The notes under the pieces are model-generated. The model made no database searches and was not told the DNA's origin. It saw nothing but the letters and a program-made list of their open reading frames with translations. From an uncultured Oscillospiraceae bacterium (GTDB lineage: Bacteria; Bacillota; Clostridia; Oscillospirales; Oscillospiraceae), in contig CANRFN010000018.1 in NCBI GenBank assembly GCA_947629915.1, positions 1-64,000 on the forward strand: a stretch of 64,000 nucleotides of DNA, given 5' to 3'. This document shows positions 1 through 64,000 of the stretch, in pieces (positions within the stretch are counted from its first letter, which is position 1; every line of letters starts with the position of its first letter). Position numbers and translations under genes: made by a program.

Positions 1-47
1 TTCTGGGCCGGTGCCGGGCCAGCTGGCCTCCCGCAGAGCGCTTGCGT

Positions 48-76
48 ATGATAGCAGCCGGGCGCCGGATTGTCAA
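48..76 (-). promoter_or_regulatory. Sigma-A promoter reading out of the left edge
   Basis: On the minus strand the -35 box TTGACA (71-76) is separated by 17 bases from the -10 box TATCAT (48-53). It would drive a leftward gene whose body lies outside the window, so nothing can be said about the product. Confidence 0.7.
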
Positions 77-407
77 CGCCTTTTTTCGTTTTTTGCACTG
101 TTTTTCTATCCCAGAAAGTTCCAGGCTATATCTTGTGGATCTAGTCATCCAGAGCCGCTATATCCAGTGCCCCCATTTCAGTCCCCATCGCAAAATACAC
201 AAGACGCATACACCCCACGGCCCTTTACCCCGAGAGACGTCCGATCTCAGGGACTGCCCTGTCAGCTTTCCCGTTTTCCAGGTCGCAGACAGGCACTCCA
301 TGTCTCCTCCCGGCTCGCATCTCGTCTCCGAGCGCTCCCCTCGTTCGGAATCACGGCAAAATGTCAGCATGTGTCGAACGGTTTTCCAGGCAAAGGAAGC
401 GAAACAC
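77..407. other. Gene-free stretch
   Basis: I see no convincing gene between the leftward promoter and the rightward promoter at 408. Open frames here have no ribosome binding site and no recognisable protein content. The sequence is pyrimidine-rich and probably holds the untranslated leader of the leftward gene. Confidence 0.5.
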
Positions 408-436
408 TTGCGCCCAGCGAAAAAAATCGCTATAAT
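408..436 (+). promoter_or_regulatory. Candidate promoter for the FAD dehydrogenase
   Basis: A consensus -10 TATAAT (431-436) lies 17 bases after a weak -35 TTGCGC (408-413). Transcription would begin near 443 and leave a leader of about 170 bases before the ATG at 617. I recognise no riboswitch in that leader. Confidence 0.5.
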
Positions 437-616
437 CATCCCTGGGATTCGCCAAAATTCGTCCCCTCTCGGGCTGGCCCAGGGAACACCGTTTCCTACC
501 AGGATAGCTTCTTCTCCAGCGGGCATCCTCTTTTTGATCGATGCCGTGCTCTCCTGGACCCCAACCACCACCCTCCTCTACATGCAGGCCGCATACCCTA
601 TTAAGGAGACCCCGCC

Positions 617-2206
617 ATGCTTCTCATTCAGAACCTCTCCCTGCCCATAGACGCCAGCCGCCAGAAGCTGCGCAGTGCGGCAGCCCAGGCACTCCGTCTG
701 CCGGAACGATCTCTCCCGGAGCTCACCATCCGCAGACAGTCCATAGACGCCCGGAACAAGGCCTCGGTCAAATGCATCACATCGGTGTCTGTCTCCCTGG
801 ACCCGGATCAGGAGCGGGCCATTCTCAAGCGGGCACCCAAAGGGGTCTCTCTTCTGGAGGAAGTGCCCTATCGGTCCCCAGAGCCCACATACAGGCCAGC
901 GCATCCCCCGGTTGTAGTGGGCATGGGCCCCGCCGGGCTCTTCGCAGCCCTCACCCTGGCCAGGGCGGGTGTGCCGCCCATTCTCCTGGAGCGGGGCAGA
1001 CCGGTGGAGGAGCGCACCAGGAATGTGGCTGCTTTCTGGGACGGCGGTCCTCTGGACCCCTGCTCCAACGTCCAGTTCGGGGAGGGCGGCGCCGGCACCT
1101 TCTCAGACGGCAAGCTCACCACCGGCATTCACGATCCCCGGATCCGCCACGTCTTGGAGACCTTTGTGGCCCACGGGGCGCCGGAGGACATTCTCTGGTC
1201 CCAGAAGCCACACATCGGCACAGACGTTCTCCGCAGTGTGATCCGCTCCATGCGGGAGGAACTGCTCACCCTGGGGGCTGAGATTCGCTTCGAACACACC
1301 CTCAGCGCCTTGGAATCCAAAGGCGGCGTCCTCACCGGCATCCGGGCAGACACCCCAACCGGTCCCGTCCGTATCCTCTGCTCCGATCTCATTCTGGCCC
1401 CAGGCCACTCCGCCCGGGACACCTTTCAGATGCTGGCTGAGGCGGAGCTGCCCCTGGAGCAAAAGCCCTTTGCCATCGGGGTGCGCATTGAGCACTGGCA
1501 GGACGCGGTGAGTGCCGCCCAGTTCGGCCCCGCCTGGGAGAAGCTTCCCCCTGCAGACTACAAGCTGGCGTGTCACCTGCCCTCTGGCCGGTCTGTCTTC
1601 ACCTTCTGCGTCTGCCCCGGCGGCCAGGTGGTGGCGGCTGCCTCCGGCCCGGGACAGGTAGTCACCAACGGGATGTCCCTTCGGGCAAGAGACGGCAGCA
1701 ACATCAACGGCGGCCTTCTGGTAGGGGTGAACCCGGCGGACTTCGGCGGAACCGATCCCCTGGCCGGGGTCCGGTTCCAAGAGCGCTGGGAGCACGCCGC
1801 CTTTGCCGCCGGCGGGGCCAGTTACCGGGCTCCCGCCCAGCGGTCTCGAGACTTCCTCGCCCGAAAGGCATCCAGCGGTCCCGGCTCCATTCTCCCCACA
1901 TACCGCCCCGGCGTGGCCTGGGGCACCCTGGACAGGGTGCTGCCGGACTACGTCCTCACCTCCCTGGCGGAGTCCATCCCCCTTCTGGACCGCAAACTCC
2001 ACGGCTTTGCCGCGCCGGATGCGGTGCTCACCGGGGTGGAGACCCGCTCTTCCTCCCCGGTCCGCATTCTCCGGGACAGCACATACCAGTCCCCCGCCCT
2101 GCGCGGCCTCTTCCCCTGCGGGGAGGGCGCCGGCTATGCCGGCGGCATCACCTCCGCCGCCGTAGACGGCATTCGCTCCGCCGAGGCGCTGCTCTGTCGG
2201 GCGTAG
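617..2206 (+). CDS. FAD-dependent dehydrogenase (COG2509-like)
   Basis: A 529-aa flavoprotein of the conserved but poorly characterised COG2509 group, predicted to be cytosolic. An N-terminal alpha/beta domain of about 95 residues precedes the dinucleotide-binding motif GMGPAGLFAA (residues 102-111). The family signature FGEGGAGTFSDGKL follows around residue 155, and a C-terminal FAD-contacting GEGAGYAGGI completes the fold. The ATG at 617 is preceded by TAAGGAG at good spacing. The gene converges on asnB with a gap of 6 bases. The substrate is unknown; family members are annotated as NAD(P)/FAD-dependent oxidoreductases. Family placement is firm, function is not. Confidence 0.88.
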   Translation: MLLIQNLSLPIDASRQKLRSAAAQALRLPERSLPELTIRRQSIDARNKASVKCITSVSVSLDPDQERAILKRAPKGVSLLEEVPYRSPEPTYRPAHPPVVVGMGPAGLFAALTLARAGVPPILLERGRPVEERTRNVAAFWDGGPLDPCSNVQFGEGGAGTFSDGKLTTGIHDPRIRHVLETFVAHGAPEDILWSQKPHIGTDVLRSVIRSMREELLTLGAEIRFEHTLSALESKGGVLTGIRADTPTGPVRILCSDLILAPGHSARDTFQMLAEAELPLEQKPFAIGVRIEHWQDAVSAAQFGPAWEKLPPADYKLACHLPSGRSVFTFCVCPGGQVVAAASGPGQVVTNGMSLRARDGSNINGGLLVGVNPADFGGTDPLAGVRFQERWEHAAFAAGGASYRAPAQRSRDFLARKASSGPGSILPTYRPGVAWGTLDRVLPDYVLTSLAESIPLLDRKLHGFAAPDAVLTGVETRSSSPVRILRDSTYQSPALRGLFPCGEGAGYAGGITSAAVDGIRSAEALLCRA

Positions 2207-2212
2207 CACCGC

Positions 2213-4066
2213 TCACACCAGCTGGACCCTATAGTGCTCCAACCAGTGGTTCACCTGCACCAGATACGCGATGGTCTGGGGCCGGTTCATCAGCTGGCCA
2301 TACCAGGGGATGCTCTCGTTGGGGCCCGGGTGATCCAGCAGCTCCTCCAGTGCCTCTCGCCGGACGATGTCCAACAGGGGCGCATGGGGCGCATCCAACA
2401 CCTGCCGCAGCATCCGGGACACCGCCTGCAGGTACACCGGGTGATGGGTTTTGGGATAAGGGCTCTTCTTGCGCCACAAAATATCCTCCGGCAGCCAGCC
2501 CTCCATGGCCTGCCGCAGCAGTCCCTTCTCTCTCCCCTGGTAGTCTTTGAACGCCCAGGGAATCCCGTAGAGGTACTGGGCGATGCGGTAGTCGCAGAAA
2601 GGCACCCGCACCTCCAGGCCGCTCCACATGCTCATCCGGTCTTTCCGATCCAAAAGGGTCTGCATGAACCAGCGGAAGTTGAGGTACACCATCTCCCGCA
2701 TCCGTTTTTCCAGGCCCGTGCGCCCCGGCAACATGGGGGTCTCCGCCACCGTCTTTCGGTACTGGGCGTCCACAAAGCCGAAGGGGTCCGCTCCACGAAG
2801 CACCTCAGGCCGCAGGAAGCTGGCCCGATAGCCGGTGGACTGGGCCCAGGGGAAGCCCTCCCGCTCCCGGATGGTGGGGTCCCGGAACCAGGGGTAGCCG
2901 CCGAAGATCTCGTCCGCGCACTCCCCGGAGAGGGCCACCGTGGCCCCGGTCTTGATCTCCCTGCAGAAGAGCAGCAGGGAGGAGTCCACATCCGCCATGC
3001 CGGGCAGGTCTCTGGCCTCGGTGGCATCCAACAGAGCCGCCGCCACATCTTCGCTGTCCAGCACCACCCGGTGGTGTCCGCCGGTGAGGGCATCCTCCAT
3101 CTCCCCGATGAAGTCGTCATCGCTGGTGGGCTGGAACTTGCTCTTTCGGAAATACTGGCTGTTGTCCCGGTAGGTCACGCTCCAGGTCTGCAGCTTCTCC
3201 CCCCGGGCGGCCAGTTCCCTGTCCGCAATTGCGGAGATCAGGCTGGAGTCCAGCCCGCCGGAGAGGAAGGTGGCCACCGGCACATCGCTCACCAGTTGGC
3301 GGCGGACCGCATCGGTCACCAGCCAGCGGACGTGGGCGGCGGTGTCCTCAAACCGCTCCAGGTGCTCCCGGTCCTCCAGGTTCCAGTACCGGCGGAGGGA
3401 GAGCCGATGTCCCTCGTAATATCCGCAGCAGGCCGGCTCCACCTCCCGGATTCCCCGGAACACCCCGGAGCCGGGAATGCGGCCAGGCCCCAGCAGCATC
3501 ACCTCCAGGATTCCCGATTGATCCACCTCCGGCTTCACCCAGGGCATGGTCAGAAGGCCCTTGATCTCTGAGGCGAAGGCAAACCTGTCCCCTTCCGTGC
3601 TGTAGAAGAGGGGCTTTACCCCCATCCTGTCCCGGGCCAGAAAGAGCCGCTGCCGGTGTTCCTCCCAGACGGCGAAGGCGAAGATCCCGTTGCACCGGTC
3701 CACGCAGCTGTCTCCCCACTGGGCGTAGGCGTGGAGCAGCACCTCCGTGTCCGAGTGGGTCCGAAACCGGTGTCCCAGGGAGGCCAGCTCCCCCCGGAGC
3801 TCCTCCGTGTTGTACAGCTCCCCGTTGTACACCATGGCAAAGCTCTCCCCGGTGGGGTTTCCGTCCTCCCCGGCGGCCAGCAGGAACGGCTGTCTCCCGC
3901 CCTGGATATCCACCACCGCCAGACGGTTGTGAAAGAGCGCAGCCCGCCCCTGGCGATAGGTTCCCTGCTGATCCGGTCCCCGCCGGGCCATGGAGGCCAG
4001 CAGCGGTCCCTGAAGTTCCTCAAAGTGGACGAGCCCTTCCTCCACAAAGCCAGCAATTGCACACAT
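2213..4066 (-). CDS. asnB: Asparagine synthase (glutamine-hydrolysing)
   Basis: A 617-aa enzyme converting aspartate, glutamine and ATP to asparagine. The start at 4066 is chosen because it places the catalytic nucleophile at Cys2 (MCAIAGF) and has AGGAGGGA 7 bases upstream; an in-frame start 18 bases earlier would bury the cysteine. The class II amidotransferase domain with YNGELYN is followed by the synthetase domain with the PP-loop SGGLDSS. Length is normal for AsnB. The gene is transcribed alone, divergent from the small gene at 4197. Confidence 0.95.
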   Translation of the reverse strand: MCAIAGFVEEGLVHFEELQGPLLASMARRGPDQQGTYRQGRAALFHNRLAVVDIQGGRQPFLLAAGEDGNPTGESFAMVYNGELYNTEELRGELASLGHRFRTHSDTEVLLHAYAQWGDSCVDRCNGIFAFAVWEEHRQRLFLARDRMGVKPLFYSTEGDRFAFASEIKGLLTMPWVKPEVDQSGILEVMLLGPGRIPGSGVFRGIREVEPACCGYYEGHRLSLRRYWNLEDREHLERFEDTAAHVRWLVTDAVRRQLVSDVPVATFLSGGLDSSLISAIADRELAARGEKLQTWSVTYRDNSQYFRKSKFQPTSDDDFIGEMEDALTGGHHRVVLDSEDVAAALLDATEARDLPGMADVDSSLLLFCREIKTGATVALSGECADEIFGGYPWFRDPTIREREGFPWAQSTGYRASFLRPEVLRGADPFGFVDAQYRKTVAETPMLPGRTGLEKRMREMVYLNFRWFMQTLLDRKDRMSMWSGLEVRVPFCDYRIAQYLYGIPWAFKDYQGREKGLLRQAMEGWLPEDILWRKKSPYPKTHHPVYLQAVSRMLRQVLDAPHAPLLDIVRREALEELLDHPGPNESIPWYGQLMNRPQTIAYLVQVNHWLEHYRVQLV

Positions 4067-4196
4067 CGCAGATTCCCTCCTCATAAAGAGGCGCCCGCCT
4101 GGCCGGCGGACGCCCTTGTCTGCAGCCCTATCCTATGTCCCGCGGGGCCAAATGGTACCACACTGAATATTCTAGATACAAAGGAGGCGCACCACC

Positions 4197-4397
4197 ATGT
4201 CCCTGATCGATTTTCCCACCCCGGTCATCGTCCCCTACCAGGAGATGTATGAGACCCTCTTCAATGCCATCACCGATGCATTGGACACCATGCAAAAGAA
4301 CACTCCGGCCGCAAAGATCCTGATGGAGGCCCAGCAGAAGACGGAAGAGATGTATATCAGCGCAGACCCAAAGGCACAGAAGCCGGAGGAGAAGTGA
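4197..4397 (+). CDS. Small hypothetical protein
   Basis: A 66-aa protein with a strong ribosome binding site (AAAGGAGG, 9 bases before the ATG). It is acidic and mostly helical, with no signal peptide or membrane segment and a charged, proline-containing tail (PKAQKPEEK). I recognise no family. The ribosome binding site and tidy composition make it a credible gene. It is followed by about 200 bases before the SLH protein. Confidence 0.6.
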   Translation: MSLIDFPTPVIVPYQEMYETLFNAITDALDTMQKNTPAAKILMEAQQKTEEMYISADPKAQKPEEK

Positions 4398-4532
4398 AGC
4401 ATCCCGTTTCCCCCGTCTGACCGCTTCCTCCAAGCCAAACCAACTTCCAGCTCCCGCTGGAAAGAAAGCTCAAATTCCAATTGACAGCCCCTTTTCTTCC
4501 AGGTAAAATCCATGTCAGCGATAGCATGCGCG

Positions 4533-4559
4533 GGGAGGGCGCAGAAAATGCGCCCTCCC
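4533..4559 (+). promoter_or_regulatory. Hairpin in the leader of the SLH protein
   Basis: A perfect 11-base stem (GGGAGGGCGCA with its complement) encloses a 5-base GAAAA loop. It lies 41 bases before the ATG at 4601. No T-run follows, so it is more likely an mRNA-stability or attenuation element, or a weak terminator of the upstream small gene, than a classical terminator. Confidence 0.5.
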
Positions 4560-4600
4560 TCCCGCCTCGCGGTGGATCTGGACGGAAAGGGGCTCTTGTC

Positions 4601-6784
4601 ATGGCGCATTCTCTCTGGAAAAAGGGGCTGTCTCTGGTGCTCTCCCTCTGCCTGGTGCTCTCGGCTCTCCCCAGGCTGGCCCGGGCATCGGACTACATAG
4701 ACATATCAGACAGCCCTGCAAAAGAGGCCATAGAGCGCTGGTCGGACTACGGCGTGATCCACGGGGACACCACCGGGGCATTTCATCCGGACGCCACGGT
4801 CACCCGTGCGGAGGCGGCACAGTTCATGGTTAATCTCCTCCACCTGGAGAAGACGGCAGACCTCTCCGCCTATGTGGATGTGGACGAGCACGCCTGGTAC
4901 GCCGTGGGTCTCAGCAAGTGCGTCAAGGCCGGTCTCATCAGCGGCAGCGGCAACCGCCTCATGCCCACAGAGCTGGCAGATCGGCAGACGGTGATGGTCC
5001 TGCTCTGTCTAGCCCTGGGCATCGATGACTCCCTCCCCCAGGCGGACGCCATCCTCCCGGACGACAGCTCCATCGCCGGCTGGGCCAGAGGGTCGGTATA
5101 CGCCCTTCTGAACATGGGCTTTGACGTCACCAAAGACGGGCAGGTCCGCCCCACAGATCCCATCACCCGGGCGGAATTCGTGCTCTTGCTGGACAATCTG
5201 ATCGCCGCCTATATTCACCAGGACGGCACCCACGCCCCGGTAGCCCGGAACGGCATCACCCTCACCGTGGCGGATCGGGTGGTGCTCACCGGCCTTGCCA
5301 CCTATCCCGTGGTGGTGGCGGGCAGCTGCGAGCCCTGGGTGGACCTGAGTCAGACCCGGGGCAGCTACCCCCTGGTGGTGTGTGCCAACAACGCTATCGT
5401 GACGGGGGCGCCGGCGCGGTGTCCCCTCAACACGGTGTGGGCCCCCAACTGCACCGTAAACGGCAACATCTACGCCACCTACACCCTGCAGTTTGTAGAC
5501 CAGGACGGTCTCCCCGTCCCCGGGGTAAAGGCCTGCCTCTGGGAGGACAGCCTGTGTCACGCCCCCAAGACCGCAGACAGCACCGGCCGCATTATCTTTC
5601 CCATGACCCCATACAGCTACCACAGCGAGATCCTCTCCGTCCCGGACGGATATCTCAATGAGGGCCCCGCGGAGACCTATCTCTCCATCGGCGGCGGCAC
5701 CTATCGGTTCCGCCTCACAAACCTGCACACCTCTGACTCCGTCTCCACGGAGGTCGGGAGGGAGCCCGAGGACAGTGCGCCCAACGCCGATGCCGCGGAA
5801 GGCCTCAGCCAGATCCGCATGGATGTCCCCGAGGGCTATGCGGTAGGAGACCGGATGCCGAACCTCACCTTTACAGACGTATTCGGCAATGCCCGCACCC
5901 TCTACGGGGCCCTGGGGGTGAAGGACATGGTGTTGGTGACGGTATGGAACACCAGGAACTTCTGGGGTATGCAGGAGATGCAGAGCCTCTCCGGCGCGTA
6001 CCAGCGGTACCAGGACAACGTGGAGATCTTCGCCCTCTCCGATGGGGACAGCGCGGCGGTACTGGAGGCATTTGCCCGCACCACCGGCTGCCTCTTCCCC
6101 GTAGGCCAGGATCCTATCGGGCTGCGGGCGGCCGCCGGGTTGGACAGCAATCCCCTGAGCTTTGTGGTGGACCGGTACGGCATCATCGCCCGGATCCAGC
6201 AGACCCCCTTCGTGCTGCAGAACGATGTGGAGAATCTCTTTGCACGCTACACCGCAGCGGACTATCCGAACACCATCTTCACCGAAGATGATCTGAGCGC
6301 CCCCTGTGATATGATCCCCAGCACACAGGCGAAGCTCTCCGCCGCACTGAACGTTCCCGGAGGCAAGTTGCTCTTCCACAATCCGGACACCCCGGCCGCC
6401 TGGCCCTTTGTGGCGCTGCGGGAGGGCGGCCGCACGCTGGCCATGGCCGGCAATGTGGGCGTAGAGGAGAGCCGGGCCATTGTGGGCTTCCAGGCCACCG
6501 CCCAGGCGGGAGACTGTCTCGTTTTGGAGTACAGGCAGGACATGACTCAAACGTTGGCGGTCCTGTTTCTCGATGTGGACGGCACGGCTGAGGAAGTTCT
6601 CCCCAGCACTGGAGACTGGACCACCTTTGTGTACCCCCTCTCGGCGGGCACCCACAACATCACACTCTCCCTCTATTGCGGCGCCATGTCCGATGGCGAG
6701 ACACCCAGCCTGACCTTCCTGGACAACATCCGCGTGGTCTCAGAGGAGGAGGCGGCACGGCTTCGGACTGGCCAGCCGCACTGA
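4601..6784 (+). CDS. SLH-domain surface protein with redoxin-like domain
   Basis: A 727-aa exported protein. The start at 4601 gives a classical signal peptide (Lys-Lys, a hydrophobic LSLVLSLCLVLSAL core, cleavage near ARA-SDY) and has GGAAAGG upstream; an in-frame start 120 bases earlier would hide the signal. Three S-layer homology repeats (roughly residues 30-215) should anchor it to the cell wall. A linker and beta-rich region follow. A thioredoxin/AhpC-like fold (about residues 430-565) has WNTRNFW where a redoxin would carry W-C-x-x-C. A C-terminal beta domain ends near residue 720. Without the cysteines it is unlikely to be a conventional thiol oxidoreductase. Confidence 0.82.
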   Translation: MAHSLWKKGLSLVLSLCLVLSALPRLARASDYIDISDSPAKEAIERWSDYGVIHGDTTGAFHPDATVTRAEAAQFMVNLLHLEKTADLSAYVDVDEHAWYAVGLSKCVKAGLISGSGNRLMPTELADRQTVMVLLCLALGIDDSLPQADAILPDDSSIAGWARGSVYALLNMGFDVTKDGQVRPTDPITRAEFVLLLDNLIAAYIHQDGTHAPVARNGITLTVADRVVLTGLATYPVVVAGSCEPWVDLSQTRGSYPLVVCANNAIVTGAPARCPLNTVWAPNCTVNGNIYATYTLQFVDQDGLPVPGVKACLWEDSLCHAPKTADSTGRIIFPMTPYSYHSEILSVPDGYLNEGPAETYLSIGGGTYRFRLTNLHTSDSVSTEVGREPEDSAPNADAAEGLSQIRMDVPEGYAVGDRMPNLTFTDVFGNARTLYGALGVKDMVLVTVWNTRNFWGMQEMQSLSGAYQRYQDNVEIFALSDGDSAAVLEAFARTTGCLFPVGQDPIGLRAAAGLDSNPLSFVVDRYGIIARIQQTPFVLQNDVENLFARYTAADYPNTIFTEDDLSAPCDMIPSTQAKLSAALNVPGGKLLFHNPDTPAAWPFVALREGGRTLAMAGNVGVEESRAIVGFQATAQAGDCLVLEYRQDMTQTLAVLFLDVDGTAEEVLPSTGDWTTFVYPLSAGTHNITLSLYCGAMSDGETPSLTFLDNIRVVSEEEAARLRTGQPH

Positions 6785-6865
6785 ATTCCCGGCAAAACGG
6801 CCCAATTGGGTATGAACTGCCGAAAAACAGCATGGAAAATGGCGTAAAATCCCCTGAATTCCCTC

Positions 6866-6894
6866 TTGACACCCCCTTTTCCCGGTGCTAGACT
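6866..6894 (+). promoter_or_regulatory. Promoter of the thrS T-box transcript
   Basis: The -35 TTGACA (6866-6871) and -10 TAGACT (6889-6894) are spaced by 17 bases and sit just upstream of the T-box leader. Confidence 0.8.
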
Positions 6895-6899
6895 GGGGC

Positions 6900-7135
6900 G
6901 CAACAGAGCAAAGAGGGAGAAGAAACCGCGCAGCGGCGGACAGAGAGGGACACGCTTGGTGGAAGTGTCCCACGAGACGCGGCGGCTGTACCACTCCTGA
7001 GCTGTCCGGGAGGACCGGACCGGGCCCTCCCGTTACAGAGGACACGAGCGACAGCATCTTGGCTGTAAGCAGGGTGGAACCGTGGAGCGCACTGCGCCTC
7101 ACCCCTGGAATTTCTCCGGGGGTGAGGCGTTTTTC
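6900..7135 (+). promoter_or_regulatory. T-box leader (threonine) with terminator
   Basis: The conserved T-box AGGGTGGAACCGTGG lies at 7071-7085. The intrinsic terminator stem CGCCTCACCCC/GGGGTGAGGCG (7095-7129) with TTTTTC follows. Upstream stem-I elements, including an AGAGAGG segment near 6943, match the class. The candidate specifier codon is ACC (Thr) at about 6990-6992, inferred from its position and from the downstream gene. Uncharged tRNA-Thr should stabilise the antiterminator and raise thrS expression. Confidence 0.9.
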
Positions 7136-7164
7136 ATCCCCCGGAACGGAAAGGAACTGTCCCT

Positions 7165-8922
7165 ATGTCTGAAGAAAACCTGTACACCTTTGAGAACGAG
7201 ACGTACCGCAAGACCTACTGGCACACCTGCTCTCACGTCCTGGCCCAGGCCATGAAGCGGCTGCACCCCGAGGTGAAGCTGGCCATCGGACCCGCCATCG
7301 ACAACGGCTTCTACTATGACTTCGACACCCCCGCCCCCTTCACCGAGTCTCAGCTGGCCGAACTGGAGGCGGAGATGCGCAAGATCTGCAAGGAGAAGCT
7401 GAAGCTGGAGCGATTTGAACTGCCCCGGGCGGAGGCCGTGGCCTTCATGGAGGAGAAGGGCGAGCCCTATAAAGTAGAGCTCATCAACGACCTCCCGGAG
7501 GACGCTGTGATCTCCTTCTACCGCCAGGGCGAGTTCACGGACCTCTGCGCCGGCCCCCACCTGGACAGCACCGGCCGGATCAAGGGCAACGCCATCAAGC
7601 TCACCGCCTGCAATGCCGCCTACTGGCGCGGGGACTCCAACCGGCAGACCCTGCAGCGGATCTACGGCGTGGCCTTCCCTAAGAAGGAGGAGCTGGATCA
7701 GTACCTGGCCCGGATCGAAGAGGCCAAGAAACGGGACCACCGCAAATTGGGCAAGGAGCTGGGCCTCTATATGCTGATGGACGAGGGCCCCGGCTTCCCG
7801 TTCTTTCTCCCCAAGGGCATGGTGCTGCGCAACACCCTCATAGACTACTGGCGCCAGGTCCACAAGCGCTACGGCTATGTGGAGATCTCCACCCCCATCA
7901 TGCTGAACCGTCAGCTGTGGGAGCGGTCCGGCCACTGGGACCACTATAAAAACAACATGTACACCACCGTCATCGATGACACGGACTTCGCCATCAAGCC
8001 CATGAACTGCCCCGGCGGCATGCTGGTGTACGCCAGCGAGCCCCACAGCTACCGGGATCTGCCCTTGCGGGTGGGCGAGTTGGGTCTGGTGCACCGCCAC
8101 GAGCTGTCCGGCGCCCTCCACGGCCTGTTCCGGGTGCGCTGCTTCACCCAGGATGATGCCCACATCTTCATGACCTGGGACCAGATGAAGGACGAGATCA
8201 AGAACGTGGTGAAGCTCTTCGATGAGGTGTACTCCGTGTTCGGCCTGTCCTATGAGATCGAGGTCTCCACCATGCCGGAGGACCACATGGGCGATGAGAA
8301 GGACTGGGATTTCGCCACCGAGACCCTGGAGGCCGCCATCACCGAACTGGGCAAGACCTACACCATCAACGAGGGCGATGGCGCCTTCTACGGCCCCAAG
8401 CTGGACTTCCATCTGGCAGACTCCCTGGGCCGGACCTGGCAGTGCGGCACCATCCAGCTGGACATGCAGCTGCCCGAGCGCTTCGAGCTGGAGTACGTGG
8501 GCGAAGACGGACAGAAGCACCGCCCCGTGATGATCCACCGGGTGGTTCTGGGCTCCATCGAGCGCTTCATCGGCGTCATCACCGAGCACTTTGCCGGCGC
8601 CTTCCCCGCCTGGCTGGCCCCCGTCCAGGTGAAGATCCTGCCGGTTACGGACCGGGCCAACGGCTACGCCGATGCGGTCGCCGCCAAGCTGGACGCCTGC
8701 GGCTTCCGGGTTGAGACGGACAAGCGCAACGAGAAGATCGGCAAGAAGATCCGCGAGGCGCAGCTCATGAAGATCCCCTACATGCTGGTGGTGGGAGACC
8801 GGGATATGGAGAACAGCACCGTCTCTCCCCGGCACCGCACCGGCAAGGACCTGGGTGCCATGTCTCAGGAGGACTTCATCAAGCTGCTGGGCGATGAGGT
8901 CTCCTCCAAGGCCATCCTCTAA
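7165..8922 (+). CDS. thrS: Threonyl-tRNA synthetase, TGS-less form
   Basis: A 585-aa class II synthetase that charges tRNA-Thr. It begins directly at the editing/second additional domain (HTCSHVLAQAMKRL near residue 15). The TGS domain of about 60 residues found at the N-terminus of typical 640-aa enzymes is absent. The catalytic core shows MNCPGG and HRHELSGALHGL (zinc and substrate site), motif 2 RVRCFTQDDAHIF and motif 3 GSIERFIG. A C-terminal anticodon-binding domain starts near residue 485. The T-box controls it in cis, and a strong terminator follows. Confidence 0.95.
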   Translation: MSEENLYTFENETYRKTYWHTCSHVLAQAMKRLHPEVKLAIGPAIDNGFYYDFDTPAPFTESQLAELEAEMRKICKEKLKLERFELPRAEAVAFMEEKGEPYKVELINDLPEDAVISFYRQGEFTDLCAGPHLDSTGRIKGNAIKLTACNAAYWRGDSNRQTLQRIYGVAFPKKEELDQYLARIEEAKKRDHRKLGKELGLYMLMDEGPGFPFFLPKGMVLRNTLIDYWRQVHKRYGYVEISTPIMLNRQLWERSGHWDHYKNNMYTTVIDDTDFAIKPMNCPGGMLVYASEPHSYRDLPLRVGELGLVHRHELSGALHGLFRVRCFTQDDAHIFMTWDQMKDEIKNVVKLFDEVYSVFGLSYEIEVSTMPEDHMGDEKDWDFATETLEAAITELGKTYTINEGDGAFYGPKLDFHLADSLGRTWQCGTIQLDMQLPERFELEYVGEDGQKHRPVMIHRVVLGSIERFIGVITEHFAGAFPAWLAPVQVKILPVTDRANGYADAVAAKLDACGFRVETDKRNEKIGKKIREAQLMKIPYMLVVGDRDMENSTVSPRHRTGKDLGAMSQEDFIKLLGDEVSSKAIL

Positions 8923-8950
8923 AAGACGGCACACCAACATCGTGCAATTG

Positions 8951-8993
8951 CTCCCCAGCCCCGGGCCGCTTTCCGGGCTGGGGAGCTCTTTCC
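8951..8993 (+). terminator. thrS terminator
   Basis: A 13-base GC-rich stem (CTCCCCAGCCCGG family, 8951-8985) with a short loop is followed by CTCTTTCC. It lies 28 bases after the thrS stop. Confidence 0.8.
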
Positions 8994-9036
8994 CACCAGC
9001 ATCTCGCGTCCATGCTCTGAAAGGCAGGTCCTCACT

Positions 9037-9633
9037 ATGCCCGCTGTACCAGGTTTTACCCACCTCACCCTGGAAGATCGGATTGCCATCCAGAAAGGCA
9101 TCGAAGCAGGCAGCAGAAAAACAGCAATCGCGGCCTCCCTCGGGAAGGACAAGTCCACGATCTCCAAAGAGATCAAGGCGCACCGCTTCGCACTGCGCAC
9201 CGCGGCACTTCCCCTGCAGTGCAGACACTATCCCAATTGCCCCTATAAACACAAGTGCAGCGAAAACTGTCGCGGCTACGTCCTCTTCTCCTGCACACGC
9301 CGGGACCGCAGTCCCGGAGCCTGCAACGGCTGCGAGGGGCGCAGCAAGTGCCCGTTTGACCAGTTTGAATACAGCGCAGTTCGCGCCCAGGCGGAGTATG
9401 ATCGACTGCTCATCCAATCCCGAACCGGCGCAAACCTTAAGCCAGAGAGGGCACGCAGACTTGCCGAGATCATAGGGCCGCTGCTCAGAGAGGGAACATC
9501 CCCTGCCACGATCTGCAGCATGCATCCAGAGCTTGGGCTCTCCGTCTCCACTCTGTACCACTACCTTCACGGCGGCGTTCTGACACCATACGACCCGGGC
9601 CTCAAGGTATTTGAGCGCCACGCATCACATTGA
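9037..9633 (+). pseudogene. IS30-family transposase N-terminal fragment
   Basis: A 198-aa open frame matching only the DNA-binding half of an IS30 transposase. It has the helix-turn-helix core HLTLEDRIAIQKGI and GKDKSTISKEIKAHR, then the cysteine-rich segment typical of Firmicutes members (about residues 65-108), then a second helical domain ending in TLYHYLHGGVLTPYD. Usual family length is about 330-380 aa, and the DDE catalytic domain is missing altogether. A ribosome binding site (AGGCAGG) remains and the frame has no internal stops. It could be a remnant or a retained DNA-binding protein. I see no terminal inverted repeats around it. Confidence 0.75.
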
Positions 9634-9655
9634 CAGCAGAAATGCCAAAACCAAT

Positions 9656-9701
9656 GCAGCCCCTCTGGCCCGCACAGGCGGGCCAGAGGGGCTGCTTCGT
9701 T
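9656..9701 (+). terminator. Strong intrinsic terminator
   Basis: An 18-base perfect stem (GCAGCCCCTCTGGCCCGC and its complement, loop ACAG or similar, 9656-9695) is followed by TTCGTTT. It isolates the IS30 remnant from the transporter operon. Confidence 0.8.
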
Positions 9702-9735
9702 TGGCAGTGACGCCACCCGGACTCGGTCTTTGAAC

Positions 9736-9790
9736 CTTACAGAACTGTAAGCAAAACGGTGCGCCAAACCCAGGATTTCTCTGCTATACT
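9736..9790 (+). promoter_or_regulatory. BceR-box-like dyad and activator-type promoter
   Basis: The 16-base perfect inverted repeat CTTACAG-AA-CTGTAAG (9736-9751) contains TTACA-N4-TGTAA, which matches the TNACA-N4-TGTAA box known for BceR-type regulators. A -10 TATACT lies at 9785-9790, but nothing resembling a -35 sits 16-18 bases before it, as expected for activator-dependent promoters. The likely ligand is the response regulator encoded at 13291. Confidence 0.65.
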
Positions 9791-9815
9791 GGACGAAGAG
9801 AAGGGGGTGCACCGT

Positions 9816-12545
9816 GTGAACCGAGAGCTCTTTGATCTGACCGTCCAGGGCCTGATGCGGAAAAGGCGCAGCAGCCTGGTACTGTTTTTGGTGCTGTTTC
9901 TGTCCTTTGCCTTCGCCATCGTCACGCTGAATGTGACGGGGAGCATCCAGGCCACCAACGAGGAATACCTGAAGGACACCTACGGCGTCTGGTACGCCGC
10001 CATTCCCGCCGGGACGGACGCCGATGAGGACTGGCTGCGGGAACAGGAGTGGCTGGACGGGTTGGGCATCTGCCGGAGCTACGGGGAGATCGCCGCCGTC
10101 TCCAGCGGGAGCCGGAGCATCGGCACCACAGATGAGGCGTTTCTGGAGATGGGGCGGATCGGCCTCCAGGCCGGCCGGCTCCCGGAGAAGGCCGGAGAGA
10201 TCGCCATGGAGGCAGACCTGCTGAGCGCTCTGGGATACGACTACACCTTGGGCCAGGCGTTGACCGTCACCGTCTCTGTCCCCGCGCAGGGACACATGGG
10301 CACAGATGGCACGGGCAGCCAGACGGCCCAGAGCTTTCCAGTCCCGGTGGAGCGGACCTATACGCTGGTGGGCGTGCTGCGGGAGTATTCAGACCTCTGG
10401 GTGCGCAGCCACAACGCCAGCGGTCTCCCCCTGAACAGCGCCATCCTCCTCCCGGCCGATGCAGAGGCCCTGCGGCAGGCCGCCAGAGACCGCATTCCGG
10501 ACCTGCTGGAGGATGAGGCCGCGGACACACTGGATCTGGCGCCCATCGTGCCGCAGTACCATCTCACCGTCCTGCCCGGTACGGAGGCGCAGGCCCGGGA
10601 GGAGCTCACCGCCTACCTGTCTGGCAACCAGCGCACCGCTTCCGCAGACCGCGCCCCCTGTATCAATGCCCTGGTCTACAGCGGTGGGGAGACATCGGGG
10701 CAGCGCTACAACACCTTTTACGCCGGTTTGATCCTTGCCATTACCGTGCTGGCGGTGATCTGCATCTACGCCGTTCTGCTCCAGGACGAGGCCCGGCATC
10801 TCGCCACCTTCCGCTCCATCGGCATCACGAAACGGCAGCTGTGCCTGATGCTGCTGTATGAGACCTTGTGCCTGGGTGTCCCCGCCCTGCTCTTGGGGAT
10901 GGCGGGAGGCTTCGCCGGCACCTGGCTGGTGCTTCGGCTGGCGGTCTACTCCGGCTCGGCCCCCATCCGCGTGGTGTTTCCGGCTAGGGCCTTAGTCGCG
11001 GCTGCGGCGCTGTGGCTTCTGGGCATTCTCGCGGCGCGGCTGGCTGTGTTTCTGGCAGCCTTGCGGACGCCCCTCATCGGGCGGCTGCACATACCCCGGC
11101 GGCAGGCCCGGCGAAATCATCTCTTGCGGCAGGCCCTGATCATCGTCTTGGCCGGCCTTTTGAGCGCGGCGGTGATCTTCACCGCGCTGGAAGCCCTCGC
11201 CCCGCACTCCATGATGGACACCTGGGACAGCTACCCGGACTACACGGTGTCCGGTACCCCCGAGGACATTCAGAAAGCCGGTTTCCGAGAGGAACTTACG
11301 CAGGCCGCCGATACCATTCGGCAGATTCCCGGGGTACAACACGCCTGGGTGTACGGAGAGCTTGAGATGGAGCTTACCTTTGACGGCATGGAACGTGTAG
11401 ATCTGGCCCGGGACTATCAGGGCGGAAGGAAGGGCATGACCTGGGCCTTTCCACACCCGAAGGGGACGCTGGTAACCCACCTCCTGGTGATCCGGCGGGG
11501 AGACTGGACGGGCACCATAGACTTTGCAGCCGCCGGTGTGGACGGGGATCGCTTTGACGCGGGAGAGGTGGTGCTGATGAGCTTTCCCGTGACCCGCAGC
11601 GGAGACGGATTCCTTGTGAGTGCGCGGCAGACCGCCAAACTCTACGACAACTCCGGCATTTCGCCAGGCGATACAATCCATCTGTCTCTGGCCCGCGCCG
11701 GCGCGGAGACCGATGCGGAGGTGGACGGGATCCAGCGGATGACGCCGGACATGCCCAATCGGATGCTGTCCTCCATGGTCTCCCCCTACACCGTGATCTG
11801 CTCCCAGGCGTTCTTCGAGAAGCTGGAGGACCAGCTGGCGCCCGGTGAGACGTTTGCGAAATACTACCGCACCGATGAGGCCGGCCGCATCTATTTCAAC
11901 GATGATGGCCCCTATGGCTACGAGCGGGTCTATGTGGATGCAGATCGAAACGCGGACTACCTCTCCACCGATGCGGTGTTGGCGGAGCTCTGCGCCCGGG
12001 AGGGCTTCCGCCTCTCCAACGACCGGGAGGAATACCATGCCCACGCCCAGGAATATCTGCAGAGGCTGATCCTGCTCTTCACCGGAGGCGGCTGTGCCGT
12101 GTTGGTGCTGCTGCTGATCCTGTGGAACTCCCTGACGATGGAGGCGGAACAGAGGCGGCATGCCTGCGGCATCCTGCAGGCCATCGGCCTGTCCCGGCGG
12201 CAGCTGGGGTTGCGGCAGACGGGAATCGCACTGGGCCGGGGCCTTCTGGCGGCGGCGCTGGGCTGGCTCAGCTGGCTGGGCACGGCGGCGTACAGCGCGG
12301 CCGCAAGGCACGGCGAGATCCTGCTGCAGTACGCGGACACACCGGAGGACTGGCCCAATGGCGTGCCGTCTATGTGGGAGATGGTCCAGGAGGACGTGCT
12401 CCGTGTGCTGACGGTCTATGGTCACCCCGCTCTAATCCCCCTGCTGAGCGCAGGTATTGTGGCGGCGGTGCTGGTGCTGTCCTGGCTGGCCCAGCGGCGG
12501 CTGTTCCGGGACGATCTGATGGTCAAGCTGCGGGATGAACACTGA
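9816..12545 (+). CDS. ABC transporter permease (FtsX/MacB type)
   Basis: A 909-aa permease starting at GTG 9816 with AAGGGGG 9 bases upstream. An N-terminal membrane segment (LVLFLVLFLSFAFAIVTL) is followed by an extracytoplasmic region and a first FtsX-like membrane block (FYAGLILAITVLAVICIYAV, then LGVPALLLGMAGGFAGTWL). A second large extracytoplasmic region and a C-terminal FtsX block come last. It belongs with the ATPase, regulator and kinase that follow. Such modules sense and resist cell-wall-active peptides or export small molecules. It is longer than BceB (about 650 aa), so it is a related type rather than a clear orthologue. Confidence 0.85.
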   Translation: MNRELFDLTVQGLMRKRRSSLVLFLVLFLSFAFAIVTLNVTGSIQATNEEYLKDTYGVWYAAIPAGTDADEDWLREQEWLDGLGICRSYGEIAAVSSGSRSIGTTDEAFLEMGRIGLQAGRLPEKAGEIAMEADLLSALGYDYTLGQALTVTVSVPAQGHMGTDGTGSQTAQSFPVPVERTYTLVGVLREYSDLWVRSHNASGLPLNSAILLPADAEALRQAARDRIPDLLEDEAADTLDLAPIVPQYHLTVLPGTEAQAREELTAYLSGNQRTASADRAPCINALVYSGGETSGQRYNTFYAGLILAITVLAVICIYAVLLQDEARHLATFRSIGITKRQLCLMLLYETLCLGVPALLLGMAGGFAGTWLVLRLAVYSGSAPIRVVFPARALVAAAALWLLGILAARLAVFLAALRTPLIGRLHIPRRQARRNHLLRQALIIVLAGLLSAAVIFTALEALAPHSMMDTWDSYPDYTVSGTPEDIQKAGFREELTQAADTIRQIPGVQHAWVYGELEMELTFDGMERVDLARDYQGGRKGMTWAFPHPKGTLVTHLLVIRRGDWTGTIDFAAAGVDGDRFDAGEVVLMSFPVTRSGDGFLVSARQTAKLYDNSGISPGDTIHLSLARAGAETDAEVDGIQRMTPDMPNRMLSSMVSPYTVICSQAFFEKLEDQLAPGETFAKYYRTDEAGRIYFNDDGPYGYERVYVDADRNADYLSTDAVLAELCAREGFRLSNDREEYHAHAQEYLQRLILLFTGGGCAVLVLLLILWNSLTMEAEQRRHACGILQAIGLSRRQLGLRQTGIALGRGLLAAALGWLSWLGTAAYSAAARHGEILLQYADTPEDWPNGVPSMWEMVQEDVLRVLTVYGHPALIPLLSAGIVAAVLVLSWLAQRRLFRDDLMVKLRDEH

Positions 12546-12558
12546 GGAGGGCCTGGAT

Positions 12559-13224
12559 ATGGAGATCATTCTGTCCGCGAAAGACATCTACAAGACGTAC
12601 AAAACCGCCTCCGGGGAGGTCCACGCCCTCAACGGCGTAAGTGTCGATTTTGAAAAGGGCCTGTTCTACGCCGTCATCGGGCGCAGCGGGTCCGGCAAGT
12701 CCACTCTGCTCCACATCCTCAGCGGGCTGGACCGGCCCACCAGCGGCACCGTCACCGTGGCGGGAACGGACCTCAGTGCCTATTCCGATGAGAAGATGGC
12801 CATCTTTCGCCGGCGGCACATGGGCTTCGTGTTCCAGCAGTTCAATCTGCTGGACGAGTACAATGTGCTCACCAACATCACCATGCCGCTGAAACTGGAC
12901 GGCCGGAGGGCGGATCCCCGGTTCCTGCAGGAGGTGACGGAGCAGCTGGGATTGGCAGGCAAGCTGAAAAAGTACCCCTCGGAGCTGTCCGGCGGGGAGC
13001 AGCAGCGGTGCGCCATCGCCCGGTCTGTGCTGGCCAAGCCCCATCTGATCTTTGCCGATGAGCCCACCGGCAACCTGGACAAACGGGTGGGAGAGGAGAC
13101 CATGGGGCTGCTCCGGGACACCGGCCGGCGGTATGGCCAGACGCTGATCGTTGTGACCCACGATCTGGACATCGCCCGCAAGGCCGATCAGGTCATCCAC
13201 ATCGAGGATGGAAAGATCGTCTGA
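12559..13224 (+). CDS. ABC transporter ATP-binding protein
   Basis: A 221-aa ATPase. The ATG at 12559 is preferred because GAGGAGGG lies 7-8 bases upstream; an earlier ATG would overlap the permease stop. It has Walker A GRSGSGKST, Q-loop FQQFNLL, signature LSGGEQQRC, Walker B LIFADEPTGNLD and the H-loop VTHD. It belongs to the LolD/MacB/BceA group that powers FtsX-type permeases. It sits 13 bases after the permease gene. Confidence 0.93.
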   Translation: MEIILSAKDIYKTYKTASGEVHALNGVSVDFEKGLFYAVIGRSGSGKSTLLHILSGLDRPTSGTVTVAGTDLSAYSDEKMAIFRRRHMGFVFQQFNLLDEYNVLTNITMPLKLDGRRADPRFLQEVTEQLGLAGKLKKYPSELSGGEQQRCAIARSVLAKPHLIFADEPTGNLDKRVGEETMGLLRDTGRRYGQTLIVVTHDLDIARKADQVIHIEDGKIV

Positions 13225-13290
13225 ATTCTACTATACTGGCGCTGGCACAAGACCGACCATGCCGGTTCCAGAGGGTTCGAGGTGTATGAC

Positions 13291-13980
13291 ATGAGGCAAG
13301 CACACATTCTGGTGGTGGAGGATGACAGGGGCGTGGCCGAGGGCCTGCGGGACATCTTTACCCACCAAGGCTATCAGGTCTCCCTGGCGGAAAACAGCCG
13401 GGAAGCCATGGCGGCAATTTATACGGGGGACATCGACCTGGCGGTGCTGGACGTCTCTCTGGGGGCAGACAGTGGCTACGACCTCTGCCTGGAGATCCGG
13501 CAGTTCTCCGCCCTGCCCATCCTGTTTCTCACCGCCCGCAGCAGCGAACTGGAACTGATCCGGGGCTTTCGGTCCGGCGGGGACGACTATCTCACCAAGC
13601 CCTTTCGCATGCAAGAACTTCTAGTGCGGGTGGAGGCCCTGCTCCGGCGCTCCTCCCGCCAGACGGAGGGAATCTTACGCACCGGGGCGCTGGAGCTGGT
13701 TTCAACGAAGTATCTGATGAAACGGGACGGCGTGGTGATCAGCCTGTCCGGGGTGGAGTGGCGTCTGGTCTCCTGTCTGGCCGAGCGCTGGCCCCAGGCG
13801 GTGACCCGGGATGATCTGCTCTTTCACGTCTGGGACCGGGACGCCAGCTTTGTGGAGGACAACACCCTGAACGTGAACGTCAGCCGGCTGCGGGAGAAGC
13901 TGGGAAACTGGAATGGCCAGCCCTATATCGAGACGGTGCGGGGGATCGGATACCGCTGGGCCGTCCCCGTGGAGCGGTGA
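13291..13980 (+). CDS. OmpR-family response regulator
   Basis: A 229-aa regulator. The receiver domain has the acidic pocket VVEDD, phosphoacceptor Asp in LAVLDVSLG and conserved Lys in LTKPF. The C-terminal winged helix ends VRGIGYRW. ATG 13291 has GAGGTG 7 bases upstream; a GTG 9 bases earlier is a weaker alternative. It probably binds the dyad at 9736 to activate the operon. Its TGA is followed in the same reading frame, one codon later, by the kinase ATG. Confidence 0.92.
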   Translation: MRQAHILVVEDDRGVAEGLRDIFTHQGYQVSLAENSREAMAAIYTGDIDLAVLDVSLGADSGYDLCLEIRQFSALPILFLTARSSELELIRGFRSGGDDYLTKPFRMQELLVRVEALLRRSSRQTEGILRTGALELVSTKYLMKRDGVVISLSGVEWRLVSCLAERWPQAVTRDDLLFHVWDRDASFVEDNTLNVNVSRLREKLGNWNGQPYIETVRGIGYRWAVPVER

Positions 13981-13983
13981 GCC

Positions 13984-14910
13984 ATGGGCGCGGTGTGGAT
14001 GGCGCTGACCCTTCTGGGGCCGGCGGGCTGCGGGGTGCTGCTCCGGCACCTGCGGCGGCAAAAGCGGGAGATGGCGCGGCTCACGGAGCAGATCGAACAC
14101 TTCCTCCTCTACCCCCGCGATGCGCCGGCGGAGTCTCTTGCCGAGGGGGAGGCGGCCAATCTGTACAACCAGATCTCCCGGCTGGAGCAGGCGCTGCTTT
14201 TGCAGGAGGCGACCGCGGCACGGCGTGAGAATCAGATGGTCCGCTTCACGGAGAACATCGCCCACCAGATGAAGAACTCCCTGACCGCCCTGCAAATCCA
14301 GCTGGACATGCTGGAGCTCCAGACGGGCGAGGCGGAGCGGGAGACGCTGCAAAAGAGCCAATGCTGCATGGACCGGCTCACCAATGAGGTAGACAGGATT
14401 TTGCAATCCAGCCAGCTGGCCGAGGGAGAGATCGCCATGCGCTTCGAGCCGCTGGATCTGCGCCGGGAGCTGGATACCTGCCGGGAGCGGCTGGCCCCGA
14501 TCACCACCGCACGGGGCGTGGAAATCCGCATCACCGGCCCGGAAGGCCTCTCCCTGCCCGCCGATCCGTTCTGGCTGCCCCAGGCACTGGAAAACGTGTT
14601 GAAAAACGCCGCAGAGCACACCGCGTCTGGCTCCTGCGTCACGGTTACCCTGGCCGATATGGGGCAGAACATCCGCATCCTGGTAGAGGACGAGGGACCG
14701 GGCATTCCCCTGGAGGATCTGGCGGCGCTGTTTCAGCGGTTTCACCGGGGCAAGACCGCCAAGGCCGGTTATGGGATCGGGCTGTCCATGGCAAAAGACG
14801 TGATTACCGCCCACCACGGGATCATCACTGCCCGGAACCGGGAACGGGTTGGTGCGGTGTTCGAGATCGTCCTGCCCGTGATGGACGGGGCGAGGGCGTA
14901 TCCAGGTTGA
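13984..14910 (+). CDS. Histidine kinase with a minimal membrane anchor
   Basis: A 308-aa kinase. Only one hydrophobic segment is visible (residues 3-20), with no extracytoplasmic sensor. It then has a coiled linker, the phospho-acceptor H94 in IAHQMKNSLTAL, N box LENVLKNAAEHT, G1 VEDEGPGIP and G2 GYGIGLSMAK. BceS-type intramembrane kinases have two short helices and rely on the transporter for sensing; this one is even more reduced. It is translationally coupled to the regulator (stop, one codon, start). Confidence 0.9.
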   Translation: MGAVWMALTLLGPAGCGVLLRHLRRQKREMARLTEQIEHFLLYPRDAPAESLAEGEAANLYNQISRLEQALLLQEATAARRENQMVRFTENIAHQMKNSLTALQIQLDMLELQTGEAERETLQKSQCCMDRLTNEVDRILQSSQLAEGEIAMRFEPLDLRRELDTCRERLAPITTARGVEIRITGPEGLSLPADPFWLPQALENVLKNAAEHTASGSCVTVTLADMGQNIRILVEDEGPGIPLEDLAALFQRFHRGKTAKAGYGIGLSMAKDVITAHHGIITARNRERVGAVFEIVLPVMDGARAYPG

Positions 14911-14913
14911 GAC

Positions 14914-14957
14914 AACCGATCCCCAGCCCGGGCATACCCCGGGCTGGGGATCGGTTT
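14914..14957. terminator. Bidirectional terminator between convergent genes
   Basis: A long GC-rich stem (AACCGATCCCCAGCCCGGG with its complement, loop about 4 bases) separates the kinase from the convergent AAA15 gene. The T-rich side (GGTTTCTATCTTT) favours termination of the plus-strand operon. Confidence 0.8.
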
Positions 14958-14974
14958 CTATCTTTGCAGAGGGC

Positions 14975-16204
14975 TCAGACCCAGTCCCAGTCATTCTCCT
15001 CTTGATACCAGATGCTATCCAGCATCTCCGAAAAGGCATACCCTGGAAGCAGGCTGCACGCACCCATCCTGTACTGCTCCGCGAAGTTGTCTGTCTCCTG
15101 AATTTTCTTGCACTCCAGCAGGGATCTCAGACAGGATGTGTGCTCCTTGCGGTCCATCTCGGTGAACCAGATCTGGTCTTTTCTCCACAGCTGATCTTTT
15201 CCCCACCGATCCATCCCCAGCAGCGCAGTGCTGCGGGCGGTAAAGATCAGCTGTGCCCGCTTGTCCGGGATACAGCGCAGGAACCCGAAGACCATGCTGG
15301 TGGCAACGGTCTCGAAGAGGCCTGCATCCAGATCATCGATCAACAGCACTCTCCCGTTCTGGACGGCATCGGCGAGCATGCACGCCAAGGTGACCAGCTT
15401 CCGGACGCCGAAAGTCTCCTCCATGAAAAGATCGGTGGAATAGGCATCGTCATAGAAGGCCCGGGCTGAGGAGATGCCGGCATCCGGCGTTTGCCGCACC
15501 TGAATGTCCTGGATCCCGGTGTCCAGCCCATTCAGCAGATCGCGGGCCCCCTCCCGCAGGCGTTCCTCTGCGGCGATCCGCACAAGATACTCCCGCAGCA
15601 GCCGATCCTGATTCTGAGCCGTGAGAAGGATCAGCTCATCGGTGAAGAAGCGGTATACCGCCTCTCCGTAGGGATTGGTCCAGAGGCTTCCCGCATAGGA
15701 CAGCAGCAGCTGGTTCTCCTGCAGCATTGCACCGCACCTGCTGAACACCCCGGTGAAGCCCTTTCCCTCCGTAATGGTATGGCCGGCACGACTGAAGACA
15801 ACCGTCCGCCTGTTCTTGGGATAGCAGTACAGTTCCTCTTCCGCCACAGCATTTCCCTGGATGATAAACCGATAGACATACTGTACCTCGTTCTCCTCAA
15901 TTTTGATCTCGTAGCCGCTGGCATCGCCGGATCTCGCGAGAGAATGGGGCACATGCAGGATCCTCTCACCCGGCCCCAGGCGGTTGCTTCCCAGGACAAA
16001 GTCCCTCACAAAGGTGAATGCATCCACCAGGTTGGATTTTCCGGATCCGTTTGGCCCGATAATCACAGCGGCCCGCAGGTACTGATGTTTATACAGCGGA
16101 ATCAGCGTATCCTTGCGGACTGTCTGCTTTTTTGAGGCCATCATGGAGAATTCAGCCCAGTACCGATAAGAGCGGTGGTTGGCAAAAGCGAATTCCAGGA
16201 GCAT
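14975..16204 (-). CDS. AAA15-family ATPase (COG1106-like)
   Basis: A 409-aa ATPase of the SMC/ABC-like AAA15 group. The start at 16204 gives MLLEFAFANHRSY, the usual family N-terminus; an ATG 9 bases earlier is possible. Walker A GPNGSGKS lies at residues 50-57, and the late Walker B VLLIDDLDAGLFE is followed by a switch-like region (FTARSTALL). Family members often appear in phage-defence or toxin-like loci, commonly beside a RloB-type nuclease. No such partner is visible here: the gene stands alone between two hairpins. Defence is therefore a hypothesis. Confidence 0.8.
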   Translation of the reverse strand: MLLEFAFANHRSYRYWAEFSMMASKKQTVRKDTLIPLYKHQYLRAAVIIGPNGSGKSNLVDAFTFVRDFVLGSNRLGPGERILHVPHSLARSGDASGYEIKIEENEVQYVYRFIIQGNAVAEEELYCYPKNRRTVVFSRAGHTITEGKGFTGVFSRCGAMLQENQLLLSYAGSLWTNPYGEAVYRFFTDELILLTAQNQDRLLREYLVRIAAEERLREGARDLLNGLDTGIQDIQVRQTPDAGISSARAFYDDAYSTDLFMEETFGVRKLVTLACMLADAVQNGRVLLIDDLDAGLFETVATSMVFGFLRCIPDKRAQLIFTARSTALLGMDRWGKDQLWRKDQIWFTEMDRKEHTSCLRSLLECKKIQETDNFAEQYRMGACSLLPGYAFSEMLDSIWYQEENDWDWV

Positions 16205-16273
16205 GGAAACCATCTCTTTCTCAGCCGTGCGCCTTTGCAGCAAACGGCTCTTTCAAAGTTCATGATGTTGTAC

Positions 16274-16308
16274 AGCCCCAGTCTCCGGTATCACCGGAGA
16301 CTGGGGCT
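16274..16308. terminator. Terminator hairpin downstream of yfhO
   Basis: A 15-base perfect stem (AGCCCCAGTCTCCGG and complement) with a 5-base loop lies 4 bases beyond the yfhO stop, on the minus-strand downstream side. The minus-strand T-tract is poor, so efficiency is uncertain. Confidence 0.65.
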
Positions 16309-16312
16309 CACA

Positions 16313-18730
16313 TTATTTCTTCCGTCTCACAGAACCCCGTCTGGACTGAAGAAAAGCACAGACCAGCGCGATTGCCGCCAGGACGCCGGCGCCGATGCCG
16401 GGGATCAGGCCAGGGCAGGTGTACCGGAGCTGTACGCTGTGGGTGCCCGCCTCCACCGGGATGGCCAGGAAGGTGTCCAACCATTTGCTGTGCTCTACCT
16501 TCTTGCCGTCCACGGTAACAGACCAGCCGTCCTCGGCGGGGATGGTGGTGAGCAGCAGTCTGCTGCCCTCTGCGGTAACCTGCAGATCCACGCTGCCGTC
16601 TTTCCGGACAGACTGCACCTCCGCCGTCTGGACAGAGGCGATCCCGCTGGAGAGCACAGCCCGGTTCAGAGCCCAGAGAAATTCAGAGGGAGGGCCCCAG
16701 GAGCCGTCCGTAGACACCCGCAAGGTGGCGATCTCCCCTGCCGCCGGGGTGCCCAGGTAGTGGACACTGGCGGCCTCGGTGGAGCCCAGGAAGATGGGCA
16801 CGCCGCCATCCAGGCAGGCCCGTCTCAGGTTGCCGCTACGGAGATCTGCATACACGGGGTCTCCGGTCCCCACAAAGGTGATCACCACCTCTCCCCCGTC
16901 CTCACTGGGTACCACTTCTGCCTCCAGGGGTGTGAAGGCTGGGGTCTCATCTCCGGTGATGGCGGCCAGAAGGGCGTTCTGCCGGAGGAAGGGGTTGCTG
17001 TCTCCGATGAGCACCGGCGCCTCGGTGCCCTGGCTTAAGAAGGCGATGGGCAGCACGTCCGGGTTCTTGTACAGGACATAGGCCCCGGCGGCGTCCATGG
17101 CCTCATAGGGGGCGGCGTCTGCCAGCACATAGCGGATGTCCAACAGGGCGTCTGTAACCGGGGTGGAGCCGTAGTACGCGGACCACATCCAGGTCTGGGC
17201 AAAGCCGAGATTCTTCAAAAGCTGGTTCACATCGTAGTTGTACAGGCTGCTGTAGTGGGTGATGCCGGCATAGCCGAAGGCCAGCGGTCCGTTGTGGCCC
17301 CGGTCCGTGTAGGCGCCCATGCGGTAGAAGACATCGGTGCAGTCCGCCTTGGCCTCCGCCACCAGCTGCTCGTTGGCGGTGGTGTCGCTGAGCCACGTCT
17401 CCTCGGTCTGGTACCGGAACTGGTCGTCCACGCCCTGGAGGATGTCCCGGGTGTGGACCGCGCCGTCCGCCAGGACCATGGCGGCCAGCAGAATAGAGAC
17501 CACCCGCGGGGTCCAGGGGCTGGCGTGCTCTCGCAGGAAATCCATCACCAGGGGCACCGCCTGGGCCGCCATCACCAGCAGGCAGAAGGAGAGCAGAAAG
17601 CCATAGCGGTACGGGAACCAGTTGGGCTTCTGCATCACATGCCAGATCTTGTCCAGGGGGCTCAGCAGCATGGAGCAAATCATCACGGCGGCGAGGCCAA
17701 ACCAGACCAGCCGCTCCTGCCAGGGGTGCTTCTGGCAGAGGTATACCGCCGCCAGCACCACGGCTGCGATGCCGCAGTACACATAGGGCAGGGCCGTGTA
17801 GGTGAGAGAGGTGTAGCTGCCGTCCCAGATCCGCTGGAGCAGGGCCAGGGGCTCTCCGGTGAGCAGGCCGTCGTAGTCCACGTTGCCGCCGCTGAACTTG
17901 CCGTTGAACATGGCGAGGAAGGTGGGCAGCCACATCCAGGCGGTGAGCCCCAGGCCACAGAGCGCCCCGCCGAAGAAGCGGCACGCCGCGGCAATGCGCT
18001 GCCGGGTGTTTTGCCGGCGGAGGATCAGCCCCGCCACAAAGTACAGGAAGCTGAATCCGCCCACCATGTAGGACACATACCAGTTGGAGAGGAAGCACAC
18101 GGTGAGGGCCGCCACAAAGGGTCCAAATTCCCTGCCGTCCAGGATCCGGTCCACCGCCAGCAGCACCAGGGGCAGCCAGATCACCCCGTCCAGCCACATG
18201 ATGCAGAGGGAGTATGCGGCGTTATAGGACATGAGGGCCCAGGCCAAACCGGAGAGCAGTGCCGCCAGGGCCGATTTGGGGAAGCGGCGGAGGAAGTAGA
18301 AGGTGCAGGTGGCACCGGCGAGGCCAATTTTCAAAACGGCCAGGATGAGAATCGCCAGTGGCATCTGCTCATTGGGGAAGAACAGGGTGATCACGGAGAG
18401 GGGACTGGCCACGTAGTACGAGAACACCCCGATATAGGAGGTGCCAAGAGACTTAGACCAGGAGAAGAACAGGTCCCCCTGCTTCAAAGCGCAGAAGAAC
18501 TCCGCGTACTGGTCTTTCATGTCCGAGGCCAGTAAGGTCTTGTCTCCCCAGGGGGCCATGCCCACCGAGGCGTAGGCCCACAGCATGCCTCCGGCGGCGA
18601 GGACAAAGGCGATGAGACAGAGCAGCAGTTCCTGTCTCCAGGGCCGCGGGGCGGTGAGACAGGTGCCCTTCTGGGGCCAGCGCACGCGCTCCGCCGGCTG
18701 TTTTTCAGGCTTCGGATTCATCTTTGGCAT
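16313..18730 (-). CDS. yfhO: YfhO-family membrane glycosyltransferase-like protein
   Basis: An 805-aa polytopic membrane protein. The start at 18730 has GGAGGGGG 6 bases upstream and overlaps the preceding csbB-like stop by 26 bases, which implies translational coupling. A cytosolic head of about 35 residues is followed by some 11-13 membrane helices, with a conserved extracytoplasmic segment SDMKDQYAEFF after the first. A large extracytoplasmic C-terminal domain and one last helix (IPGIGAGVLAAIALVCAFL) follow. In B. subtilis, YfhO transfers sugar from undecaprenyl-phosphate made by CsbB onto lipoteichoic acid; the same pairing here supports an envelope glycosylation role. Confidence 0.87.
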   Translation of the reverse strand: MPKMNPKPEKQPAERVRWPQKGTCLTAPRPWRQELLLCLIAFVLAAGGMLWAYASVGMAPWGDKTLLASDMKDQYAEFFCALKQGDLFFSWSKSLGTSYIGVFSYYVASPLSVITLFFPNEQMPLAILILAVLKIGLAGATCTFYFLRRFPKSALAALLSGLAWALMSYNAAYSLCIMWLDGVIWLPLVLLAVDRILDGREFGPFVAALTVCFLSNWYVSYMVGGFSFLYFVAGLILRRQNTRQRIAAACRFFGGALCGLGLTAWMWLPTFLAMFNGKFSGGNVDYDGLLTGEPLALLQRIWDGSYTSLTYTALPYVYCGIAAVVLAAVYLCQKHPWQERLVWFGLAAVMICSMLLSPLDKIWHVMQKPNWFPYRYGFLLSFCLLVMAAQAVPLVMDFLREHASPWTPRVVSILLAAMVLADGAVHTRDILQGVDDQFRYQTEETWLSDTTANEQLVAEAKADCTDVFYRMGAYTDRGHNGPLAFGYAGITHYSSLYNYDVNQLLKNLGFAQTWMWSAYYGSTPVTDALLDIRYVLADAAPYEAMDAAGAYVLYKNPDVLPIAFLSQGTEAPVLIGDSNPFLRQNALLAAITGDETPAFTPLEAEVVPSEDGGEVVITFVGTGDPVYADLRSGNLRRACLDGGVPIFLGSTEAASVHYLGTPAAGEIATLRVSTDGSWGPPSEFLWALNRAVLSSGIASVQTAEVQSVRKDGSVDLQVTAEGSRLLLTTIPAEDGWSVTVDGKKVEHSKWLDTFLAIPVEAGTHSVQLRYTCPGLIPGIGAGVLAAIALVCAFLQSRRGSVRRKK

Positions 18731-19676
18731 TCTCTCCCCCTCCAGACTCCCGCAGCACATAGATGGGTCTCCGCTTTACCTCCAGATAGGTCTTGGCCAG
18801 GTATTGCCCCAAAATGCCCATGCAGAAGAGCTGGATTCCGGCGATGAGCAGGATGATACACACCAGGGAGGCCCAGCCGTAGGCGCTGCCCCGCCAGATG
18901 AGCTCCCGGATGATCACGAAGATGATCGCGAAGAAGGACACCCCGCAGAGGGCCAGGCCCAGCACAGAGGCGATGGCCAGCGGCGCCGTGGTAAAGGCTA
19001 CGATCCCGTCCAGGGCGTAGAGCAGCAGCGAGAAGAAGGACCACTTGGACTCTCCGGCAGACCGGGGCAGGTTTTCGATCTCCAGCCACTGGACTTTGAA
19101 ACCCACCCAAGAGAAGATCCCCTTGGAGAAGCGGTTGTATTCCTTCACAGAGAGCACCGCCTCCACCATGGGGCGGGTCATGAGGCGAAAATCCCGGGCC
19201 CCGTCCACGATCTCGGTGTCGCTGAGGTGGTTGATGAGCTGATAAAAGCGGCGGGCAAACCAGGAGCGGATGGGCGGCTCCCCCTTGCGGTTCACCCGGC
19301 GGACGGCGGCGCAGTCTGCCGCCCCGGAGCGGACGATCTCCAGCAGCTCCGGCAGCAGAGACGGGGGATCCTGGAGGTCCACATCCATCACCGTGATGTA
19401 GTTTCCCTTGGCGTGCTCCAGGCCGGCGTAGAGGGCGGCCTCCTTGCCGAAGTTCCGGCTGAAGGACAGCCAGCGCACCTCCGGAGCTTTCGCCGCCATG
19501 TCTTTCAACACCCGCAGCGTCCCGTCCCGGGAGCCGTCATCCACAAAAAGATATTCCACAGACACGTCCTCCGGCAGCCTGGCCACCGCAGCGGAGGCCT
19601 CCTTCCAGAAGGCCGGTAGCGTCTGTTCTTCGTTATAACATGGCACCACGATGGACAGCAAATCCACTGCGCACAC
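18705..19676 (-). CDS. CsbB/GtrB-like undecaprenyl-phosphate glycosyltransferase
   Basis: A 323-aa GT2 enzyme. The GTG at 19676 is preceded by GGGAAAGGA. The catalytic domain shows LSIVVPCYNEE, VDDGSRDGT and VDLQDPPSLLPELL, then two C-terminal membrane helices (about residues 230-255 and 265-290) typical of DPM1/GtrB proteins. It should make a polyprenyl-phosphate sugar on the inner membrane face for use by the YfhO protein. No GtcA-type flippase gene is adjacent. Confidence 0.92.
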   Translation of the reverse strand: MCAVDLLSIVVPCYNEEQTLPAFWKEASAAVARLPEDVSVEYLFVDDGSRDGTLRVLKDMAAKAPEVRWLSFSRNFGKEAALYAGLEHAKGNYITVMDVDLQDPPSLLPELLEIVRSGAADCAAVRRVNRKGEPPIRSWFARRFYQLINHLSDTEIVDGARDFRLMTRPMVEAVLSVKEYNRFSKGIFSWVGFKVQWLEIENLPRSAGESKWSFFSLLLYALDGIVAFTTAPLAIASVLGLALCGVSFFAIIFVIIRELIWRGSAYGWASLVCIILLIAGIQLFCMGILGQYLAKTYLEVKRRPIYVLRESGGGENAKDESEA

Positions 19677-19714
19677 ACGTTCCTTTCCCTGCCAAACGGC
19701 GTTGGTTCCGGCAC

Positions 19715-19743
19715 AGTATACCCCGGACGGAGAAAACCGTCAA
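19715..19743 (-). promoter_or_regulatory. Promoter of the csbB-yfhO operon
   Basis: On the minus strand, -35 TTGACG (19738-19743), a 17-base spacer and -10 TATACT (19715-19720) lie 39 bases upstream of the GTG start. Confidence 0.82.
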
Positions 19744-19910
19744 CAGGGAGGATGGATTCTTCACCGTCCGGTCACACTCTTTTTACAACACACGCCTCAG
19801 CACGGCAAATTGTTGCAGGGGCTTCAGGCAAAATTTCCCGCATGCCAGCACATTCCGTCTCTGCACGCGGTTCCGCTCCACTGCGTGCAAAATTATCAAA
19901 ATTAGCCATT
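19744..19910. other. Gene-free spacer
   Basis: Lies between the csbB promoter and the terminator of the paralogue operon. It is A/T-richer than its surroundings. Open frames lack ribosome binding sites, and I see no RNA gene. Confidence 0.4.
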
Positions 19911-19966
19911 CTCAAAATAAGGCCCTTTTCAGGGCGCCGCAGGAACGGAACGCCGTGAAAAGGGCC
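19911..19966 (-). terminator. Terminator of the paralogue/MoxR/VWA operon
   Basis: On the minus strand an 11-base stem GGCCCTTTTCA/TGAAAAGGGCC, extended by further pairs past one mismatch (19921-19966), is followed by TTATTTTG. It lies about 245 bases after the VWA stop. Confidence 0.7.
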
Positions 19967-20209
19967 GTAATTTGCTGTATTTGGTTTTAGCTTGTAAAGT
20001 TCCGATTTCATCGTATTTCCGATCATTTCTGTCATTATGCAGGATCGAATATTTCAAATTCAGGCATGTGCTTTCAAAGTGTAAACCAAGGCACGAGCCC
20101 CTGTCTGACAGTCTCAAAACCGTGATGCTACGATCTGAGACGATCTGCAACGGTTTGCAAACTGCCGGCAAAGCCTCCTGAGCGCTCTGTTCCGCAGGCA
20201 AACGCCACC
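19967..20209. other. A/T-rich operon tail
   Basis: This 243-base stretch between the VWA stop and the terminator holds no gene I can support. It may be an unusually long 3' untranslated region, or the remains of another operon member. Confidence 0.4.
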
Positions 20210-21796
20210 TCAGTGCTGCCCGGCCCGGAGCAGAAATTCCAGCAGATCCCCCACATGTTTGCCCTCGTAGGCGGCGGCTCCGGCGGCGATATAGGCCCCC
20301 ATCACCGAGTCTCCGGTGTCCCACAGCCTTCTGGGCTCCGGGTTCAGCCAGTAGACGCCGGCACACCGGTCTCGGAGGTATCGAAGGTCCCCCGCCCCGG
20401 TGGGATTGCGGTTGTTTCGGGCATCTCCCAGGAGGATGAGGGTAGTGTCCCGGTGAAAGCCGGCGCCATATCGCCTGCGCAGCTGGGCAAGGACGGTGCC
20501 GTAATCGGAGTAGACGCCCCGGGTGGGGATGTGCTCCAACACCGCCTGCACCCCCGCCTCTGGGGATACCTCCCGGAAATAGAGATCCACCGGGTACAGG
20601 TCCTTCACAAAGGCGAACTTCCGGCAGCCCCCGGGAAAGGCGGCGTCCATCAGCGCGGTAAAGAAGAGGGCCAGCACGGCGGTGTTCTGGCAGGATCCCG
20701 AGAGATCTGCCAGGAGCACCACATGGGCGCGGCTCTTCCGGGGTTTCCGATACCGCAGCACCAGCGGCTCTCCCCCGTGTCGGGCCGCCGCCCGCAAGGT
20801 CCCCCGCAGGTCCAGATGGCGCCGCCCGGCGGCGCTGTCTCTCTGCCGCAGGGTCTGGCGGAACACCCTGGCGTTGGCCCGGATGTACGCCAAGATCCGC
20901 TTCTGGGTCTCCGGGTCCATGTGCTGCAGCTCCACCTGAAGCAGCGCCGCCATCTCCGCCGTGGTCTGGACAGCCCCCAGGCTCCCCTGAAAGAGGGACC
21001 GGTGTATCAGCGAGCCGTCTTTCACGGTGAGGGAATCCCGCTGCGCGGTAAAGCTGCGGGCGTCTTCTGCGGCCTGGGTGAGCCAGCGGGCGGTCTCCCC
21101 CGCCCGCTGAAGCCGCACCTGCAGGGAGGCCACAGATGCTTCCAGCTGTTTTGCCCGGGCCTCGGGGTCCTCCCGGGGCAGCGTCAGACGGCCCAGCGCC
21201 GCCGCCAGGTTCAAAAGCTGGGCATAGCAAGGCGTCTGCTGCCAGCGCACCGCAGCGGTGAGCACCTCCCGCCGGATTGCCTCCAGTGTGTGAACATCGC
21301 CCTTTGCCTCCCGGACCCGGATCTCCCACTTGGCCGCCGGGATCCGCAGCTTCTCCTGCCGTGCGGTCTCCAGTAGCTGCGCCAAGAGCTCCAGGATATG
21401 CTGCAGCCGTGGGTCTTCTGTCACTGCGGGCAAGACAGAGGGCTGCTGGCCATATGCCTGCATCCGCTCCAGTTCCCCCTGGGTCCAGGCCAGCCGCTCC
21501 TCCAGGGCAGTCCGAGCGTTCTCCCCCGCCGCGGCCTCCTGCGCCCGCCGGGCAGCCGCACTGAGGCGGCCCGGCACGGGGAGCTGGAGCAGCTTCTCCG
21601 CAAAGAGGGTCTGGAAGATCTCCCGCTCCGTCTCTGAGGTGCACACCGCAGACTGCATGCGGTAGAAGACCTCCTCCAGATCGGTAATCTCCCTGGCACA
21701 GGACAGTGCCAGGGAGAGCTTGTCCAGTTCCAGGTCGAAGGCGTACTGCTCCCGAAGTTCCAGCAGAAACGCCAGCACTTGCCCCAGGGCGATCAC
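20210..21796 (-). CDS. CoxE-like VWA-domain protein
   Basis: A 528-aa last gene of the paralogue operon. The first 340 residues are helical, with a coiled-coil-prone stretch around residues 80-120. The C-terminal VWA domain has its metal-binding MIDAS motif DLSGS at residues 364-368 and a later TLILLGDARNN strand. It starts with GTG overlapping the MoxR stop by 4 bases (GTGA), so the two proteins are translationally coupled and probably act together. MoxR-VWA pairs act as ATP-driven chaperones or remodelling machines on a dedicated client; the upstream paralogues are the obvious candidates. Confidence 0.88.
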   Translation of the reverse strand: MIALGQVLAFLLELREQYAFDLELDKLSLALSCAREITDLEEVFYRMQSAVCTSETEREIFQTLFAEKLLQLPVPGRLSAAARRAQEAAAGENARTALEERLAWTQGELERMQAYGQQPSVLPAVTEDPRLQHILELLAQLLETARQEKLRIPAAKWEIRVREAKGDVHTLEAIRREVLTAAVRWQQTPCYAQLLNLAAALGRLTLPREDPEARAKQLEASVASLQVRLQRAGETARWLTQAAEDARSFTAQRDSLTVKDGSLIHRSLFQGSLGAVQTTAEMAALLQVELQHMDPETQKRILAYIRANARVFRQTLRQRDSAAGRRHLDLRGTLRAAARHGGEPLVLRYRKPRKSRAHVVLLADLSGSCQNTAVLALFFTALMDAAFPGGCRKFAFVKDLYPVDLYFREVSPEAGVQAVLEHIPTRGVYSDYGTVLAQLRRRYGAGFHRDTTLILLGDARNNRNPTGAGDLRYLRDRCAGVYWLNPEPRRLWDTGDSVMGAYIAAGAAAYEGKHVGDLLEFLLRAGQH

Positions 21797-22695
21797 TGGG
21801 ACACCTTGAAGATCCGCGAGAGAATTTGCCGCCGGTCTGCGTTGTCCTTGGCCAGCAGGCCGATGGAGTACGGGGCCATGTCCAGGATGCCCGTCTCGTC
21901 CGTCTTCCCGCTCTGGAGCAGGAACCGGGCCCAGTCCAGGCCCTCGCTGATGCTCACCGGGTGCTGCAGATCCAGGTTGCCGATCTGCACCAGGTAGTCT
22001 GCCACCCGGGCGCAGAAGGCGTTGTCCTGGGACACCCGGGACAGCAGGATCTGCTGGATCTCCTGCCGGGACTTCCTATCGATGAAGAGATAGAAGCAGC
22101 GGCGCTTCAAGGCGCCGGACAGCTCCCGATACCGGTTGGAGGTGAGGATCACCACCGGCATGTCCTCCGGGGCGCAGCGGATGGTGCCCAGCTCCGGGAT
22201 GGTGATGGCGAAGTCGGACAGCGCCTCCAAGAGGGTGTGCTCGATCTCCTCGCTGGCCTTGTCTATCTCGTCGATGAGCAGCACCTTCCGCCCCGGGCTG
22301 TGCAGCGCCTTCAGGATGGGCCGCTCCAGGAGGAAGTCCTCCCCAAAGAACCGCACATTCTTGGCCGCGTAGTCCACGCAGCCCGGGATGTCCATGTCCC
22401 GCATGGCATCGTTGAGCCGGTCCCGGATGGCGGACACCACCAGCAGCTGGCGCTGGTAGTCGTACTCATAGAGGATGGACTCCGGGCTGATCCCCTCATA
22501 GCACTGCAGCCGGATGAGGGGGACGTTCAGCGCCTGGGCCAAAGCCCCTGCCAGGCTGCTCTTGCCCACGCCGGGAGCGCCTTCCACCAACAGCGGGCGG
22601 TTGGTCTCCATGGCCCCCAAAAGGGCATAGCCGATCTGCTTGTTCGCGAAGTATCCGGCGCTCTCCAGGCCGGTGATCAATTCTTCTACCTGCAT
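21793..22695 (-). CDS. MoxR-family AAA+ ATPase
   Basis: A 300-aa ATPase. Walker A GAPGVGKSS lies at residues 39-47, Walker B VLLIDEIDKA near 137, and sensor 1 VILTSNRYRELSGAL with an arginine-finger region KRRCFYLFID follows. Length and motifs are those of MoxR/RavA-type ATPases. It is encoded between the divergent paralogue (78 bases upstream) and the VWA gene (4-base overlap), so it is cotranscribed with both. It probably hydrolyses ATP to remodel complexes formed by the VWA protein and one or more paralogues. Confidence 0.93.
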   Translation of the reverse strand: MQVEELITGLESAGYFANKQIGYALLGAMETNRPLLVEGAPGVGKSSLAGALAQALNVPLIRLQCYEGISPESILYEYDYQRQLLVVSAIRDRLNDAMRDMDIPGCVDYAAKNVRFFGEDFLLERPILKALHSPGRKVLLIDEIDKASEEIEHTLLEALSDFAITIPELGTIRCAPEDMPVVILTSNRYRELSGALKRRCFYLFIDRKSRQEIQQILLSRVSQDNAFCARVADYLVQIGNLDLQHPVSISEGLDWARFLLQSGKTDETGILDMAPYSIGLLAKDNADRRQILSRIFKVSQ

Positions 22696-22773
22696 AATCT
22701 ACTCTACTCTCCTCTGTTCCGTTTCTTTGTTCTGCTACAGGTGCTCCGCCCCAGGCGGACACCAGTGTCTGTC

Positions 22774-24489
22774 TTACAATTGCTCTCCTCCGGAATACCC
22801 TCTTCCCGCGAGTTTCACCAGATCCGGGTTGACGCCATCGAGGGAAAATGCCAACTGTCTGGTGAAGCCGTTGTACACATACTGGCGATCAATCACCGGT
22901 GTCTCCCCATCTCCAGCCGGCACCAGCGTGCGGCGCAGTTTATTCAGAGCCTGCAACACCTCATCCTCATCCATGCCGAGAGATTCAGTCATCATCTCGA
23001 TCTGGGCATCGGGGTGCTCTGCCACATACTTCAGGACAGACAGATCATCGGCACCCAAGCCATTGAGCACCTGCAGCTGCTGCACACCCAGATTATCCTC
23101 GCGCCGTATCATACGGCAGATCCCTTTGATCAGCTGCTGCAGCGTTTCCTGCAGTCCCTCGCCTGTGTACTTTTGCTTTGACACAAACGTCACGCGCTCC
23201 CATCTGTGCTCCGAAACATACCGCGGGCCATAGGAAATCGCGGGGTATGAGCCGCCCGCTTCGATGGTCACTCCAATGGCCGCAGCCACATCCAGCTCCG
23301 GCAATTTCCGTTCTCTCCCCTGGAGTGCCGCCTGCAGTGCCTGCTGGAAGGCCTCCGCCAAATGCCACCACCCGAGCAGATCTGCGGGCAGGCGTTGGAT
23401 CTGGCACAGTGGCACTGCCGGCGCTTGTAAATTCTCCACCTTCAAGGGAAGGACATAGTTGTCCACCAGGTTGCAATGGTCTCCCGGCACTTTGGGATAG
23501 CGGATCTTTCCCCGGTCCTTTTCCGGCTGCCAGAACACCAAGCCGGTGGGATAGCTCTTTCTCTCCCAGGACACCGATACCATCCCCAGAGGGGATTTTC
23601 CCGTTTTCAGCAGGGTGCTCAATCCGGGCGGCATGCCCGGCAGCGCATCCAGAGACGGAGCGGTGCAGATCAGCGGTACCGGAACAGCCTCCGTCAGCAA
23701 AGAGGTCATACTCTCACGAATTGCCGGCTGAAGATAGGCCTGTTGCGCCCTCCTGGTGGTATAGAACGGGCATTGCCCCACCGGGAAAGCCGCTTTTCCC
23801 TGCCAGTACAGTCCACCCTCCAGCAGAGCCCGCAGGGTAACCTGGCAATGGGAGCGGTCCTGATACTCGATTTCACACCCAGCCTCCAGGGAGACGATCT
23901 GTGCCGGTGCAAAGCCAGGCAAGCGGCGAGCCCTCGCGATGCGGTCTCGGTATGCATCGCTCCATGCAGCCCGGATCTTCTGAATCTGTCCCTGCAGTTC
24001 CGCATCTTCCTGCAGCGTTCTCTGCGCCAGCCGCTTCAGCGCAGAGGAGTCCCAATATCGTTTCGTTGGGTCCAGGATTCTCTCCGGGGTGAGCCACTGC
24101 GCCAGAGAGGCCGCCGAATTTCGCACCATCTCCTGCAGGCTGTCCCTGTAAAACTGGATCAGATGATCCGCACTCTCCACAGCTCGCCAATTCGGCCTCA
24201 GCTGGACCACACCGGTGTATCTGTCCGAGACCGCTACAAAGTCGATGAATACAGACGTCACAATGGACAATCCCTGTTTCTCCCTCTGCACATACAGGGA
24301 TACCTCTCCCATCTGCGGCTCAGGGCAATCGGGATCCCAATGCAGCAAAGGCTCCTTGATCACTTCTGTGGCGATCTGCTGCAGCATCCGGTATTGCGCA
24401 GGCTCTTCTACCTGTTCCTGCAGCGCAATCGCGGCCTTCGCCACCCAACGGTGTTTGTCCTCCAGCGGAACACTTCTCTTGTATGCCAC
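22774..24489 (-). CDS. Divergent last paralogue of the array (copy 8)
   Basis: A 571-aa protein, the most diverged copy and the one next to MoxR. GTG 24489 is chosen because AGGAG lies 8 bases upstream; a longer frame would overlap copy 7. It keeps the N-terminal WDPDCPEP version of the family WDPNC motif, the FAPAQIVSLEAGCEI version of the central cysteine motif, TAPSLDALPGM, and a winged-helix-like stretch (LGADDLSVLKYVAEH). It lacks the RWTRFNEAL...LPGCKRLAAKLWPEE tail and ends GYSGGEQL. I recognise no named family. It may be the core partner of MoxR/VWA and the others variable duplicates. Confidence 0.75.
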   Translation of the reverse strand: MAYKRSVPLEDKHRWVAKAAIALQEQVEEPAQYRMLQQIATEVIKEPLLHWDPDCPEPQMGEVSLYVQREKQGLSIVTSVFIDFVAVSDRYTGVVQLRPNWRAVESADHLIQFYRDSLQEMVRNSAASLAQWLTPERILDPTKRYWDSSALKRLAQRTLQEDAELQGQIQKIRAAWSDAYRDRIARARRLPGFAPAQIVSLEAGCEIEYQDRSHCQVTLRALLEGGLYWQGKAAFPVGQCPFYTTRRAQQAYLQPAIRESMTSLLTEAVPVPLICTAPSLDALPGMPPGLSTLLKTGKSPLGMVSVSWERKSYPTGLVFWQPEKDRGKIRYPKVPGDHCNLVDNYVLPLKVENLQAPAVPLCQIQRLPADLLGWWHLAEAFQQALQAALQGRERKLPELDVAAAIGVTIEAGGSYPAISYGPRYVSEHRWERVTFVSKQKYTGEGLQETLQQLIKGICRMIRREDNLGVQQLQVLNGLGADDLSVLKYVAEHPDAQIEMMTESLGMDEDEVLQALNKLRRTLVPAGDGETPVIDRQYVYNGFTRQLAFSLDGVNPDLVKLAGRGYSGGEQL

Positions 24490-24500
24490 AAGTTCATCTC

Positions 24501-26372
24501 CTATTCTTTTTCCGGCCACAGTTTGTCCGCCAGCCGCTTGCATCCCGGCAGTCCCTCTACTGTGAGGCGGACAAACACGGCGTCATCCCCGGAGAAGCTC
24601 TGCAGGAACGCCTGTCCCTCGTCACTCTTGGCAAAGGACGCGAGGAAGGTGCTGGGCATGCACTCCAGCGCCTCGTTGAACCGGGTCCAACGCTGCTCCT
24701 CCGGCGCCTCCAGAAGATAGCGGGTGAACCACTTCCCCCGCTCCGCCGGCTTCATGTGCTCCACATCCGCCGCCTCAAAGGGCTTTCCTGTGGCCTCATC
24801 CAGCACATCGTGATCGATCTGTCCCCCCATGCCATACATGCGGAAGGCATCGTGTTTCCGGCTATCAACCCAGCGCACCGCCACCAACGGCTTCCTGTCC
24901 CCGTCTATAAGGATCTCCACTTTTGTGAGATGCTCCAGGCATGTCCCGGTATAGACCTTGGTTGTGCACACCAGACCGTCAATCGCACTGGCCAAGGCGC
25001 TGTACCAGGTCTCCCCATTGGCGGCAATGTACCGCAGGACCGCCAGCTCTGTGGGATTCAAGGTGTTGAGCACCTTCAGCTGTGCCCTCTTCTCATACGG
25101 CTTCGCCCGCTCGGCCAGGCAGATCTGTTCCATAAGTTCCTGCAATGTGCCCTCGTCATCTCTCTCCGGTGGGTCCAGCAGGACGTCTATAGTCCTCCAG
25201 ACGAAGTGCAGCCTGCGCTTTCTGTCCATCACCAGGAGCACCGCGGGCGCATCCACATTTTGCTCCAGGGCCGCCTTCTCCAGAGATGCCCAGATGGACT
25301 CACCAAACCGGAAGACGCCCACCATATCCGTAGGCAGCGTCTTGTACGCCCGCAAAGGAACCAATGGCTGTTCCAGAAGTCCCGGATACAGCTGCAAAGC
25401 GGGACACTCTGAGATGGGCCGCCCAGAGGTGCGCAGCCGCACTTTCTTCCGGTCCCGCTCCGGCCGATACAGCAGGAGGGCATCTTCCACGGGCCCTCTT
25501 TTCCACTGCACCGTGACACACCCCAGCGAGGCCTCCCCCTGCAGCAGGAAGGTCTCCAGGGGTTCCGACATGCCGTGGAAATCACGGAGAGACGGGCAGG
25601 TGTACAGCAGCGGGACCTCGTTCACCTGCCGCAACAGGGACCCCAGATTCTCCTTGATATACCCAAAGAGCACCTCTCGCCGTCTCTCCGGGCTGGGGTA
25701 GAAATAGCAGTAGTGGAGGTCAAAAGACACCTCATTTTGGCTGTATCCGCCGCGGTCCATGCAGACCCGCAGAACGCACTTGCCAACGTTGGCATCCGCA
25801 CTGCACCTCAGCTCCAGGGAGGCAATCTGCGCCGGCTGAAATCCCTGGGGGCAGCGGCTCTTCGCCAGCCGCCGCTCATAGTCTCTCCGAATGGCGGTCT
25901 CCTTCTCTCTCAGCATTCTCCGCACATCCGGGTATCTCTCCATCTCGTGGGCGACCCGATCCAGCCGCTTCTTGCACAGTGTGGCGGTGTACCGGATCAC
26001 CTCTTCCTCCGTGGCGGGCAGTTCCATCCGGGCGCATGCATCCTGCAGCAGCTGCGGGAGGAGCGCCCGAAACTGCTGCGTGAGCGCCTCTTCCGTCCCG
26101 TTGGTATCCCCGCGAAACGGCATGCTGGCCTTGCCGGTGTAGTACTTGGAGAGCCCATCGAACTGGACGTCTACCTGCGCCGTAAGCTCCACTTGCAGGT
26201 TGCGCATGCTGAGAAAGAAGCGCACCTCATCCACTTTCGGCAGCAGGAACTCCGGATTCCAGATTCCTGCGAAGTGCTGATTCACCCTCGTCTCAAACTG
26301 CTGGGAGTACTCCGGAGACGCCGTCAGCTCTTTCTCCAGCTTTAAGAGCACCTGTTTTGACATCCTGGACAC
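24501..26372 (-). CDS. Array paralogue, copy 7
   Basis: A 623-aa soluble protein of unknown function, starting at GTG 26372 with GAGAGGGG about 7 bases upstream. Family layout: an N-terminal domain with HFAGIWNPE (variant of HFxxxWDPNC) and VQFDGLSKYYTG; a helical linker; the central motif FQPAQIASLELRCSA; TCPSLRDFHGM; and a winged-helix-like segment at residues 438-500 (LNPTELAVLRYI, VCTTKVYTGTCLEHL). The tail over residues 560-623 is near-identical to copy 6. No signal peptide or membrane segment is visible. It lies 11 bases before copy 8 and 45 after copy 6. Confidence 0.8.
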   Translation of the reverse strand: MSRMSKQVLLKLEKELTASPEYSQQFETRVNQHFAGIWNPEFLLPKVDEVRFFLSMRNLQVELTAQVDVQFDGLSKYYTGKASMPFRGDTNGTEEALTQQFRALLPQLLQDACARMELPATEEEVIRYTATLCKKRLDRVAHEMERYPDVRRMLREKETAIRRDYERRLAKSRCPQGFQPAQIASLELRCSADANVGKCVLRVCMDRGGYSQNEVSFDLHYCYFYPSPERRREVLFGYIKENLGSLLRQVNEVPLLYTCPSLRDFHGMSEPLETFLLQGEASLGCVTVQWKRGPVEDALLLYRPERDRKKVRLRTSGRPISECPALQLYPGLLEQPLVPLRAYKTLPTDMVGVFRFGESIWASLEKAALEQNVDAPAVLLVMDRKRRLHFVWRTIDVLLDPPERDDEGTLQELMEQICLAERAKPYEKRAQLKVLNTLNPTELAVLRYIAANGETWYSALASAIDGLVCTTKVYTGTCLEHLTKVEILIDGDRKPLVAVRWVDSRKHDAFRMYGMGGQIDHDVLDEATGKPFEAADVEHMKPAERGKWFTRYLLEAPEEQRWTRFNEALECMPSTFLASFAKSDEGQAFLQSFSGDDAVFVRLTVEGLPGCKRLADKLWPEKE

Positions 26373-26417
26373 GCTTTTTCCCCTCTCTCGAAGCAGGAAA
26401 GGCCCCCCTTTCCGCGC

Positions 26418-28313
26418 TCAGCTCTTCTCTTCCGGCCACAGCTTGGCCGCTAGCCGCTTGCACCCTGGCAGGCCTTCCACCGTGAGGCGGACAAACACTG
26501 CGTCATCCCCGGTAAAGCACTTGAGAAAGGCCTGCCCCTCATCGCTCTTGGCAAAGGCCGCGAGGAAGGTGCTGGGCATGCGGTCCAGCGCCTCATTGAA
26601 CCGGGTCCAGCGCTGCTTCCCGTTTGCCTGTAGCAGGTACTGGGTGAACCACGGTCCCCGCTGTGCCTGCTTAATGTTCTCCACATCAGCACCCGAAAAA
26701 GGTCTGGCAATGGCTCTTTCCAGCACATCAAGCTCGATCTTGGCCTCCATGTCATAGATGCGGAACATGCCGTGGTACCCGTCTGCCAGCCGGTACCGCA
26801 GCAAGTGCATCATTTTGCCAGCCACTGGCACCTCAATTTCCGTGAGGCGATCCAGACAGGCACCGGTATAGGCCTTGGTGGTGATCACCTGATCTGCCAG
26901 GTCGTCCGCCAGCGCACTGTACCACGTCTCACCATTGGCCGCAATGTGCCGCAGCACCGCCAGTTCTGTGGGGTTCAGGCTGTTCAACACCTGGATTTGG
27001 GCCTGTCTCTCCTGGGGCTTGTTCGCCTCTGCCTGGTAGATGCGATCCACAATCTTCTGAACCGCGCTCCCCACAGCATTCTCAGACGGATCCAGATGCA
27101 ACTCCAGCGAACTCCAGGTGATGGTGATCTGGAACTTGCTGTCTGCAGACAACCACACAGGCTGGGAAGGCATCTCTTTTCCCTGGAACGCCGTCTCCAT
27201 GGCCGCTTTCATGGCCTCCGCCAGCCGGAAGTAGCTCACCGGGTTCTGGGGCATGTCCGCAATCTCAGCCAGCGGAACTGCCGGCTGCTGCAGCAGGGAC
27301 AGGGGCAGAGGCGCTACAGGGCACTCCGAAAAGGCGTGATTCTCCCGGTACAGGCGCACCTTGTCGCTGCCCGGCTGATACAGCAAGACGGCGTCCTGCA
27401 TCACTCGGCTGGTCCACTGCACTTTCACGCATCCCAAAGTGACGAATCGCTTCTGGAGCAGCTCCTGGAGGGCATCGGACATGCCGGGAAGCTCCCCGAG
27501 GTTGGAACACATGTACAGCGGCGTCACCCGGGCCGCCCGCTTCAAAAGAGATTCCACACACTTCTGAATGCGGGCATCCAGAAGCGCGAACTTCTTCTCC
27601 CGGTCCGCAAGGAAACAGCAGTCCAGAATGTCAAAGGAGGCAGCGATCTGGGTGTAGACTCCGTTGTCCATGTTGACGTCCAGCCAGCACTTGCCGCTGT
27701 CCGAGGGAACCCTGCAGTGCAGGTCCAGGGAGGCGATGTGCACAGGATGGAATCCCTGCGGGCACTTGATGCTGGCCAGCCGCTCCTCATAGGCGGCCTG
27801 AACAGCCGGCTTTCTCTCCTCCACCAGTGTCAGCGTATCCGTGTCAATCTCCACATTGTGTGCCAGCGTATCCATCCGGTCCTGGAAACAGCGCAGATTG
27901 GAGCGCAGGACATCCTCCGCGTTTTTCGGGAGTACGCTGTTCAATTTGTCCCGGGCCTGCTCCGTCAGCTGCGGCAGCAGTGTCCGGATCTGCTGGTCCA
28001 TTTGTTCTCTGGACGGGAAGTTGCCCCAGGTCAGCGGTGCGCTTGCCGTTCCCCTGTACCGCTCCGTCCATCCGTCAAACTGCACCTCGGCCTCCGCGGC
28101 CAACTGGATCTCATCGCCTTGCCCGGTGAGCTCGAAGCGCACAGCCTTAGACTGGGGCACCTTGTATTCCGGGTTCCAGATCTCCTGAAAATTCCGGTTC
28201 ACAACAGCCGTGATCTCCTGCGTGTAGACGCCAGGCCCCGACATCTCGCTCTGAAGTTTAGCCAGCAGATTCTTTTTCATCGAATGGTGCTTCTTTTTCT
28301 TCTCGTGGGACAC
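26418..28313 (-). CDS. Array paralogue, copy 6
   Basis: A 631-aa protein starting at GTG 28313 with GAGGAGAG upstream. It opens with a lysine/histidine-rich VSHEKKKKHHS peptide before the family N-terminal domain (WNPEYKVP, VQFDGWTERYRG). The central motif is FHPVHIASLDLHC. The winged-helix-like segment LNPTELAVLRHI, VITTKAYTGACLDRL is conserved. The tail is nearly identical to copy 7 (RWTRFNEALDRMPSTFLAAF), which suggests recent duplication or gene conversion. No recognised family; cytosolic. Confidence 0.8.
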   Translation of the reverse strand: MSHEKKKKHHSMKKNLLAKLQSEMSGPGVYTQEITAVVNRNFQEIWNPEYKVPQSKAVRFELTGQGDEIQLAAEAEVQFDGWTERYRGTASAPLTWGNFPSREQMDQQIRTLLPQLTEQARDKLNSVLPKNAEDVLRSNLRCFQDRMDTLAHNVEIDTDTLTLVEERKPAVQAAYEERLASIKCPQGFHPVHIASLDLHCRVPSDSGKCWLDVNMDNGVYTQIAASFDILDCCFLADREKKFALLDARIQKCVESLLKRAARVTPLYMCSNLGELPGMSDALQELLQKRFVTLGCVKVQWTSRVMQDAVLLYQPGSDKVRLYRENHAFSECPVAPLPLSLLQQPAVPLAEIADMPQNPVSYFRLAEAMKAAMETAFQGKEMPSQPVWLSADSKFQITITWSSLELHLDPSENAVGSAVQKIVDRIYQAEANKPQERQAQIQVLNSLNPTELAVLRHIAANGETWYSALADDLADQVITTKAYTGACLDRLTEIEVPVAGKMMHLLRYRLADGYHGMFRIYDMEAKIELDVLERAIARPFSGADVENIKQAQRGPWFTQYLLQANGKQRWTRFNEALDRMPSTFLAAFAKSDEGQAFLKCFTGDDAVFVRLTVEGLPGCKRLAAKLWPEEKS

Positions 28314-28354
28314 AGTTCTCTCTCCTCTCTCGCCCGCCTTACGGTCCCCGTTTT

Positions 28355-30250
28355 CTACTCTTCTCCGTCTTTCCCTTCTGCCTCGCCTGGCCACAGCTTT
28401 GCTGCCAGCCGTTTGCAGCCAGGCAGTTCCTCCACCGTGAGGCGGACAAACATGGCCTCAGGCCCAGTAAAGCCCTTGAGAAATGTCTGTCCCGCTTCGC
28501 TCTTCGCAAAGGTGGTGAGAAACGTGCGGGGCATATAGTCCAGCGCCTCATTGAAGCGAGCCCAGCGCTGTTCGCCGTCTGCCTCCAGAAGATAGCCGGT
28601 GAACCAATCCCCCCGTGCAGCCGGTTTCATCTTCCCCACTTCAGACGCCCGGAAAGGCCTGCCGGTAGCAGACTCCAGCAATTTTCGGTCTATGTCGAGG
28701 TCAAAGCAGTACATGAGGCATTCATCGTACGCATCGTTGAAGCCCCAATAAACCTCCAGGAGCGGCTTGTAGCCTCCCTTTACCGGCATATATTCCACAG
28801 CAAGATTCTCTAGGCACTCGCCGGTATACGATTTCATGGTACACACCTGTCCATCGATCTCATCGGCCAACTCCGCACACCAGGTTTCCCCGTTTTTCGA
28901 GATGTGCCGCAGGATCGCCAGTTCTGTGGGGTTCAGGCCGTTTAACACCGCCAGCTGCCGATTTCGAAAAGCCGCTTTCGCCTCTTCCTCCGCGACAGAC
29001 TGTGTCGCAAGCCGCATTATTCTCTGCCCTGTGGACATCTCACCCGTACCTAGCGCCAGATTCTTGGATCCGCAATGAAGCTGCAGGCTGCAATCTTTGG
29101 CCAGTTGCAGCACCATATTCGGTATCGACACATCCTTGTCCAGGAGCATCTGGTTCAAGGTCTGCTCCAGCGCCTCTCCCAACCGGAAGAAACCGGCGAT
29201 CTCCGTTGGCAGCGCTGTATACTCCAGCGGGGGTACCGGCTGCTCACGCGTATCCAGGCAAATAGGCCCGTCCCGGCATTTGGAAATGCTTGTTCCGCAG
29301 CTTCCAATCCGCACGATATCTTTGTCCGGCTGCAGCCGATACAGAATGCATGCACTCTCTTGGCGGTCTTTCGTTCTCCTCAGGGTAACATGTCCCAGTG
29401 AGACGCTTCCCTGCTGCAGCAAGCTTTCCAGCTGGTCGGTCATACCAGGGACGGCTTGGAAAGACGTAGCAACGAACACAGGCGCAATCCCATCTGTCGG
29501 CATCACAAGGTCCTTCAAAGACTCCAGAATTTGAGACAGGAGGTATTCCCGTTTTTTGCCCTCATCGATATAGAATGGGCAGTATCCCAGGTCATACTCC
29601 TTCCGCCTCTCGAAATACATGCCGCAGTCCAGGTGAATCCGCAGTATGCATGTACCAATGTAGCCTTCGGTACTGCAGTACAATTTCAACGAGGCAATAT
29701 GTACCGGCATAAATCCCTGGGGACACGGTGCATTTTCCAAGAGGCTCTCATAAGTACTCTGAAACACCTTGGTTCGCTTGTCCAGGATCGACAGCATGCC
29801 CGGATCCTCCGCAATCCTTGTCGCTATGGAGTCGAGGTCAGGATGATTGCTCGCCATGTGCTTTCTGAAGAAATTCTCCGAGCTTTGCGGCAGCGACTTA
29901 TGGACCTTGTCGATCAGCGCCTGCTCCAGGGACAGCAGAGCCTGGCGGTTTGGCTCGATCAGTTCTTCTACCGTCTTACCGCTGTCCAAGACCAACGAGG
30001 TGCGCTCCGTTACCGTGTAGGTCACGGATGCCCCCGCACTTTCCACACGGATCACAGCGGTCAGAATGATCCGCTTGTCGTCACAATTGAGAACACTCTC
30101 CACCTCATTCACATGCGGTTTCATGCAGTTCGGATCCCATACTGCCGCAAAATGTGACTCCGCCGCTGCCTTAACTGCCTTGGGATACTCGGCAGAAACT
30201 TGCAGTTCACTCCGCAGTTCATCTATCACGGACTTGTGCTTTTTGCCCAA
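28355..30250 (-). CDS. Array paralogue, copy 5
   Basis: A 631-aa protein. Two in-frame ATGs (30259, 30256) and a TTG (30250) are possible starts. The TTG is chosen because GAAGGG lies 9 bases upstream and because it aligns with the TTG start of copy 4 (both begin Gly-Lys-Lys). N-terminal WDPNCMKP, the central motif FMPVHIASLKLYC, the winged-helix-like LNPTELAILRHI and the tail MPRTFLTTFAKSEAGQ are conserved. Copies 4 and 5 form a subgroup by N-terminus and tail. Function unknown. Confidence 0.77.
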   Translation of the reverse strand: MGKKHKSVIDELRSELQVSAEYPKAVKAAAESHFAAVWDPNCMKPHVNEVESVLNCDDKRIILTAVIRVESAGASVTYTVTERTSLVLDSGKTVEELIEPNRQALLSLEQALIDKVHKSLPQSSENFFRKHMASNHPDLDSIATRIAEDPGMLSILDKRTKVFQSTYESLLENAPCPQGFMPVHIASLKLYCSTEGYIGTCILRIHLDCGMYFERRKEYDLGYCPFYIDEGKKREYLLSQILESLKDLVMPTDGIAPVFVATSFQAVPGMTDQLESLLQQGSVSLGHVTLRRTKDRQESACILYRLQPDKDIVRIGSCGTSISKCRDGPICLDTREQPVPPLEYTALPTEIAGFFRLGEALEQTLNQMLLDKDVSIPNMVLQLAKDCSLQLHCGSKNLALGTGEMSTGQRIMRLATQSVAEEEAKAAFRNRQLAVLNGLNPTELAILRHISKNGETWCAELADEIDGQVCTMKSYTGECLENLAVEYMPVKGGYKPLLEVYWGFNDAYDECLMYCFDLDIDRKLLESATGRPFRASEVGKMKPAARGDWFTGYLLEADGEQRWARFNEALDYMPRTFLTTFAKSEAGQTFLKGFTGPEAMFVRLTVEELPGCKRLAAKLWPGEAEGKDGEE

Positions 30251-30291
30251 CGCCATCATCCCTTCTGCGGCAGTCCTGCGCTGGCAGCCTG

Positions 30292-32217
30292 CTACTTTTC
30301 TCCGCTCTTCACTTCCTCCGGCCACAGCTTCGCCGCCAGCCGCTTACAGCCCGGCAGTTCCTCCACCGTGAGGCGGACAAACATGGCCTCGGAGCCAGTG
30401 AATTTACGGAGGAACCCCTGCCCCGCCTCACTCTTTGCAAACTCGGTGAGAAACGTGCGGGGCATACGGTCCAGCGCCTCATTGAACCGGGTCCAACGCT
30501 GTTCGTCATCCGCTTCCAGAAGGTAGTTGGTAAACCACTTTGCCCGCTCCGCCGGCTTCATGTTCTCCACATCTGCCGGTCCGAACGGTCTGCCGGCAAC
30601 AGCGTCCAGAATTGCCCTCTCGATGTTGGCCCCAGCGCTGTACATGAGAAAATCGTCATGCTTTCTGCTGTATGTCCACTGCGCACGCAATAAGGACCTC
30701 TCCGCGCCGTCCACCGGCACTTTCAGCTCCGCAAGGCGTTTCAAGCATGCACCGGTGTAGACTTTGGTGGTACACACCTGGTCTTCTATCGCCCCTGCCA
30801 GGGCAGTATACCAGATCTCCCCGTGGGCAGTGATGTACCGCAGGACGGCCAATTCTGTGGGATTCAGGGCGTTCAGCACTTCCAGCTGCCGCTGTCTTTC
30901 CAAGGGCTTCGCAGACGCGATTGCAGCCGCTTGGGTCAAAAACTGCATCAGCTTCGGCCCAGCTGCCGTTTCTCTCTGGTCCAGCGTGATACTCTTGCCT
31001 CCGCATGTGAGGCAAAGTTGGGAGTGCTTTTTCAGCTGCAGCACCATCTGCAGCGCAGGCACTTCTCTCCCCTGAAACATCTGGCCCAGTGCTTCTTCGA
31101 TGGTCTCTCCCAGCTGGCAATAGCCAGCCGCATCCTGCGGTGGCACCGTGTACTGCTCCAGGGGAATCGCAGGCTGCTCCAGGACAGCAAGGGAAATCGG
31201 CAGGATAGGGCAGAAATACGGCTCCACTTTCCCTGTTTCGCGGCGCAGTTTTCCACTGCTTTGTTTGGGGAGGTACAGTACCGGTTCGTTCTCATAGCAG
31301 ATGCCTTTCCACTTCACCGTAACATGGTCCAAGGAGACCGTCCCAGTCTCGGCCAAGGTCTCCAGATGCTCTGTCGTGCCAGGGAGGTCCCGCAGAGATG
31401 GGGCAATAAACAGCGGCGGAATCTCGCCCACTTGTTTCACAAGGCGTTTGACGCACGTCAGGATATGTGCCTGAAGGTATTCCCGCTGTCTCTCCTCTTC
31501 GGTGTAGAAAGGGCAGTATCCCAGGTCATACGTTTCCTCCCTTTTAAAGCAGCTACCGCTGTCCAGCCCAATCTGCAATACACATTTACCAGCGTCTCCG
31601 GAGGTAAAGCAGCGCAGCTGCAGCGATGTAATGTCTGCGGGTCTGAATCCTGCGGGACATGGAACCTTTGCTAGCCGGTCTCTATAGGTGTTCTGAAAGG
31701 CCGGCTTTCTCTCCTCCAAGATTGCCAGCACATCCGGCTGCTTTGCGATTTCCTCCGCTATGGCATCAAGTTTCGGATGGCTTTTTTCCATGTACTTTCC
31801 GTAGAGTTCCTCCGTGCTCTGCGGCAGCTTCTGGCAGAACACTGCCGCCAGAGACTGCTCCAGGGGCGGCAGGGCAAGGCGGATTTGCTGCGTGAATTTC
31901 TCCTCTGTGGTGCCAGCACTCCAGTCCATCCTGGTACGTGCGGTTTCTGTGAAGGGAAGGGATGTCCCAGCACACTCCATTTGGACGGTTGCGGACAGAA
32001 TGAGCTCTTTTGCCGACCGGTTGAGCGTCATCATCATTCTGCTGACCTGCGGCTGCGTATAGTCCGAATTCTGCATTCCGGCTAAGTGTTTCTCTACCGC
32101 TGCAACAATCTCAGGAGCGCCTTGCGCAGACTCTCGCACTTCTTTCTGCAGCGCCACAAACACGCGTTTCTGCATTTCGCTCACCGGACTTTTCTGTTGT
32201 TTGTTCTTCTTGCCCAA
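30292..32217 (-). CDS. Array paralogue, copy 4
   Basis: A 641-aa protein starting at TTG 32217 with GAAGGGA about 8 bases upstream. The N-terminal domain is diverged (the WDPNC tryptophan motif reads MQNSDYTQP), so the motif is not essential in every copy. The central motif FRPADITSLQLRCFT, the winged-helix-like LNPTELAVLRYI, VCTTKVYTGACLKRL and the tail MPRTFLTEFAKSEAGQ are well kept. It lies 56 bases after the broken copy 3. Function unknown. Confidence 0.78.
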   Translation of the reverse strand: MGKKNKQQKSPVSEMQKRVFVALQKEVRESAQGAPEIVAAVEKHLAGMQNSDYTQPQVSRMMMTLNRSAKELILSATVQMECAGTSLPFTETARTRMDWSAGTTEEKFTQQIRLALPPLEQSLAAVFCQKLPQSTEELYGKYMEKSHPKLDAIAEEIAKQPDVLAILEERKPAFQNTYRDRLAKVPCPAGFRPADITSLQLRCFTSGDAGKCVLQIGLDSGSCFKREETYDLGYCPFYTEEERQREYLQAHILTCVKRLVKQVGEIPPLFIAPSLRDLPGTTEHLETLAETGTVSLDHVTVKWKGICYENEPVLYLPKQSSGKLRRETGKVEPYFCPILPISLAVLEQPAIPLEQYTVPPQDAAGYCQLGETIEEALGQMFQGREVPALQMVLQLKKHSQLCLTCGGKSITLDQRETAAGPKLMQFLTQAAAIASAKPLERQRQLEVLNALNPTELAVLRYITAHGEIWYTALAGAIEDQVCTTKVYTGACLKRLAELKVPVDGAERSLLRAQWTYSRKHDDFLMYSAGANIERAILDAVAGRPFGPADVENMKPAERAKWFTNYLLEADDEQRWTRFNEALDRMPRTFLTEFAKSEAGQGFLRKFTGSEAMFVRLTVEELPGCKRLAAKLWPEEVKSGEK

Positions 32218-32273
32218 GATTCTCTTCCCTTCTGCATCTGTTCTGGATCAGCAGGCCTGCCTCTCTTCTTATC

Positions 32274-33358
32274 CTATTCCTCATCCGGCCACAGCCGCGC
32301 CGCCACCCGCATACAGCCCGGCAAGCTCTCTATCGTGAGGCGAACAAACATGGCCTCTGCCCCCATAAAGTGCCGAAGGAATTCCTGCCCTGTCTCGCTC
32401 TTCACTAATTTCACGAGAGAGGTGCCGGGCATATAATCCAGTACTGCGTTGAATCAGCTCCAGCGCTGGTCTCCCTCTGCCTCGAGGAGATAGTGGTTGA
32501 ACCACGTTCTCCGCAATGCCGGCTTGATGAACTTCGCTTCTGCCGGTTCATAGGGACGGCCAACAGCCCTTAGCAGCACGTCGATGCCCATTTTAGCACA
32601 AACAGCGTACATGCGGTAGCCTCCACCGCGGCGATTTCGCACCATTTGGCCGCTGAGAAGAGGCACTTCCTCGCCATCCACCGGCACTCTCACTTCTTGA
32701 GGCGTTCCAGACAGGCACCGTTATAGGCTTTCGTGGTACACACCTGGTCCGCCAAAGCACTTGCCGCTGCACTGATGCTGGTCTCCCCTTTCTGCGTGAC
32801 ATACCGCAGTACAGCCATCTCGGTGGTATTCAGGCTGTCCAACACCTCCAGCTGCCGCTGCTTTTCAGCGGGTCTGCCCTCCTCTACCCGATAGATCTGA
32901 TGCACCAGTACCATCAGGACCTTTCCCGGGGTTTTACGGGACGTCCACAGCTGTATGGTCTTCTCCGAAGGCAAGCCTGCTGTCATTTGGCCCCCTGCAC
33001 ATTGCAGCAGCTGTGGCAGAATCGCTCGGATCTGCTTCTCCAATTCTTCTGCTGTACGGCTCTGATCCCATGCAAACGGCTTGCTGACCTTTCCTACATA
33101 GCACTTCTTCCACCCATCGAACTGAATGATGGCCCTCGCTTTCAATGTGATATTGCCGCCATTTCTCGAAAGCGCGAAAGTCACTTGCTCTGCTTTCGGT
33201 GCCATGCAGTTGGGGTCCCACTTCTCAGTGAAGTGTTGATTCACGGGTTGGATGATCTGCTGGCAATACTCGTCCGCCCTGTCCATCTCAAGCCGTAGCT
33301 GATGCAGCACACTCTGCTGCATCCCTGTTGGCTGGTTTCCTTTGTTCTTCTTGGACAT
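32274..33358 (-). pseudogene. Broken array paralogue, copy 3
   Basis: A degenerate paralogue with three lesions. First, an internal deletion of roughly 250 codons joins the N-terminal domain (WDPNCMAPKAEQVTF, then PSEKTIQ) straight to LWTSRKTPGK and the segment before the winged helix. Second, a 1-base deletion near 32690 shifts the frame just after ACLERLKK. Third, a TGA replaces the conserved Arg of RWTRFNEAL at about 32455. Beyond it the tail VRLTIESLPGC is still readable to a TAG at 32274. The ATG at 33358 keeps a ribosome binding site. Confidence 0.88.
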
Positions 33359-33393
33359 GGCTCTCCCCCGCTCTACTCCGCAAGACAGGTTTG

Positions 33394-35304
33394 CTACGCC
33401 TTCCCGGCTTTTCCATCGCACTCTTCCGGCCACAGCTTCGCCGCCAGCCGCTTGCACCCCGGCAGCGCCTCCACCGTCAGGCGGACAAACACGGCTTCAT
33501 CCCCAGTGAATCTCCGGAGAAACGCTTGTCCCGCCTCGCTTTTCGCAAAGTCGGCCAGGAACGTGCGGGGCATATCGTCCAGAGCTTCGCCAAAACGCGT
33601 CCAACGCTGTGCATCATCTGCGCCCAGGAGATAGTCTGTGAACCACCTTTCGCGCTGAGGCGGTATCAGGTTCGCGGCCTCAGCTGCCGTATAGGGTCTG
33701 CCTGCAGCGGAAGCCAGCACCTCCTGTGTTAGGCTGGCTCCAACGCGGTACAGGCATTTGTCTTCTGCTGCCGTACGGACCCGCAGCAGGGGCGCCATGT
33801 GGCCATCCACCGGTACTTCCATCTCTGTAAGGTGCCGGAGACATGCGCTGACATAGGCTTTCACGGCACTTTCCTGTACTTCAACCACATCAGGCAACGC
33901 AGTCTCCCCATTTGCCGTGATGTACCGCAGGACATAGAGCTCCGTGGGATTCAGCGCATTCAGCGCTTTCAGCTGCGCCTGTCTTTCACCGGGCCTGGTC
34001 TTCTCTGCCCGGCAGATCTGATGTACAAGTTCCTGCAGAAACGTCCCTGGGGGATTCTGGGATCCGCACAGCGGAAAACTGTCAGTACCGCAGCGGAGCG
34101 TGAGGCGATACCGCTCATCTGCCTGCAGCTGCACCGATGAAAACGGTGCCTTCCTGCCCAGAAGCGTCTGATTGATTGCCTTCCGCAGCGATGCTCCCAA
34201 CTGGTAGAGCTCCACCGGACTCTGCGGCCACGCGGCGACATCCCCCAAGGGAACCCGCGGATGCTGCAAAAGTTCCAGGTTCAGGAGTACCGCGGGCCAG
34301 TCCGAGATCGCCTCGTTCTTCGTCCCATAGCGCACCTTCCCGCTGTCCAGCGCGGGCTGATACAGCACTGGGCCTCCCTTGTACCGCGGCCCGCCCCAAT
34401 GCACCGTAACACACCCCAGAGATGTGGCGCCCTTCTGAAGCAAGGTCTCAATCGGCTCCGTCATGTCGCGAAGAGCGTGGAGTGATGGCGCTGCATACAG
34501 CAGCGGAACTGGGATCAGTCCGTCCAAAAGGGTCTTCGCACCCTTCCGCATGCGGCGATAGAGTGCATCCCGCTGTTTCTCCGGGTTTTTGTAGAAGGCA
34601 TAGCGGATGACATCGATGAGGATCTTCTTCTGGCTGGTGCTTCCATTGTCCATGCAGATCAGCAGGGCAGCATCCACGTAGCCGGCATGGCAAGTACATC
34701 TCAGGTCCAGAGAGGAGATGTGCACCGGGCGGAACCCCGGAGGGCACGGTGTGCTATCCATCCGCCTCTCATAGTCCGCCTGGACAGCAGGCAGTTTCGC
34801 CTTCAACATCGCCGTGAGTCGCACATCTTTCGCCAGATCCCGCACCACCCGATACAGCTGCTTCGGGTCTGGTACACTGCTCACATGGGCACGCAGTTCC
34901 TCCTCCATGTTCGAAGGCAGGGATGACATGATTCTCGCGCCGGCGCGTCGTACCAGAAGAAGCAGAATGATCCGATACTTCTCCTTCGTCTCTTCCGATG
35001 TTGGGCACTCATCCCACGGGAAAGGCACACTGGCCTGTCCGCTGTACCACTTCTGCCATCCATCGAACTGGACGGACACTTTCCCCTCCAGCGTGAGATC
35101 CCCGTCTTCCCTTGCGAGTCGAAACCACACCTGCGCCACGTTCGGCACCATGCAGTTGGGATCCCATCTCTTGCGGAAATGCTGGTTCACAGGCTTGATG
35201 ATCTCCTGACGGTACTCGTCCGATCCCTCTATCTCGTGTCTCAGCAGCTGCAATATGCTCTGCTGCGTCTCCGTTTTGCCGATCTCTTGGCTGTTTTCGG
35301 ACAT
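33394..35304 (-). CDS. Array paralogue, copy 2
   Basis: A 636-aa protein starting at ATG 35304 with GGAAGGGGGG upstream. N-terminal HFRKRWDPNCMVP and VQFDGWQKWYSG, the central FRPVHISSLDLRCTC, APSLHALRDM, the winged-helix-like LNPTELYVLRYI and a complete tail RLTVEALPGCKRLAAKL are all present. Copies 1, 2 and 3 share the clearest WDPNC motif. It lies 35 bases upstream of copy 3 and 40 downstream of copy 1. No known family; predicted soluble. Confidence 0.8.
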   Translation of the reverse strand: MSENSQEIGKTETQQSILQLLRHEIEGSDEYRQEIIKPVNQHFRKRWDPNCMVPNVAQVWFRLAREDGDLTLEGKVSVQFDGWQKWYSGQASVPFPWDECPTSEETKEKYRIILLLLVRRAGARIMSSLPSNMEEELRAHVSSVPDPKQLYRVVRDLAKDVRLTAMLKAKLPAVQADYERRMDSTPCPPGFRPVHISSLDLRCTCHAGYVDAALLICMDNGSTSQKKILIDVIRYAFYKNPEKQRDALYRRMRKGAKTLLDGLIPVPLLYAAPSLHALRDMTEPIETLLQKGATSLGCVTVHWGGPRYKGGPVLYQPALDSGKVRYGTKNEAISDWPAVLLNLELLQHPRVPLGDVAAWPQSPVELYQLGASLRKAINQTLLGRKAPFSSVQLQADERYRLTLRCGTDSFPLCGSQNPPGTFLQELVHQICRAEKTRPGERQAQLKALNALNPTELYVLRYITANGETALPDVVEVQESAVKAYVSACLRHLTEMEVPVDGHMAPLLRVRTAAEDKCLYRVGASLTQEVLASAAGRPYTAAEAANLIPPQRERWFTDYLLGADDAQRWTRFGEALDDMPRTFLADFAKSEAGQAFLRRFTGDEAVFVRLTVEALPGCKRLAAKLWPEECDGKAGKA

Positions 35305-35344
35305 AGCCTTCCCCCCTTCCGCCTGAATCGCTCCGGCCGCTCTG

Positions 35345-37249
35345 CTACACTTCCCCGCCCTTGCCCTCGTCCTCGTCCGGCCACAGCTTCGCCGCCAGCC
35401 GTTTGCACCCCGGCAGCGACTCCACCGTCAAGCGGGCAAACATGGCATCCGATCCCTTGAACCCCCGGAGAAATGCCTGCCCCTCCTCGGTCATAACAAA
35501 CGCCTTCAGGAAAGCTCTGTCCATGCAGTCCAGGGCCTCGTTGAAACGGGTCCACCGCTGCCCCTCATCCGCCTCGAGGAGATAGCGGGTAAACCACTTT
35601 CCCCGCGCTTTCGGCTTCATCCTCTCCAGGTCTGCCGGCGTGAGGGGGCGCCCCACAGCGGCCTGCAGCACCTCGGGCTCGATCAGGGCCGCAGCGCTGT
35701 ATTTGTAGAACCAGTTGTAGTAGCTGTACACTTCCCGGGTACGCAGAAGCGGCGCCGCTTTGCCTTCCACTGGTACTTCCACCTCAGTGAGGTGCTTCAG
35801 GCACGTCTGCGTATACGGTTTGGGCGTGTACACCTGTTTATCGATGGCATTGGCCAATTTCGTGTAATAGGTCTCCCCGTGTTCCGTGACATACCGCAGC
35901 ACCGTCAGCTCCGTGGGGTCCAGGCTGTTCAGCACTTTCCACTGTGCCTCCCTCTCCGCGGGCCGGGCGGTCTCATCCCGAAAGATCCGCTCTGCGATCC
36001 TCTGCAAAGCCATCTCAAAACTTTCCTCGGATGTATCCAGCGCCGCTTTTCTGGTGCTCCAGAGCAGCACCGCCAAGTGGAGCTTCTTGTCCGCCAGCAG
36101 CTTTACCGAAGGCACAGGCACCCCGGTGCCCTGAAAGGTCTTCTCCAGGATCTCCTGCAGGGATTCGCCCACGCGGCAGACCCCAGGCAGATCCTGGGGC
36201 AAGGCCTCCCAATCACGAGAGGCGTCCCGCGGCTGCGCCAGAAGGTCCGGGTACAGCGGCACAGCGGGGCAGTTCAAGATCCCTTCTCCGTCCCTGCCAA
36301 AGCGTACTTTTCCTCTGTCCTGCCTGGGCTGATACAGCAAGGGGCCCGCTCCAAACTGCGGTCCGTCCCACTGCACCGTGACACATCCCAGGGAGACGGC
36401 TCCCTGTTCCAGCAAGGTCTGCAGTCTGTCCGTCATGCCAGGGAGATTCCGGAGAGAGAAAGCCGTGTACAGCAGCGGAACCCGGACAGCCCGCTGCAAA
36501 AGGATCTCCACACTGTCTTTGGCCTGGGAATAGAGTGCCTCCACCCGTTTCACCGGATCCACATAGAAGGCACAGCAACCGGGAGCAAAGTCGATCTTCT
36601 TTTCGCTGTGTACCCCGTTGTCCATGCGGATCAGCAGTGCGATCTCCCAGCGCTCACAGCCAGCCTTGCAGCGCAGTGCCAGAGAGGCAATGTGCGCCGG
36701 CTGAAATCCCACTGGGCAAGGTGTCTTTGCTAGCTGCGCCTCATAGGCGGCCTGGATAGCAGGTCTCTTCTCGTCTAACATCGCCACCAAACCCGGGTGG
36801 GATGCCAACGCTCTCTCGGTCTGCCCGAACTCGTCCAGGTGAAGCCGAACCCTCCAGCGCAGCTCCTCCATCATCTTCACAGGCAGCCGCGATTCCAAGT
36901 CCGCGCCAACATCCTCTACCAACTGCGGCAGAATCGCTCGGATCTGCGCTTTGAGTTCTTCTGCCGTCCGGTAGTCCGACCATGCAAAGCGCACCTCAGA
37001 CCTGCCCCAATATTCGGTCTTCCAGTAGGCAGACTGCGCATCTGTGTTCACGCGGAGAACCACAAAGCCGCCCTCCCTGTAGAGGTCGAACTTCACAGAC
37101 AGTACTTCCGGCACACAGTTGGGATCCCACTTCTCGGCGAAAAACCGGTCGATGCGCTGTGTGATCAGAGCGCGATACTTCCCCGTCTCGCTCTCCTCAT
37201 CGAGCAGCTGCTTCATCACCAGCCGCTCCAGATCAGACCCATGGTACAT
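35345..37249 (-). CDS. Array paralogue, copy 1 (promoter-proximal)
   Basis: A 634-aa first gene of the operon. ATG 37249 has GGGGGGAG 6 bases upstream, 70 bases after the -10 box; an in-frame codon 54 bases earlier has no such support. It contains FFAEKWDPNCVPE, the central FQPAHIASLALRCKA, the winged-helix-like LDPTELTVLRYV, VYTPKPYTQTCLKHL, and the tail MDRAFLKAF then RLTVESLPGCKRL. No signal peptide, membrane segment or catalytic motif can be recognised. Its role is inferred only from the shared operon with MoxR and VWA. Confidence 0.8.
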   Translation of the reverse strand: MYHGSDLERLVMKQLLDEESETGKYRALITQRIDRFFAEKWDPNCVPEVLSVKFDLYREGGFVVLRVNTDAQSAYWKTEYWGRSEVRFAWSDYRTAEELKAQIRAILPQLVEDVGADLESRLPVKMMEELRWRVRLHLDEFGQTERALASHPGLVAMLDEKRPAIQAAYEAQLAKTPCPVGFQPAHIASLALRCKAGCERWEIALLIRMDNGVHSEKKIDFAPGCCAFYVDPVKRVEALYSQAKDSVEILLQRAVRVPLLYTAFSLRNLPGMTDRLQTLLEQGAVSLGCVTVQWDGPQFGAGPLLYQPRQDRGKVRFGRDGEGILNCPAVPLYPDLLAQPRDASRDWEALPQDLPGVCRVGESLQEILEKTFQGTGVPVPSVKLLADKKLHLAVLLWSTRKAALDTSEESFEMALQRIAERIFRDETARPAEREAQWKVLNSLDPTELTVLRYVTEHGETYYTKLANAIDKQVYTPKPYTQTCLKHLTEVEVPVEGKAAPLLRTREVYSYYNWFYKYSAAALIEPEVLQAAVGRPLTPADLERMKPKARGKWFTRYLLEADEGQRWTRFNEALDCMDRAFLKAFVMTEEGQAFLRGFKGSDAMFARLTVESLPGCKRLAAKLWPDEDEGKGGEV

Positions 37250-37318
37250 GTCCAACTCCCCCCTTCCCCACAAGGCCTGTGCTGCATCTTCTGCAGCCCC
37301 CAAGACAGGCCAGCGCTT

Positions 37319-37347
37319 ATTTTACTCTCGTGGATTGACGATGTCAA
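37319..37347 (-). promoter_or_regulatory. Strong promoter with overlapping palindrome for the array operon
   Basis: On the minus strand, -35 TTGACA (37342-37347), a spacer of exactly 17 bases and -10 TAAAAT (37319-37324). The 13-base palindrome TTGAC-GAT-GTCAA (37335-37347, plus-strand reading) covers the -35 box and could be a repressor operator. No regulator gene is adjacent. Confidence 0.85.
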
Positions 37348-37687
37348 CCCATTTTTGTAATTTTTCCGACAGTTTTTTCGTGTCGGAGTCCTTGGCATTT
37401 TCCAGAAATGGAGGATTCACCTTCATCGTCTTCCACAGCACTATTCAATTGCATGCTAGGCATCCGCAGATCTTTTCACGCTCCTTCCAACCCACCAGGC
37501 AAGGCACAATTTGCACTATCTTTACATCATTTTTGCAGTTTCTCTCTTGTTATTCCCAGAGTTCTCGGGTATTCTGTCCCACAGAGGCAGTCAGATTCTA
37601 GCGTTTTCATGCTCTCTCCCCGGGGAGCACAGCATTTTCCAGCTCTGCCAATTCGGTCACTTCAAGCCACGATAGGAGGCACCATCT
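37348..37687. other. A/T-rich intergenic region between divergent genes
   Basis: About 340 bases between the array promoter and the membrane-anchored protein. It is clearly richer in A and T than the flanks. I see no RNA gene or supported small frame; any promoter for the gene at 37688 must lie here, but none is close to consensus. Confidence 0.5.
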
Positions 37688-38170
37688 GTGATGAAAAAGA
37701 GGATTCTGTATGTCATTGGCACACTTTTTGCACTATCTGTTGTATGTGGTCTTATATTTGTCTACATGGCTTTTATTCATGGGTTCTATGCCGCCAGCGA
37801 CAGGCCAGTCGGACCTTACACGGGGCCCGCCAGCCTGGCGTATCTGCCGGACTTGCCCTGCTACAAAATCGCCCAAAATCGGTACAATCAGCCTATTTTC
37901 GAGGATCCGGATGCCGCCTTCCAGCAGGCTACAAAAGACTACGCACATGCCATCCAGCTGGTCTATCAGCAGTTTCACGAGGCGTATCGCCTGGACCCCT
38001 TCGGCAAGCACACATACCAGGCATACAAGTCCCTGGGCTGGCAACTCACAACGGATGACGAGGCGATTCGGAAGCAGGGATCCGATCTCACGAAATTCCT
38101 GGACCTCTATGAGAACAGCGAAAAGCGGTGGTTTCTCACGCCCTACGGATGGGATCGAGTCGCGCCATAG
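37688..38170 (+). CDS. Membrane-anchored hypothetical protein
   Basis: A protein of about 160 aa with one N-terminal hydrophobic segment (residues 5-28, YVIGTLFALSVVCGLIFVYM) after Lys-Lys-Arg. It is therefore a signal anchor or signal peptide with an extracytoplasmic helical domain rich in Tyr and Gln (residues 75-160). TAGGAGG is 8 bases before GTG 37688 and 11 before ATG 37691, so either may be used. No family is recognised. It is divergent from the array operon and 82 bases before the transposase-like gene. Confidence 0.6.
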   Translation: MMKKRILYVIGTLFALSVVCGLIFVYMAFIHGFYAASDRPVGPYTGPASLAYLPDLPCYKIAQNRYNQPIFEDPDAAFQQATKDYAHAIQLVYQQFHEAYRLDPFGKHTYQAYKSLGWQLTTDDEAIRKQGSDLTKFLDLYENSEKRWFLTPYGWDRVAP

Positions 38171-38186
38171 TGCTGCCAAGTTCAGC

Positions 38187-38216
38187 TTGCCCATGTCGGT
38201 ATCGTAGGTGTATACT
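38187..38216 (+). promoter_or_regulatory. Promoter of the transposase-like gene
   Basis: -35 TTGCCC (38187-38192), an 18-base spacer and -10 TATACT (38211-38216) lie 36 bases before ATG 38253. Confidence 0.65.
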
Positions 38217-38252
38217 CTTCGCACACAGGCGATCCAGAAAGGGGGTCTCATC

Positions 38253-39932
38253 ATGTACAGCACCGTCCCGGTGCCGATCCCGCAGCGGGAGAAAGGGCTC
38301 AGCATCAAGAAGATCGGCAACGTGCGCTACGTGTACTTCAACACCGCATACAAGTACAGCGCCCAGACGAAGAAGACCTCGCCCCAGTCCAAGTCCATCG
38401 GCAAGGTGATCGAGGGCAGGCCTGGGATGATGTACCCCAACGAGAACTTCTATCGATACTTCCCGGAGGAGGCAGCCGAGTACCTCGCCCCCGGGGACAC
38501 CTCCATAGATCCAGCCTGTGAGGCCAGGGAATCCTCCGTCCGCCAGCTCTGGGAGGTAAAGGTTGGAGGAACCATCGTCATAGATGCGGTCCTGAAGCGT
38601 CTGAAGTTGAAGCCGCTCATTCGGCACATCTTCGGGAAGCGCACCGAGCTGTTTCTGGATCTGCTGGCCTGCTGTGTCCTCACAGAGGGCCGCCTGGACT
38701 GGAACCGCTATCGGGAAGAGCACGTTCTGTTTCAAAAGGACACGCGGGTGCCGTCCGCCTCCGATGCAGCCCAGTTCCTGCGGAACATCCCGGAGGTGGA
38801 CTGCAAGGCCTTCCTCGATGCCTGGAACCGGCAGCGGGACCACAGCCATCCTGTCACGGTGTGCTGCGGCTCCATCGGTACGCCAACCGAGGGCATCCAC
38901 TATGCCGTGGTCTGGGACAATGTCTCGAAACGGCCGGTGCTGTACCGATACACCCCCGGGCGTGCGCTGGACAGTTCAGATCTCCAGGAGACCGCAGATC
39001 TCCTGCGCAGCCACCAGTACACAGGCCTCTGCTACCTTCTTGACGGAGACCATGCCTCTCCCGAGGTGATCCGCGCCATAGCCGCCAGCGGCTTTCCCTT
39101 CTTGGTCCAGACAGACGGCATGCACCCCATGGTCCGCAATCCTCTGGAAGACCTTCGCAGCACCTTGGAGGCAGCCCTGGAATACTACGAATTCATGCCC
39201 GGGGTATTCGGTGCATCCCAATGGCACCGCTATTGGACCGAAGGCCAGATGGAGTGCAATGTCCACATCCTGTACCAGCCCCAGGCGGCCGCCCATGCCC
39301 GGGAAGCGCTGTCTGCCGCCGTCTCGGAATGTGAGGCGTCTCTGCGACAGCACATTGGGCGTCCCATCTGTCTGGAGTTGGAATTCCAGAGGTTCTTCTC
39401 CCTGGAGCGGGATGCGGAGGGCAACCTGCTCTCCTTCCAACGGCGGGACGATGTCCTGCAGGATGTCCTCGAACACAGCGGGTTTCTCGTACTCGTCACA
39501 GACGGCCGGCACAATTTTCAATATGCCATGAACTGGTACAGCTGCCGGGACAACGGCGCCCCTCCCTTTCGGCTGGACGGTCTCTTTCCTGCGGGGTCCG
39601 ATTTCCCCCGCGGCGGCATGCTGCTCTCCTTCGCAGCCCAGATTGTCTGGGATGAGATATACACCCTGCTGCAACCCGGCAAAAAGGCGTCTGGCCTGCA
39701 GTTCCCGGGCATCTCCCCGGTATCCGCCGGCATCGCCGCCCTGGAGAACATGACGATCGTCCGAAACGAGGCATACCAGTACCAGCTGGCCACCGCCCTC
39801 AAGAGAGCCCAAAAGGGCGCCTTTGCCGCCTGCGGAATCGCCCCGGACATCGCGGTGCAGCGGGCCTGGGAGATCGGGCTGCAGCTCCAGGCAGCCGCAG
39901 TCCAGCCTCCATCTCAGGTCCGGCGCAGCTGA
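38253..39932 (+). CDS. IS4/IS1634-like transposase relative, catalytic site degenerate
   Basis: A 559-aa intact frame; ATG 38253 has AGAAAGGGGG 7 bases upstream. The N-terminus (VRYVYFNTAYKYS, SIGKVIEG) and middle (VLYRYTPGRALDSSDLQE, CYLLDGDHASPEVI) follow the layout of IS1634/IS4 transposases, including the second catalytic Asp region. The first Asp motif reads CCGSIGTPTEG. The late Y-R-E region reads NWYSCRDNGAPPF, without the expected Glu. No terminal inverted repeats are obvious, and the gene has its own promoter and terminator. It is either a decayed element with an intact frame or a retained transposase-derived protein. Confidence 0.65.
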   Translation: MYSTVPVPIPQREKGLSIKKIGNVRYVYFNTAYKYSAQTKKTSPQSKSIGKVIEGRPGMMYPNENFYRYFPEEAAEYLAPGDTSIDPACEARESSVRQLWEVKVGGTIVIDAVLKRLKLKPLIRHIFGKRTELFLDLLACCVLTEGRLDWNRYREEHVLFQKDTRVPSASDAAQFLRNIPEVDCKAFLDAWNRQRDHSHPVTVCCGSIGTPTEGIHYAVVWDNVSKRPVLYRYTPGRALDSSDLQETADLLRSHQYTGLCYLLDGDHASPEVIRAIAASGFPFLVQTDGMHPMVRNPLEDLRSTLEAALEYYEFMPGVFGASQWHRYWTEGQMECNVHILYQPQAAAHAREALSAAVSECEASLRQHIGRPICLELEFQRFFSLERDAEGNLLSFQRRDDVLQDVLEHSGFLVLVTDGRHNFQYAMNWYSCRDNGAPPFRLDGLFPAGSDFPRGGMLLSFAAQIVWDEIYTLLQPGKKASGLQFPGISPVSAGIAALENMTIVRNEAYQYQLATALKRAQKGAFAACGIAPDIAVQRAWEIGLQLQAAAVQPPSQVRRS

Positions 39933-39962
39933 GCCCGCCCAAGCCAATCAGCCTATCCCTTT

Positions 39963-39994
39963 TGGGGGTCTTGCCATGCAAGGCCCCCATTTTG
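39963..39994 (+). terminator. Terminator of the transposase-like gene
   Basis: An 11-base stem TGGGGGTCTTG/CAAGGCCCCCA (one G-T pair) with a 5-base loop is followed by TTTTG. Confidence 0.82.
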
Positions 39995-40022
39995 CATCCA
40001 TCTGAAATCCAGCGCTTTTTCC

Positions 40023-40051
40023 TTGACACCCTACCCCTCTCGCCTTACAAT
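40023..40051 (+). promoter_or_regulatory. Promoter of the desulfurase/tRNA-modification operon
   Basis: Consensus -35 TTGACA (40023-40028), a 17-base spacer and -10 TACAAT (40046-40051) lie 29 bases before the ATG at 40081. Confidence 0.85.
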
Positions 40052-40080
40052 ACAGGAAAAACCCAACCGAGGTGTTCCCC

Positions 40081-41217
40081 ATGTCCCTCACCTATTTCGA
40101 CTACGCCGCCACCACACCGGTTCACCCGGCGGCGGTGGCGGCCCTGATGCAAGCCCTGTCCCAGTTCGGCAACCCCTCCTCCCGGTACCCCATCGGCCGG
40201 GATGCCGCCGCCGCGTTGAAAGCACAGCGGGAGGTCATCGCAAAAGCTGTGGGCTGCAGCCCGGCAGAGCTCTTCTTCACCTCCGGCGGCACGGAGGGAG
40301 ACAACTGGGCCATCCGCAAAGGGGTAGAGCGGAACCGCCGCAAGGGCAAGCACATCATCACCACCGCCATCGAGCACGCCGCCGTGCTGGAGACCTGCAA
40401 AGATCTGGAGCGGCAGGGATACGAGCTCACCGTTCTGAAGCCGGACCGGGCCGGCAGAATCCAGTCCCAGCAGGTACTGGACGCCCTCCGCCCGGACACC
40501 GCCCTCATTTCCATGATGGCGGTGAACAACGAGACCGGTGTGGTGCTCCCGGTCCAGGAGACCGTGCGGGCTGTGAAGGCCAAGGACCCCAATGTGCTCA
40601 TCCACTGCGATGCCGTCCAGGGCTTTTTGAAACTGCCCTACTCCCTCACCTCCACCGGCGCGGACTTCGTCGCCATCTCCGGCCACAAGATCGGCGCCCC
40701 CAAGGGGATCGGCGCCCTCTACATCCGCAAAGGCCTGAAGCTGGCTCCCCTGCTCACCGGCGGCGGCCAGGAGGAGGGTCTCCGCTCCGGCACCGAGCCC
40801 ACCGCCCAGATCGCCGCCTTTGCCGCCGCGGTGGAGGCCATGGTGCAGGACAAAGACCGGCTGCAGCGCACAGAGGCCATCAAGACATACACCCTGGACA
40901 AGCTGCAAGCTGCCCTGCCCAAGCTGCAGATCCTCTCCCGGGGAGATGCCCCCCACATCACGGCGGTGTCCCTCCCCGGATACAAGAGCGAGGTGGTGGT
41001 CCGGGTGCTGGGGGACCAGGGGATCTGTATCTCCTCCGGCTCCGCCTGCCACAAAGGTAAGCCCAGCCACGTCTTTGCCGCCATGGGACTGCCCAAGCCC
41101 CTGATGGACGGGGCTCTGCGTCTGTCCTTCTCCCCAAGCACTTCCGAGGAAGAGGCAGATCGGCTGGTGGCTGCTCTGAAAGCCGCCTCCGAGCAGCTCT
41201 TCCCCACCCTTTCCTGA
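40081..41217 (+). CDS. Cysteine desulfurase (NifS/IscS-like)
   Basis: A 378-aa PLP enzyme that takes sulfur from cysteine to give a persulfide. ATG 40081 (MSLTYFDYAATTP) has GAGGTG 6 bases upstream. The PLP lysine lies in SGHKIGAPKG, the PLP His in TAIEHAA, and the mobile catalytic cysteine in SSGSACHKGKPS. It is first in an operon that also encodes MnmA, a classical sulfur acceptor pathway, so supply of sulfur for tRNA 2-thiouridine is the best guess. No IscU-type scaffold gene is adjacent. Confidence 0.93.
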   Translation: MSLTYFDYAATTPVHPAAVAALMQALSQFGNPSSRYPIGRDAAAALKAQREVIAKAVGCSPAELFFTSGGTEGDNWAIRKGVERNRRKGKHIITTAIEHAAVLETCKDLERQGYELTVLKPDRAGRIQSQQVLDALRPDTALISMMAVNNETGVVLPVQETVRAVKAKDPNVLIHCDAVQGFLKLPYSLTSTGADFVAISGHKIGAPKGIGALYIRKGLKLAPLLTGGGQEEGLRSGTEPTAQIAAFAAAVEAMVQDKDRLQRTEAIKTYTLDKLQAALPKLQILSRGDAPHITAVSLPGYKSEVVVRVLGDQGICISSGSACHKGKPSHVFAAMGLPKPLMDGALRLSFSPSTSEEEADRLVAALKAASEQLFPTLS

Positions 41218-41267
41218 CAGCCCGAAACAGAAACAAACACCGCACACTATCAAGGAGGTCTTTTATC

Positions 41268-41834
41268 ATGATTCCAACCCCGCAGCAGGCATGGGAACTT
41301 CTCTGCCGCTATAACGAAGGAGACTTTCACCGCAAGCACGCCCGTACCGTAGGAGACGTGATGCGCTGGTACGCCATAGACCAGGGCTACGCCGACGAGG
41401 CGGACTTCTGGGAGGCCGTGGGCATTCTCCACGACCTGGACTTTGAACAGTGGCCGGAGCAGCACTGCGTCAAGTGCCAGGAGCTGATGCAGGCCGAGGG
41501 CATTGACGAGCGCCTCATCCGGGCCGCCGCCAGCCACGGGTACGGCCTCACCGGCGTGGAATATGCCCCCACCCACCAGATGGAGAAGATTCTCTTCGCC
41601 GCAGACGAGCTCACCGGCCTCATCGGCGCCGCCGCGCTGATGAGGCCCTCCAAGAGCTGCTCCGATCTGGAGGTGAAGTCCCTGAAGAAGAAGTTCAAGG
41701 ACAAGAAATTTGCCGCAGGCTGCTCCCGGGACGTGATCCAGCAGGGGGCAGACAACCTGGGCTGGACCCTGGAGGAGCTGATGGAGAAGACCATCGCCGC
41801 CATGCGGGCCAGCGAAGAGGCCGCCCAGGCATGA
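41268..41834 (+). CDS. HD-superfamily hydrolase
   Basis: A 188-aa protein with a strong AAGGAGG site. Metal-binding residues fit the HD fold: HRKHART near residue 22, HDLDFE at about 54, and ASHGYG near 83. The second half is helical and lysine-rich. It probably hydrolyses a phosphoester (nucleotide or second messenger), but the substrate cannot be read from sequence. It lies 50 bases after the desulfurase gene and overlaps trmO by 4 bases. Confidence 0.85.
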   Translation: MIPTPQQAWELLCRYNEGDFHRKHARTVGDVMRWYAIDQGYADEADFWEAVGILHDLDFEQWPEQHCVKCQELMQAEGIDERLIRAAASHGYGLTGVEYAPTHQMEKILFAADELTGLIGAAALMRPSKSCSDLEVKSLKKKFKDKKFAAGCSRDVIQQGADNLGWTLEELMEKTIAAMRASEEAAQA

Positions 41835-42508
41835 ATCCCATCGCCCACATCCGCACGGAGTTCTCCTCCAAGTTCGGGATCCCCCGGCAGGCGGGGCTGG
41901 TGGAGGAGCTGCAGGCCGAGATCGTCTTCACCCCGGAGTACCGGGTACCGGAGGCCCTGCGGGGTCTGGAGGGCTTCTCCCATCTCTGGCTGATCTGGGC
42001 CTTTTCCGCCGCCCAGCGGGACACCTGGTCTCCCACGGTGCGGCCGCCCCGGCTGGGAGGGAACCGGCGGCTGGGCGTGTTTGCCACCCGGTCCCCCTTC
42101 CGGCCCAACCCCATCGGCCTGTCCTGCGTGCGCCTCACGGACATCCTGCCGGACACCCCGGAGGGCCCGGTGCTCCGGGTGGCCGGGGCAGACCTGATGG
42201 ACGGCACCCCCATCTGGGACATCAAGCCCTATGTGCCGTACACAGACTGCCATCCGGAGGCGGTGGGCGGGTTTGCCGCCGAGGCCCCGGAGGAAAAGCT
42301 CACCGTCTCCATCCCGGAGGCGCTGCAGGCCCGGATCCCGGTGGAGCGCCGGGAGGCCCTGGAGAAGGTGTTGGCCCTGGACCCCCGCCCCCAGTACCAG
42401 GCAGACCCCGAGCGGGTGTACGGCTTCGGCTTTGCCGGTATGGAGATCCGCTTCACCGTTCAGGGCAACCTGCTCACGGTTGTGGACGTACTGCCCGCCT
42501 CGGGCTGA
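41831..42508 (+). CDS. trmO: tRNA (t6A37) N6-methyltransferase TrmO
   Basis: A 225-aa protein of the TsaA/TrmO family, which uses S-adenosylmethionine to methylate t6A37 in tRNA-Thr. It shows the beta-barrel signature FSHLWLIWAF, VFATRSPFRPNPIGLS and the C-terminal VYGFGFAGMEI. The length matches family members with a C-terminal extension. The 4-base ATGA overlap with the HD gene implies coupled translation. TcdA, which acts on the same base, is encoded nearby at 47638. Confidence 0.93.
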   Translation: MNPIAHIRTEFSSKFGIPRQAGLVEELQAEIVFTPEYRVPEALRGLEGFSHLWLIWAFSAAQRDTWSPTVRPPRLGGNRRLGVFATRSPFRPNPIGLSCVRLTDILPDTPEGPVLRVAGADLMDGTPIWDIKPYVPYTDCHPEAVGGFAAEAPEEKLTVSIPEALQARIPVERREALEKVLALDPRPQYQADPERVYGFGFAGMEIRFTVQGNLLTVVDVLPASG

Positions 42509-42520
42509 AAGGAATCACCC

Positions 42521-43453
42521 ATGGAAATCATTTTGAACCTGCTCCCCCTCACCCGAGAGCAGCAGATCGCCTTTCTGGGCGCATCGGAGGGCCACCTGCA
42601 GCGGTTTATGGACCCGGGGGACGCCAGACTGTTGGGCCGGGATATGCTGGAAAACATCACCGTGATCATCGGCAACCCCTCCGTGGCCACGGTACGGCAG
42701 TGCCCCGGGCTCAAGTGGCTGCAGACCCAGAGCGCCGGCACCGAGCAGTATGAGGTCCCCGGGGTGCTGCCTGAGGGCGCCATTCTCACCAACGCCTCCG
42801 GGGCATACGGCCACGCGGTGGCAGAACACATGTTCGCCATGCTGCTGGCCCTGATGAAGCGGCTGCCCGCCTATCGGGACGCCAGGGGGTCCTGGGAGGA
42901 CTTGGGGGCTGTAAAGACCCTGGAGGGCGCAATAGTGCTGGTACTGGGCACCGGGGATCTGGGCTCCTCCTTTGCCGTCATGTGCAAGGCCATGGGCGCC
43001 CGCACCGTTGGGATCCGCCGCCACCCGGAGCGGCCGGCCGCGGGGATCGACACCATGTACGGCATGGACGCCCTGGACCAGCTTCTCCCCCAGGCGGACA
43101 CCGTCTGTCTCATGCTGCCCCACAACGAGGAGACCGCAGGCCTTCTGGGCAAGACCCGCCTACAGAAGCTGAAACAGGACGCCATCCTCTTAAACGGCGG
43201 CAGGGGCTCCGCCATCAACCTGGACGCCCTCACGGAGCTTATGGCGGCAGGACATCTCTGGGGCGCCGGTCTGGACGTGACGGACCCGGAGCCCCTGCCC
43301 CCGGAACACCCCCTCTGGATGCAGCCCAGGGCGTTGATCACACCCCACACCGCAGGGGGCAGCCATCTCCCGGAGATCGCCCCCAAGATCCGGGCCATCG
43401 CCCTGGCGCGGCTGCGGCGCTATCTCGCCAGCGGAGGTGAGTCCCCTGTCTAA
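42521..43453 (+). CDS. D-2-hydroxyacid dehydrogenase family protein
   Basis: A 310-aa NAD(P)-dependent oxidoreductase. The Rossmann motif is VLVLGTGDLGSSFA (about residues 136-149). A catalytic Arg lies in the NGGRGSAIN region, Glu in DVTDPEPLP and His in TPHTAGGS. ATG 42521 has AAAGGA 8 bases upstream. Its substrate (2-oxoacid or 2-hydroxyacid) is unknown. It overlaps mnmA by 17 bases, so the two are cotranscribed, though no metabolic link is evident. Confidence 0.9.
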   Translation: MEIILNLLPLTREQQIAFLGASEGHLQRFMDPGDARLLGRDMLENITVIIGNPSVATVRQCPGLKWLQTQSAGTEQYEVPGVLPEGAILTNASGAYGHAVAEHMFAMLLALMKRLPAYRDARGSWEDLGAVKTLEGAIVLVLGTGDLGSSFAVMCKAMGARTVGIRRHPERPAAGIDTMYGMDALDQLLPQADTVCLMLPHNEETAGLLGKTRLQKLKQDAILLNGGRGSAINLDALTELMAAGHLWGAGLDVTDPEPLPPEHPLWMQPRALITPHTAGGSHLPEIAPKIRAIALARLRRYLASGGESPV

Positions 43454-44525
43454 AGGAAAAGTGCTGGCCGCCATGAGCGGCGGCGTGGATTCCAGCGTCA
43501 CGGCGTATCTGCTGCAGCAGCAGGGCTGGGACTGCATCGGGGTGACCATGAAGCTGCTCTCCGGTGAGGTGATCCCGCCCACGGACGCCAGGCCCTGCTG
43601 CACCCTGGACGATGCCATGGACGCCAAAGACGTGTGCCGGCGGATGGGGATCCCCCACTACGTGTTCAACTTCACCGAGGACTTTCAGCGGAAAGTGATC
43701 GACAAGTTTGTCTGCACCTACCTCTCCGGCGGCACCCCCAACCCCTGCATCGACTGCAACCGCTATCTCAAGTTTGACCGCCTTCTCCAGCGGGCCCGGG
43801 AGCTGGGGTGCACCCATCTCGCCACCGGCCACTACGCCCGGATCCTGCAGGACGAGGACGGCCGGTACTGCGTGGCTAAGGGGCTGGACCCGGCCCGGGA
43901 TCAGAGTTATGTGCTCTACTCCCTCACCCAGGACCAGCTGGCCCACACCCTCTTTCCGTTGGGAGAGCTGCCGAAAAGCGAGGTGCGCCGCATCGCCGCG
44001 GAGAACAGCTTCGGCAACGCCGCCAAGAGGGACAGCCAGGACATCTGCTTTGTGCCGGACGGGGACTACTGTGCCTTTCTGGAGCGGGAGCTGGGCAAGC
44101 CCTTCCCGCCGGGGGATCTCATCGATCAGGCGGGGCATGTATTAGGCCAGCACCACGGCGCCGCGGGGTACACCATCGGACAGCGCCGGGGCCTCGGCGT
44201 GGCCGCCGGCGCCCGGATCTATGTCCTGGGGAAGGACATGGAGAAAAACACCGTGACCCTGGGGCCGGAGAGCGCCCTCTTCTCCCGGGGCTGCCGCTGT
44301 ACAGACTGGAACTGGATGATGCAGCCGCCCACCGAGCCCTTTGCAGCCGCCGCCAAGACCCGGTACCGGATGAAGGAACAGCCAGTACAGGTGTCCCTGG
44401 AGGGGGAAGACGTGGTGCTCACCTTCCTGGAGCCCCAGCGGGCCGTTACCCCGGGGCAGGCGGCGGTGCTGTATCAGGGAGACCGGGTGCTGGGCGGCGG
44501 CACCATCACGGAAGTAATCCCGTAG
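43437..44525 (+). CDS. mnmA: tRNA-specific 2-thiouridylase
   Basis: A 362-aa enzyme forming 2-thiouridine at wobble position 34. The PP-loop SGGVDSS is near residue 15. The catalytic cysteines lie in NPCIDCNRYLKF and SQDICFVP, and the C-terminal beta-barrel contains GQRRGLG. The start is GTG 43437 inside the end of the previous gene; a later GTG at 43461 with AAAGGA close by is possible. Sulfur would come from the desulfurase at the head of the operon. Confidence 0.95.
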   Translation: MSPLSKGKVLAAMSGGVDSSVTAYLLQQQGWDCIGVTMKLLSGEVIPPTDARPCCTLDDAMDAKDVCRRMGIPHYVFNFTEDFQRKVIDKFVCTYLSGGTPNPCIDCNRYLKFDRLLQRARELGCTHLATGHYARILQDEDGRYCVAKGLDPARDQSYVLYSLTQDQLAHTLFPLGELPKSEVRRIAAENSFGNAAKRDSQDICFVPDGDYCAFLERELGKPFPPGDLIDQAGHVLGQHHGAAGYTIGQRRGLGVAAGARIYVLGKDMEKNTVTLGPESALFSRGCRCTDWNWMMQPPTEPFAAAAKTRYRMKEQPVQVSLEGEDVVLTFLEPQRAVTPGQAAVLYQGDRVLGGGTITEVIP

Positions 44526-44588
44526 CACTGGAGGACAGCAAGAACATTCACTGGGGACCGCTCTGGGGAGCCGAGAGGAGAGAGATAC

Positions 44589-46301
44589 TTGGAACGTTCT
44601 TCCATCATCCACTACGCAGACAACCGCTTCTGCTTTCCCCTGGCCCGGGACCGGTTTCTGATCCGCCTCCGGGCCAAGAGAGGCGATCTCCGAAGGGCCG
44701 TCCTGCACACCCAGGACAAGTATCTGCCCCTGCAGATCAAAGACACCCGGGCCGTCCGGGAGATGCAGCTGGCCGCCCGGGACGCCGTGAGCGACTACTT
44801 CGAGACAGAGATCTCCATGCACCTCGTCTGCCTCCGGTACTGGTTTGAGCTGGAGGGCACAGACGGCACCTGCGTCTTCTACAGCAACTATCAGTTCACG
44901 GATCAGCCCGTCACCGACATCGAGCGCATGTTCGACTGCCCCCAGACCCTCCGGGAGGAGGAGATGCTGGAGGCCCCGGACTGGGCCGCCGGCAAGGTGG
45001 TGTATCAGATCTTCCCCGCCAGCTTTGCCCCCACGGGCCCCGTGCCCAAGGGCTGGTCTCGGGCCAGAATAGACCACCGGGTGGACCCCGGCGGCACCCT
45101 GCAGGGCATCCTGCAGCACCTGGACCACATCCATCAGCTGGGGGCGGATGTGCTCTATCTCACTCCGGTCTTTCACGCCGGCACGCCCCACCGCTACGAC
45201 ACCATAGACTACTACGCCGTAGACCCCAAAGTGGGCACGGAGGAGGACCTGCGAGAACTGGTCCGGCAGGCCCACAGCCTGGGCATGCGGGTGATCCTGG
45301 ACGGGGTGTTCAACCACACCTCCCAGAAGTTCTTCGCCTTTGCGGACATCGCGGAGAAGGGCCCGGACTCCCCGTACTGGAACTGGTACTACATCGAGGG
45401 CTATCCCCTGCAGATGGCCTGGGGCAAGAAGCCCAACTTCAAGACCTTCAGCTACTTCGGCGGCATGCCCAAGCTGAACCTCCGCAACCCGGAGACGGCA
45501 GCGTACATCATCGGGGTGGCGAAACACTGGATACAGACCTGCGACATCGATGGCTGGCGGCTGGACGTCTCCGATGAGGTGGGCCACCGGTTCTGGCGGC
45601 ACTTCCGGGAGGCCATCCGGGAAGTGAAGCCGGACGCCCTGCTCATCGGCGAGGAGTGGCACTACGGCGGGGACTTTCTCACGGGAGACCAGTGGGACAC
45701 TGTGATGAACTACGACTTCTACCGCAGCGTGCTGGACCTCATCGGCAGCGAGCGCATCTCCATCACGGACTTCTTCCACAGCCTGGGCTTTCTCCGGGGC
45801 AATCTCCACCCAAAGGTGTACGCCATGCTGTGGAACCTGAACGGCTCCCACGACACCCCCAGACTCCTCCGGGAGATGGGCGGAGACAGGGCCAAAGTGC
45901 GGCTGGCGGCGGCACTGCAGCTGCTGCTCCCCGGCATGCCCATGGTGTACTACGGCGATGAGGTGGCCATGGACGGCGGAGACCACGGGGACTGCCGGAG
46001 AGGGATGCAGTGGGACGAGGCCAAACAGGACCGGGAGATGCTGGCCTGGTACCGCAAGCTGATCGCCCTCCGGCACCGGCACCCCTGCCTCACCTGCGGC
46101 AAGACCGTCCTCTTCCGCACAGACGATGCCACCCGCACCGCGGTCTGGACCCGCTGCCTCCAGGGGGACAGCACCACCCTGCTCTTCCACGCGGGCCCCG
46201 GCGAGGCATCCTTCCCGGACCTCGCCGGACAGACGGACCTTCTCACCGATGCCCCCTTCTCCGGCACCCTGGGCCCCTGGGGCACGGCGGTGCTGGCCTG
46301 A
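44589..46301 (+). CDS. GH13 alpha-amylase-family glucosidase
   Basis: A 570-aa protein starting at TTG 44589, with GAGGAG about 8-9 bases upstream. An N-terminal beta domain (residues 1-125) precedes the (beta/alpha)8 barrel, as in cyclomaltodextrinases and neopullulanases. Catalytic residues are nucleophile D326 (DGWRLDVSDE), acid/base E355 (IGEEWH) and stabilising D422 (GSHDTPR). No signal peptide is seen, so it acts in the cytoplasm on imported malto-oligosaccharides or cyclodextrins. It is last in the operon, 63 bases after mnmA, before a strong terminator. Confidence 0.92.
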   Translation: MERSSIIHYADNRFCFPLARDRFLIRLRAKRGDLRRAVLHTQDKYLPLQIKDTRAVREMQLAARDAVSDYFETEISMHLVCLRYWFELEGTDGTCVFYSNYQFTDQPVTDIERMFDCPQTLREEEMLEAPDWAAGKVVYQIFPASFAPTGPVPKGWSRARIDHRVDPGGTLQGILQHLDHIHQLGADVLYLTPVFHAGTPHRYDTIDYYAVDPKVGTEEDLRELVRQAHSLGMRVILDGVFNHTSQKFFAFADIAEKGPDSPYWNWYYIEGYPLQMAWGKKPNFKTFSYFGGMPKLNLRNPETAAYIIGVAKHWIQTCDIDGWRLDVSDEVGHRFWRHFREAIREVKPDALLIGEEWHYGGDFLTGDQWDTVMNYDFYRSVLDLIGSERISITDFFHSLGFLRGNLHPKVYAMLWNLNGSHDTPRLLREMGGDRAKVRLAAALQLLLPGMPMVYYGDEVAMDGGDHGDCRRGMQWDEAKQDREMLAWYRKLIALRHRHPCLTCGKTVLFRTDDATRTAVWTRCLQGDSTTLLFHAGPGEASFPDLAGQTDLLTDAPFSGTLGPWGTAVLA

Positions 46302-46332
46302 GCCGGGGCAGGCATACAACCCAATTACGCGC

Positions 46333-46372
46333 AAGCGGCGCCCGGACAGGGTATCCTGTCCGGGCGCCGCTT
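46333..46372. terminator. Operon terminator, shared with the convergent gene
   Basis: An 18-base perfect stem (AAGCGGCGCCCGGACAGG with complement) and GTAT loop lie between the convergent GH13 and HxlR genes. The stem is long but the T-tract is poor on both sides. Confidence 0.75.
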
Positions 46373-46388
46373 GGCTCTGATGGGGAGC

Positions 46389-46790
46389 TCAGTCCCCTGT
46401 GGTCCTCCCCGCCGCTGTGCTTTTTGGGGGCATGTACGTCTCACCCCAGGTGCAGAGGCCGTCCATGATGGGGATCAGAGAGAGGCCCTTTTGGGTGAGG
46501 GAGTACTCCACCTTGGGTGGGATCTGGGGGTACTCCTGGCGGTGGACGAGACCGTCTGCCTCCAGCTGTTTCAGGGCGGCGCTGAGGGTCTTGAAAGACA
46601 CCCCGCCCAGGTAGCGGTGGAGCTCGTTGAAGCGCACCACCTGGAAGTTGGCCAGGGCGTACAGGATGGACATCTTGTACTTGCCGGAGATGAGGGACAT
46701 GGTATAGGCAAAGCCGGTGTCCTCCAGTTTGCTGGTGTTGATACAGGGCAGATCGTCCGTCTGGGGCGTCTGGATGTTCTGGGTGATCAT
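46389..46790 (-). CDS. HxlR-family transcriptional regulator
   Basis: A 133-aa winged-helix regulator. ATG 46790 (MITQNIQTPQ) is preferred with GGAGGT upstream; a GTG at 46853 in the same frame is possible. Family features are TMSLISGKYKMSILYAL, FNELHRYLGGVSFKTLSAAL and the wing VEYSLTQKG. It is divergent from a flavin-reductase-like gene, a common arrangement in which HxlR proteins control a redox or reactive-carbonyl response. The motif GTACTT occurs at about 46795 and 46834 and could be part of its operator. Confidence 0.9.
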   Translation of the reverse strand: MITQNIQTPQTDDLPCINTSKLEDTGFAYTMSLISGKYKMSILYALANFQVVRFNELHRYLGGVSFKTLSAALKQLEADGLVHRQEYPQIPPKVEYSLTQKGLSLIPIMDGLCTWGETYMPPKSTAAGRTTGD

Positions 46791-46837
46791 GATGGGGTAC
46801 TTACCTCCGGGATAGTATCGCACCACAAAGTGCGTAC

Positions 46838-46865
46838 TTGACTTGTGTTGCACGCTGGATAGAAT
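46838..46865 (+). promoter_or_regulatory. Promoter of the flavin-reductase-like gene
   Basis: -35 TTGACT (46838-46843), a 16-base spacer and -10 TAGAAT (46860-46865). The -35 box lies beside a GTACTT motif also present near 46795, so repression by the divergent HxlR protein is plausible. Confidence 0.65.
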
Positions 46866-46976
46866 GATAGCGCCTGCAGGGGTGATCCGTCAAGGAGAAA
46901 TGCCCTGCAGGGCTGAAAAAGCGCGTCTCCTGTCTCATCGGAGGCGCCGCCCATATCGCAAGGAGGTTTTCTCGCA

Positions 46977-47549
46977 ATGAAGAAGGACTTTGGCGTACGG
47001 CCCTGGCTGTTCCCCATGCCCACCTATATGATCGGCACCTACAACGAAGACGACACCGTGGACCAGATGATGATGGCCTGGGGCGGCATCTGCGCCGAGG
47101 ACATGGTGGCCCTGAACCTGGAGGCGGACCACAAGACGGTGGCCAATCTCAAGGCCAGAGGGGCATTCACCCTGGCCATCCCCGGCACGGACACCCTGGA
47201 GGAGTCGGACTACATGGGCATCGTGTCCTCCAATAAGGTGCCGGACAAGTTCGCCCGCACCGGCCTGCACGCGGTGAAGAGCACCCGGGTGGACGCCCCG
47301 GTGGTGGAGGAGTATCCCGTCACCCTGGAGTGCGTGGTAGAGCGGATGGAGGATGAGCCCTACGGACTGCGGGTGCTGGGCCGGATCGTGAACGTGCTGG
47401 CAGACGAGTCCGTGCTGGACGAGGACGGCCTCATCGATGCCGGCAAGCTGAACGCCTTCCTCTTCGACCAGATGCGCAACGGCTACTACGCCGTGGGCGA
47501 GAAGATCGGCCAGGCCTGGAAGAGCGGCGCCCGGTTCCTCCAGGACTGA
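46977..47549 (+). CDS. Flavin reductase-like FMN-binding protein
   Basis: A 190-aa split-barrel flavoprotein with a strong AAGGAGG site. The N-terminus PWLFPMPTYMIGTYN and the FTLAIPGTDTLEESDYMGIVSS segment match the flavin reductase-like family that binds FMN and reduces it or other small acceptors. It is monocistronic, with its own promoter and terminator, and divergent from the HxlR regulator that probably controls it. Confidence 0.88.
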   Translation: MKKDFGVRPWLFPMPTYMIGTYNEDDTVDQMMMAWGGICAEDMVALNLEADHKTVANLKARGAFTLAIPGTDTLEESDYMGIVSSNKVPDKFARTGLHAVKSTRVDAPVVEEYPVTLECVVERMEDEPYGLRVLGRIVNVLADESVLDEDGLIDAGKLNAFLFDQMRNGYYAVGEKIGQAWKSGARFLQD

Positions 47550-47573
47550 GCATCCCCACACCCCCATAATGCA

Positions 47574-47618
47574 GCGGCATCCCGCCCTCCCCTCTCGGGG
47601 ACAGCGGGATGCCGTTTT
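47574..47618 (+). terminator. Terminator of the flavin-reductase-like gene
   Basis: An 11-base stem CGGCATCCCGC/GCGGGATGCCG with an inner hairpin is followed by TTTTGT. It also faces the convergent tcdA gene. Confidence 0.85.
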
Positions 47619-47637
47619 GTGTCTTGAATCGTCAGGA

Positions 47638-48408
47638 TCAGGTCATACCTCTCCGGGGCAGGTCTCTCACCCCGCTGATGTCCTTCACCACTTCTGCGGC
47701 CAGCAGCAGCCCTGCCGCAGGGGGCACAAAGGCGGTGCTGCCGGGGACGGTCTTCTTGGGGCTGCCCTTCCGGAGGGGATTGGGCTCCCCATCGTTGTTG
47801 TTTCTTGCGGCCTCCCCCAGCTCGATGGGCGGCTCCTTGGAGTACACCACCTTCAGCCGGTGGATTCCCCGCTTTTTCAGCTCCTTCCGCATCACCCTAG
47901 CCAGGGGGCACATGGAGGTGCTGCCGATATCCGCCACCTCCAGCAGGCTGGGGTCCAGCTTGTTGCCGGTGCCCATACAGCTGATCACCGGCACCCCGGC
48001 GGCGTGGGCCCGGCACACCAGCTCCAGTTTGCCGCTCACGGTGTCTATGGCGTCCACCACGTAGTCCCAGGCGGAGAAGTCGAACTGATCTGCGGTGTCC
48101 GGGGTGAAAAAGGTGCGGTAGGTGCGGAGGATGATGTCCGGATTGATGTCCCGCACCCGGTTTGCGGCCGCATCCACTTTCGCCATCCCCACGGTGGAGT
48201 GCAGAGCCAGGATCTGCCGGTTCAGGTTGGACGCGCTGATGTTGTCGTCATCCACCAGATCCAGGGCCCCGATGCCGCTGCGGGCCAGGGCCTCCACCGC
48301 ATAGCCGCCCACGCCGCCGAGGCCGAACACCGCCACCCGGGCCCGGGCCAGCCGCTCCATGCCGGTCTCCCCCAGCAGCAGTTGGGTTCTGGAGAGGGCT
48401 TCGCTCAT
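47638..48408 (-). CDS. tcdA: tRNA threonylcarbamoyladenosine dehydratase
   Basis: A 256-aa ThiF/MoeB-like enzyme that cyclises t6A37 to ct6A using ATP. ATG 48408 (MSEALSRTQ) has GGAGGT 8 bases upstream. The nucleotide site is FGLGGVGGYA (about residues 28-37), with VDDDNISASNLNRQ next. Later motifs are CMGTGNKLDP and STSMCPLARVMRKELKKRGI, and the hydrophobic C-terminus includes FVPPAAGLLLAAEVV. It acts on the same nucleoside as TrmO, encoded 5 kb away on the other strand. Confidence 0.94.
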   Translation of the reverse strand: MSEALSRTQLLLGETGMERLARARVAVFGLGGVGGYAVEALARSGIGALDLVDDDNISASNLNRQILALHSTVGMAKVDAAANRVRDINPDIILRTYRTFFTPDTADQFDFSAWDYVVDAIDTVSGKLELVCRAHAAGVPVISCMGTGNKLDPSLLEVADIGSTSMCPLARVMRKELKKRGIHRLKVVYSKEPPIELGEAARNNNDGEPNPLRKGSPKKTVPGSTAFVPPAAGLLLAAEVVKDISGVRDLPRRGMT

Positions 48409-48447
48409 GTCCATACACCTCCGCATGGTTCTGCATTCGTTCCAGTT

Positions 48448-50097
48448 TCAGGTCTGGATCTCACTCCGCAGCGCCTCATGAACCGCGCCGTCTTTTACCA
48501 CAAACACCCGATTGAAGTGTTCCAAAAACGCCGGGGAGTACTCATGAATGGCCGCGATCAGGATGTCGCAGGGCATCTCCATGATCTTCTTTTCCACAAA
48601 GCGTCTGGTCTCTGCGTCCAGGCCCGTGGTGGGCTCGTCCAGGATCAGAACGCTGGCATCTCTCACCAGGGCCCGGCCCAGGTTGAGCCGCCGCGCTTCC
48701 CCGCCGGACATGCCCCTCTCCTCGGTTCCGATGGGCGTGTCCAGCAGGTCTTTTAAGCCGTGATACCACTGCCCCAGCCCTATGTCAGACAAAACCTTCG
48801 TGAGCTTTTCCGAATCCGCATATCTGTCTTCAAACATGGTGAGGTTGTCTCGGATAGTCCCATCAAAGACAAAGGACGTCTGATCCAACAGGGAGATGTT
48901 CTCCCGAAAGTCCCGATACGCATACGCATGAATCGGAAGCCCATTGATAAGGTATGTGCCACTGCCGTCCGTCAAGGCATCCAGATACCGGATCAAGGTG
49001 GATTTCCCGGAACCGCTCTCTCCGAGAATTGCGATCCGGTCTCCTCTGTGAAAGGTAATGGTCACACCAGACAATACTGGTCTCTCGTTGGTGCGGACAC
49101 AGACATCCTGCAGCGCGATTTCATCCACATGGGCCAGTCTGGTCTCGCTCCAGGCGCTCTCTTCCTCCGTGGAATTGTCCAGAAACGCGGCAAGCTTCCT
49201 GCACACGGCAGATGCCGCGACCACGGAGGTATACCGCTCGCTGATGATCTGAATCGGCCCTGCCACAAATGTCATAAGCTGCGAGAACACGACCAGCTCC
49301 GGCAATGTGATCGTGTGCTTTGCGATGAACAGCAGGCCCACAACCCATGTGCAGAGAAACACCAGATTGCCGGCGCCGAATGCCCCCGCGTAGAGCAGTG
49401 CGTTTCTCTTGCTGAACTGCGTCTCCTTTTGGAGCAGCTGCTCGTTCTCCTGATCATGCTTCCGATTGATCCCAGGAAAGCTGTTGAATACCCGCAGAAA
49501 GGAGTATCCGCGCAGGATCTGGGTCACGATGTGCAGATAGTTCTTCTTTGCCTCCTGCGCTTCGATCTTCGCCTTTTGCAGCGGTTTTTCGGACAGCTTG
49601 GGGAACATCACCGGAATCGCGCTGATGCACAGCATAAGGGCCGTCATGAGCGGCTGAATCCGTACGGCAGAGAAGACCGCTATGCAAAAGCAGCAGATCT
49701 GAAAGTAGATGGCGCCCAGCGCTCCGAAATAGTCCTGTTCTACCGTGGGAACATCGTTCTGGAGCAGGGACAGATAGTAGCTGTCCTCATTCTGCCTTTT
49801 TTCCTCGTTGGAGAGCCTCTCGATCCGCCGCACAAGGTCTGAGCGCAGCGACTTGCCGATCTGATGCATCGCCCGCGCCTTCGTGTAGTCCATCAGGAAG
49901 TTCAAAAAGGTATCCAGGAGGATGTACAGCAGCGTGACAAGGGCCAAGCCCAGAAGATTGCCTTGGTAGCCTCCCATGGCGGCATTGGTAAACGCCCCCA
50001 GCAGATATGCCAGGAGAACGGATGAGATGGCGGCGAGCAGATTGGTCAGGCCAAAGCAAAATACCGCCCCACCATTTCTCTTTGGATAGCGCCACAT
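48448..50097 (-). CDS. ABC exporter, fused permease and ATPase
   Basis: A 549-aa half-transporter. ATG 50097 (MWRYPKRNGG) has an AGGGGGAAGG site; the longer frame upstream lacks support. About six membrane helices (residues 10-300, beginning FGLTNLLAAISSVLLAYLLG) precede the ATPase with Walker A GESGSGKST, signature MSGGEARRLNL, Walker B VLILDEPTTGLD and H-loop IHEYS. It probably works as a homodimer exporting a lipid, peptide or drug; no substrate gene is adjacent. Confidence 0.9.
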   Translation of the reverse strand: MWRYPKRNGGAVFCFGLTNLLAAISSVLLAYLLGAFTNAAMGGYQGNLLGLALVTLLYILLDTFLNFLMDYTKARAMHQIGKSLRSDLVRRIERLSNEEKRQNEDSYYLSLLQNDVPTVEQDYFGALGAIYFQICCFCIAVFSAVRIQPLMTALMLCISAIPVMFPKLSEKPLQKAKIEAQEAKKNYLHIVTQILRGYSFLRVFNSFPGINRKHDQENEQLLQKETQFSKRNALLYAGAFGAGNLVFLCTWVVGLLFIAKHTITLPELVVFSQLMTFVAGPIQIISERYTSVVAASAVCRKLAAFLDNSTEEESAWSETRLAHVDEIALQDVCVRTNERPVLSGVTITFHRGDRIAILGESGSGKSTLIRYLDALTDGSGTYLINGLPIHAYAYRDFRENISLLDQTSFVFDGTIRDNLTMFEDRYADSEKLTKVLSDIGLGQWYHGLKDLLDTPIGTEERGMSGGEARRLNLGRALVRDASVLILDEPTTGLDAETRRFVEKKIMEMPCDILIAAIHEYSPAFLEHFNRVFVVKDGAVHEALRSEIQT

Positions 50098-50249
50098 AGG
50101 CCTTCCCCCTATCCCCTGTACTCCAGGACAAAACAGGACTTGGAAATCACTGCCGGCCCAGAATACGCTTGGGGGTGAGGGGCTGTCAAGTAGACTCTCG
50201 GTTGAAAGGCTGGGGCAATGCACTCCCGATCTCGGATTTCAGCCAGGCG

Positions 50250-50285
50250 TCCAAAAAAGATATCCCGCAGGCCCGACCTGCGGGA
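50250..50285 (-). terminator. Terminator of the proline-rich membrane protein gene
   Basis: On the minus strand, stem TCCCGCAGG/CCTGCGGGA (50263-50285) with a 5-base loop is followed by TATCTTTTTTGG. Confidence 0.85.
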
Positions 50286-50290
50286 GAGGA

Positions 50291-51376
50291 TCAGTGGAAA
50301 TAGAAAAAGACCAGCACCAGGATGGCGCTGAACACCCACCAGCGCAGCAGGTGCCCGCTGAGGAACAGCAGCAGCAAGATGCCGCAGACTGAGAGCCGCT
50401 CCACGCTCCACTTCTCTGCCAGGTCCTTGGCGAACACGATCCCGGCGATGAGGAGGATAGGGCCCAGCCACTGGTCTGTGAGGCGCCTCTCGACAAAGAG
50501 AAACACTAGGAACGCAATGCACACCACGCGGATCACCGCGGGCAGCACTCTCTGCAGCACGGAGGTCTCCTCTCCCCCGTCTTCGTCTGGCATCGCATGT
50601 CCCCGGAACGCCGGTCCAAATGGAACCGCAGCAGCACCGCAGACCGAGGCAGGGCCCGGCCGCTGGGCTGGGGCCGCCTGGACTGTCATGGGACGGCAGG
50701 GCGGCCTCCGGTTGTCCTCGTCTTTTCGGGAAGACGGGGACGGCGGCGCCGGCCGGTACTTGGGTGTGGGCGGCGTTAACGGCGGCGCCTCAGCGCGGTC
50801 TGCGGTCTGCCCGGAGGTCTCCGCTGTCTGGGCGGCACCCGAGGGCGGGGCCGGCCGATAAGAGGGCGTGGGGCGAAAGGCCGACGCCCTCTGCTGATCC
50901 TGGGAAACTGAATCCGATCTGGACTCCGTGGACTGCGGAGAGGACGATGCCGGGCGATAGGTAGGGGTGGACCGGTATGTGAGAGGCCGCTCCGGCTGGG
51001 CTGCCGGGCGGGATGCGGATGTTCCGGCGCCGCTTCTGCCGTACCGGGCCTGCAGGAAGTGTTCAAAGGTGTCCCGGGTGGTGTACACACCGTGGGGGCG
51101 AGCGTTCAGGAAATCCCGCACGTCCTTGCGGGTCACCCGATGGCCGTACTGCCGTTCGAAATCGCAGCCGGCGCCGTACTCCCCCGGAGCGTACGCATCC
51201 GCCTCGTAGAAGCGGAGCACCACTTCCATGGCCTCATCCCGGGTTCTCATCCCGGCAGAGGCGTTCAGCACCGGGGGCTGGTACAGGCCCAGCACCAGGT
51301 AGCTGTACACGGTCTCCTCCACCATGGGATAGGGGACTGCGTGGAAGAGATCCATATCGCGGGGATTCAGCAGCAT
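50291..51376 (-). CDS. Proline-rich membrane protein of unknown function
   Basis: A 361-aa protein. The frame stays open upstream through the tRNA-Leu gene, so the start is set at ATG 51376 (MLLNPRDMDLFHAVPYPM) with AGAAGGGA 9 bases upstream. The folded N-terminal domain (about residues 1-120) contains FERQYGHRVTRKDVRDFL. A long disordered Pro/Ser/Arg-rich linker (125-265) carries repeated TYRPA-like units. Two or three C-terminal membrane helices follow. No family is recognised. The linker suggests a membrane-tethered cytosolic domain. Confidence 0.75.
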   Translation of the reverse strand: MLLNPRDMDLFHAVPYPMVEETVYSYLVLGLYQPPVLNASAGMRTRDEAMEVVLRFYEADAYAPGEYGAGCDFERQYGHRVTRKDVRDFLNARPHGVYTTRDTFEHFLQARYGRSGAGTSASRPAAQPERPLTYRSTPTYRPASSSPQSTESRSDSVSQDQQRASAFRPTPSYRPAPPSGAAQTAETSGQTADRAEAPPLTPPTPKYRPAPPSPSSRKDEDNRRPPCRPMTVQAAPAQRPGPASVCGAAAVPFGPAFRGHAMPDEDGGEETSVLQRVLPAVIRVVCIAFLVFLFVERRLTDQWLGPILLIAGIVFAKDLAEKWSVERLSVCGILLLLFLSGHLLRWWVFSAILVLVFFYFH

Positions 51377-51444
51377 GGCACACGCTCCCTTCTCGATGCC
51401 GTGGATATAAGAAAATCCCGGAGTACCGCAATACTCCGGGATAG

Positions 51445-51528
51445 TGCGCGAAGCGGGACTCGAACCCGCACGCCCTTGCGAGCACTGGCACCTGAAGCCA
51501 GCGAGTCTACCAATTCCACCACTCGCGC
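51445..51528 (-). tRNA. tRNA-Leu(CAG)
   Basis: An 84-base cloverleaf read on the minus strand. The acceptor stem starts GCGCGAG and pairs with the 3' end before discriminator A. The D arm GTGGTGGAATTGGTAGAC, anticodon stem CTGGC/GCCAG with loop TTCAGGT (anticodon CAG), a long variable arm of class II type and the T arm GGTTCGAGTCC are present. CCA is not encoded. Confidence 0.95.
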
Positions 51529-51673
51529 ATGTGTCTTGGTGTCGCTCTCTCTTAACGACAAGCCGTATATTAGCACAAGCGGCGGGCGCTGTCAACAGTT
51601 TTTTCGAGAAAACTTTCTGGTATTTTCAGGGAAATTATGCAGAATTCTCCAATTTTTCTGGCTTTTCCCCGCC

Positions 51674-52921
51674 CTACTGGTACATCAGGCCCGGCATGCG
51701 CACCAGATCCCGGCCGTCTGTGGGCATTTTCAGGTCTCCCATCAGCAGCGCATAGGTGATGGCGCTCTTGCCGAAGCGTCCCCGGATCTCCTCCACCGCG
51801 TCCTGCAGCTTCTCCCGCTTCTCCTGCCGCACCTGGTCCACGTAGAGGGAGGTCTGCACATCGCTGCGGGCGGGCACCAGGTCTATCCCCCGCACCGTCA
51901 CGGCCCGGACCTCCGTCTGCCACACGTACCGGCTCCGGAAGAGTTTGTACGCCGCCTCTGCGATATCGGAGGGCAGCTGGGTCTGGACGGGGAGGCGGGT
52001 CTGAAACTGCTCCCCGCTGAGATCGTTGCCCCGGATCCAGATCTGCACCGTCCTGGCGGCCAGCGCGTGGACCCGCAGCCGGTGGCCCACGTCCTGGGAC
52101 AGCTCATAGATCACCTTCTTAACCTCTTCCGGGCTGGTGAGGTCTGCGTTGCAGGTGATGCCGTGTCCCACGGACTTGATGGGAGAGACAAAGGCCTGGG
52201 GCATCACCCGGCTGTTGTCCAGGCCATTGGCGAACCGCCAGAGGGCCAGGCCGTTCACCCCCAGGATGCGCTGGTAAAAGTCCGGGTCCCGGGCGGCCAT
52301 CTGTCCGATGGTGTGGATGCCGTACTTGGCCAGCTTCCGGGTGGTGGCGGGGCCGCAGTAGAGCAGATCGCTCACCGGCAGCGGCCACACCTTCTCCTGG
52401 AACTCCTCTCGGTACACGGTGGTGATGGCGTCCGGCTTCTTCATATCGCTGCCCAGTTTGGCGAAGATCTTGTTGAAGCTCACCCCGATGGAGACGGTGA
52501 GGCCAAGCTCCTCCCGAACCGTCCGGCGGATCTCCTGGGCGATCTCCTGCGGAGTGCCCATCACCCCGCTGCCGGAGACATCCAGCCAGCACTCGTCCAT
52601 CCCGTACGGCTCCACCAGGTCCGTGTAGCGCTGGTAGATGGCCCGAGTGAGTTGGGAGTACTTCAGATACTGGTCGTACTGGGGCGGGACCACGATGAGG
52701 CCAGGACAGCGCTGCCGTGCCTCCCAGTTCACCATGCCGGTCTTCACCCCGGCCCTCTTTGCAAGCTCAGACTTTGCCAGCACGATGCCGTGGCGCTCCT
52801 CGGTGGAACCGCACACCGCCACTGCCTTTCCCCGCAGCTCCGGATTCAGCATCATCTCCACAGACGCATAGAAACAGTTCAGGTCGCTGTGCAGGATGCC
52901 CCGGTCTCTTGTAGCCCCCAT
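51674..52921 (-). CDS. dinB: Y-family DNA polymerase (Pol IV/UmuC-like)
   Basis: A 415-aa translesion polymerase. ATG 52921 has GGAGG 9 bases upstream. Metal-binding residues lie in LHSDLNCFYASVE and YGMDECWLDVS. The SIGVSFNKIFAKLGSDMKKP palm/thumb junction is present, followed by a helix-hairpin-helix thumb and a little-finger domain. The carboxy end (GDLKMPTDGRDLVRMPGLM) is not an obvious beta-clamp motif. It is divergent from a LexA-like repressor with a shared control region, so damage induction is likely. Confidence 0.93.
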   Translation of the reverse strand: MGATRDRGILHSDLNCFYASVEMMLNPELRGKAVAVCGSTEERHGIVLAKSELAKRAGVKTGMVNWEARQRCPGLIVVPPQYDQYLKYSQLTRAIYQRYTDLVEPYGMDECWLDVSGSGVMGTPQEIAQEIRRTVREELGLTVSIGVSFNKIFAKLGSDMKKPDAITTVYREEFQEKVWPLPVSDLLYCGPATTRKLAKYGIHTIGQMAARDPDFYQRILGVNGLALWRFANGLDNSRVMPQAFVSPIKSVGHGITCNADLTSPEEVKKVIYELSQDVGHRLRVHALAARTVQIWIRGNDLSGEQFQTRLPVQTQLPSDIAEAAYKLFRSRYVWQTEVRAVTVRGIDLVPARSDVQTSLYVDQVRQEKREKLQDAVEEIRGRFGKSAITYALLMGDLKMPTDGRDLVRMPGLMYQ

Positions 52922-52942
52922 TGTGCATCGCCTCCGGGGGCT

Positions 52943-52972
52943 ATTATAGTCCGCCTGTGAGGGACTTGTAAA
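52943..52972 (-). promoter_or_regulatory. dinB promoter
   Basis: On the minus strand, -35 TTTACA (52967-52972), an 18-base spacer and a perfect -10 TATAAT (52943-52948), 22 bases before the dinB ATG. The GAGAATTTTC motif directly upstream resembles the dyad at 52994. Confidence 0.8.
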
Positions 52973-52993
52973 GAGAATTTTCACGTCTTAATT

Positions 52994-53004
52994 GGAAATT
53001 TTCC
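52994..53004. promoter_or_regulatory. Candidate operator between dinB and the LexA-like gene
   Basis: The dyad GGAAA-T-TTTCC is perfect around a central base and lies 2 bases upstream of the repressor gene -35 box. A related imperfect GAGAATTTTC lies at 52973-52982 next to the dinB -35. Two such half-related sites between divergent promoters fit control of both by the S24 protein. Confidence 0.55.
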
Positions 53005-53006
53005 TC

Positions 53007-53035
53007 TTGACAAACGTTCTCCCAGGGTTTATCAT
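53007..53035 (+). promoter_or_regulatory. Promoter of the LexA-like repressor gene
   Basis: Perfect -35 TTGACA (53007-53012), a 17-base spacer and -10 TATCAT (53030-53035). Confidence 0.88.
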
Positions 53036-53088
53036 CGGGACAGCTTCCACAAAGCCACAACAAAGCCACAAAGAAAGGACGAATTTTC

Positions 53089-53910
53089 ATGGGACGCCGA
53101 AAGAAAGAAGATATTCTGCCCTTTGAGCCCTTCCCCATCCCGCCGTACAACGCCGCCACCGCCCGGGAGAACAACTCCCTGGGCCAGTGCCTGGCAGAGG
53201 CACGCCGCTGCCACGGGCTCAGCCTGAGCGAACTCAGCACGCAGCTGGTGGACTACGGCATCCAGATCGGAGGCCCGGCCATCAGCAAGTGGGAGATGGG
53301 CCGCTCTGTCCCCGATGCATACCAGCTGTTGGCCCTGTGCTGCATCCTGGACCTGGAGAACATCCTGGAGGTACTCCCCACCTGCAAGCTGCCGCTGCTC
53401 AACGATGAGGGGCAGCAGAAGGTCGAGGCCTACCGGATGGATCTGGCGGCCACCGGCCTCTACCGGCCCGCCCCGCCTCACTCGGACACCACCCGCTATG
53501 TGGAGATGCCGGTGTACACCCTGGCGGTCTCCGCCGGCACCGGCGACTTCCTGGACGATGACTCCTGGGAGATGGTCTCCTTCCCGGAGAGCGCCATTCC
53601 CCAGACCGCCGAGGTGGGCATCCGGGTGAACGGGGACAGCATGGAGCCGGTCTACCACGATGGCCAGATCGTCTGGGTACACCGCTGCGAGACCCTCCAC
53701 CCCGGCGATGTGGGCATCTTCCTCTACGATGGCGAGGGCTATCTCAAGTCCTACGGGGAGCAGATGCCGGAGGAGGGCCTGCAGGAGGCCTTTACGGACA
53801 GCAACGGCCAGGTACACCCCCAGCCGGTGCTGATCTCCTTCAACCAGGCCTACCCGCCCCGGCCGGTCTCCCCGTACAGCCCCTTCCGGATTGTGGGAAA
53901 AGTGCTCTGA
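53089..53910 (+). CDS. LexA-like self-cleaving repressor (XRE HTH plus S24 peptidase)
   Basis: A 273-aa protein. An XRE-type helix-turn-helix (residues 29-95, including SLSELSTQL and ISKWEMGRSVPDAYQL) is joined to an S24 domain. The catalytic dyad is S184 (NGDSMEPVY) and K220 (GYLKSYG). An Ala149-Gly150 bond in LAVSAGTG is the probable cleavage site. It is therefore an SOS- or prophage-type repressor that inactivates itself with RecA, most likely regulating dinB and itself. Confidence 0.9.
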   Translation: MGRRKKEDILPFEPFPIPPYNAATARENNSLGQCLAEARRCHGLSLSELSTQLVDYGIQIGGPAISKWEMGRSVPDAYQLLALCCILDLENILEVLPTCKLPLLNDEGQQKVEAYRMDLAATGLYRPAPPHSDTTRYVEMPVYTLAVSAGTGDFLDDDSWEMVSFPESAIPQTAEVGIRVNGDSMEPVYHDGQIVWVHRCETLHPGDVGIFLYDGEGYLKSYGEQMPEEGLQEAFTDSNGQVHPQPVLISFNQAYPPRPVSPYSPFRIVGKVL

Positions 53911-53968
53911 TCCCGTTCCCACTCCCCCACATCCCCACACTCTCACCCAGAAAGCGAGGTAAGCAGCT

Positions 53969-54178
53969 GTGAACACATTGGCCTGTCTCAGGAAGTTCAT
54001 GAACGCCAGAGGGCTCTCCCTGTACTACATCGCCAAACAGAGCGGCATTCCCTACTCCACGATGAAATCCCACTTCCAGCGCGGTTCCCAGCTGTCTCTC
54101 CAGGAAATCCAACTGATCTGCACCGCCCTGGACATTTCCTTGCAGCAGTTTCTCGGCGGACTGGCGGCAACCGCCTGA
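53969..54178 (+). CDS. Small XRE-type helix-turn-helix protein
   Basis: A 69-aa protein starting at GTG 53969 with CGAGGT upstream. Nearly the whole length is one HTH domain (LSLYYIAKQSGIPYSTMKSH, then SLQEIQLICTALDISLQQF). It probably shares the transcript of the LexA-like gene, 58 bases upstream. It could be an accessory DNA-binding protein or antirepressor; the target is unknown. Confidence 0.75.
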   Translation: MNTLACLRKFMNARGLSLYYIAKQSGIPYSTMKSHFQRGSQLSLQEIQLICTALDISLQQFLGGLAATA

Positions 54179-54198
54179 TTTGCAGAGGAGGCATTCGC

Positions 54199-54471
54199 TT
54201 GTTGAACCCCAAAGTGTATGTGTCCGTCCTGGTATCCCACGATGAGGACGGCAGAATGCTCCCCCAGGAGATCACCTGGGAGGATGGCACCCGCTACTCC
54301 ATCGACAAGGTGACCGAGATCCGGCAGGCCGCCGCCCGCAAGGCCGGCGGCCAGGGAGACCGGTACACCGTGCGCATCAACGGCAGGCAGAGCTATCTCT
54401 TCTTTGAGCGCAGCACCAACCTCACCGGCAACGTGATCGGCCGCTGGTTCGTGGAGCGCCGCGCCTGCTGA
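54199..54471 (+). CDS. Small hypothetical protein in the LexA-like operon
   Basis: A 90-aa protein starting at TTG 54199 with GAGGAGG 8 bases upstream. It looks like a compact beta-rich domain (VYVSVLVSHDEDG, YTVRINGRQSYLFFER, IGRWFVERR), with no cysteine cluster or membrane segment. I do not recognise the family. It lies 20 bases after the small HTH gene and ends before a terminator, so it is the last gene of the repressor operon. Confidence 0.65.
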   Translation: MLNPKVYVSVLVSHDEDGRMLPQEITWEDGTRYSIDKVTEIRQAAARKAGGQGDRYTVRINGRQSYLFFERSTNLTGNVIGRWFVERRAC

Positions 54472-54492
54472 CAACCATTCCATCTCCAGTGA

Positions 54493-54522
54493 GCCGCCCT
54501 GGCAGGCACCTGCCAGGGCGGC
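54493..54522. terminator. Terminator between convergent genes
   Basis: A 14-base perfect stem GCCGCCCTGGCAGG and its complement with a 2-base spacing loop separates the repressor operon from the convergent sigma-like gene. Confidence 0.8.
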
Positions 54523-54542
54523 TGCTCATTCTCAGTCCCTAT

Positions 54543-54995
54543 TCAGACTGAGGATCTCTTGCAGATTTCCTCCCGCACCATTTCCTCGGTCTCCAGTTCG
54601 AACCGCCTGCGGGCTGTCCCGAACATGCAGCCATATCTTCTCCCCCACATCCGCCGGAATCGGATGACAGCGCTTTTCTCAATCGTCCGCGCCTGCTCCC
54701 GGGAGACACCCAACTGTGCTGCAATCTCCTCCAATGTCTTCACCGTGCCGCCTACACCGTACCGGGACAGGATGACGGTACGGTCCCGGTCTGTGAGCCG
54801 GTCCAGATAGGCCCAGACCTTTTTCCGCTCCGTGTTCCACCGGTTCTTTTCCGCTGCGTTCTCCGGCGTGGGGACAATAAGGAGCAGCAGCGGGTCCCGC
54901 GCAAGGATCTTATGCAGCTCCGCATCACTCTCTGATCTCTGGTCCAGGTTCAAGTTCTCCTCATCCGCCACGTTCTGTGCTGTGCTCTCATCCAT
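54543..54995 (-). CDS. Stand-alone sigma-70 region 4 protein
   Basis: A 150-aa protein. ATG 54995 is chosen because AGGAGGTG lies 9 bases upstream; the frame extends 33 bases further without a ribosome site. The C-terminal half is a sigma region 4 domain (LTDRDRTVILSRYG, TLEEIAAQLGVSREQART, then KSAVIRFRRM). Region 2 is absent, and the N-terminal 60 residues are acidic and probably disordered. It could be a split sigma subunit, an anti-sigma-like decoy or a DNA-binding regulator. It follows the defence-like trio in the same direction, 232 bases away. Confidence 0.8.
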   Translation of the reverse strand: MDESTAQNVADEENLNLDQRSESDAELHKILARDPLLLLIVPTPENAAEKNRWNTERKKVWAYLDRLTDRDRTVILSRYGVGGTVKTLEEIAAQLGVSREQARTIEKSAVIRFRRMWGRRYGCMFGTARRRFELETEEMVREEICKRSSV

Positions 54996-55188
54996 CTTCA
55001 GACGCACCTCCTGCATCTCGCAACGCATAGCCTACGATACACACAAGGTCCAGCCTCGATCCCGCTCAAGGAGCGCATTGTATGCGACACTGTCTCTGCA
55101 GTGCACGTCCACTACCCGCCTATCTGCGCTGGGAGAAGGATGATACCACAGATTTGGCCTGATGCAAGTCCCGCCGGAAAGAATATTT
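54996..55188. other. Intergenic region upstream of the sigma-like gene
   Basis: No supported gene. It presumably holds the promoter of the minus-strand sigma region 4 gene, but I find no pair of boxes close to consensus. Confidence 0.4.
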
Positions 55189-55219
55189 TTGCCGCTGCCC
55201 GATCACCGGACAGCGGCAA
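55189..55219 (-). terminator. Hairpin after the 1403-aa ATPase gene
   Basis: A 13-base stem TTGCCGCTG-TCCG with its complement (one G-T pair) and a 5-base loop lies 9 bases beyond the stop. On the minus strand it is followed by AAATATTCTTT, a weak T-tract. Confidence 0.6.
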
Positions 55220-55227
55220 GAATGCGT

Positions 55228-58200
55228 TCAATGCATGGTGGTAAGGATGCGCAGGCAGATTCTCCGCTCCTGCTCATTCAGCTGCTGGAACATGGCTACC
55301 ACCCCCTGTACCCTGCACTCTCCCAGCCTATCCTGTACTTTCGCCTTCAGGACATCATACCGGCGGACCGTCTCCCCATCAAGATAATCCGGGATGCGCT
55401 CCGTCTGGCGGAGCCAGCGGATACAGGTGTCCGCATCCATAGAGGGCAGCTTACACTCCGCATCGCTCAAATAGTCCCGGCCCCAGCTGTTCTGCTGCTT
55501 CTGCAGCTTCCGCAGCAAGAGCGCCTGCTCCATCCGGACAGCCGCCTCACCCACTTTGAGCTCTGGCACCTGGTACGCTTTCAGGGCATCGATACTGGCG
55601 GGCAGACTCTGGATCAGCTTCAACGCCTTCTGCAGTTCCTGCAGGGTGTCCTGGCGCCGCTTCTCGTCCTTCTCCGGCAGCTCCTTCCCAGCCAGCAATT
55701 CCAGCTCTTGCTGTGCCTGACGCAATTCCTGCTGCAATTGTGCCTGCTCCGCCTGTGCAACTGCGCTGTTCAGGCGCTCTATGATCTGTTCCACCCGATC
55801 ATCGATCAGCTGGATGCTGTCTTGGATCTTTCCCAGGACCTCCTTCTGGACCTCGGCCATCATGTCCAAAGCCGATTTCACATGGTCCTGCAGCCCCTCC
55901 AGTTGGCTCTGCAGGCTTAGCAGTGTCTGCACGCCGTAGTCTGCCGCCTTACTGCACTGCGCCTGCAGGCGATCTAATTCCGTCAGGGCAGACTTGTACT
56001 TTTCCCTGGTCAAAAGATTCTCTTCGATCTCTGTGATCCGCTTTTCCGTCTTTTCCGCGTAGTCTTTGTAGCCGTTGTCCCGCAGAATTTTTGCCACCTT
56101 TTGATATCGGCCACGGAAGACGTCCAATTCCGTGATTTTGGGGGACAGCGCCGCCAGTTTCGTGAGAAAGCTGCTTTTCAGGATGGTGTCCACCCCGCTG
56201 CGGACCTTTTCCAATCTGGCAAGGTACCAGTCCTCGTAGGCAAAGGGCAGATCCGGGTATATCTTTCCCTGGGGAGACAGCGGCGTCTTAAACGCCTCCG
56301 GCACAAAGGCATGAATCTTGTACCCCTTCTTTGCCTCTGTCAGCAACTGCTCCAGCCTGTCCAGATTCTTTTCCAGTTCTCGCTGCACCCGATCTCCCTG
56401 GTCCAGCAGCGCCTTCGCCTCTGCCACCACATACTGATTTTCCTTGGTTGGGCCCTCCTGCTCCAGGATCCAATCCAGTTCCTTTCGCAGGCCGTTACAC
56501 TGACTGGAAACGGTACAGAGCAGCACCTTTTCGCACACCTCTGCCACCACGTCCCGCCCCACATTAGGGTTTTTCTCCATCGAGATCTGCAGGAGTGCCA
56601 TCCGGTTGATCTTGTCCTTGAGAAAGACAGCCTCGCTGATGTGTGCGGCGTTCAGCTTTTTCCCACCGTAGTACCACAGCACGCTGCTGCCCATCTGAGC
56701 AACGCAGTACATGAAAAACAGCGTGAGGGAGTTGAGGTTCATCCCGTAGGGCGGCTGCAGAAACTTCCAAAAGACAGCCTGAAATGTCTTGCGGCCTGGC
56801 ACTGTGGTCTGCGCCACTACATCGGCATACATCGCCGCGATCCGCTCGTTACCCGGCTCTGTGAGGCGGCACTGCGGGGTAAAGACCTTCCAAGACCCGG
56901 GTACATTGGTATCCGTAGAGAGGCAGGACCGCACCCGGTTTTTCTCCTCCACGGTGAGTCCCTGATAGATCTGTACATTGCAGATGGACCGATCAAAGAG
57001 GCGCTTCGAGATACTGATGAGGGCCTTTCTCGCCTGGGCTGTGCTGGCCTTTTCAAAGCCGTCAAAGGCGAACGGTGCCGCCGCGGGAAAGATCTCCCCG
57101 AATTTCCGCCCGCACAAAACGCTCAGCCTGTCTTTATAGTGCTCCAGCCCCTTGCCTGTGACAATCTGTCTGGCGTTCACCATTTCCCGGAACTTGGTCT
57201 GAATTTTGGCCTTTTTCGCCCGTTCCTGTATCTGGATGGAGGAAAAGAACCGATCTGCATCCGTCTTGGAGAAGCGGCCCATCACTTTCAGCACCTTGAC
57301 GTGGGTCAGGAGCTCTCCTTCCGGGTCATCCAGCCACACCAGAAGGATCGGCTTTTTGTCCAGGCCGCTCATGCGGTAGATCTCACCGATCTTGTCGATA
57401 TCCGCCTTGTCCCCGCCATACAGATAGAGCAGCAGGCCTCTGGGTGCCTCACCAGCGAAAGAGGACTCCGACCTCGCCAGGCGCTGTGTGATTTGAGCTG
57501 CAGAGACGGTTTTGGCATCTTCGATTTCCTGGCTGAAACACCACTCCACAGTGGAGATGTGGTTCTGCTGTCCAAAAGAGGTGTTTATGTTTGTCGTGAG
57601 CTCCAAAATGTCCGTGAGCTGTCCAATGCAATCTGCCATCTGGACGGTGACACCGGCGGCATATCTGGCATACGCCCGCCTAAAATCGTTGTACCCACTG
57701 GAATCCGCCGTGAGGTCGAAGGTGCTGGTCTGTGGATCGAATGTCACGACACCGTGCAGATCTTCCAGCTGCCGCAGCACACTGTTGATTCTGTCCTCCT
57801 CCAGGTTACAGCAGAAGCGGAGCCCCAGAACGGCATCTACCCGGTCGTGGAACCGGAACCGGCCGATGTTCACCAGAAGAATCGCCTTCAACACGGCGCT
57901 CTCGTCCTCTTGCAGCTTGCTGCCGATTTTGGTCATGATATCCCGATACAGCATACAGTCCTGGCTGCTCACGAGACCCTTTTCCTCAGAATTCAGCATC
58001 TCGCTAAAGATCCCAGAGTCCACGATGTCAATGGGCCGCACCCAGGGCAGCCAGTTTCCAGGGAAATTCCGCGTGCGGATGGCGTCAAACATCTCAGCGG
58101 CGAAAGCCACCGTGGAGCGCTGCTGCATCCAACTGGACGAGTTGGCCAGCAGCCACACCGTCACAGGGTGCATGGGATAGCAGCCCCGCAGGATCACCCT

Positions 58201-59439
58201 CTGGTACATCTCCGGCACCGTCCACACGCTCTTGGTAACGGCAGACGGGCTCCACCGCTGAAGCGCGGCGCGGATTCTCTCATAGAAAGAGCTGTATTGG
58301 TTCAGCAGCCTGCCCACATGGTCTTCAAAGGCCTGGACATCCCCCTTGTGGAACAGGCTTGCCAGGATGGTCTCAAAGTTGGTGGAGAGGTAGTATTTAT
58401 CGCTGTTCTCATACCGTCCCACATAGCGGATGATGTTGCCGGTCTTGTCGATACGGGACAAGTAGGCATTCAGTTCAGACTGAATGAAGCCCACAAACAC
58501 GATCTTTCCGGCTCCGTTCTGCACCGCCTCAAAGATTTGCTGCATGGCTGCCTCTCCGGCCACCACGGGATTAGCTGCGGCATACTCGATGAAGCGCCCA
58601 AACTCGTCAAAAAGTACAAGCACCTTCTGGAAGGGTTTCCCCGCGCCGCAGAATTCCATGGCCGCCAGAGCCAGCACATCCCCTGCGGACATGCCCCTGT
58701 CCCAGCGGATCACGTCTCCTGTGACCCCGTGATACACGGCATTCACTGTCTCCAGAACGGCGTTCTGCTCGATATGGTCCAGCAGATAGCGCTTCAGTCC
58801 ATCTCTGGTACAGGAGATTCCCCGCTGTCTTGCCTCCTGCTCAAAGGCCTGCCTCTGGCTGTCGAAATTGCAGGTCACGAAGGTCTTTGCGATATCATAG
58901 GACTTGGTCAGCTGGCGCAGCGGTGCGTCATCCACATGGGCTTCCTGCAGAGACTGGCGGACACAGCGCAGCACCTCGGCATCCAGGTTAAAGTTGTTCA
59001 TGCCGTTCAGTGCCACGATCAGATTGGGCTTCTGGATGATCTCTGCCGCCTCAGTGCCGATGGCGGCATCCGCCGTCTTCAGATTGCGAATCACAGAGTT
59101 CCGGAGCTCGTCCGGTCCGCCGAACAGAGCGCCAAGACACACTGCCAGGTGGGATTTACCGGTGCCATAGCCGGCGATGGTCATGAGAAACGGGTTACTC
59201 TGCCCTGCCGTATACAGCCGCCGCATCAGCACCTTTGTGAAAGAAGCCGTGTCCAGCAGCTTGTGCTGGGTATCTCCCACGTCCTTCTGAGAGACACCGT
59301 AGCTGGATGGACCGTGGAAGAGGTAGGATTCCGCCACGGCCTTCCGCTTCTCCGGTATGTAGTACCAGTCCGTCTGCACAGCGCCATTAAAAAAGCTGGC
59401 GCTGTTGAATTCGACTACGTCTGCTACACGCAATTCCAT
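55228..59439 (-). CDS. Large P-loop/coiled-coil ATPase (BrxC/PglY/SspC-like)
   Basis: A 1403-aa protein. Walker A AGYGTGKSHL lies near residues 89-98 and Walker B VLVLFDEFGRFIEYAA near 275. These motifs and the size are those of the big STAND-like ATPases of BREX, Pgl and Ssp defence loci. A middle region of about 600 residues has no motif I recognise. From roughly residue 1000 on, long helical and coiled-coil segments dominate, rich in Gln, Glu and Leu. ATG 59439 follows the DUF4007-like gene by 12 bases. It probably drives ATP-dependent assembly of a defence complex on foreign DNA; this rests on motif and context only. Confidence 0.72.
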   Translation of the reverse strand: MELRVADVVEFNSASFFNGAVQTDWYYIPEKRKAVAESYLFHGPSSYGVSQKDVGDTQHKLLDTASFTKVLMRRLYTAGQSNPFLMTIAGYGTGKSHLAVCLGALFGGPDELRNSVIRNLKTADAAIGTEAAEIIQKPNLIVALNGMNNFNLDAEVLRCVRQSLQEAHVDDAPLRQLTKSYDIAKTFVTCNFDSQRQAFEQEARQRGISCTRDGLKRYLLDHIEQNAVLETVNAVYHGVTGDVIRWDRGMSAGDVLALAAMEFCGAGKPFQKVLVLFDEFGRFIEYAAANPVVAGEAAMQQIFEAVQNGAGKIVFVGFIQSELNAYLSRIDKTGNIIRYVGRYENSDKYYLSTNFETILASLFHKGDVQAFEDHVGRLLNQYSSFYERIRAALQRWSPSAVTKSVWTVPEMYQRVILRGCYPMHPVTVWLLANSSSWMQQRSTVAFAAEMFDAIRTRNFPGNWLPWVRPIDIVDSGIFSEMLNSEEKGLVSSQDCMLYRDIMTKIGSKLQEDESAVLKAILLVNIGRFRFHDRVDAVLGLRFCCNLEEDRINSVLRQLEDLHGVVTFDPQTSTFDLTADSSGYNDFRRAYARYAAGVTVQMADCIGQLTDILELTTNINTSFGQQNHISTVEWCFSQEIEDAKTVSAAQITQRLARSESSFAGEAPRGLLLYLYGGDKADIDKIGEIYRMSGLDKKPILLVWLDDPEGELLTHVKVLKVMGRFSKTDADRFFSSIQIQERAKKAKIQTKFREMVNARQIVTGKGLEHYKDRLSVLCGRKFGEIFPAAAPFAFDGFEKASTAQARKALISISKRLFDRSICNVQIYQGLTVEEKNRVRSCLSTDTNVPGSWKVFTPQCRLTEPGNERIAAMYADVVAQTTVPGRKTFQAVFWKFLQPPYGMNLNSLTLFFMYCVAQMGSSVLWYYGGKKLNAAHISEAVFLKDKINRMALLQISMEKNPNVGRDVVAEVCEKVLLCTVSSQCNGLRKELDWILEQEGPTKENQYVVAEAKALLDQGDRVQRELEKNLDRLEQLLTEAKKGYKIHAFVPEAFKTPLSPQGKIYPDLPFAYEDWYLARLEKVRSGVDTILKSSFLTKLAALSPKITELDVFRGRYQKVAKILRDNGYKDYAEKTEKRITEIEENLLTREKYKSALTELDRLQAQCSKAADYGVQTLLSLQSQLEGLQDHVKSALDMMAEVQKEVLGKIQDSIQLIDDRVEQIIERLNSAVAQAEQAQLQQELRQAQQELELLAGKELPEKDEKRRQDTLQELQKALKLIQSLPASIDALKAYQVPELKVGEAAVRMEQALLLRKLQKQQNSWGRDYLSDAECKLPSMDADTCIRWLRQTERIPDYLDGETVRRYDVLKAKVQDRLGECRVQGVVAMFQQLNEQERRICLRILTTMH

Positions 59440-59451
59440 TCCCTCTTTCTC

Positions 59452-60285
59452 TCAAAGGAGGCAGTCATAGAGGCGGGAGAGGCACTCCCCTGCATTCATC
59501 TTCCGGATCACCGTTGTCGGAAACAGCTGCCGGTTCAAGGACACAATGCCGCTGTTCGCCAGCAGATCCAGCGTCACACGCAAATCGTCCCAATTCAGGC
59601 CAAAGATCTTTCCAATGCCGATCTGCTCCTCGACTTGCGGCATCGTGATCTCCCACTGACCAGGAAAACGCCGATCCCAGCTGTCCAGTAGCGCGTACCC
59701 ATAGAGGTACAGCTGATCCGGGGAATAACTGTGCTCCCGATAGGTTATCTGCTCGTCATCCCAACGGACATAGTCTAGCGGGGACAGAAAGCCTTCCCGG
59801 TAGGCCAGCCGTACCACACCGAACAAATCCGTAAAGGCGATGTCCACGCCAAAGAACTGGGTGGCCTGCCGCATAAGGGCCTCCAGCGAAAGCGCATTCT
59901 GAAAGCCGCAATGGGCGTTGTGGATCAGGTAGCTCCACTGCGGCGCCCCCTGTTCCGGACGGCTCAGCCCATAATGGCAGAGCCAGCGGGTGAGGTCTTC
60001 CTGCAGATAGGTGTCGTTCTCACACACAGTTCTACCTTCGTCTGTAAGCCGGAGTGCATAGACACCCTTGGTGTACTCATATGAGATGAGTCCCATATAG
60101 GCGGCATAGCGAATGGTGGGCTCTACCTTTCCCTTTTGTTCCCCGGTGGGAATTCCTGTCTCATCCCGGATCGCAAACTTATCCCCGCTGAACTCCCGGT
60201 CTGCCAGCTGCAGAATCCGTGAGATGTGGGTCTGCTCCGGCTGAAAGGTCTCATGAAAACGGAGCTGAGACTTGGTGATCGCCAT
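59452..60285 (-). CDS. DUF4007-like protein
   Basis: A 277-aa protein. ATG 60285 has AAGGAGG and starts 3 bases after the upstream ATPase stop. The N-terminal LRFHETFQPEQ carries the HETF motif, and KVEPTIRYAAYMGLI matches the second conserved stretch of DUF4007. The rest appears to be tandem winged-helix or helical DNA-binding modules (for example LDLLANSGIVSLNRQLFP). DUF4007 proteins occur in phosphorothioation-linked (Dnd/Ssp) and related defence loci, where they are thought to bind DNA. No catalytic motif is visible. Confidence 0.6.
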   Translation of the reverse strand: MAITKSQLRFHETFQPEQTHISRILQLADREFSGDKFAIRDETGIPTGEQKGKVEPTIRYAAYMGLISYEYTKGVYALRLTDEGRTVCENDTYLQEDLTRWLCHYGLSRPEQGAPQWSYLIHNAHCGFQNALSLEALMRQATQFFGVDIAFTDLFGVVRLAYREGFLSPLDYVRWDDEQITYREHSYSPDQLYLYGYALLDSWDRRFPGQWEITMPQVEEQIGIGKIFGLNWDDLRVTLDLLANSGIVSLNRQLFPTTVIRKMNAGECLSRLYDCLL

Positions 60286-60288
60286 GCG

Positions 60289-63200
60289 CTACTCCTCCTT
60301 CAACCGGTCCTCGAGCGAGGAGACCTTGATGATACACGGTTCATACTTCTCCCATCTTCCCCGGCGCTCCATGCTGCCAACGGTGACGCACTCGCCCTTT
60401 TTCAGTTTTTTCAAGCGCTCCCCCCACAGTTTGGTTTCCGTCAAGGAGATGTTCTTGGCCACAATCGGCACAGCCTGATCCGGCGGACAGAAATAGAGCA
60501 CCTGAGCCGCCTGCTGCAGGTTCTGAATCTCAGTGTCATTGAGCTGCGGCTTCATGAACTGCGTGGCGTACCAGCCGGCGATGCCAAACTTCCGCCCCTC
60601 CGTGAGAATTTTGCGGCTGGGGGACCGCTCCCCGTGGTTCAGGTTCTGTGCCTCATCCATCACCAGAATCAGCGGTCTTCCCTCGTTGCCGGTCTTCACG
60701 CAGAAGTGCCAGATGTCCCAGAGAAGCAGTTCCGTAAGAATGATCTGGATGTCTTCGCTGTACCCGGCCAGTTGGAAGATATAGACCATGCCATCCGAAT
60801 CCCGAATCTGACCCCAGTCAAAAGTGGGACCGGTTGTGAAGGGGGCAAAGTCTGTGAATGTCTGGATTTTGCTGTACACCGTCTTGGCGGTACTTCCCTT
60901 CATGGCCTTTAGCTCATCCGCCATGTTCTGGAACGTCATGTTCTCCCCATACTTCTGCAGAGCACTCATCACAGCGGAATAGATCACGCTCCGCTGCTGG
61001 TCTCCCATCTTGTATACGGATTTGAAAATCGCGGCGATATTGTCTGCCACATCGGAGTCTTCCTCCGGCATCGTGATTCCCTCATCAAACTGGATTTCCC
61101 CTTTTGCAAAAGGATTAATGGGAATCTTGTCCTTTTTTACGAAGCGTTGATGGAGTTTTCCTTTCTCATTCAGCGCTACCTTGAACATTGTCTCCAGTTT
61201 TCCCTTGGCAAACCCGCCGGTATAGTCAAAGACAATGGCGGATATGCCCTGCAGCACAGCTTCCATCAACAGCCCCTGGATACAATAGGTCTTGCCGCAG
61301 CCGGAATTGCCGTTGATCAGAAGGTGGCGGTTGGCCAGCTGCTTGTTGCCAAACTCCCAGTAGAACTTCTCTTTGGTCTTGGGATTGGTCCCCAGGAGCA
61401 GGCGAACTTCCTGCAGCGGCTTCGGGCAGAGTCTTCCGTCCTTTCCAGCCGGTTCCTCCACTTCCTGTTCCGGTACTGTCTCCGGAGCAATGTCGGTGCG
61501 ATCATTCCCGGCACGGCCCTGGATACTCTTCTCCGGCTCAACCGGCGAAGTCTTTACCGGATCACGCGTTCCTTCTTCCGGCACATGCCGCTCTACTGTC
61601 AGTGGCTCTCCTGTTCGTGGCTGCACAGGAACTACCGTATCGCCGTCTTGGCTGGACGGCTGTACCGCATCCGCCGTCCAGGGCTCCATCTCATCCACCT
61701 GCTCAGCCTCAGATGCATCTTGGTCAGCCTCAGGCGCTGGCTTATCCGCCTCCAGCGCCTCATCAAAGGACACAGTGCCGCGCTCTTCCTGCGGAAGCAG
61801 CATCTTCTGGACGAACATCTGACCGTAGGTGTGGCACTCCATCCGCTGCACGGTCACACCTTTTTCCTCCATCTCCGCGGGCACGTCAGTGACACAGTCC
61901 CAGCTGTCGATTTTCTCCTCATTGCGGTCCAGCCAGAAGGCATAGACATCCCCGTCCCAGGTGATCTCTGCGCCCTGGCTCAGAATCCCGTAGATCCGGC
62001 TGCGCACCGCACGGTATTCCGGCGAATTGTCGTCCAACTGGATGGGCGAAAAACTCACCGCCCGGTAGAGCTGATTCCGCCAGTAGCGGCGCATGGCATC
62101 CTCGTCCTGGGTGCTCCAGTGACCGGCTAGGGTGCGGATCCCCTTCTCCAGCTGCGTCACCGCCTTATCCATCGGGACCTGGCTTTCCTTTCCCATCTTG
62201 CACTCGATGATCCGGATGTGCATATGCAGCTTTCCATCGGTGCCCTCGGTGTTCTCCGGGACTCTGGGGATCTCCAGCAGCATGAAGTCCGGCCTGATGT
62301 TATCCCCGGAGTCTTCAAACCAATGGGCATAGCTGTCCAGGCTGATCAGTTCCCGTACCACAAGTCCGGAATCCGGCTTCTCCAGATTCAGAATCTGATG
62401 GGTCAGGAGATAGGCCAGGAAGTTGTGGATCTCGTAATCTGAGGGGTTCAGGGCTTTCAGGACCCGACTGCCATCGATGGGACCGCTGAGCAGAGACATA
62501 CAGTAGGCAGCAGCCGCCTCGCAGCGCTGTTTCTCCCAGGACGGGAATCGATCCCGCAAGCTGTGGAACAGCATGTTTTTGATGTCCTTCAGCAGGTCAT
62601 CCTTGGCGGAAACCGTCACGTTCAGCTCACCATAGCCGCCCTCTCCGGTGGTAAAGCCGATGATCTTAGCCCCTTTGTCCTTCAGAAGGCGCTTGTCGAT
62701 GGCCCGATCAATGCAGACCACCCAGCGGCAGCGGGCGTGGGCCGTTCTCAGAATGTTCTGGGCCCGCTTCTGCAGGGTATACACCTGGAAAGCCCGATAG
62801 AGTCCCTTTTTCACGTTGGGCGTGGCGGCATAGCAGGCCTGGGTGTGATACTTGGAGGCCCGGAACTGGAACTGGGAGATGTTCACCCTGCGCTGCCCGG
62901 CGGACGTGGAAGACACAGTATCCGGAATCATGGTGAGAGGGAACTTTTCTTCATGGGTAGAGATCTCATCGTTGCTCTCTGAGAATTCGATGCTGCCCTC
63001 GGTGAGGATATTGTATTTGAAGCAGATATCCGTGTTCTTCAGCAGCTCGTTGAGCTCCGGCAAGTCCTCGTTTCCCTTGACCGAGAGATTGTGCACGTAC
63101 ACATGAATGTCCAGGGCGCTGTTCTCGCCAAAGAAGCGGTCCAGCCAGCGGCGGATATAAGATCGCACATTGGCACCATTGTTGATCGTGATGAGCGTGA

Positions 63201-64000
63201 GGTAGATGGTGGCATTTCTCAGGTTTTTCAGCTCATTGGCTATGCTGCTGAGCGCCTTCACCAGGTGTCCCACCTCCGGCGGGTCGATCAGGGCGATCCG
63301 GAGACCGTCCAGGCGCTGGGGGAACGTCCGTCCATAGTCCAGGATGTTCCGCTTCAGGATTCCCGCCAACGGGGCGGCATTGAGCTCCGTCTCTTCCTGC
63401 TCATCTTCCGTATCAGCGGGCCCATATTCGTCTGCGATGCGGTTTCCCGTCTCTGCGGGGAGTGCATAGACGCCAAAGTACTCCCACATGCTCCTGCAGG
63501 TCATCTTTGTCATCTGCTGATCCCGCAGCAGGACATCAGCTCCCTGGCTGATGGCCGCCAGCTTTACGTACTTGCCAAAACGCTCTTTTGCTCTGCCGGC
63601 TTTCTCACCAGCCAGCACCGCTCTCATCTGCTCCACGGCGCCCCTGCGCAGGAATTTCTGTCTGGCATCCAGCTTCTCCAAAACCACTGGGTGCCAGGCC
63701 GGCAGGATAGCATCCCCCAAAGAGTACTCAGACAGGACATTCTCGTTGGATGCGATGCAGAAACACCCCAAAAGCAGCGGGAGATAGGCACGCTGATTCT
63801 CCGTCAGCGTCTCCTGATGCTCCCAGAGCTCCTTCATCAGGTCTGTGTAGTCCTCAACGGTTTTGCGCAATTCCTCCAGCACATGGTATAGGCCGTGACC
63901 AATGAGTTTGACTGCAAAGTCCTGAAAGTCCTGACGCAGCAAGGTATAGCACCGCCATGCGTCCGTCCCCTGGTAGATGCGGCGGATAGTGCTGTCATAC
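60289..64000 (-). CDS. HerA/DptH-like ATPase, partial at window edge
   Basis: At least 1236 codons; the frame runs open through base 64000 (DAWRCYTLLRQDFQDF reads across the edge region), so the N-terminus is missing. The N-terminal 750 residues have no firm assignment but include nuclease-like or sensor-like features (MHIRIIECKMG). A low-complexity acidic/proline linker lies near 61450-61800. The C-terminal HerA/FtsK-type motor has Walker A NGNSGCGKTY (near 61290-61320), Walker B LILVMDEAQNLNH and GRKFGIAGWYATQ. This layout resembles DptH, the motor of phosphorothioation-dependent restriction. Other HerA-type defence ATPases remain possible. Confidence 0.72.
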   Translation of the reverse strand, partial: YDSTIRRIYQGTDAWRCYTLLRQDFQDFAVKLIGHGLYHVLEELRKTVEDYTDLMKELWEHQETLTENQRAYLPLLLGCFCIASNENVLSEYSLGDAILPAWHPVVLEKLDARQKFLRRGAVEQMRAVLAGEKAGRAKERFGKYVKLAAISQGADVLLRDQQMTKMTCRSMWEYFGVYALPAETGNRIADEYGPADTEDEQEETELNAAPLAGILKRNILDYGRTFPQRLDGLRIALIDPPEVGHLVKALSSIANELKNLRNATIYLTLITINNGANVRSYIRRWLDRFFGENSALDIHVYVHNLSVKGNEDLPELNELLKNTDICFKYNILTEGSIEFSESNDEISTHEEKFPLTMIPDTVSSTSAGQRRVNISQFQFRASKYHTQACYAATPNVKKGLYRAFQVYTLQKRAQNILRTAHARCRWVVCIDRAIDKRLLKDKGAKIIGFTTGEGGYGELNVTVSAKDDLLKDIKNMLFHSLRDRFPSWEKQRCEAAAAYCMSLLSGPIDGSRVLKALNPSDYEIHNFLAYLLTHQILNLEKPDSGLVVRELISLDSYAHWFEDSGDNIRPDFMLLEIPRVPENTEGTDGKLHMHIRIIECKMGKESQVPMDKAVTQLEKGIRTLAGHWSTQDEDAMRRYWRNQLYRAVSFSPIQLDDNSPEYRAVRSRIYGILSQGAEITWDGDVYAFWLDRNEEKIDSWDCVTDVPAEMEEKGVTVQRMECHTYGQMFVQKMLLPQEERGTVSFDEALEADKPAPEADQDASEAEQVDEMEPWTADAVQPSSQDGDTVVPVQPRTGEPLTVERHVPEEGTRDPVKTSPVEPEKSIQGRAGNDRTDIAPETVPEQEVEEPAGKDGRLCPKPLQEVRLLLGTNPKTKEKFYWEFGNKQLANRHLLINGNSGCGKTYCIQGLLMEAVLQGISAIVFDYTGGFAKGKLETMFKVALNEKGKLHQRFVKKDKIPINPFAKGEIQFDEGITMPEEDSDVADNIAAIFKSVYKMGDQQRSVIYSAVMSALQKYGENMTFQNMADELKAMKGSTAKTVYSKIQTFTDFAPFTTGPTFDWGQIRDSDGMVYIFQLAGYSEDIQIILTELLLWDIWHFCVKTGNEGRPLILVMDEAQNLNHGERSPSRKILTEGRKFGIAGWYATQFMKPQLNDTEIQNLQQAAQVLYFCPPDQAVPIVAKNISLTETKLWGERLKKLKKGECVTVGSMERRGRWEKYEPCIIKVSSLEDRLKEE

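Follow-up and report, generated by a model that had tools for sequence, protein, structure and literature searches.

Most of what is known of MoxR–VWA motors concerns chaperones that serve a single client, or predicted conflict switches in which each motor has one partner. Pairs of the CoxD/CoxE type act on an enzyme client. In NorQ/NorD, activity depends on the MIDAS of the VWA protein, which has been proposed to attach to an acidic patch of the target, and the MoxR ring provides ATP-driven force (PMC9976466). In the predicted VMAP ternary conflict systems, the gene for the third component is followed by those for MoxR and vWA (Kaur et al. 2020, PMC7159879), and the iSTAND ternary systems of the same study have an inactive STAND NTPase as their third component. 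In a further group of ternary sensors, a component coupled to MoxR and proposed to act in recognition is diversified by error-prone retroelements (DGRs) acting on C-type lectin domains (PMC10907252). The locus described here resembles the CoxD/CoxE and NorQ/NorD chaperones in its MoxR and VWA types (a VWA_CoxE domain, intact motifs and adjacent genes), but the operon has no Mo-hydroxylase and instead carries an array of duplicated partners. No description of such a tandem partner array was found in the limited literature searched.

The locus lies within a 64,000-nucleotide stretch of DNA from a gut bacterium (the window). On its minus strand, from 37303 to 20210, ten collinear genes encode eight paralogues (P1–P8), then a MoxR ATPase, then a CoxE-type VWA protein. 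They are preceded by a sigma-70-type promoter (TTGACA-17-TAAAAT; 37319..37347, minus strand) that matches the consensus at 11 of 12 positions, is the top site within 19600–38300, and precedes the likely start codon of P1 by some 70 bases. Several mechanically drawn open reading frame starts are too early. P1 was drawn at 35345..37303, with its true start likely at the ATG at 37249, after GGGGGGAG; P5, at 28355..30325, likely starts near 30259, and P6, at 26418..28394, at a GTG near 28313. P2 (33394..35304) encodes 636 residues, P4 (30292..32217) 641 and P7 (24501..26372) 623, while P3 (32265..33358) is a pseudogene. The divergent P8 (22774..24489) had its start set at GTG 24489 by comparison with a congener. 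The 300-residue, CoxD-like MoxR (21793..22695) and the 528-residue VWA protein (20210..21796) complete the series, all on the minus strand. The preliminary description had proposed a one-promoter operon of paralogues, a MoxR ATPase and a CoxE-like VWA protein, with a smallest gap of 11 bases. The collinear genes, the near-perfect promoter, the short gaps and the 4-base overlap (GTGA) at the MoxR/VWA junction bear this out, as do the Pfam matches of the two motor proteins given below, and 11 bases is indeed the distance between P7 and P8 once the latter starts at its GTG.

Pairwise identity is 37–47% among P1, P2 and P4–P7, and P8 is 25–30% identical to those six; judged from these alignments, the paralogy of P1–P8 is far beyond chance. 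P3 is decaying: about 270 codons are missing internally, three-frame translation shows the remainder to be frameshifted with an in-frame TGA, and the profile pieces 13–144, 418–509 and 506–647 fall in different frames. Of the seven full-length-type partners and one divergent copy initially counted, the divergent P8 stands, but with P3 a pseudogene, six rather than seven are intact full-length genes. Those partners had also been said to lack any recognizable domain name. Searches of the paralogues against Pfam, NCBIfam and PADLOC returned nothing above noise and placed them in no family, housekeeping or other; PADLOC defence models at E 1 and a PDB sequence search likewise gave no match. The partner family is thus new to the protein libraries searched.

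The copies differ most in their bodies and least at their ends. Among the six intact copies, identity is 29–39% in the body segments and 50% in the winged helix. It reaches 67% in the C-terminal domain, whose last helix is 90% identical. The constant helical domain (24504..24821, minus strand, in P7, with a mean identity of 67% over residues 521–615) ends in LPGCKRLA(A/D)KLWP and is common to P1–P7, including the remnant in the pseudogene P3, and to the solo paralogues described below; P8 is without it. Why has this tail remained so constant? Recent gene conversion was considered and ruled out, because the tail retains a dS of at least 0.74. Median dS is 0.88–1.43 in every segment, and such high values throughout indicate that the tail has been kept by purifying selection rather than by recent homogenization. 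A VMAP-C, EAD or death-like domain was also considered as the identity of the tail and rejected, as a Pfam search at E 10 returned nothing. No comparison gave a gene-wide dN/dS of 1 or above; the values are 0.4–0.5 between copies and 0.21–0.46 between species (P7, S1, S2 and P8, with P8 at 0.45 and the others at no more than 0.46), so that positive selection is not demonstrated. The body of the array copies is diversified, and copies arise and die, P3 being the dying example. The earlier suggestion of a component diversified by duplication agrees with these varied bodies on a constant tail, with the birth and death of copies, and with the divergent P8 slot.

Structure prediction had been called for on the eighth copy and was carried out on P8 and also on P7. 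In the AlphaFold2 models of P7 (mean pLDDT 87) and P8 (81), a large body of repeated α-βββ-α modules is followed by a winged helix; a helical bundle at the C terminus is found in the P7 model only, and there is none in that of P8. In hhalign comparisons, body modules 1 and 2 matched with E 0.0016, compared to at least 0.1 for other module pairs, and there is mild support for an origin of these two modules by internal duplication. With whole P7 and P8 chains, Foldseek gave no match below E 0.001. The best PDB matches of P8 were tandem dsRBDs (Loquacious, E 4.8e-3), with a Foldseek probability of 0.25 and low TM-scores. The presence of dsRNA-binding domains in the paralogues was rejected on the basis of the low probability and TM-scores, the failure of P7 to reproduce the match strongly, and the lack of a dsRBD signature by eye; the likeness of the P8 model is kept as a weak lead. 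The winged helix, predicted in P7 (residues 436–520) and in P8, is the sole part of these models with a clear fold match, being MarR/PadR/ORC-like. VIA-align Z scores reach 10.7 (95 residues, 2.5 Å rmsd), and a further match scored 10.3 (90 residues, 4.3 Å).

A winged helix of this type in both models might mean that the array is one of regulators, that is, DNA-binding proteins with differing sensory bodies that are disassembled or activated by the MoxR–VWA pair. Different operators would require varied recognition helices, but the recognition-helix region is 59% conserved and among the better-kept parts of the paralogues. Moreover, the net charge of the winged helix is 0 to −10 in P1–P7 and −8 in P8, and reaches +1 only in the solo paralogue S1 and the P8 of the congener. 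With almost every copy either uncharged overall or acidic in this domain, contact with protein is suggested more than binding to DNA. Conservation and charge together are evidence against regulators with differing DNA sites, and although binding at a shared site would still be compatible with them, a regulator array seems unlikely.

The motor itself is of the CoxD/CoxE type. The MoxR protein matches Pfam AAA_5 (E 5e-15), with Walker A (residue 39) and Walker B (residue 139) intact. The VWA protein matches VWA_CoxE (E 1e-28) over residues 314–510 of 528, with no domain after it, and its MIDAS is intact: DxSGS, a serine in the threonine position as in some relatives, and the aspartate. The best NCBIfam matches were to the MadB/MadC families (NF047784, NF047783; E 2e-61 for MoxR and 2.5e-24 for the VWA protein), at scores far under the curated cut-offs (208 of 475 bits and 86 of 600 bits, respectively); the limited literature searched yielded no paper on either family. 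PADLOC gave only weak generic AAA matches for MoxR. The MoxR protein is 40–48% identical to CoxD-like MoxR proteins. Such relatives are widespread in Firmicutes, with 37 of 300 family genomes and 79 of 398 phylum genomes carrying them, and they also occur on plasmids, where one is annotated as CO dehydrogenase subunit D. About 31 related MoxR–VWA loci were inspected. All were bare two-gene pairs, with no relative of the paralogues and no third component, and their upstream neighbours, where identified, were unrelated genes.

Could the operon simply encode an ordinary CoxD/CoxE cofactor-insertion pair that serves a Mo-hydroxylase elsewhere, the paralogues being passengers or accessory chaperones? 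Apart from the similarity to CoxD-like proteins (40–43% identity), the operon MoxR is the only clear MoxR of its type in the genome, and the genome has two unlinked Mo-hydroxylases (PF02738 matches on other contigs). On the other hand, a Mo-hydroxylase is present in 22 of 42 genus members and this VWA protein in only two of them, which leaves twenty others with the enzyme and without a VWA match; for three near-complete genomes among these (G001, G011 and G018), a MoxR search at E 1e-25 found no match either. These counts weaken the explanation. The operon, furthermore, contains no Mo-hydroxylase gene, and P8, MoxR and VWA are found together in both genomes that carry the family. We regard a role purely in Mo-hydroxylase maturation as distinctly improbable.

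The second of these genomes, an uncultured Oscillospiraceae MAG (CANQII01, isolate Lapin-030 bin 59), is the only other one with the family among 99 relatives, 42 genus genomes and 398 phylum genomes, and two short peptide patterns searched against 84,980 species representatives led to no genome beyond this congener. The distribution thus rests on two genomes, the congener being 74% complete, with an array that ends at a contig end inside P7. Its locus is syntenic, with the same downstream genes on one side and the contig end on the other. The gene order of paralogue, MoxR and VWA, which the preliminary description had proposed to look for in other genomes, was found in this one congener; rather than lacking any link to MoxR and VWA elsewhere, the partner family lies beside them in a second genome. 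The flanks of the operon are chromosomal. A mobile-element or phage origin was considered and rejected: P7 had no match in plasmids, neither P7 nor P8 in phages, and neither A3 nor P8 in viral contigs. As to genome size, G000 measures 5.78 Mb, compared to 1.7–3.8 Mb for nearly all other congeners examined.

Both genomes also harbor two solo paralogues (S1 and S2) and a solo VWA gene (V2), none with an adjoining MoxR where the surroundings are readable, which shows that the link to MoxR is not obligatory gene by gene. The S2 gene of the congener seems to be split over two contigs, with an N-terminal part that runs into unrelated sequence (L030, 1414–2868) and a C-terminal part (L022, 136–723); this may be a disruption or a misassembly. 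Four related open reading frames of 212–365 residues, lying one after another, adjoin the solo paralogues (L020, 371–6066, minus strand) and have the look, by eye, of a tandem family of the Rpn/PD-(D/E)XK type; one of them was scanned against Pfam and had no good match.

The comparison with the congener is most informative at P8. Identity is 97% for MoxR, 94% for the flanking glycosyltransferase, 86% for P7 (over 357 aligned residues) and 83% for VWA, but only 43% for P8. At the nucleotide level, identity is 0.89 up to the P7 stop, about 0.55 beyond it, and 0.95 again from the MoxR start. Synonymous divergence follows the same pattern, with a dS of 1.13 [0.93–1.47] for P8 against 0.19 for MoxR, 0.33 for the glycosyltransferase, 0.35 for P7, 0.46 for YfhO and 0.58 for VWA. 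The P8 proteins of the two genomes group as a single clade in the tree, yet their branches match those of P1, P2 and P6 in length. Since the divergence extends to synonymous sites, fast evolution of a single P8 orthologue is less likely. The simplest reading of these sequences is replacement of the P8 slot, or else a different sorting of old alternative copies in the two species. The middle region of the VWA protein (residues 91–265) is 71% identical to that of the congener, against 89–90% at its ends, and a changeable middle region would fit contact with a replaced P8.

Differential sorting of old duplicates would also be the source of the P8 difference if the array were a product of neutral or selfish tandem duplication without any recognition role. 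The decay of P3, the scattered solo copies and the dN/dS values between copies and between species are all in line with that explanation. However, six copies have stayed open despite a dS of about 1 or more, and hence have been selected for; constraint on the tail is strong; and the P8 difference stops exactly at the gene borders. Purely neutral expansion is considered improbable.

How, then, does the operon relate to the ternary systems? It shares with the VMAP systems a MoxR, a vWA and a third component without a known enzymatic fold, in the order P8, MoxR, VWA in both genomes, and here too the third component and the vWA evolve faster than MoxR. However, a Pfam search of 14 family members at E 0.5, a comparison at the level of sequence families, returned nothing VMAP-like. 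The MoxR lacks an N-terminal extension with aromatic motifs, for which Walker A at residue 39 of 300 leaves little room. The vWA is of the CoxE type and ends the protein, with no effector domains C-terminal to it and no EAD match. Finally, the third component is duplicated to an array, and it is this tandem array of partners that sets the operon apart. The operon thus resembles the VMAP ternary systems in layout and order but fails their testable defining features; it could plausibly operate in a similar manner, but we do not classify it as one. The iSTAND systems are similar in having a MoxR without extensions and a CoxE-type vWA with an extra N-terminal region; here, the third component has α-β3-α modules and a winged helix in the models, and no STAND or P-loop match was found in Pfam or, for P7 and P8, in Foldseek, although a diverged STAND core could have escaped such searches. 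With the DGR-diversified sensors, the operon would share a diversified recognition component, but one varied, as we propose, by gene duplication and replacement.

The explanation we favor, tentatively and at slightly less than even chances, is that a CoxD/CoxE-type motor was recruited, in one small Oscillospiraceae lineage, to a lineage-specific partner family that is diversifying by duplication, decay and replacement. P8 would stand where a dedicated third component is expected in a set of partner, MoxR and VWA, with P1–P7 as its duplicated relatives. Following the logic of NorQ/NorD, in which the MIDAS is proposed to bind the target and MoxR gives the force, a MoxR hexamer with its VWA adaptor would engage P8, the constant C-terminal domains, or both, and ATP would be used to assemble, release or remodel whichever paralogue had bound a target via its variable body. 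The tail would then be a docking handle and the body the recognition part, in a repertoire changed by duplication, by decay (as in P3) and by replacement of P8. The physical complex, the assignment of tail and body, replacement as the origin of the P8 divergence, and any part in conflict or defence are what we infer. More specifically, the operon might couple an AAA+ MoxR–VWA motor to a tandem array of receptor-like proteins, variable in their bodies but alike in a tail used for docking, with duplication and core-subunit exchange, not a mutagenic retroelement, as the source of diversity; this stronger version is possible, though doubtful. An immune role, as the preliminary description suggested, is a plausible hypothesis with indirect support, and no effector domain or nuclease was recognizable in the operon proteins. 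One motor with seven intact partners would extend the MoxR–VWA kind and offer a tractable way to test how such a motor can read a range of related clients via a constant tail. If the partners do recognize invaders, the locus would exemplify, in bacteria, receptors diversified through the duplication of genes.

Within the window, defence-like genes come no closer than 4 kb to the operon. An AbiLi-like AAA_21 ATPase (14975–16243, minus strand; PADLOC E 4e-57) is found about 4 kb downstream. A possible Ssp/Dnd-like cluster (55228–63942, minus strand), which reaches the window end, has a 1403-residue SspC-like protein, a DUF4007/SspB-like protein and a DndH/SspH/HerA-like protein; beside it, at 53089–55028, are an S24 peptidase/HTH repressor-like protein and a small sigma-70 region 4 protein. 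Transposase-looking proteins occur both near the operon (574 residues, 38208–39932, plus strand, without a Pfam match) and near the solo VWA locus (561 residues, L096, 741–2426, plus strand), and the two are alike by eye in their N-terminal motifs.
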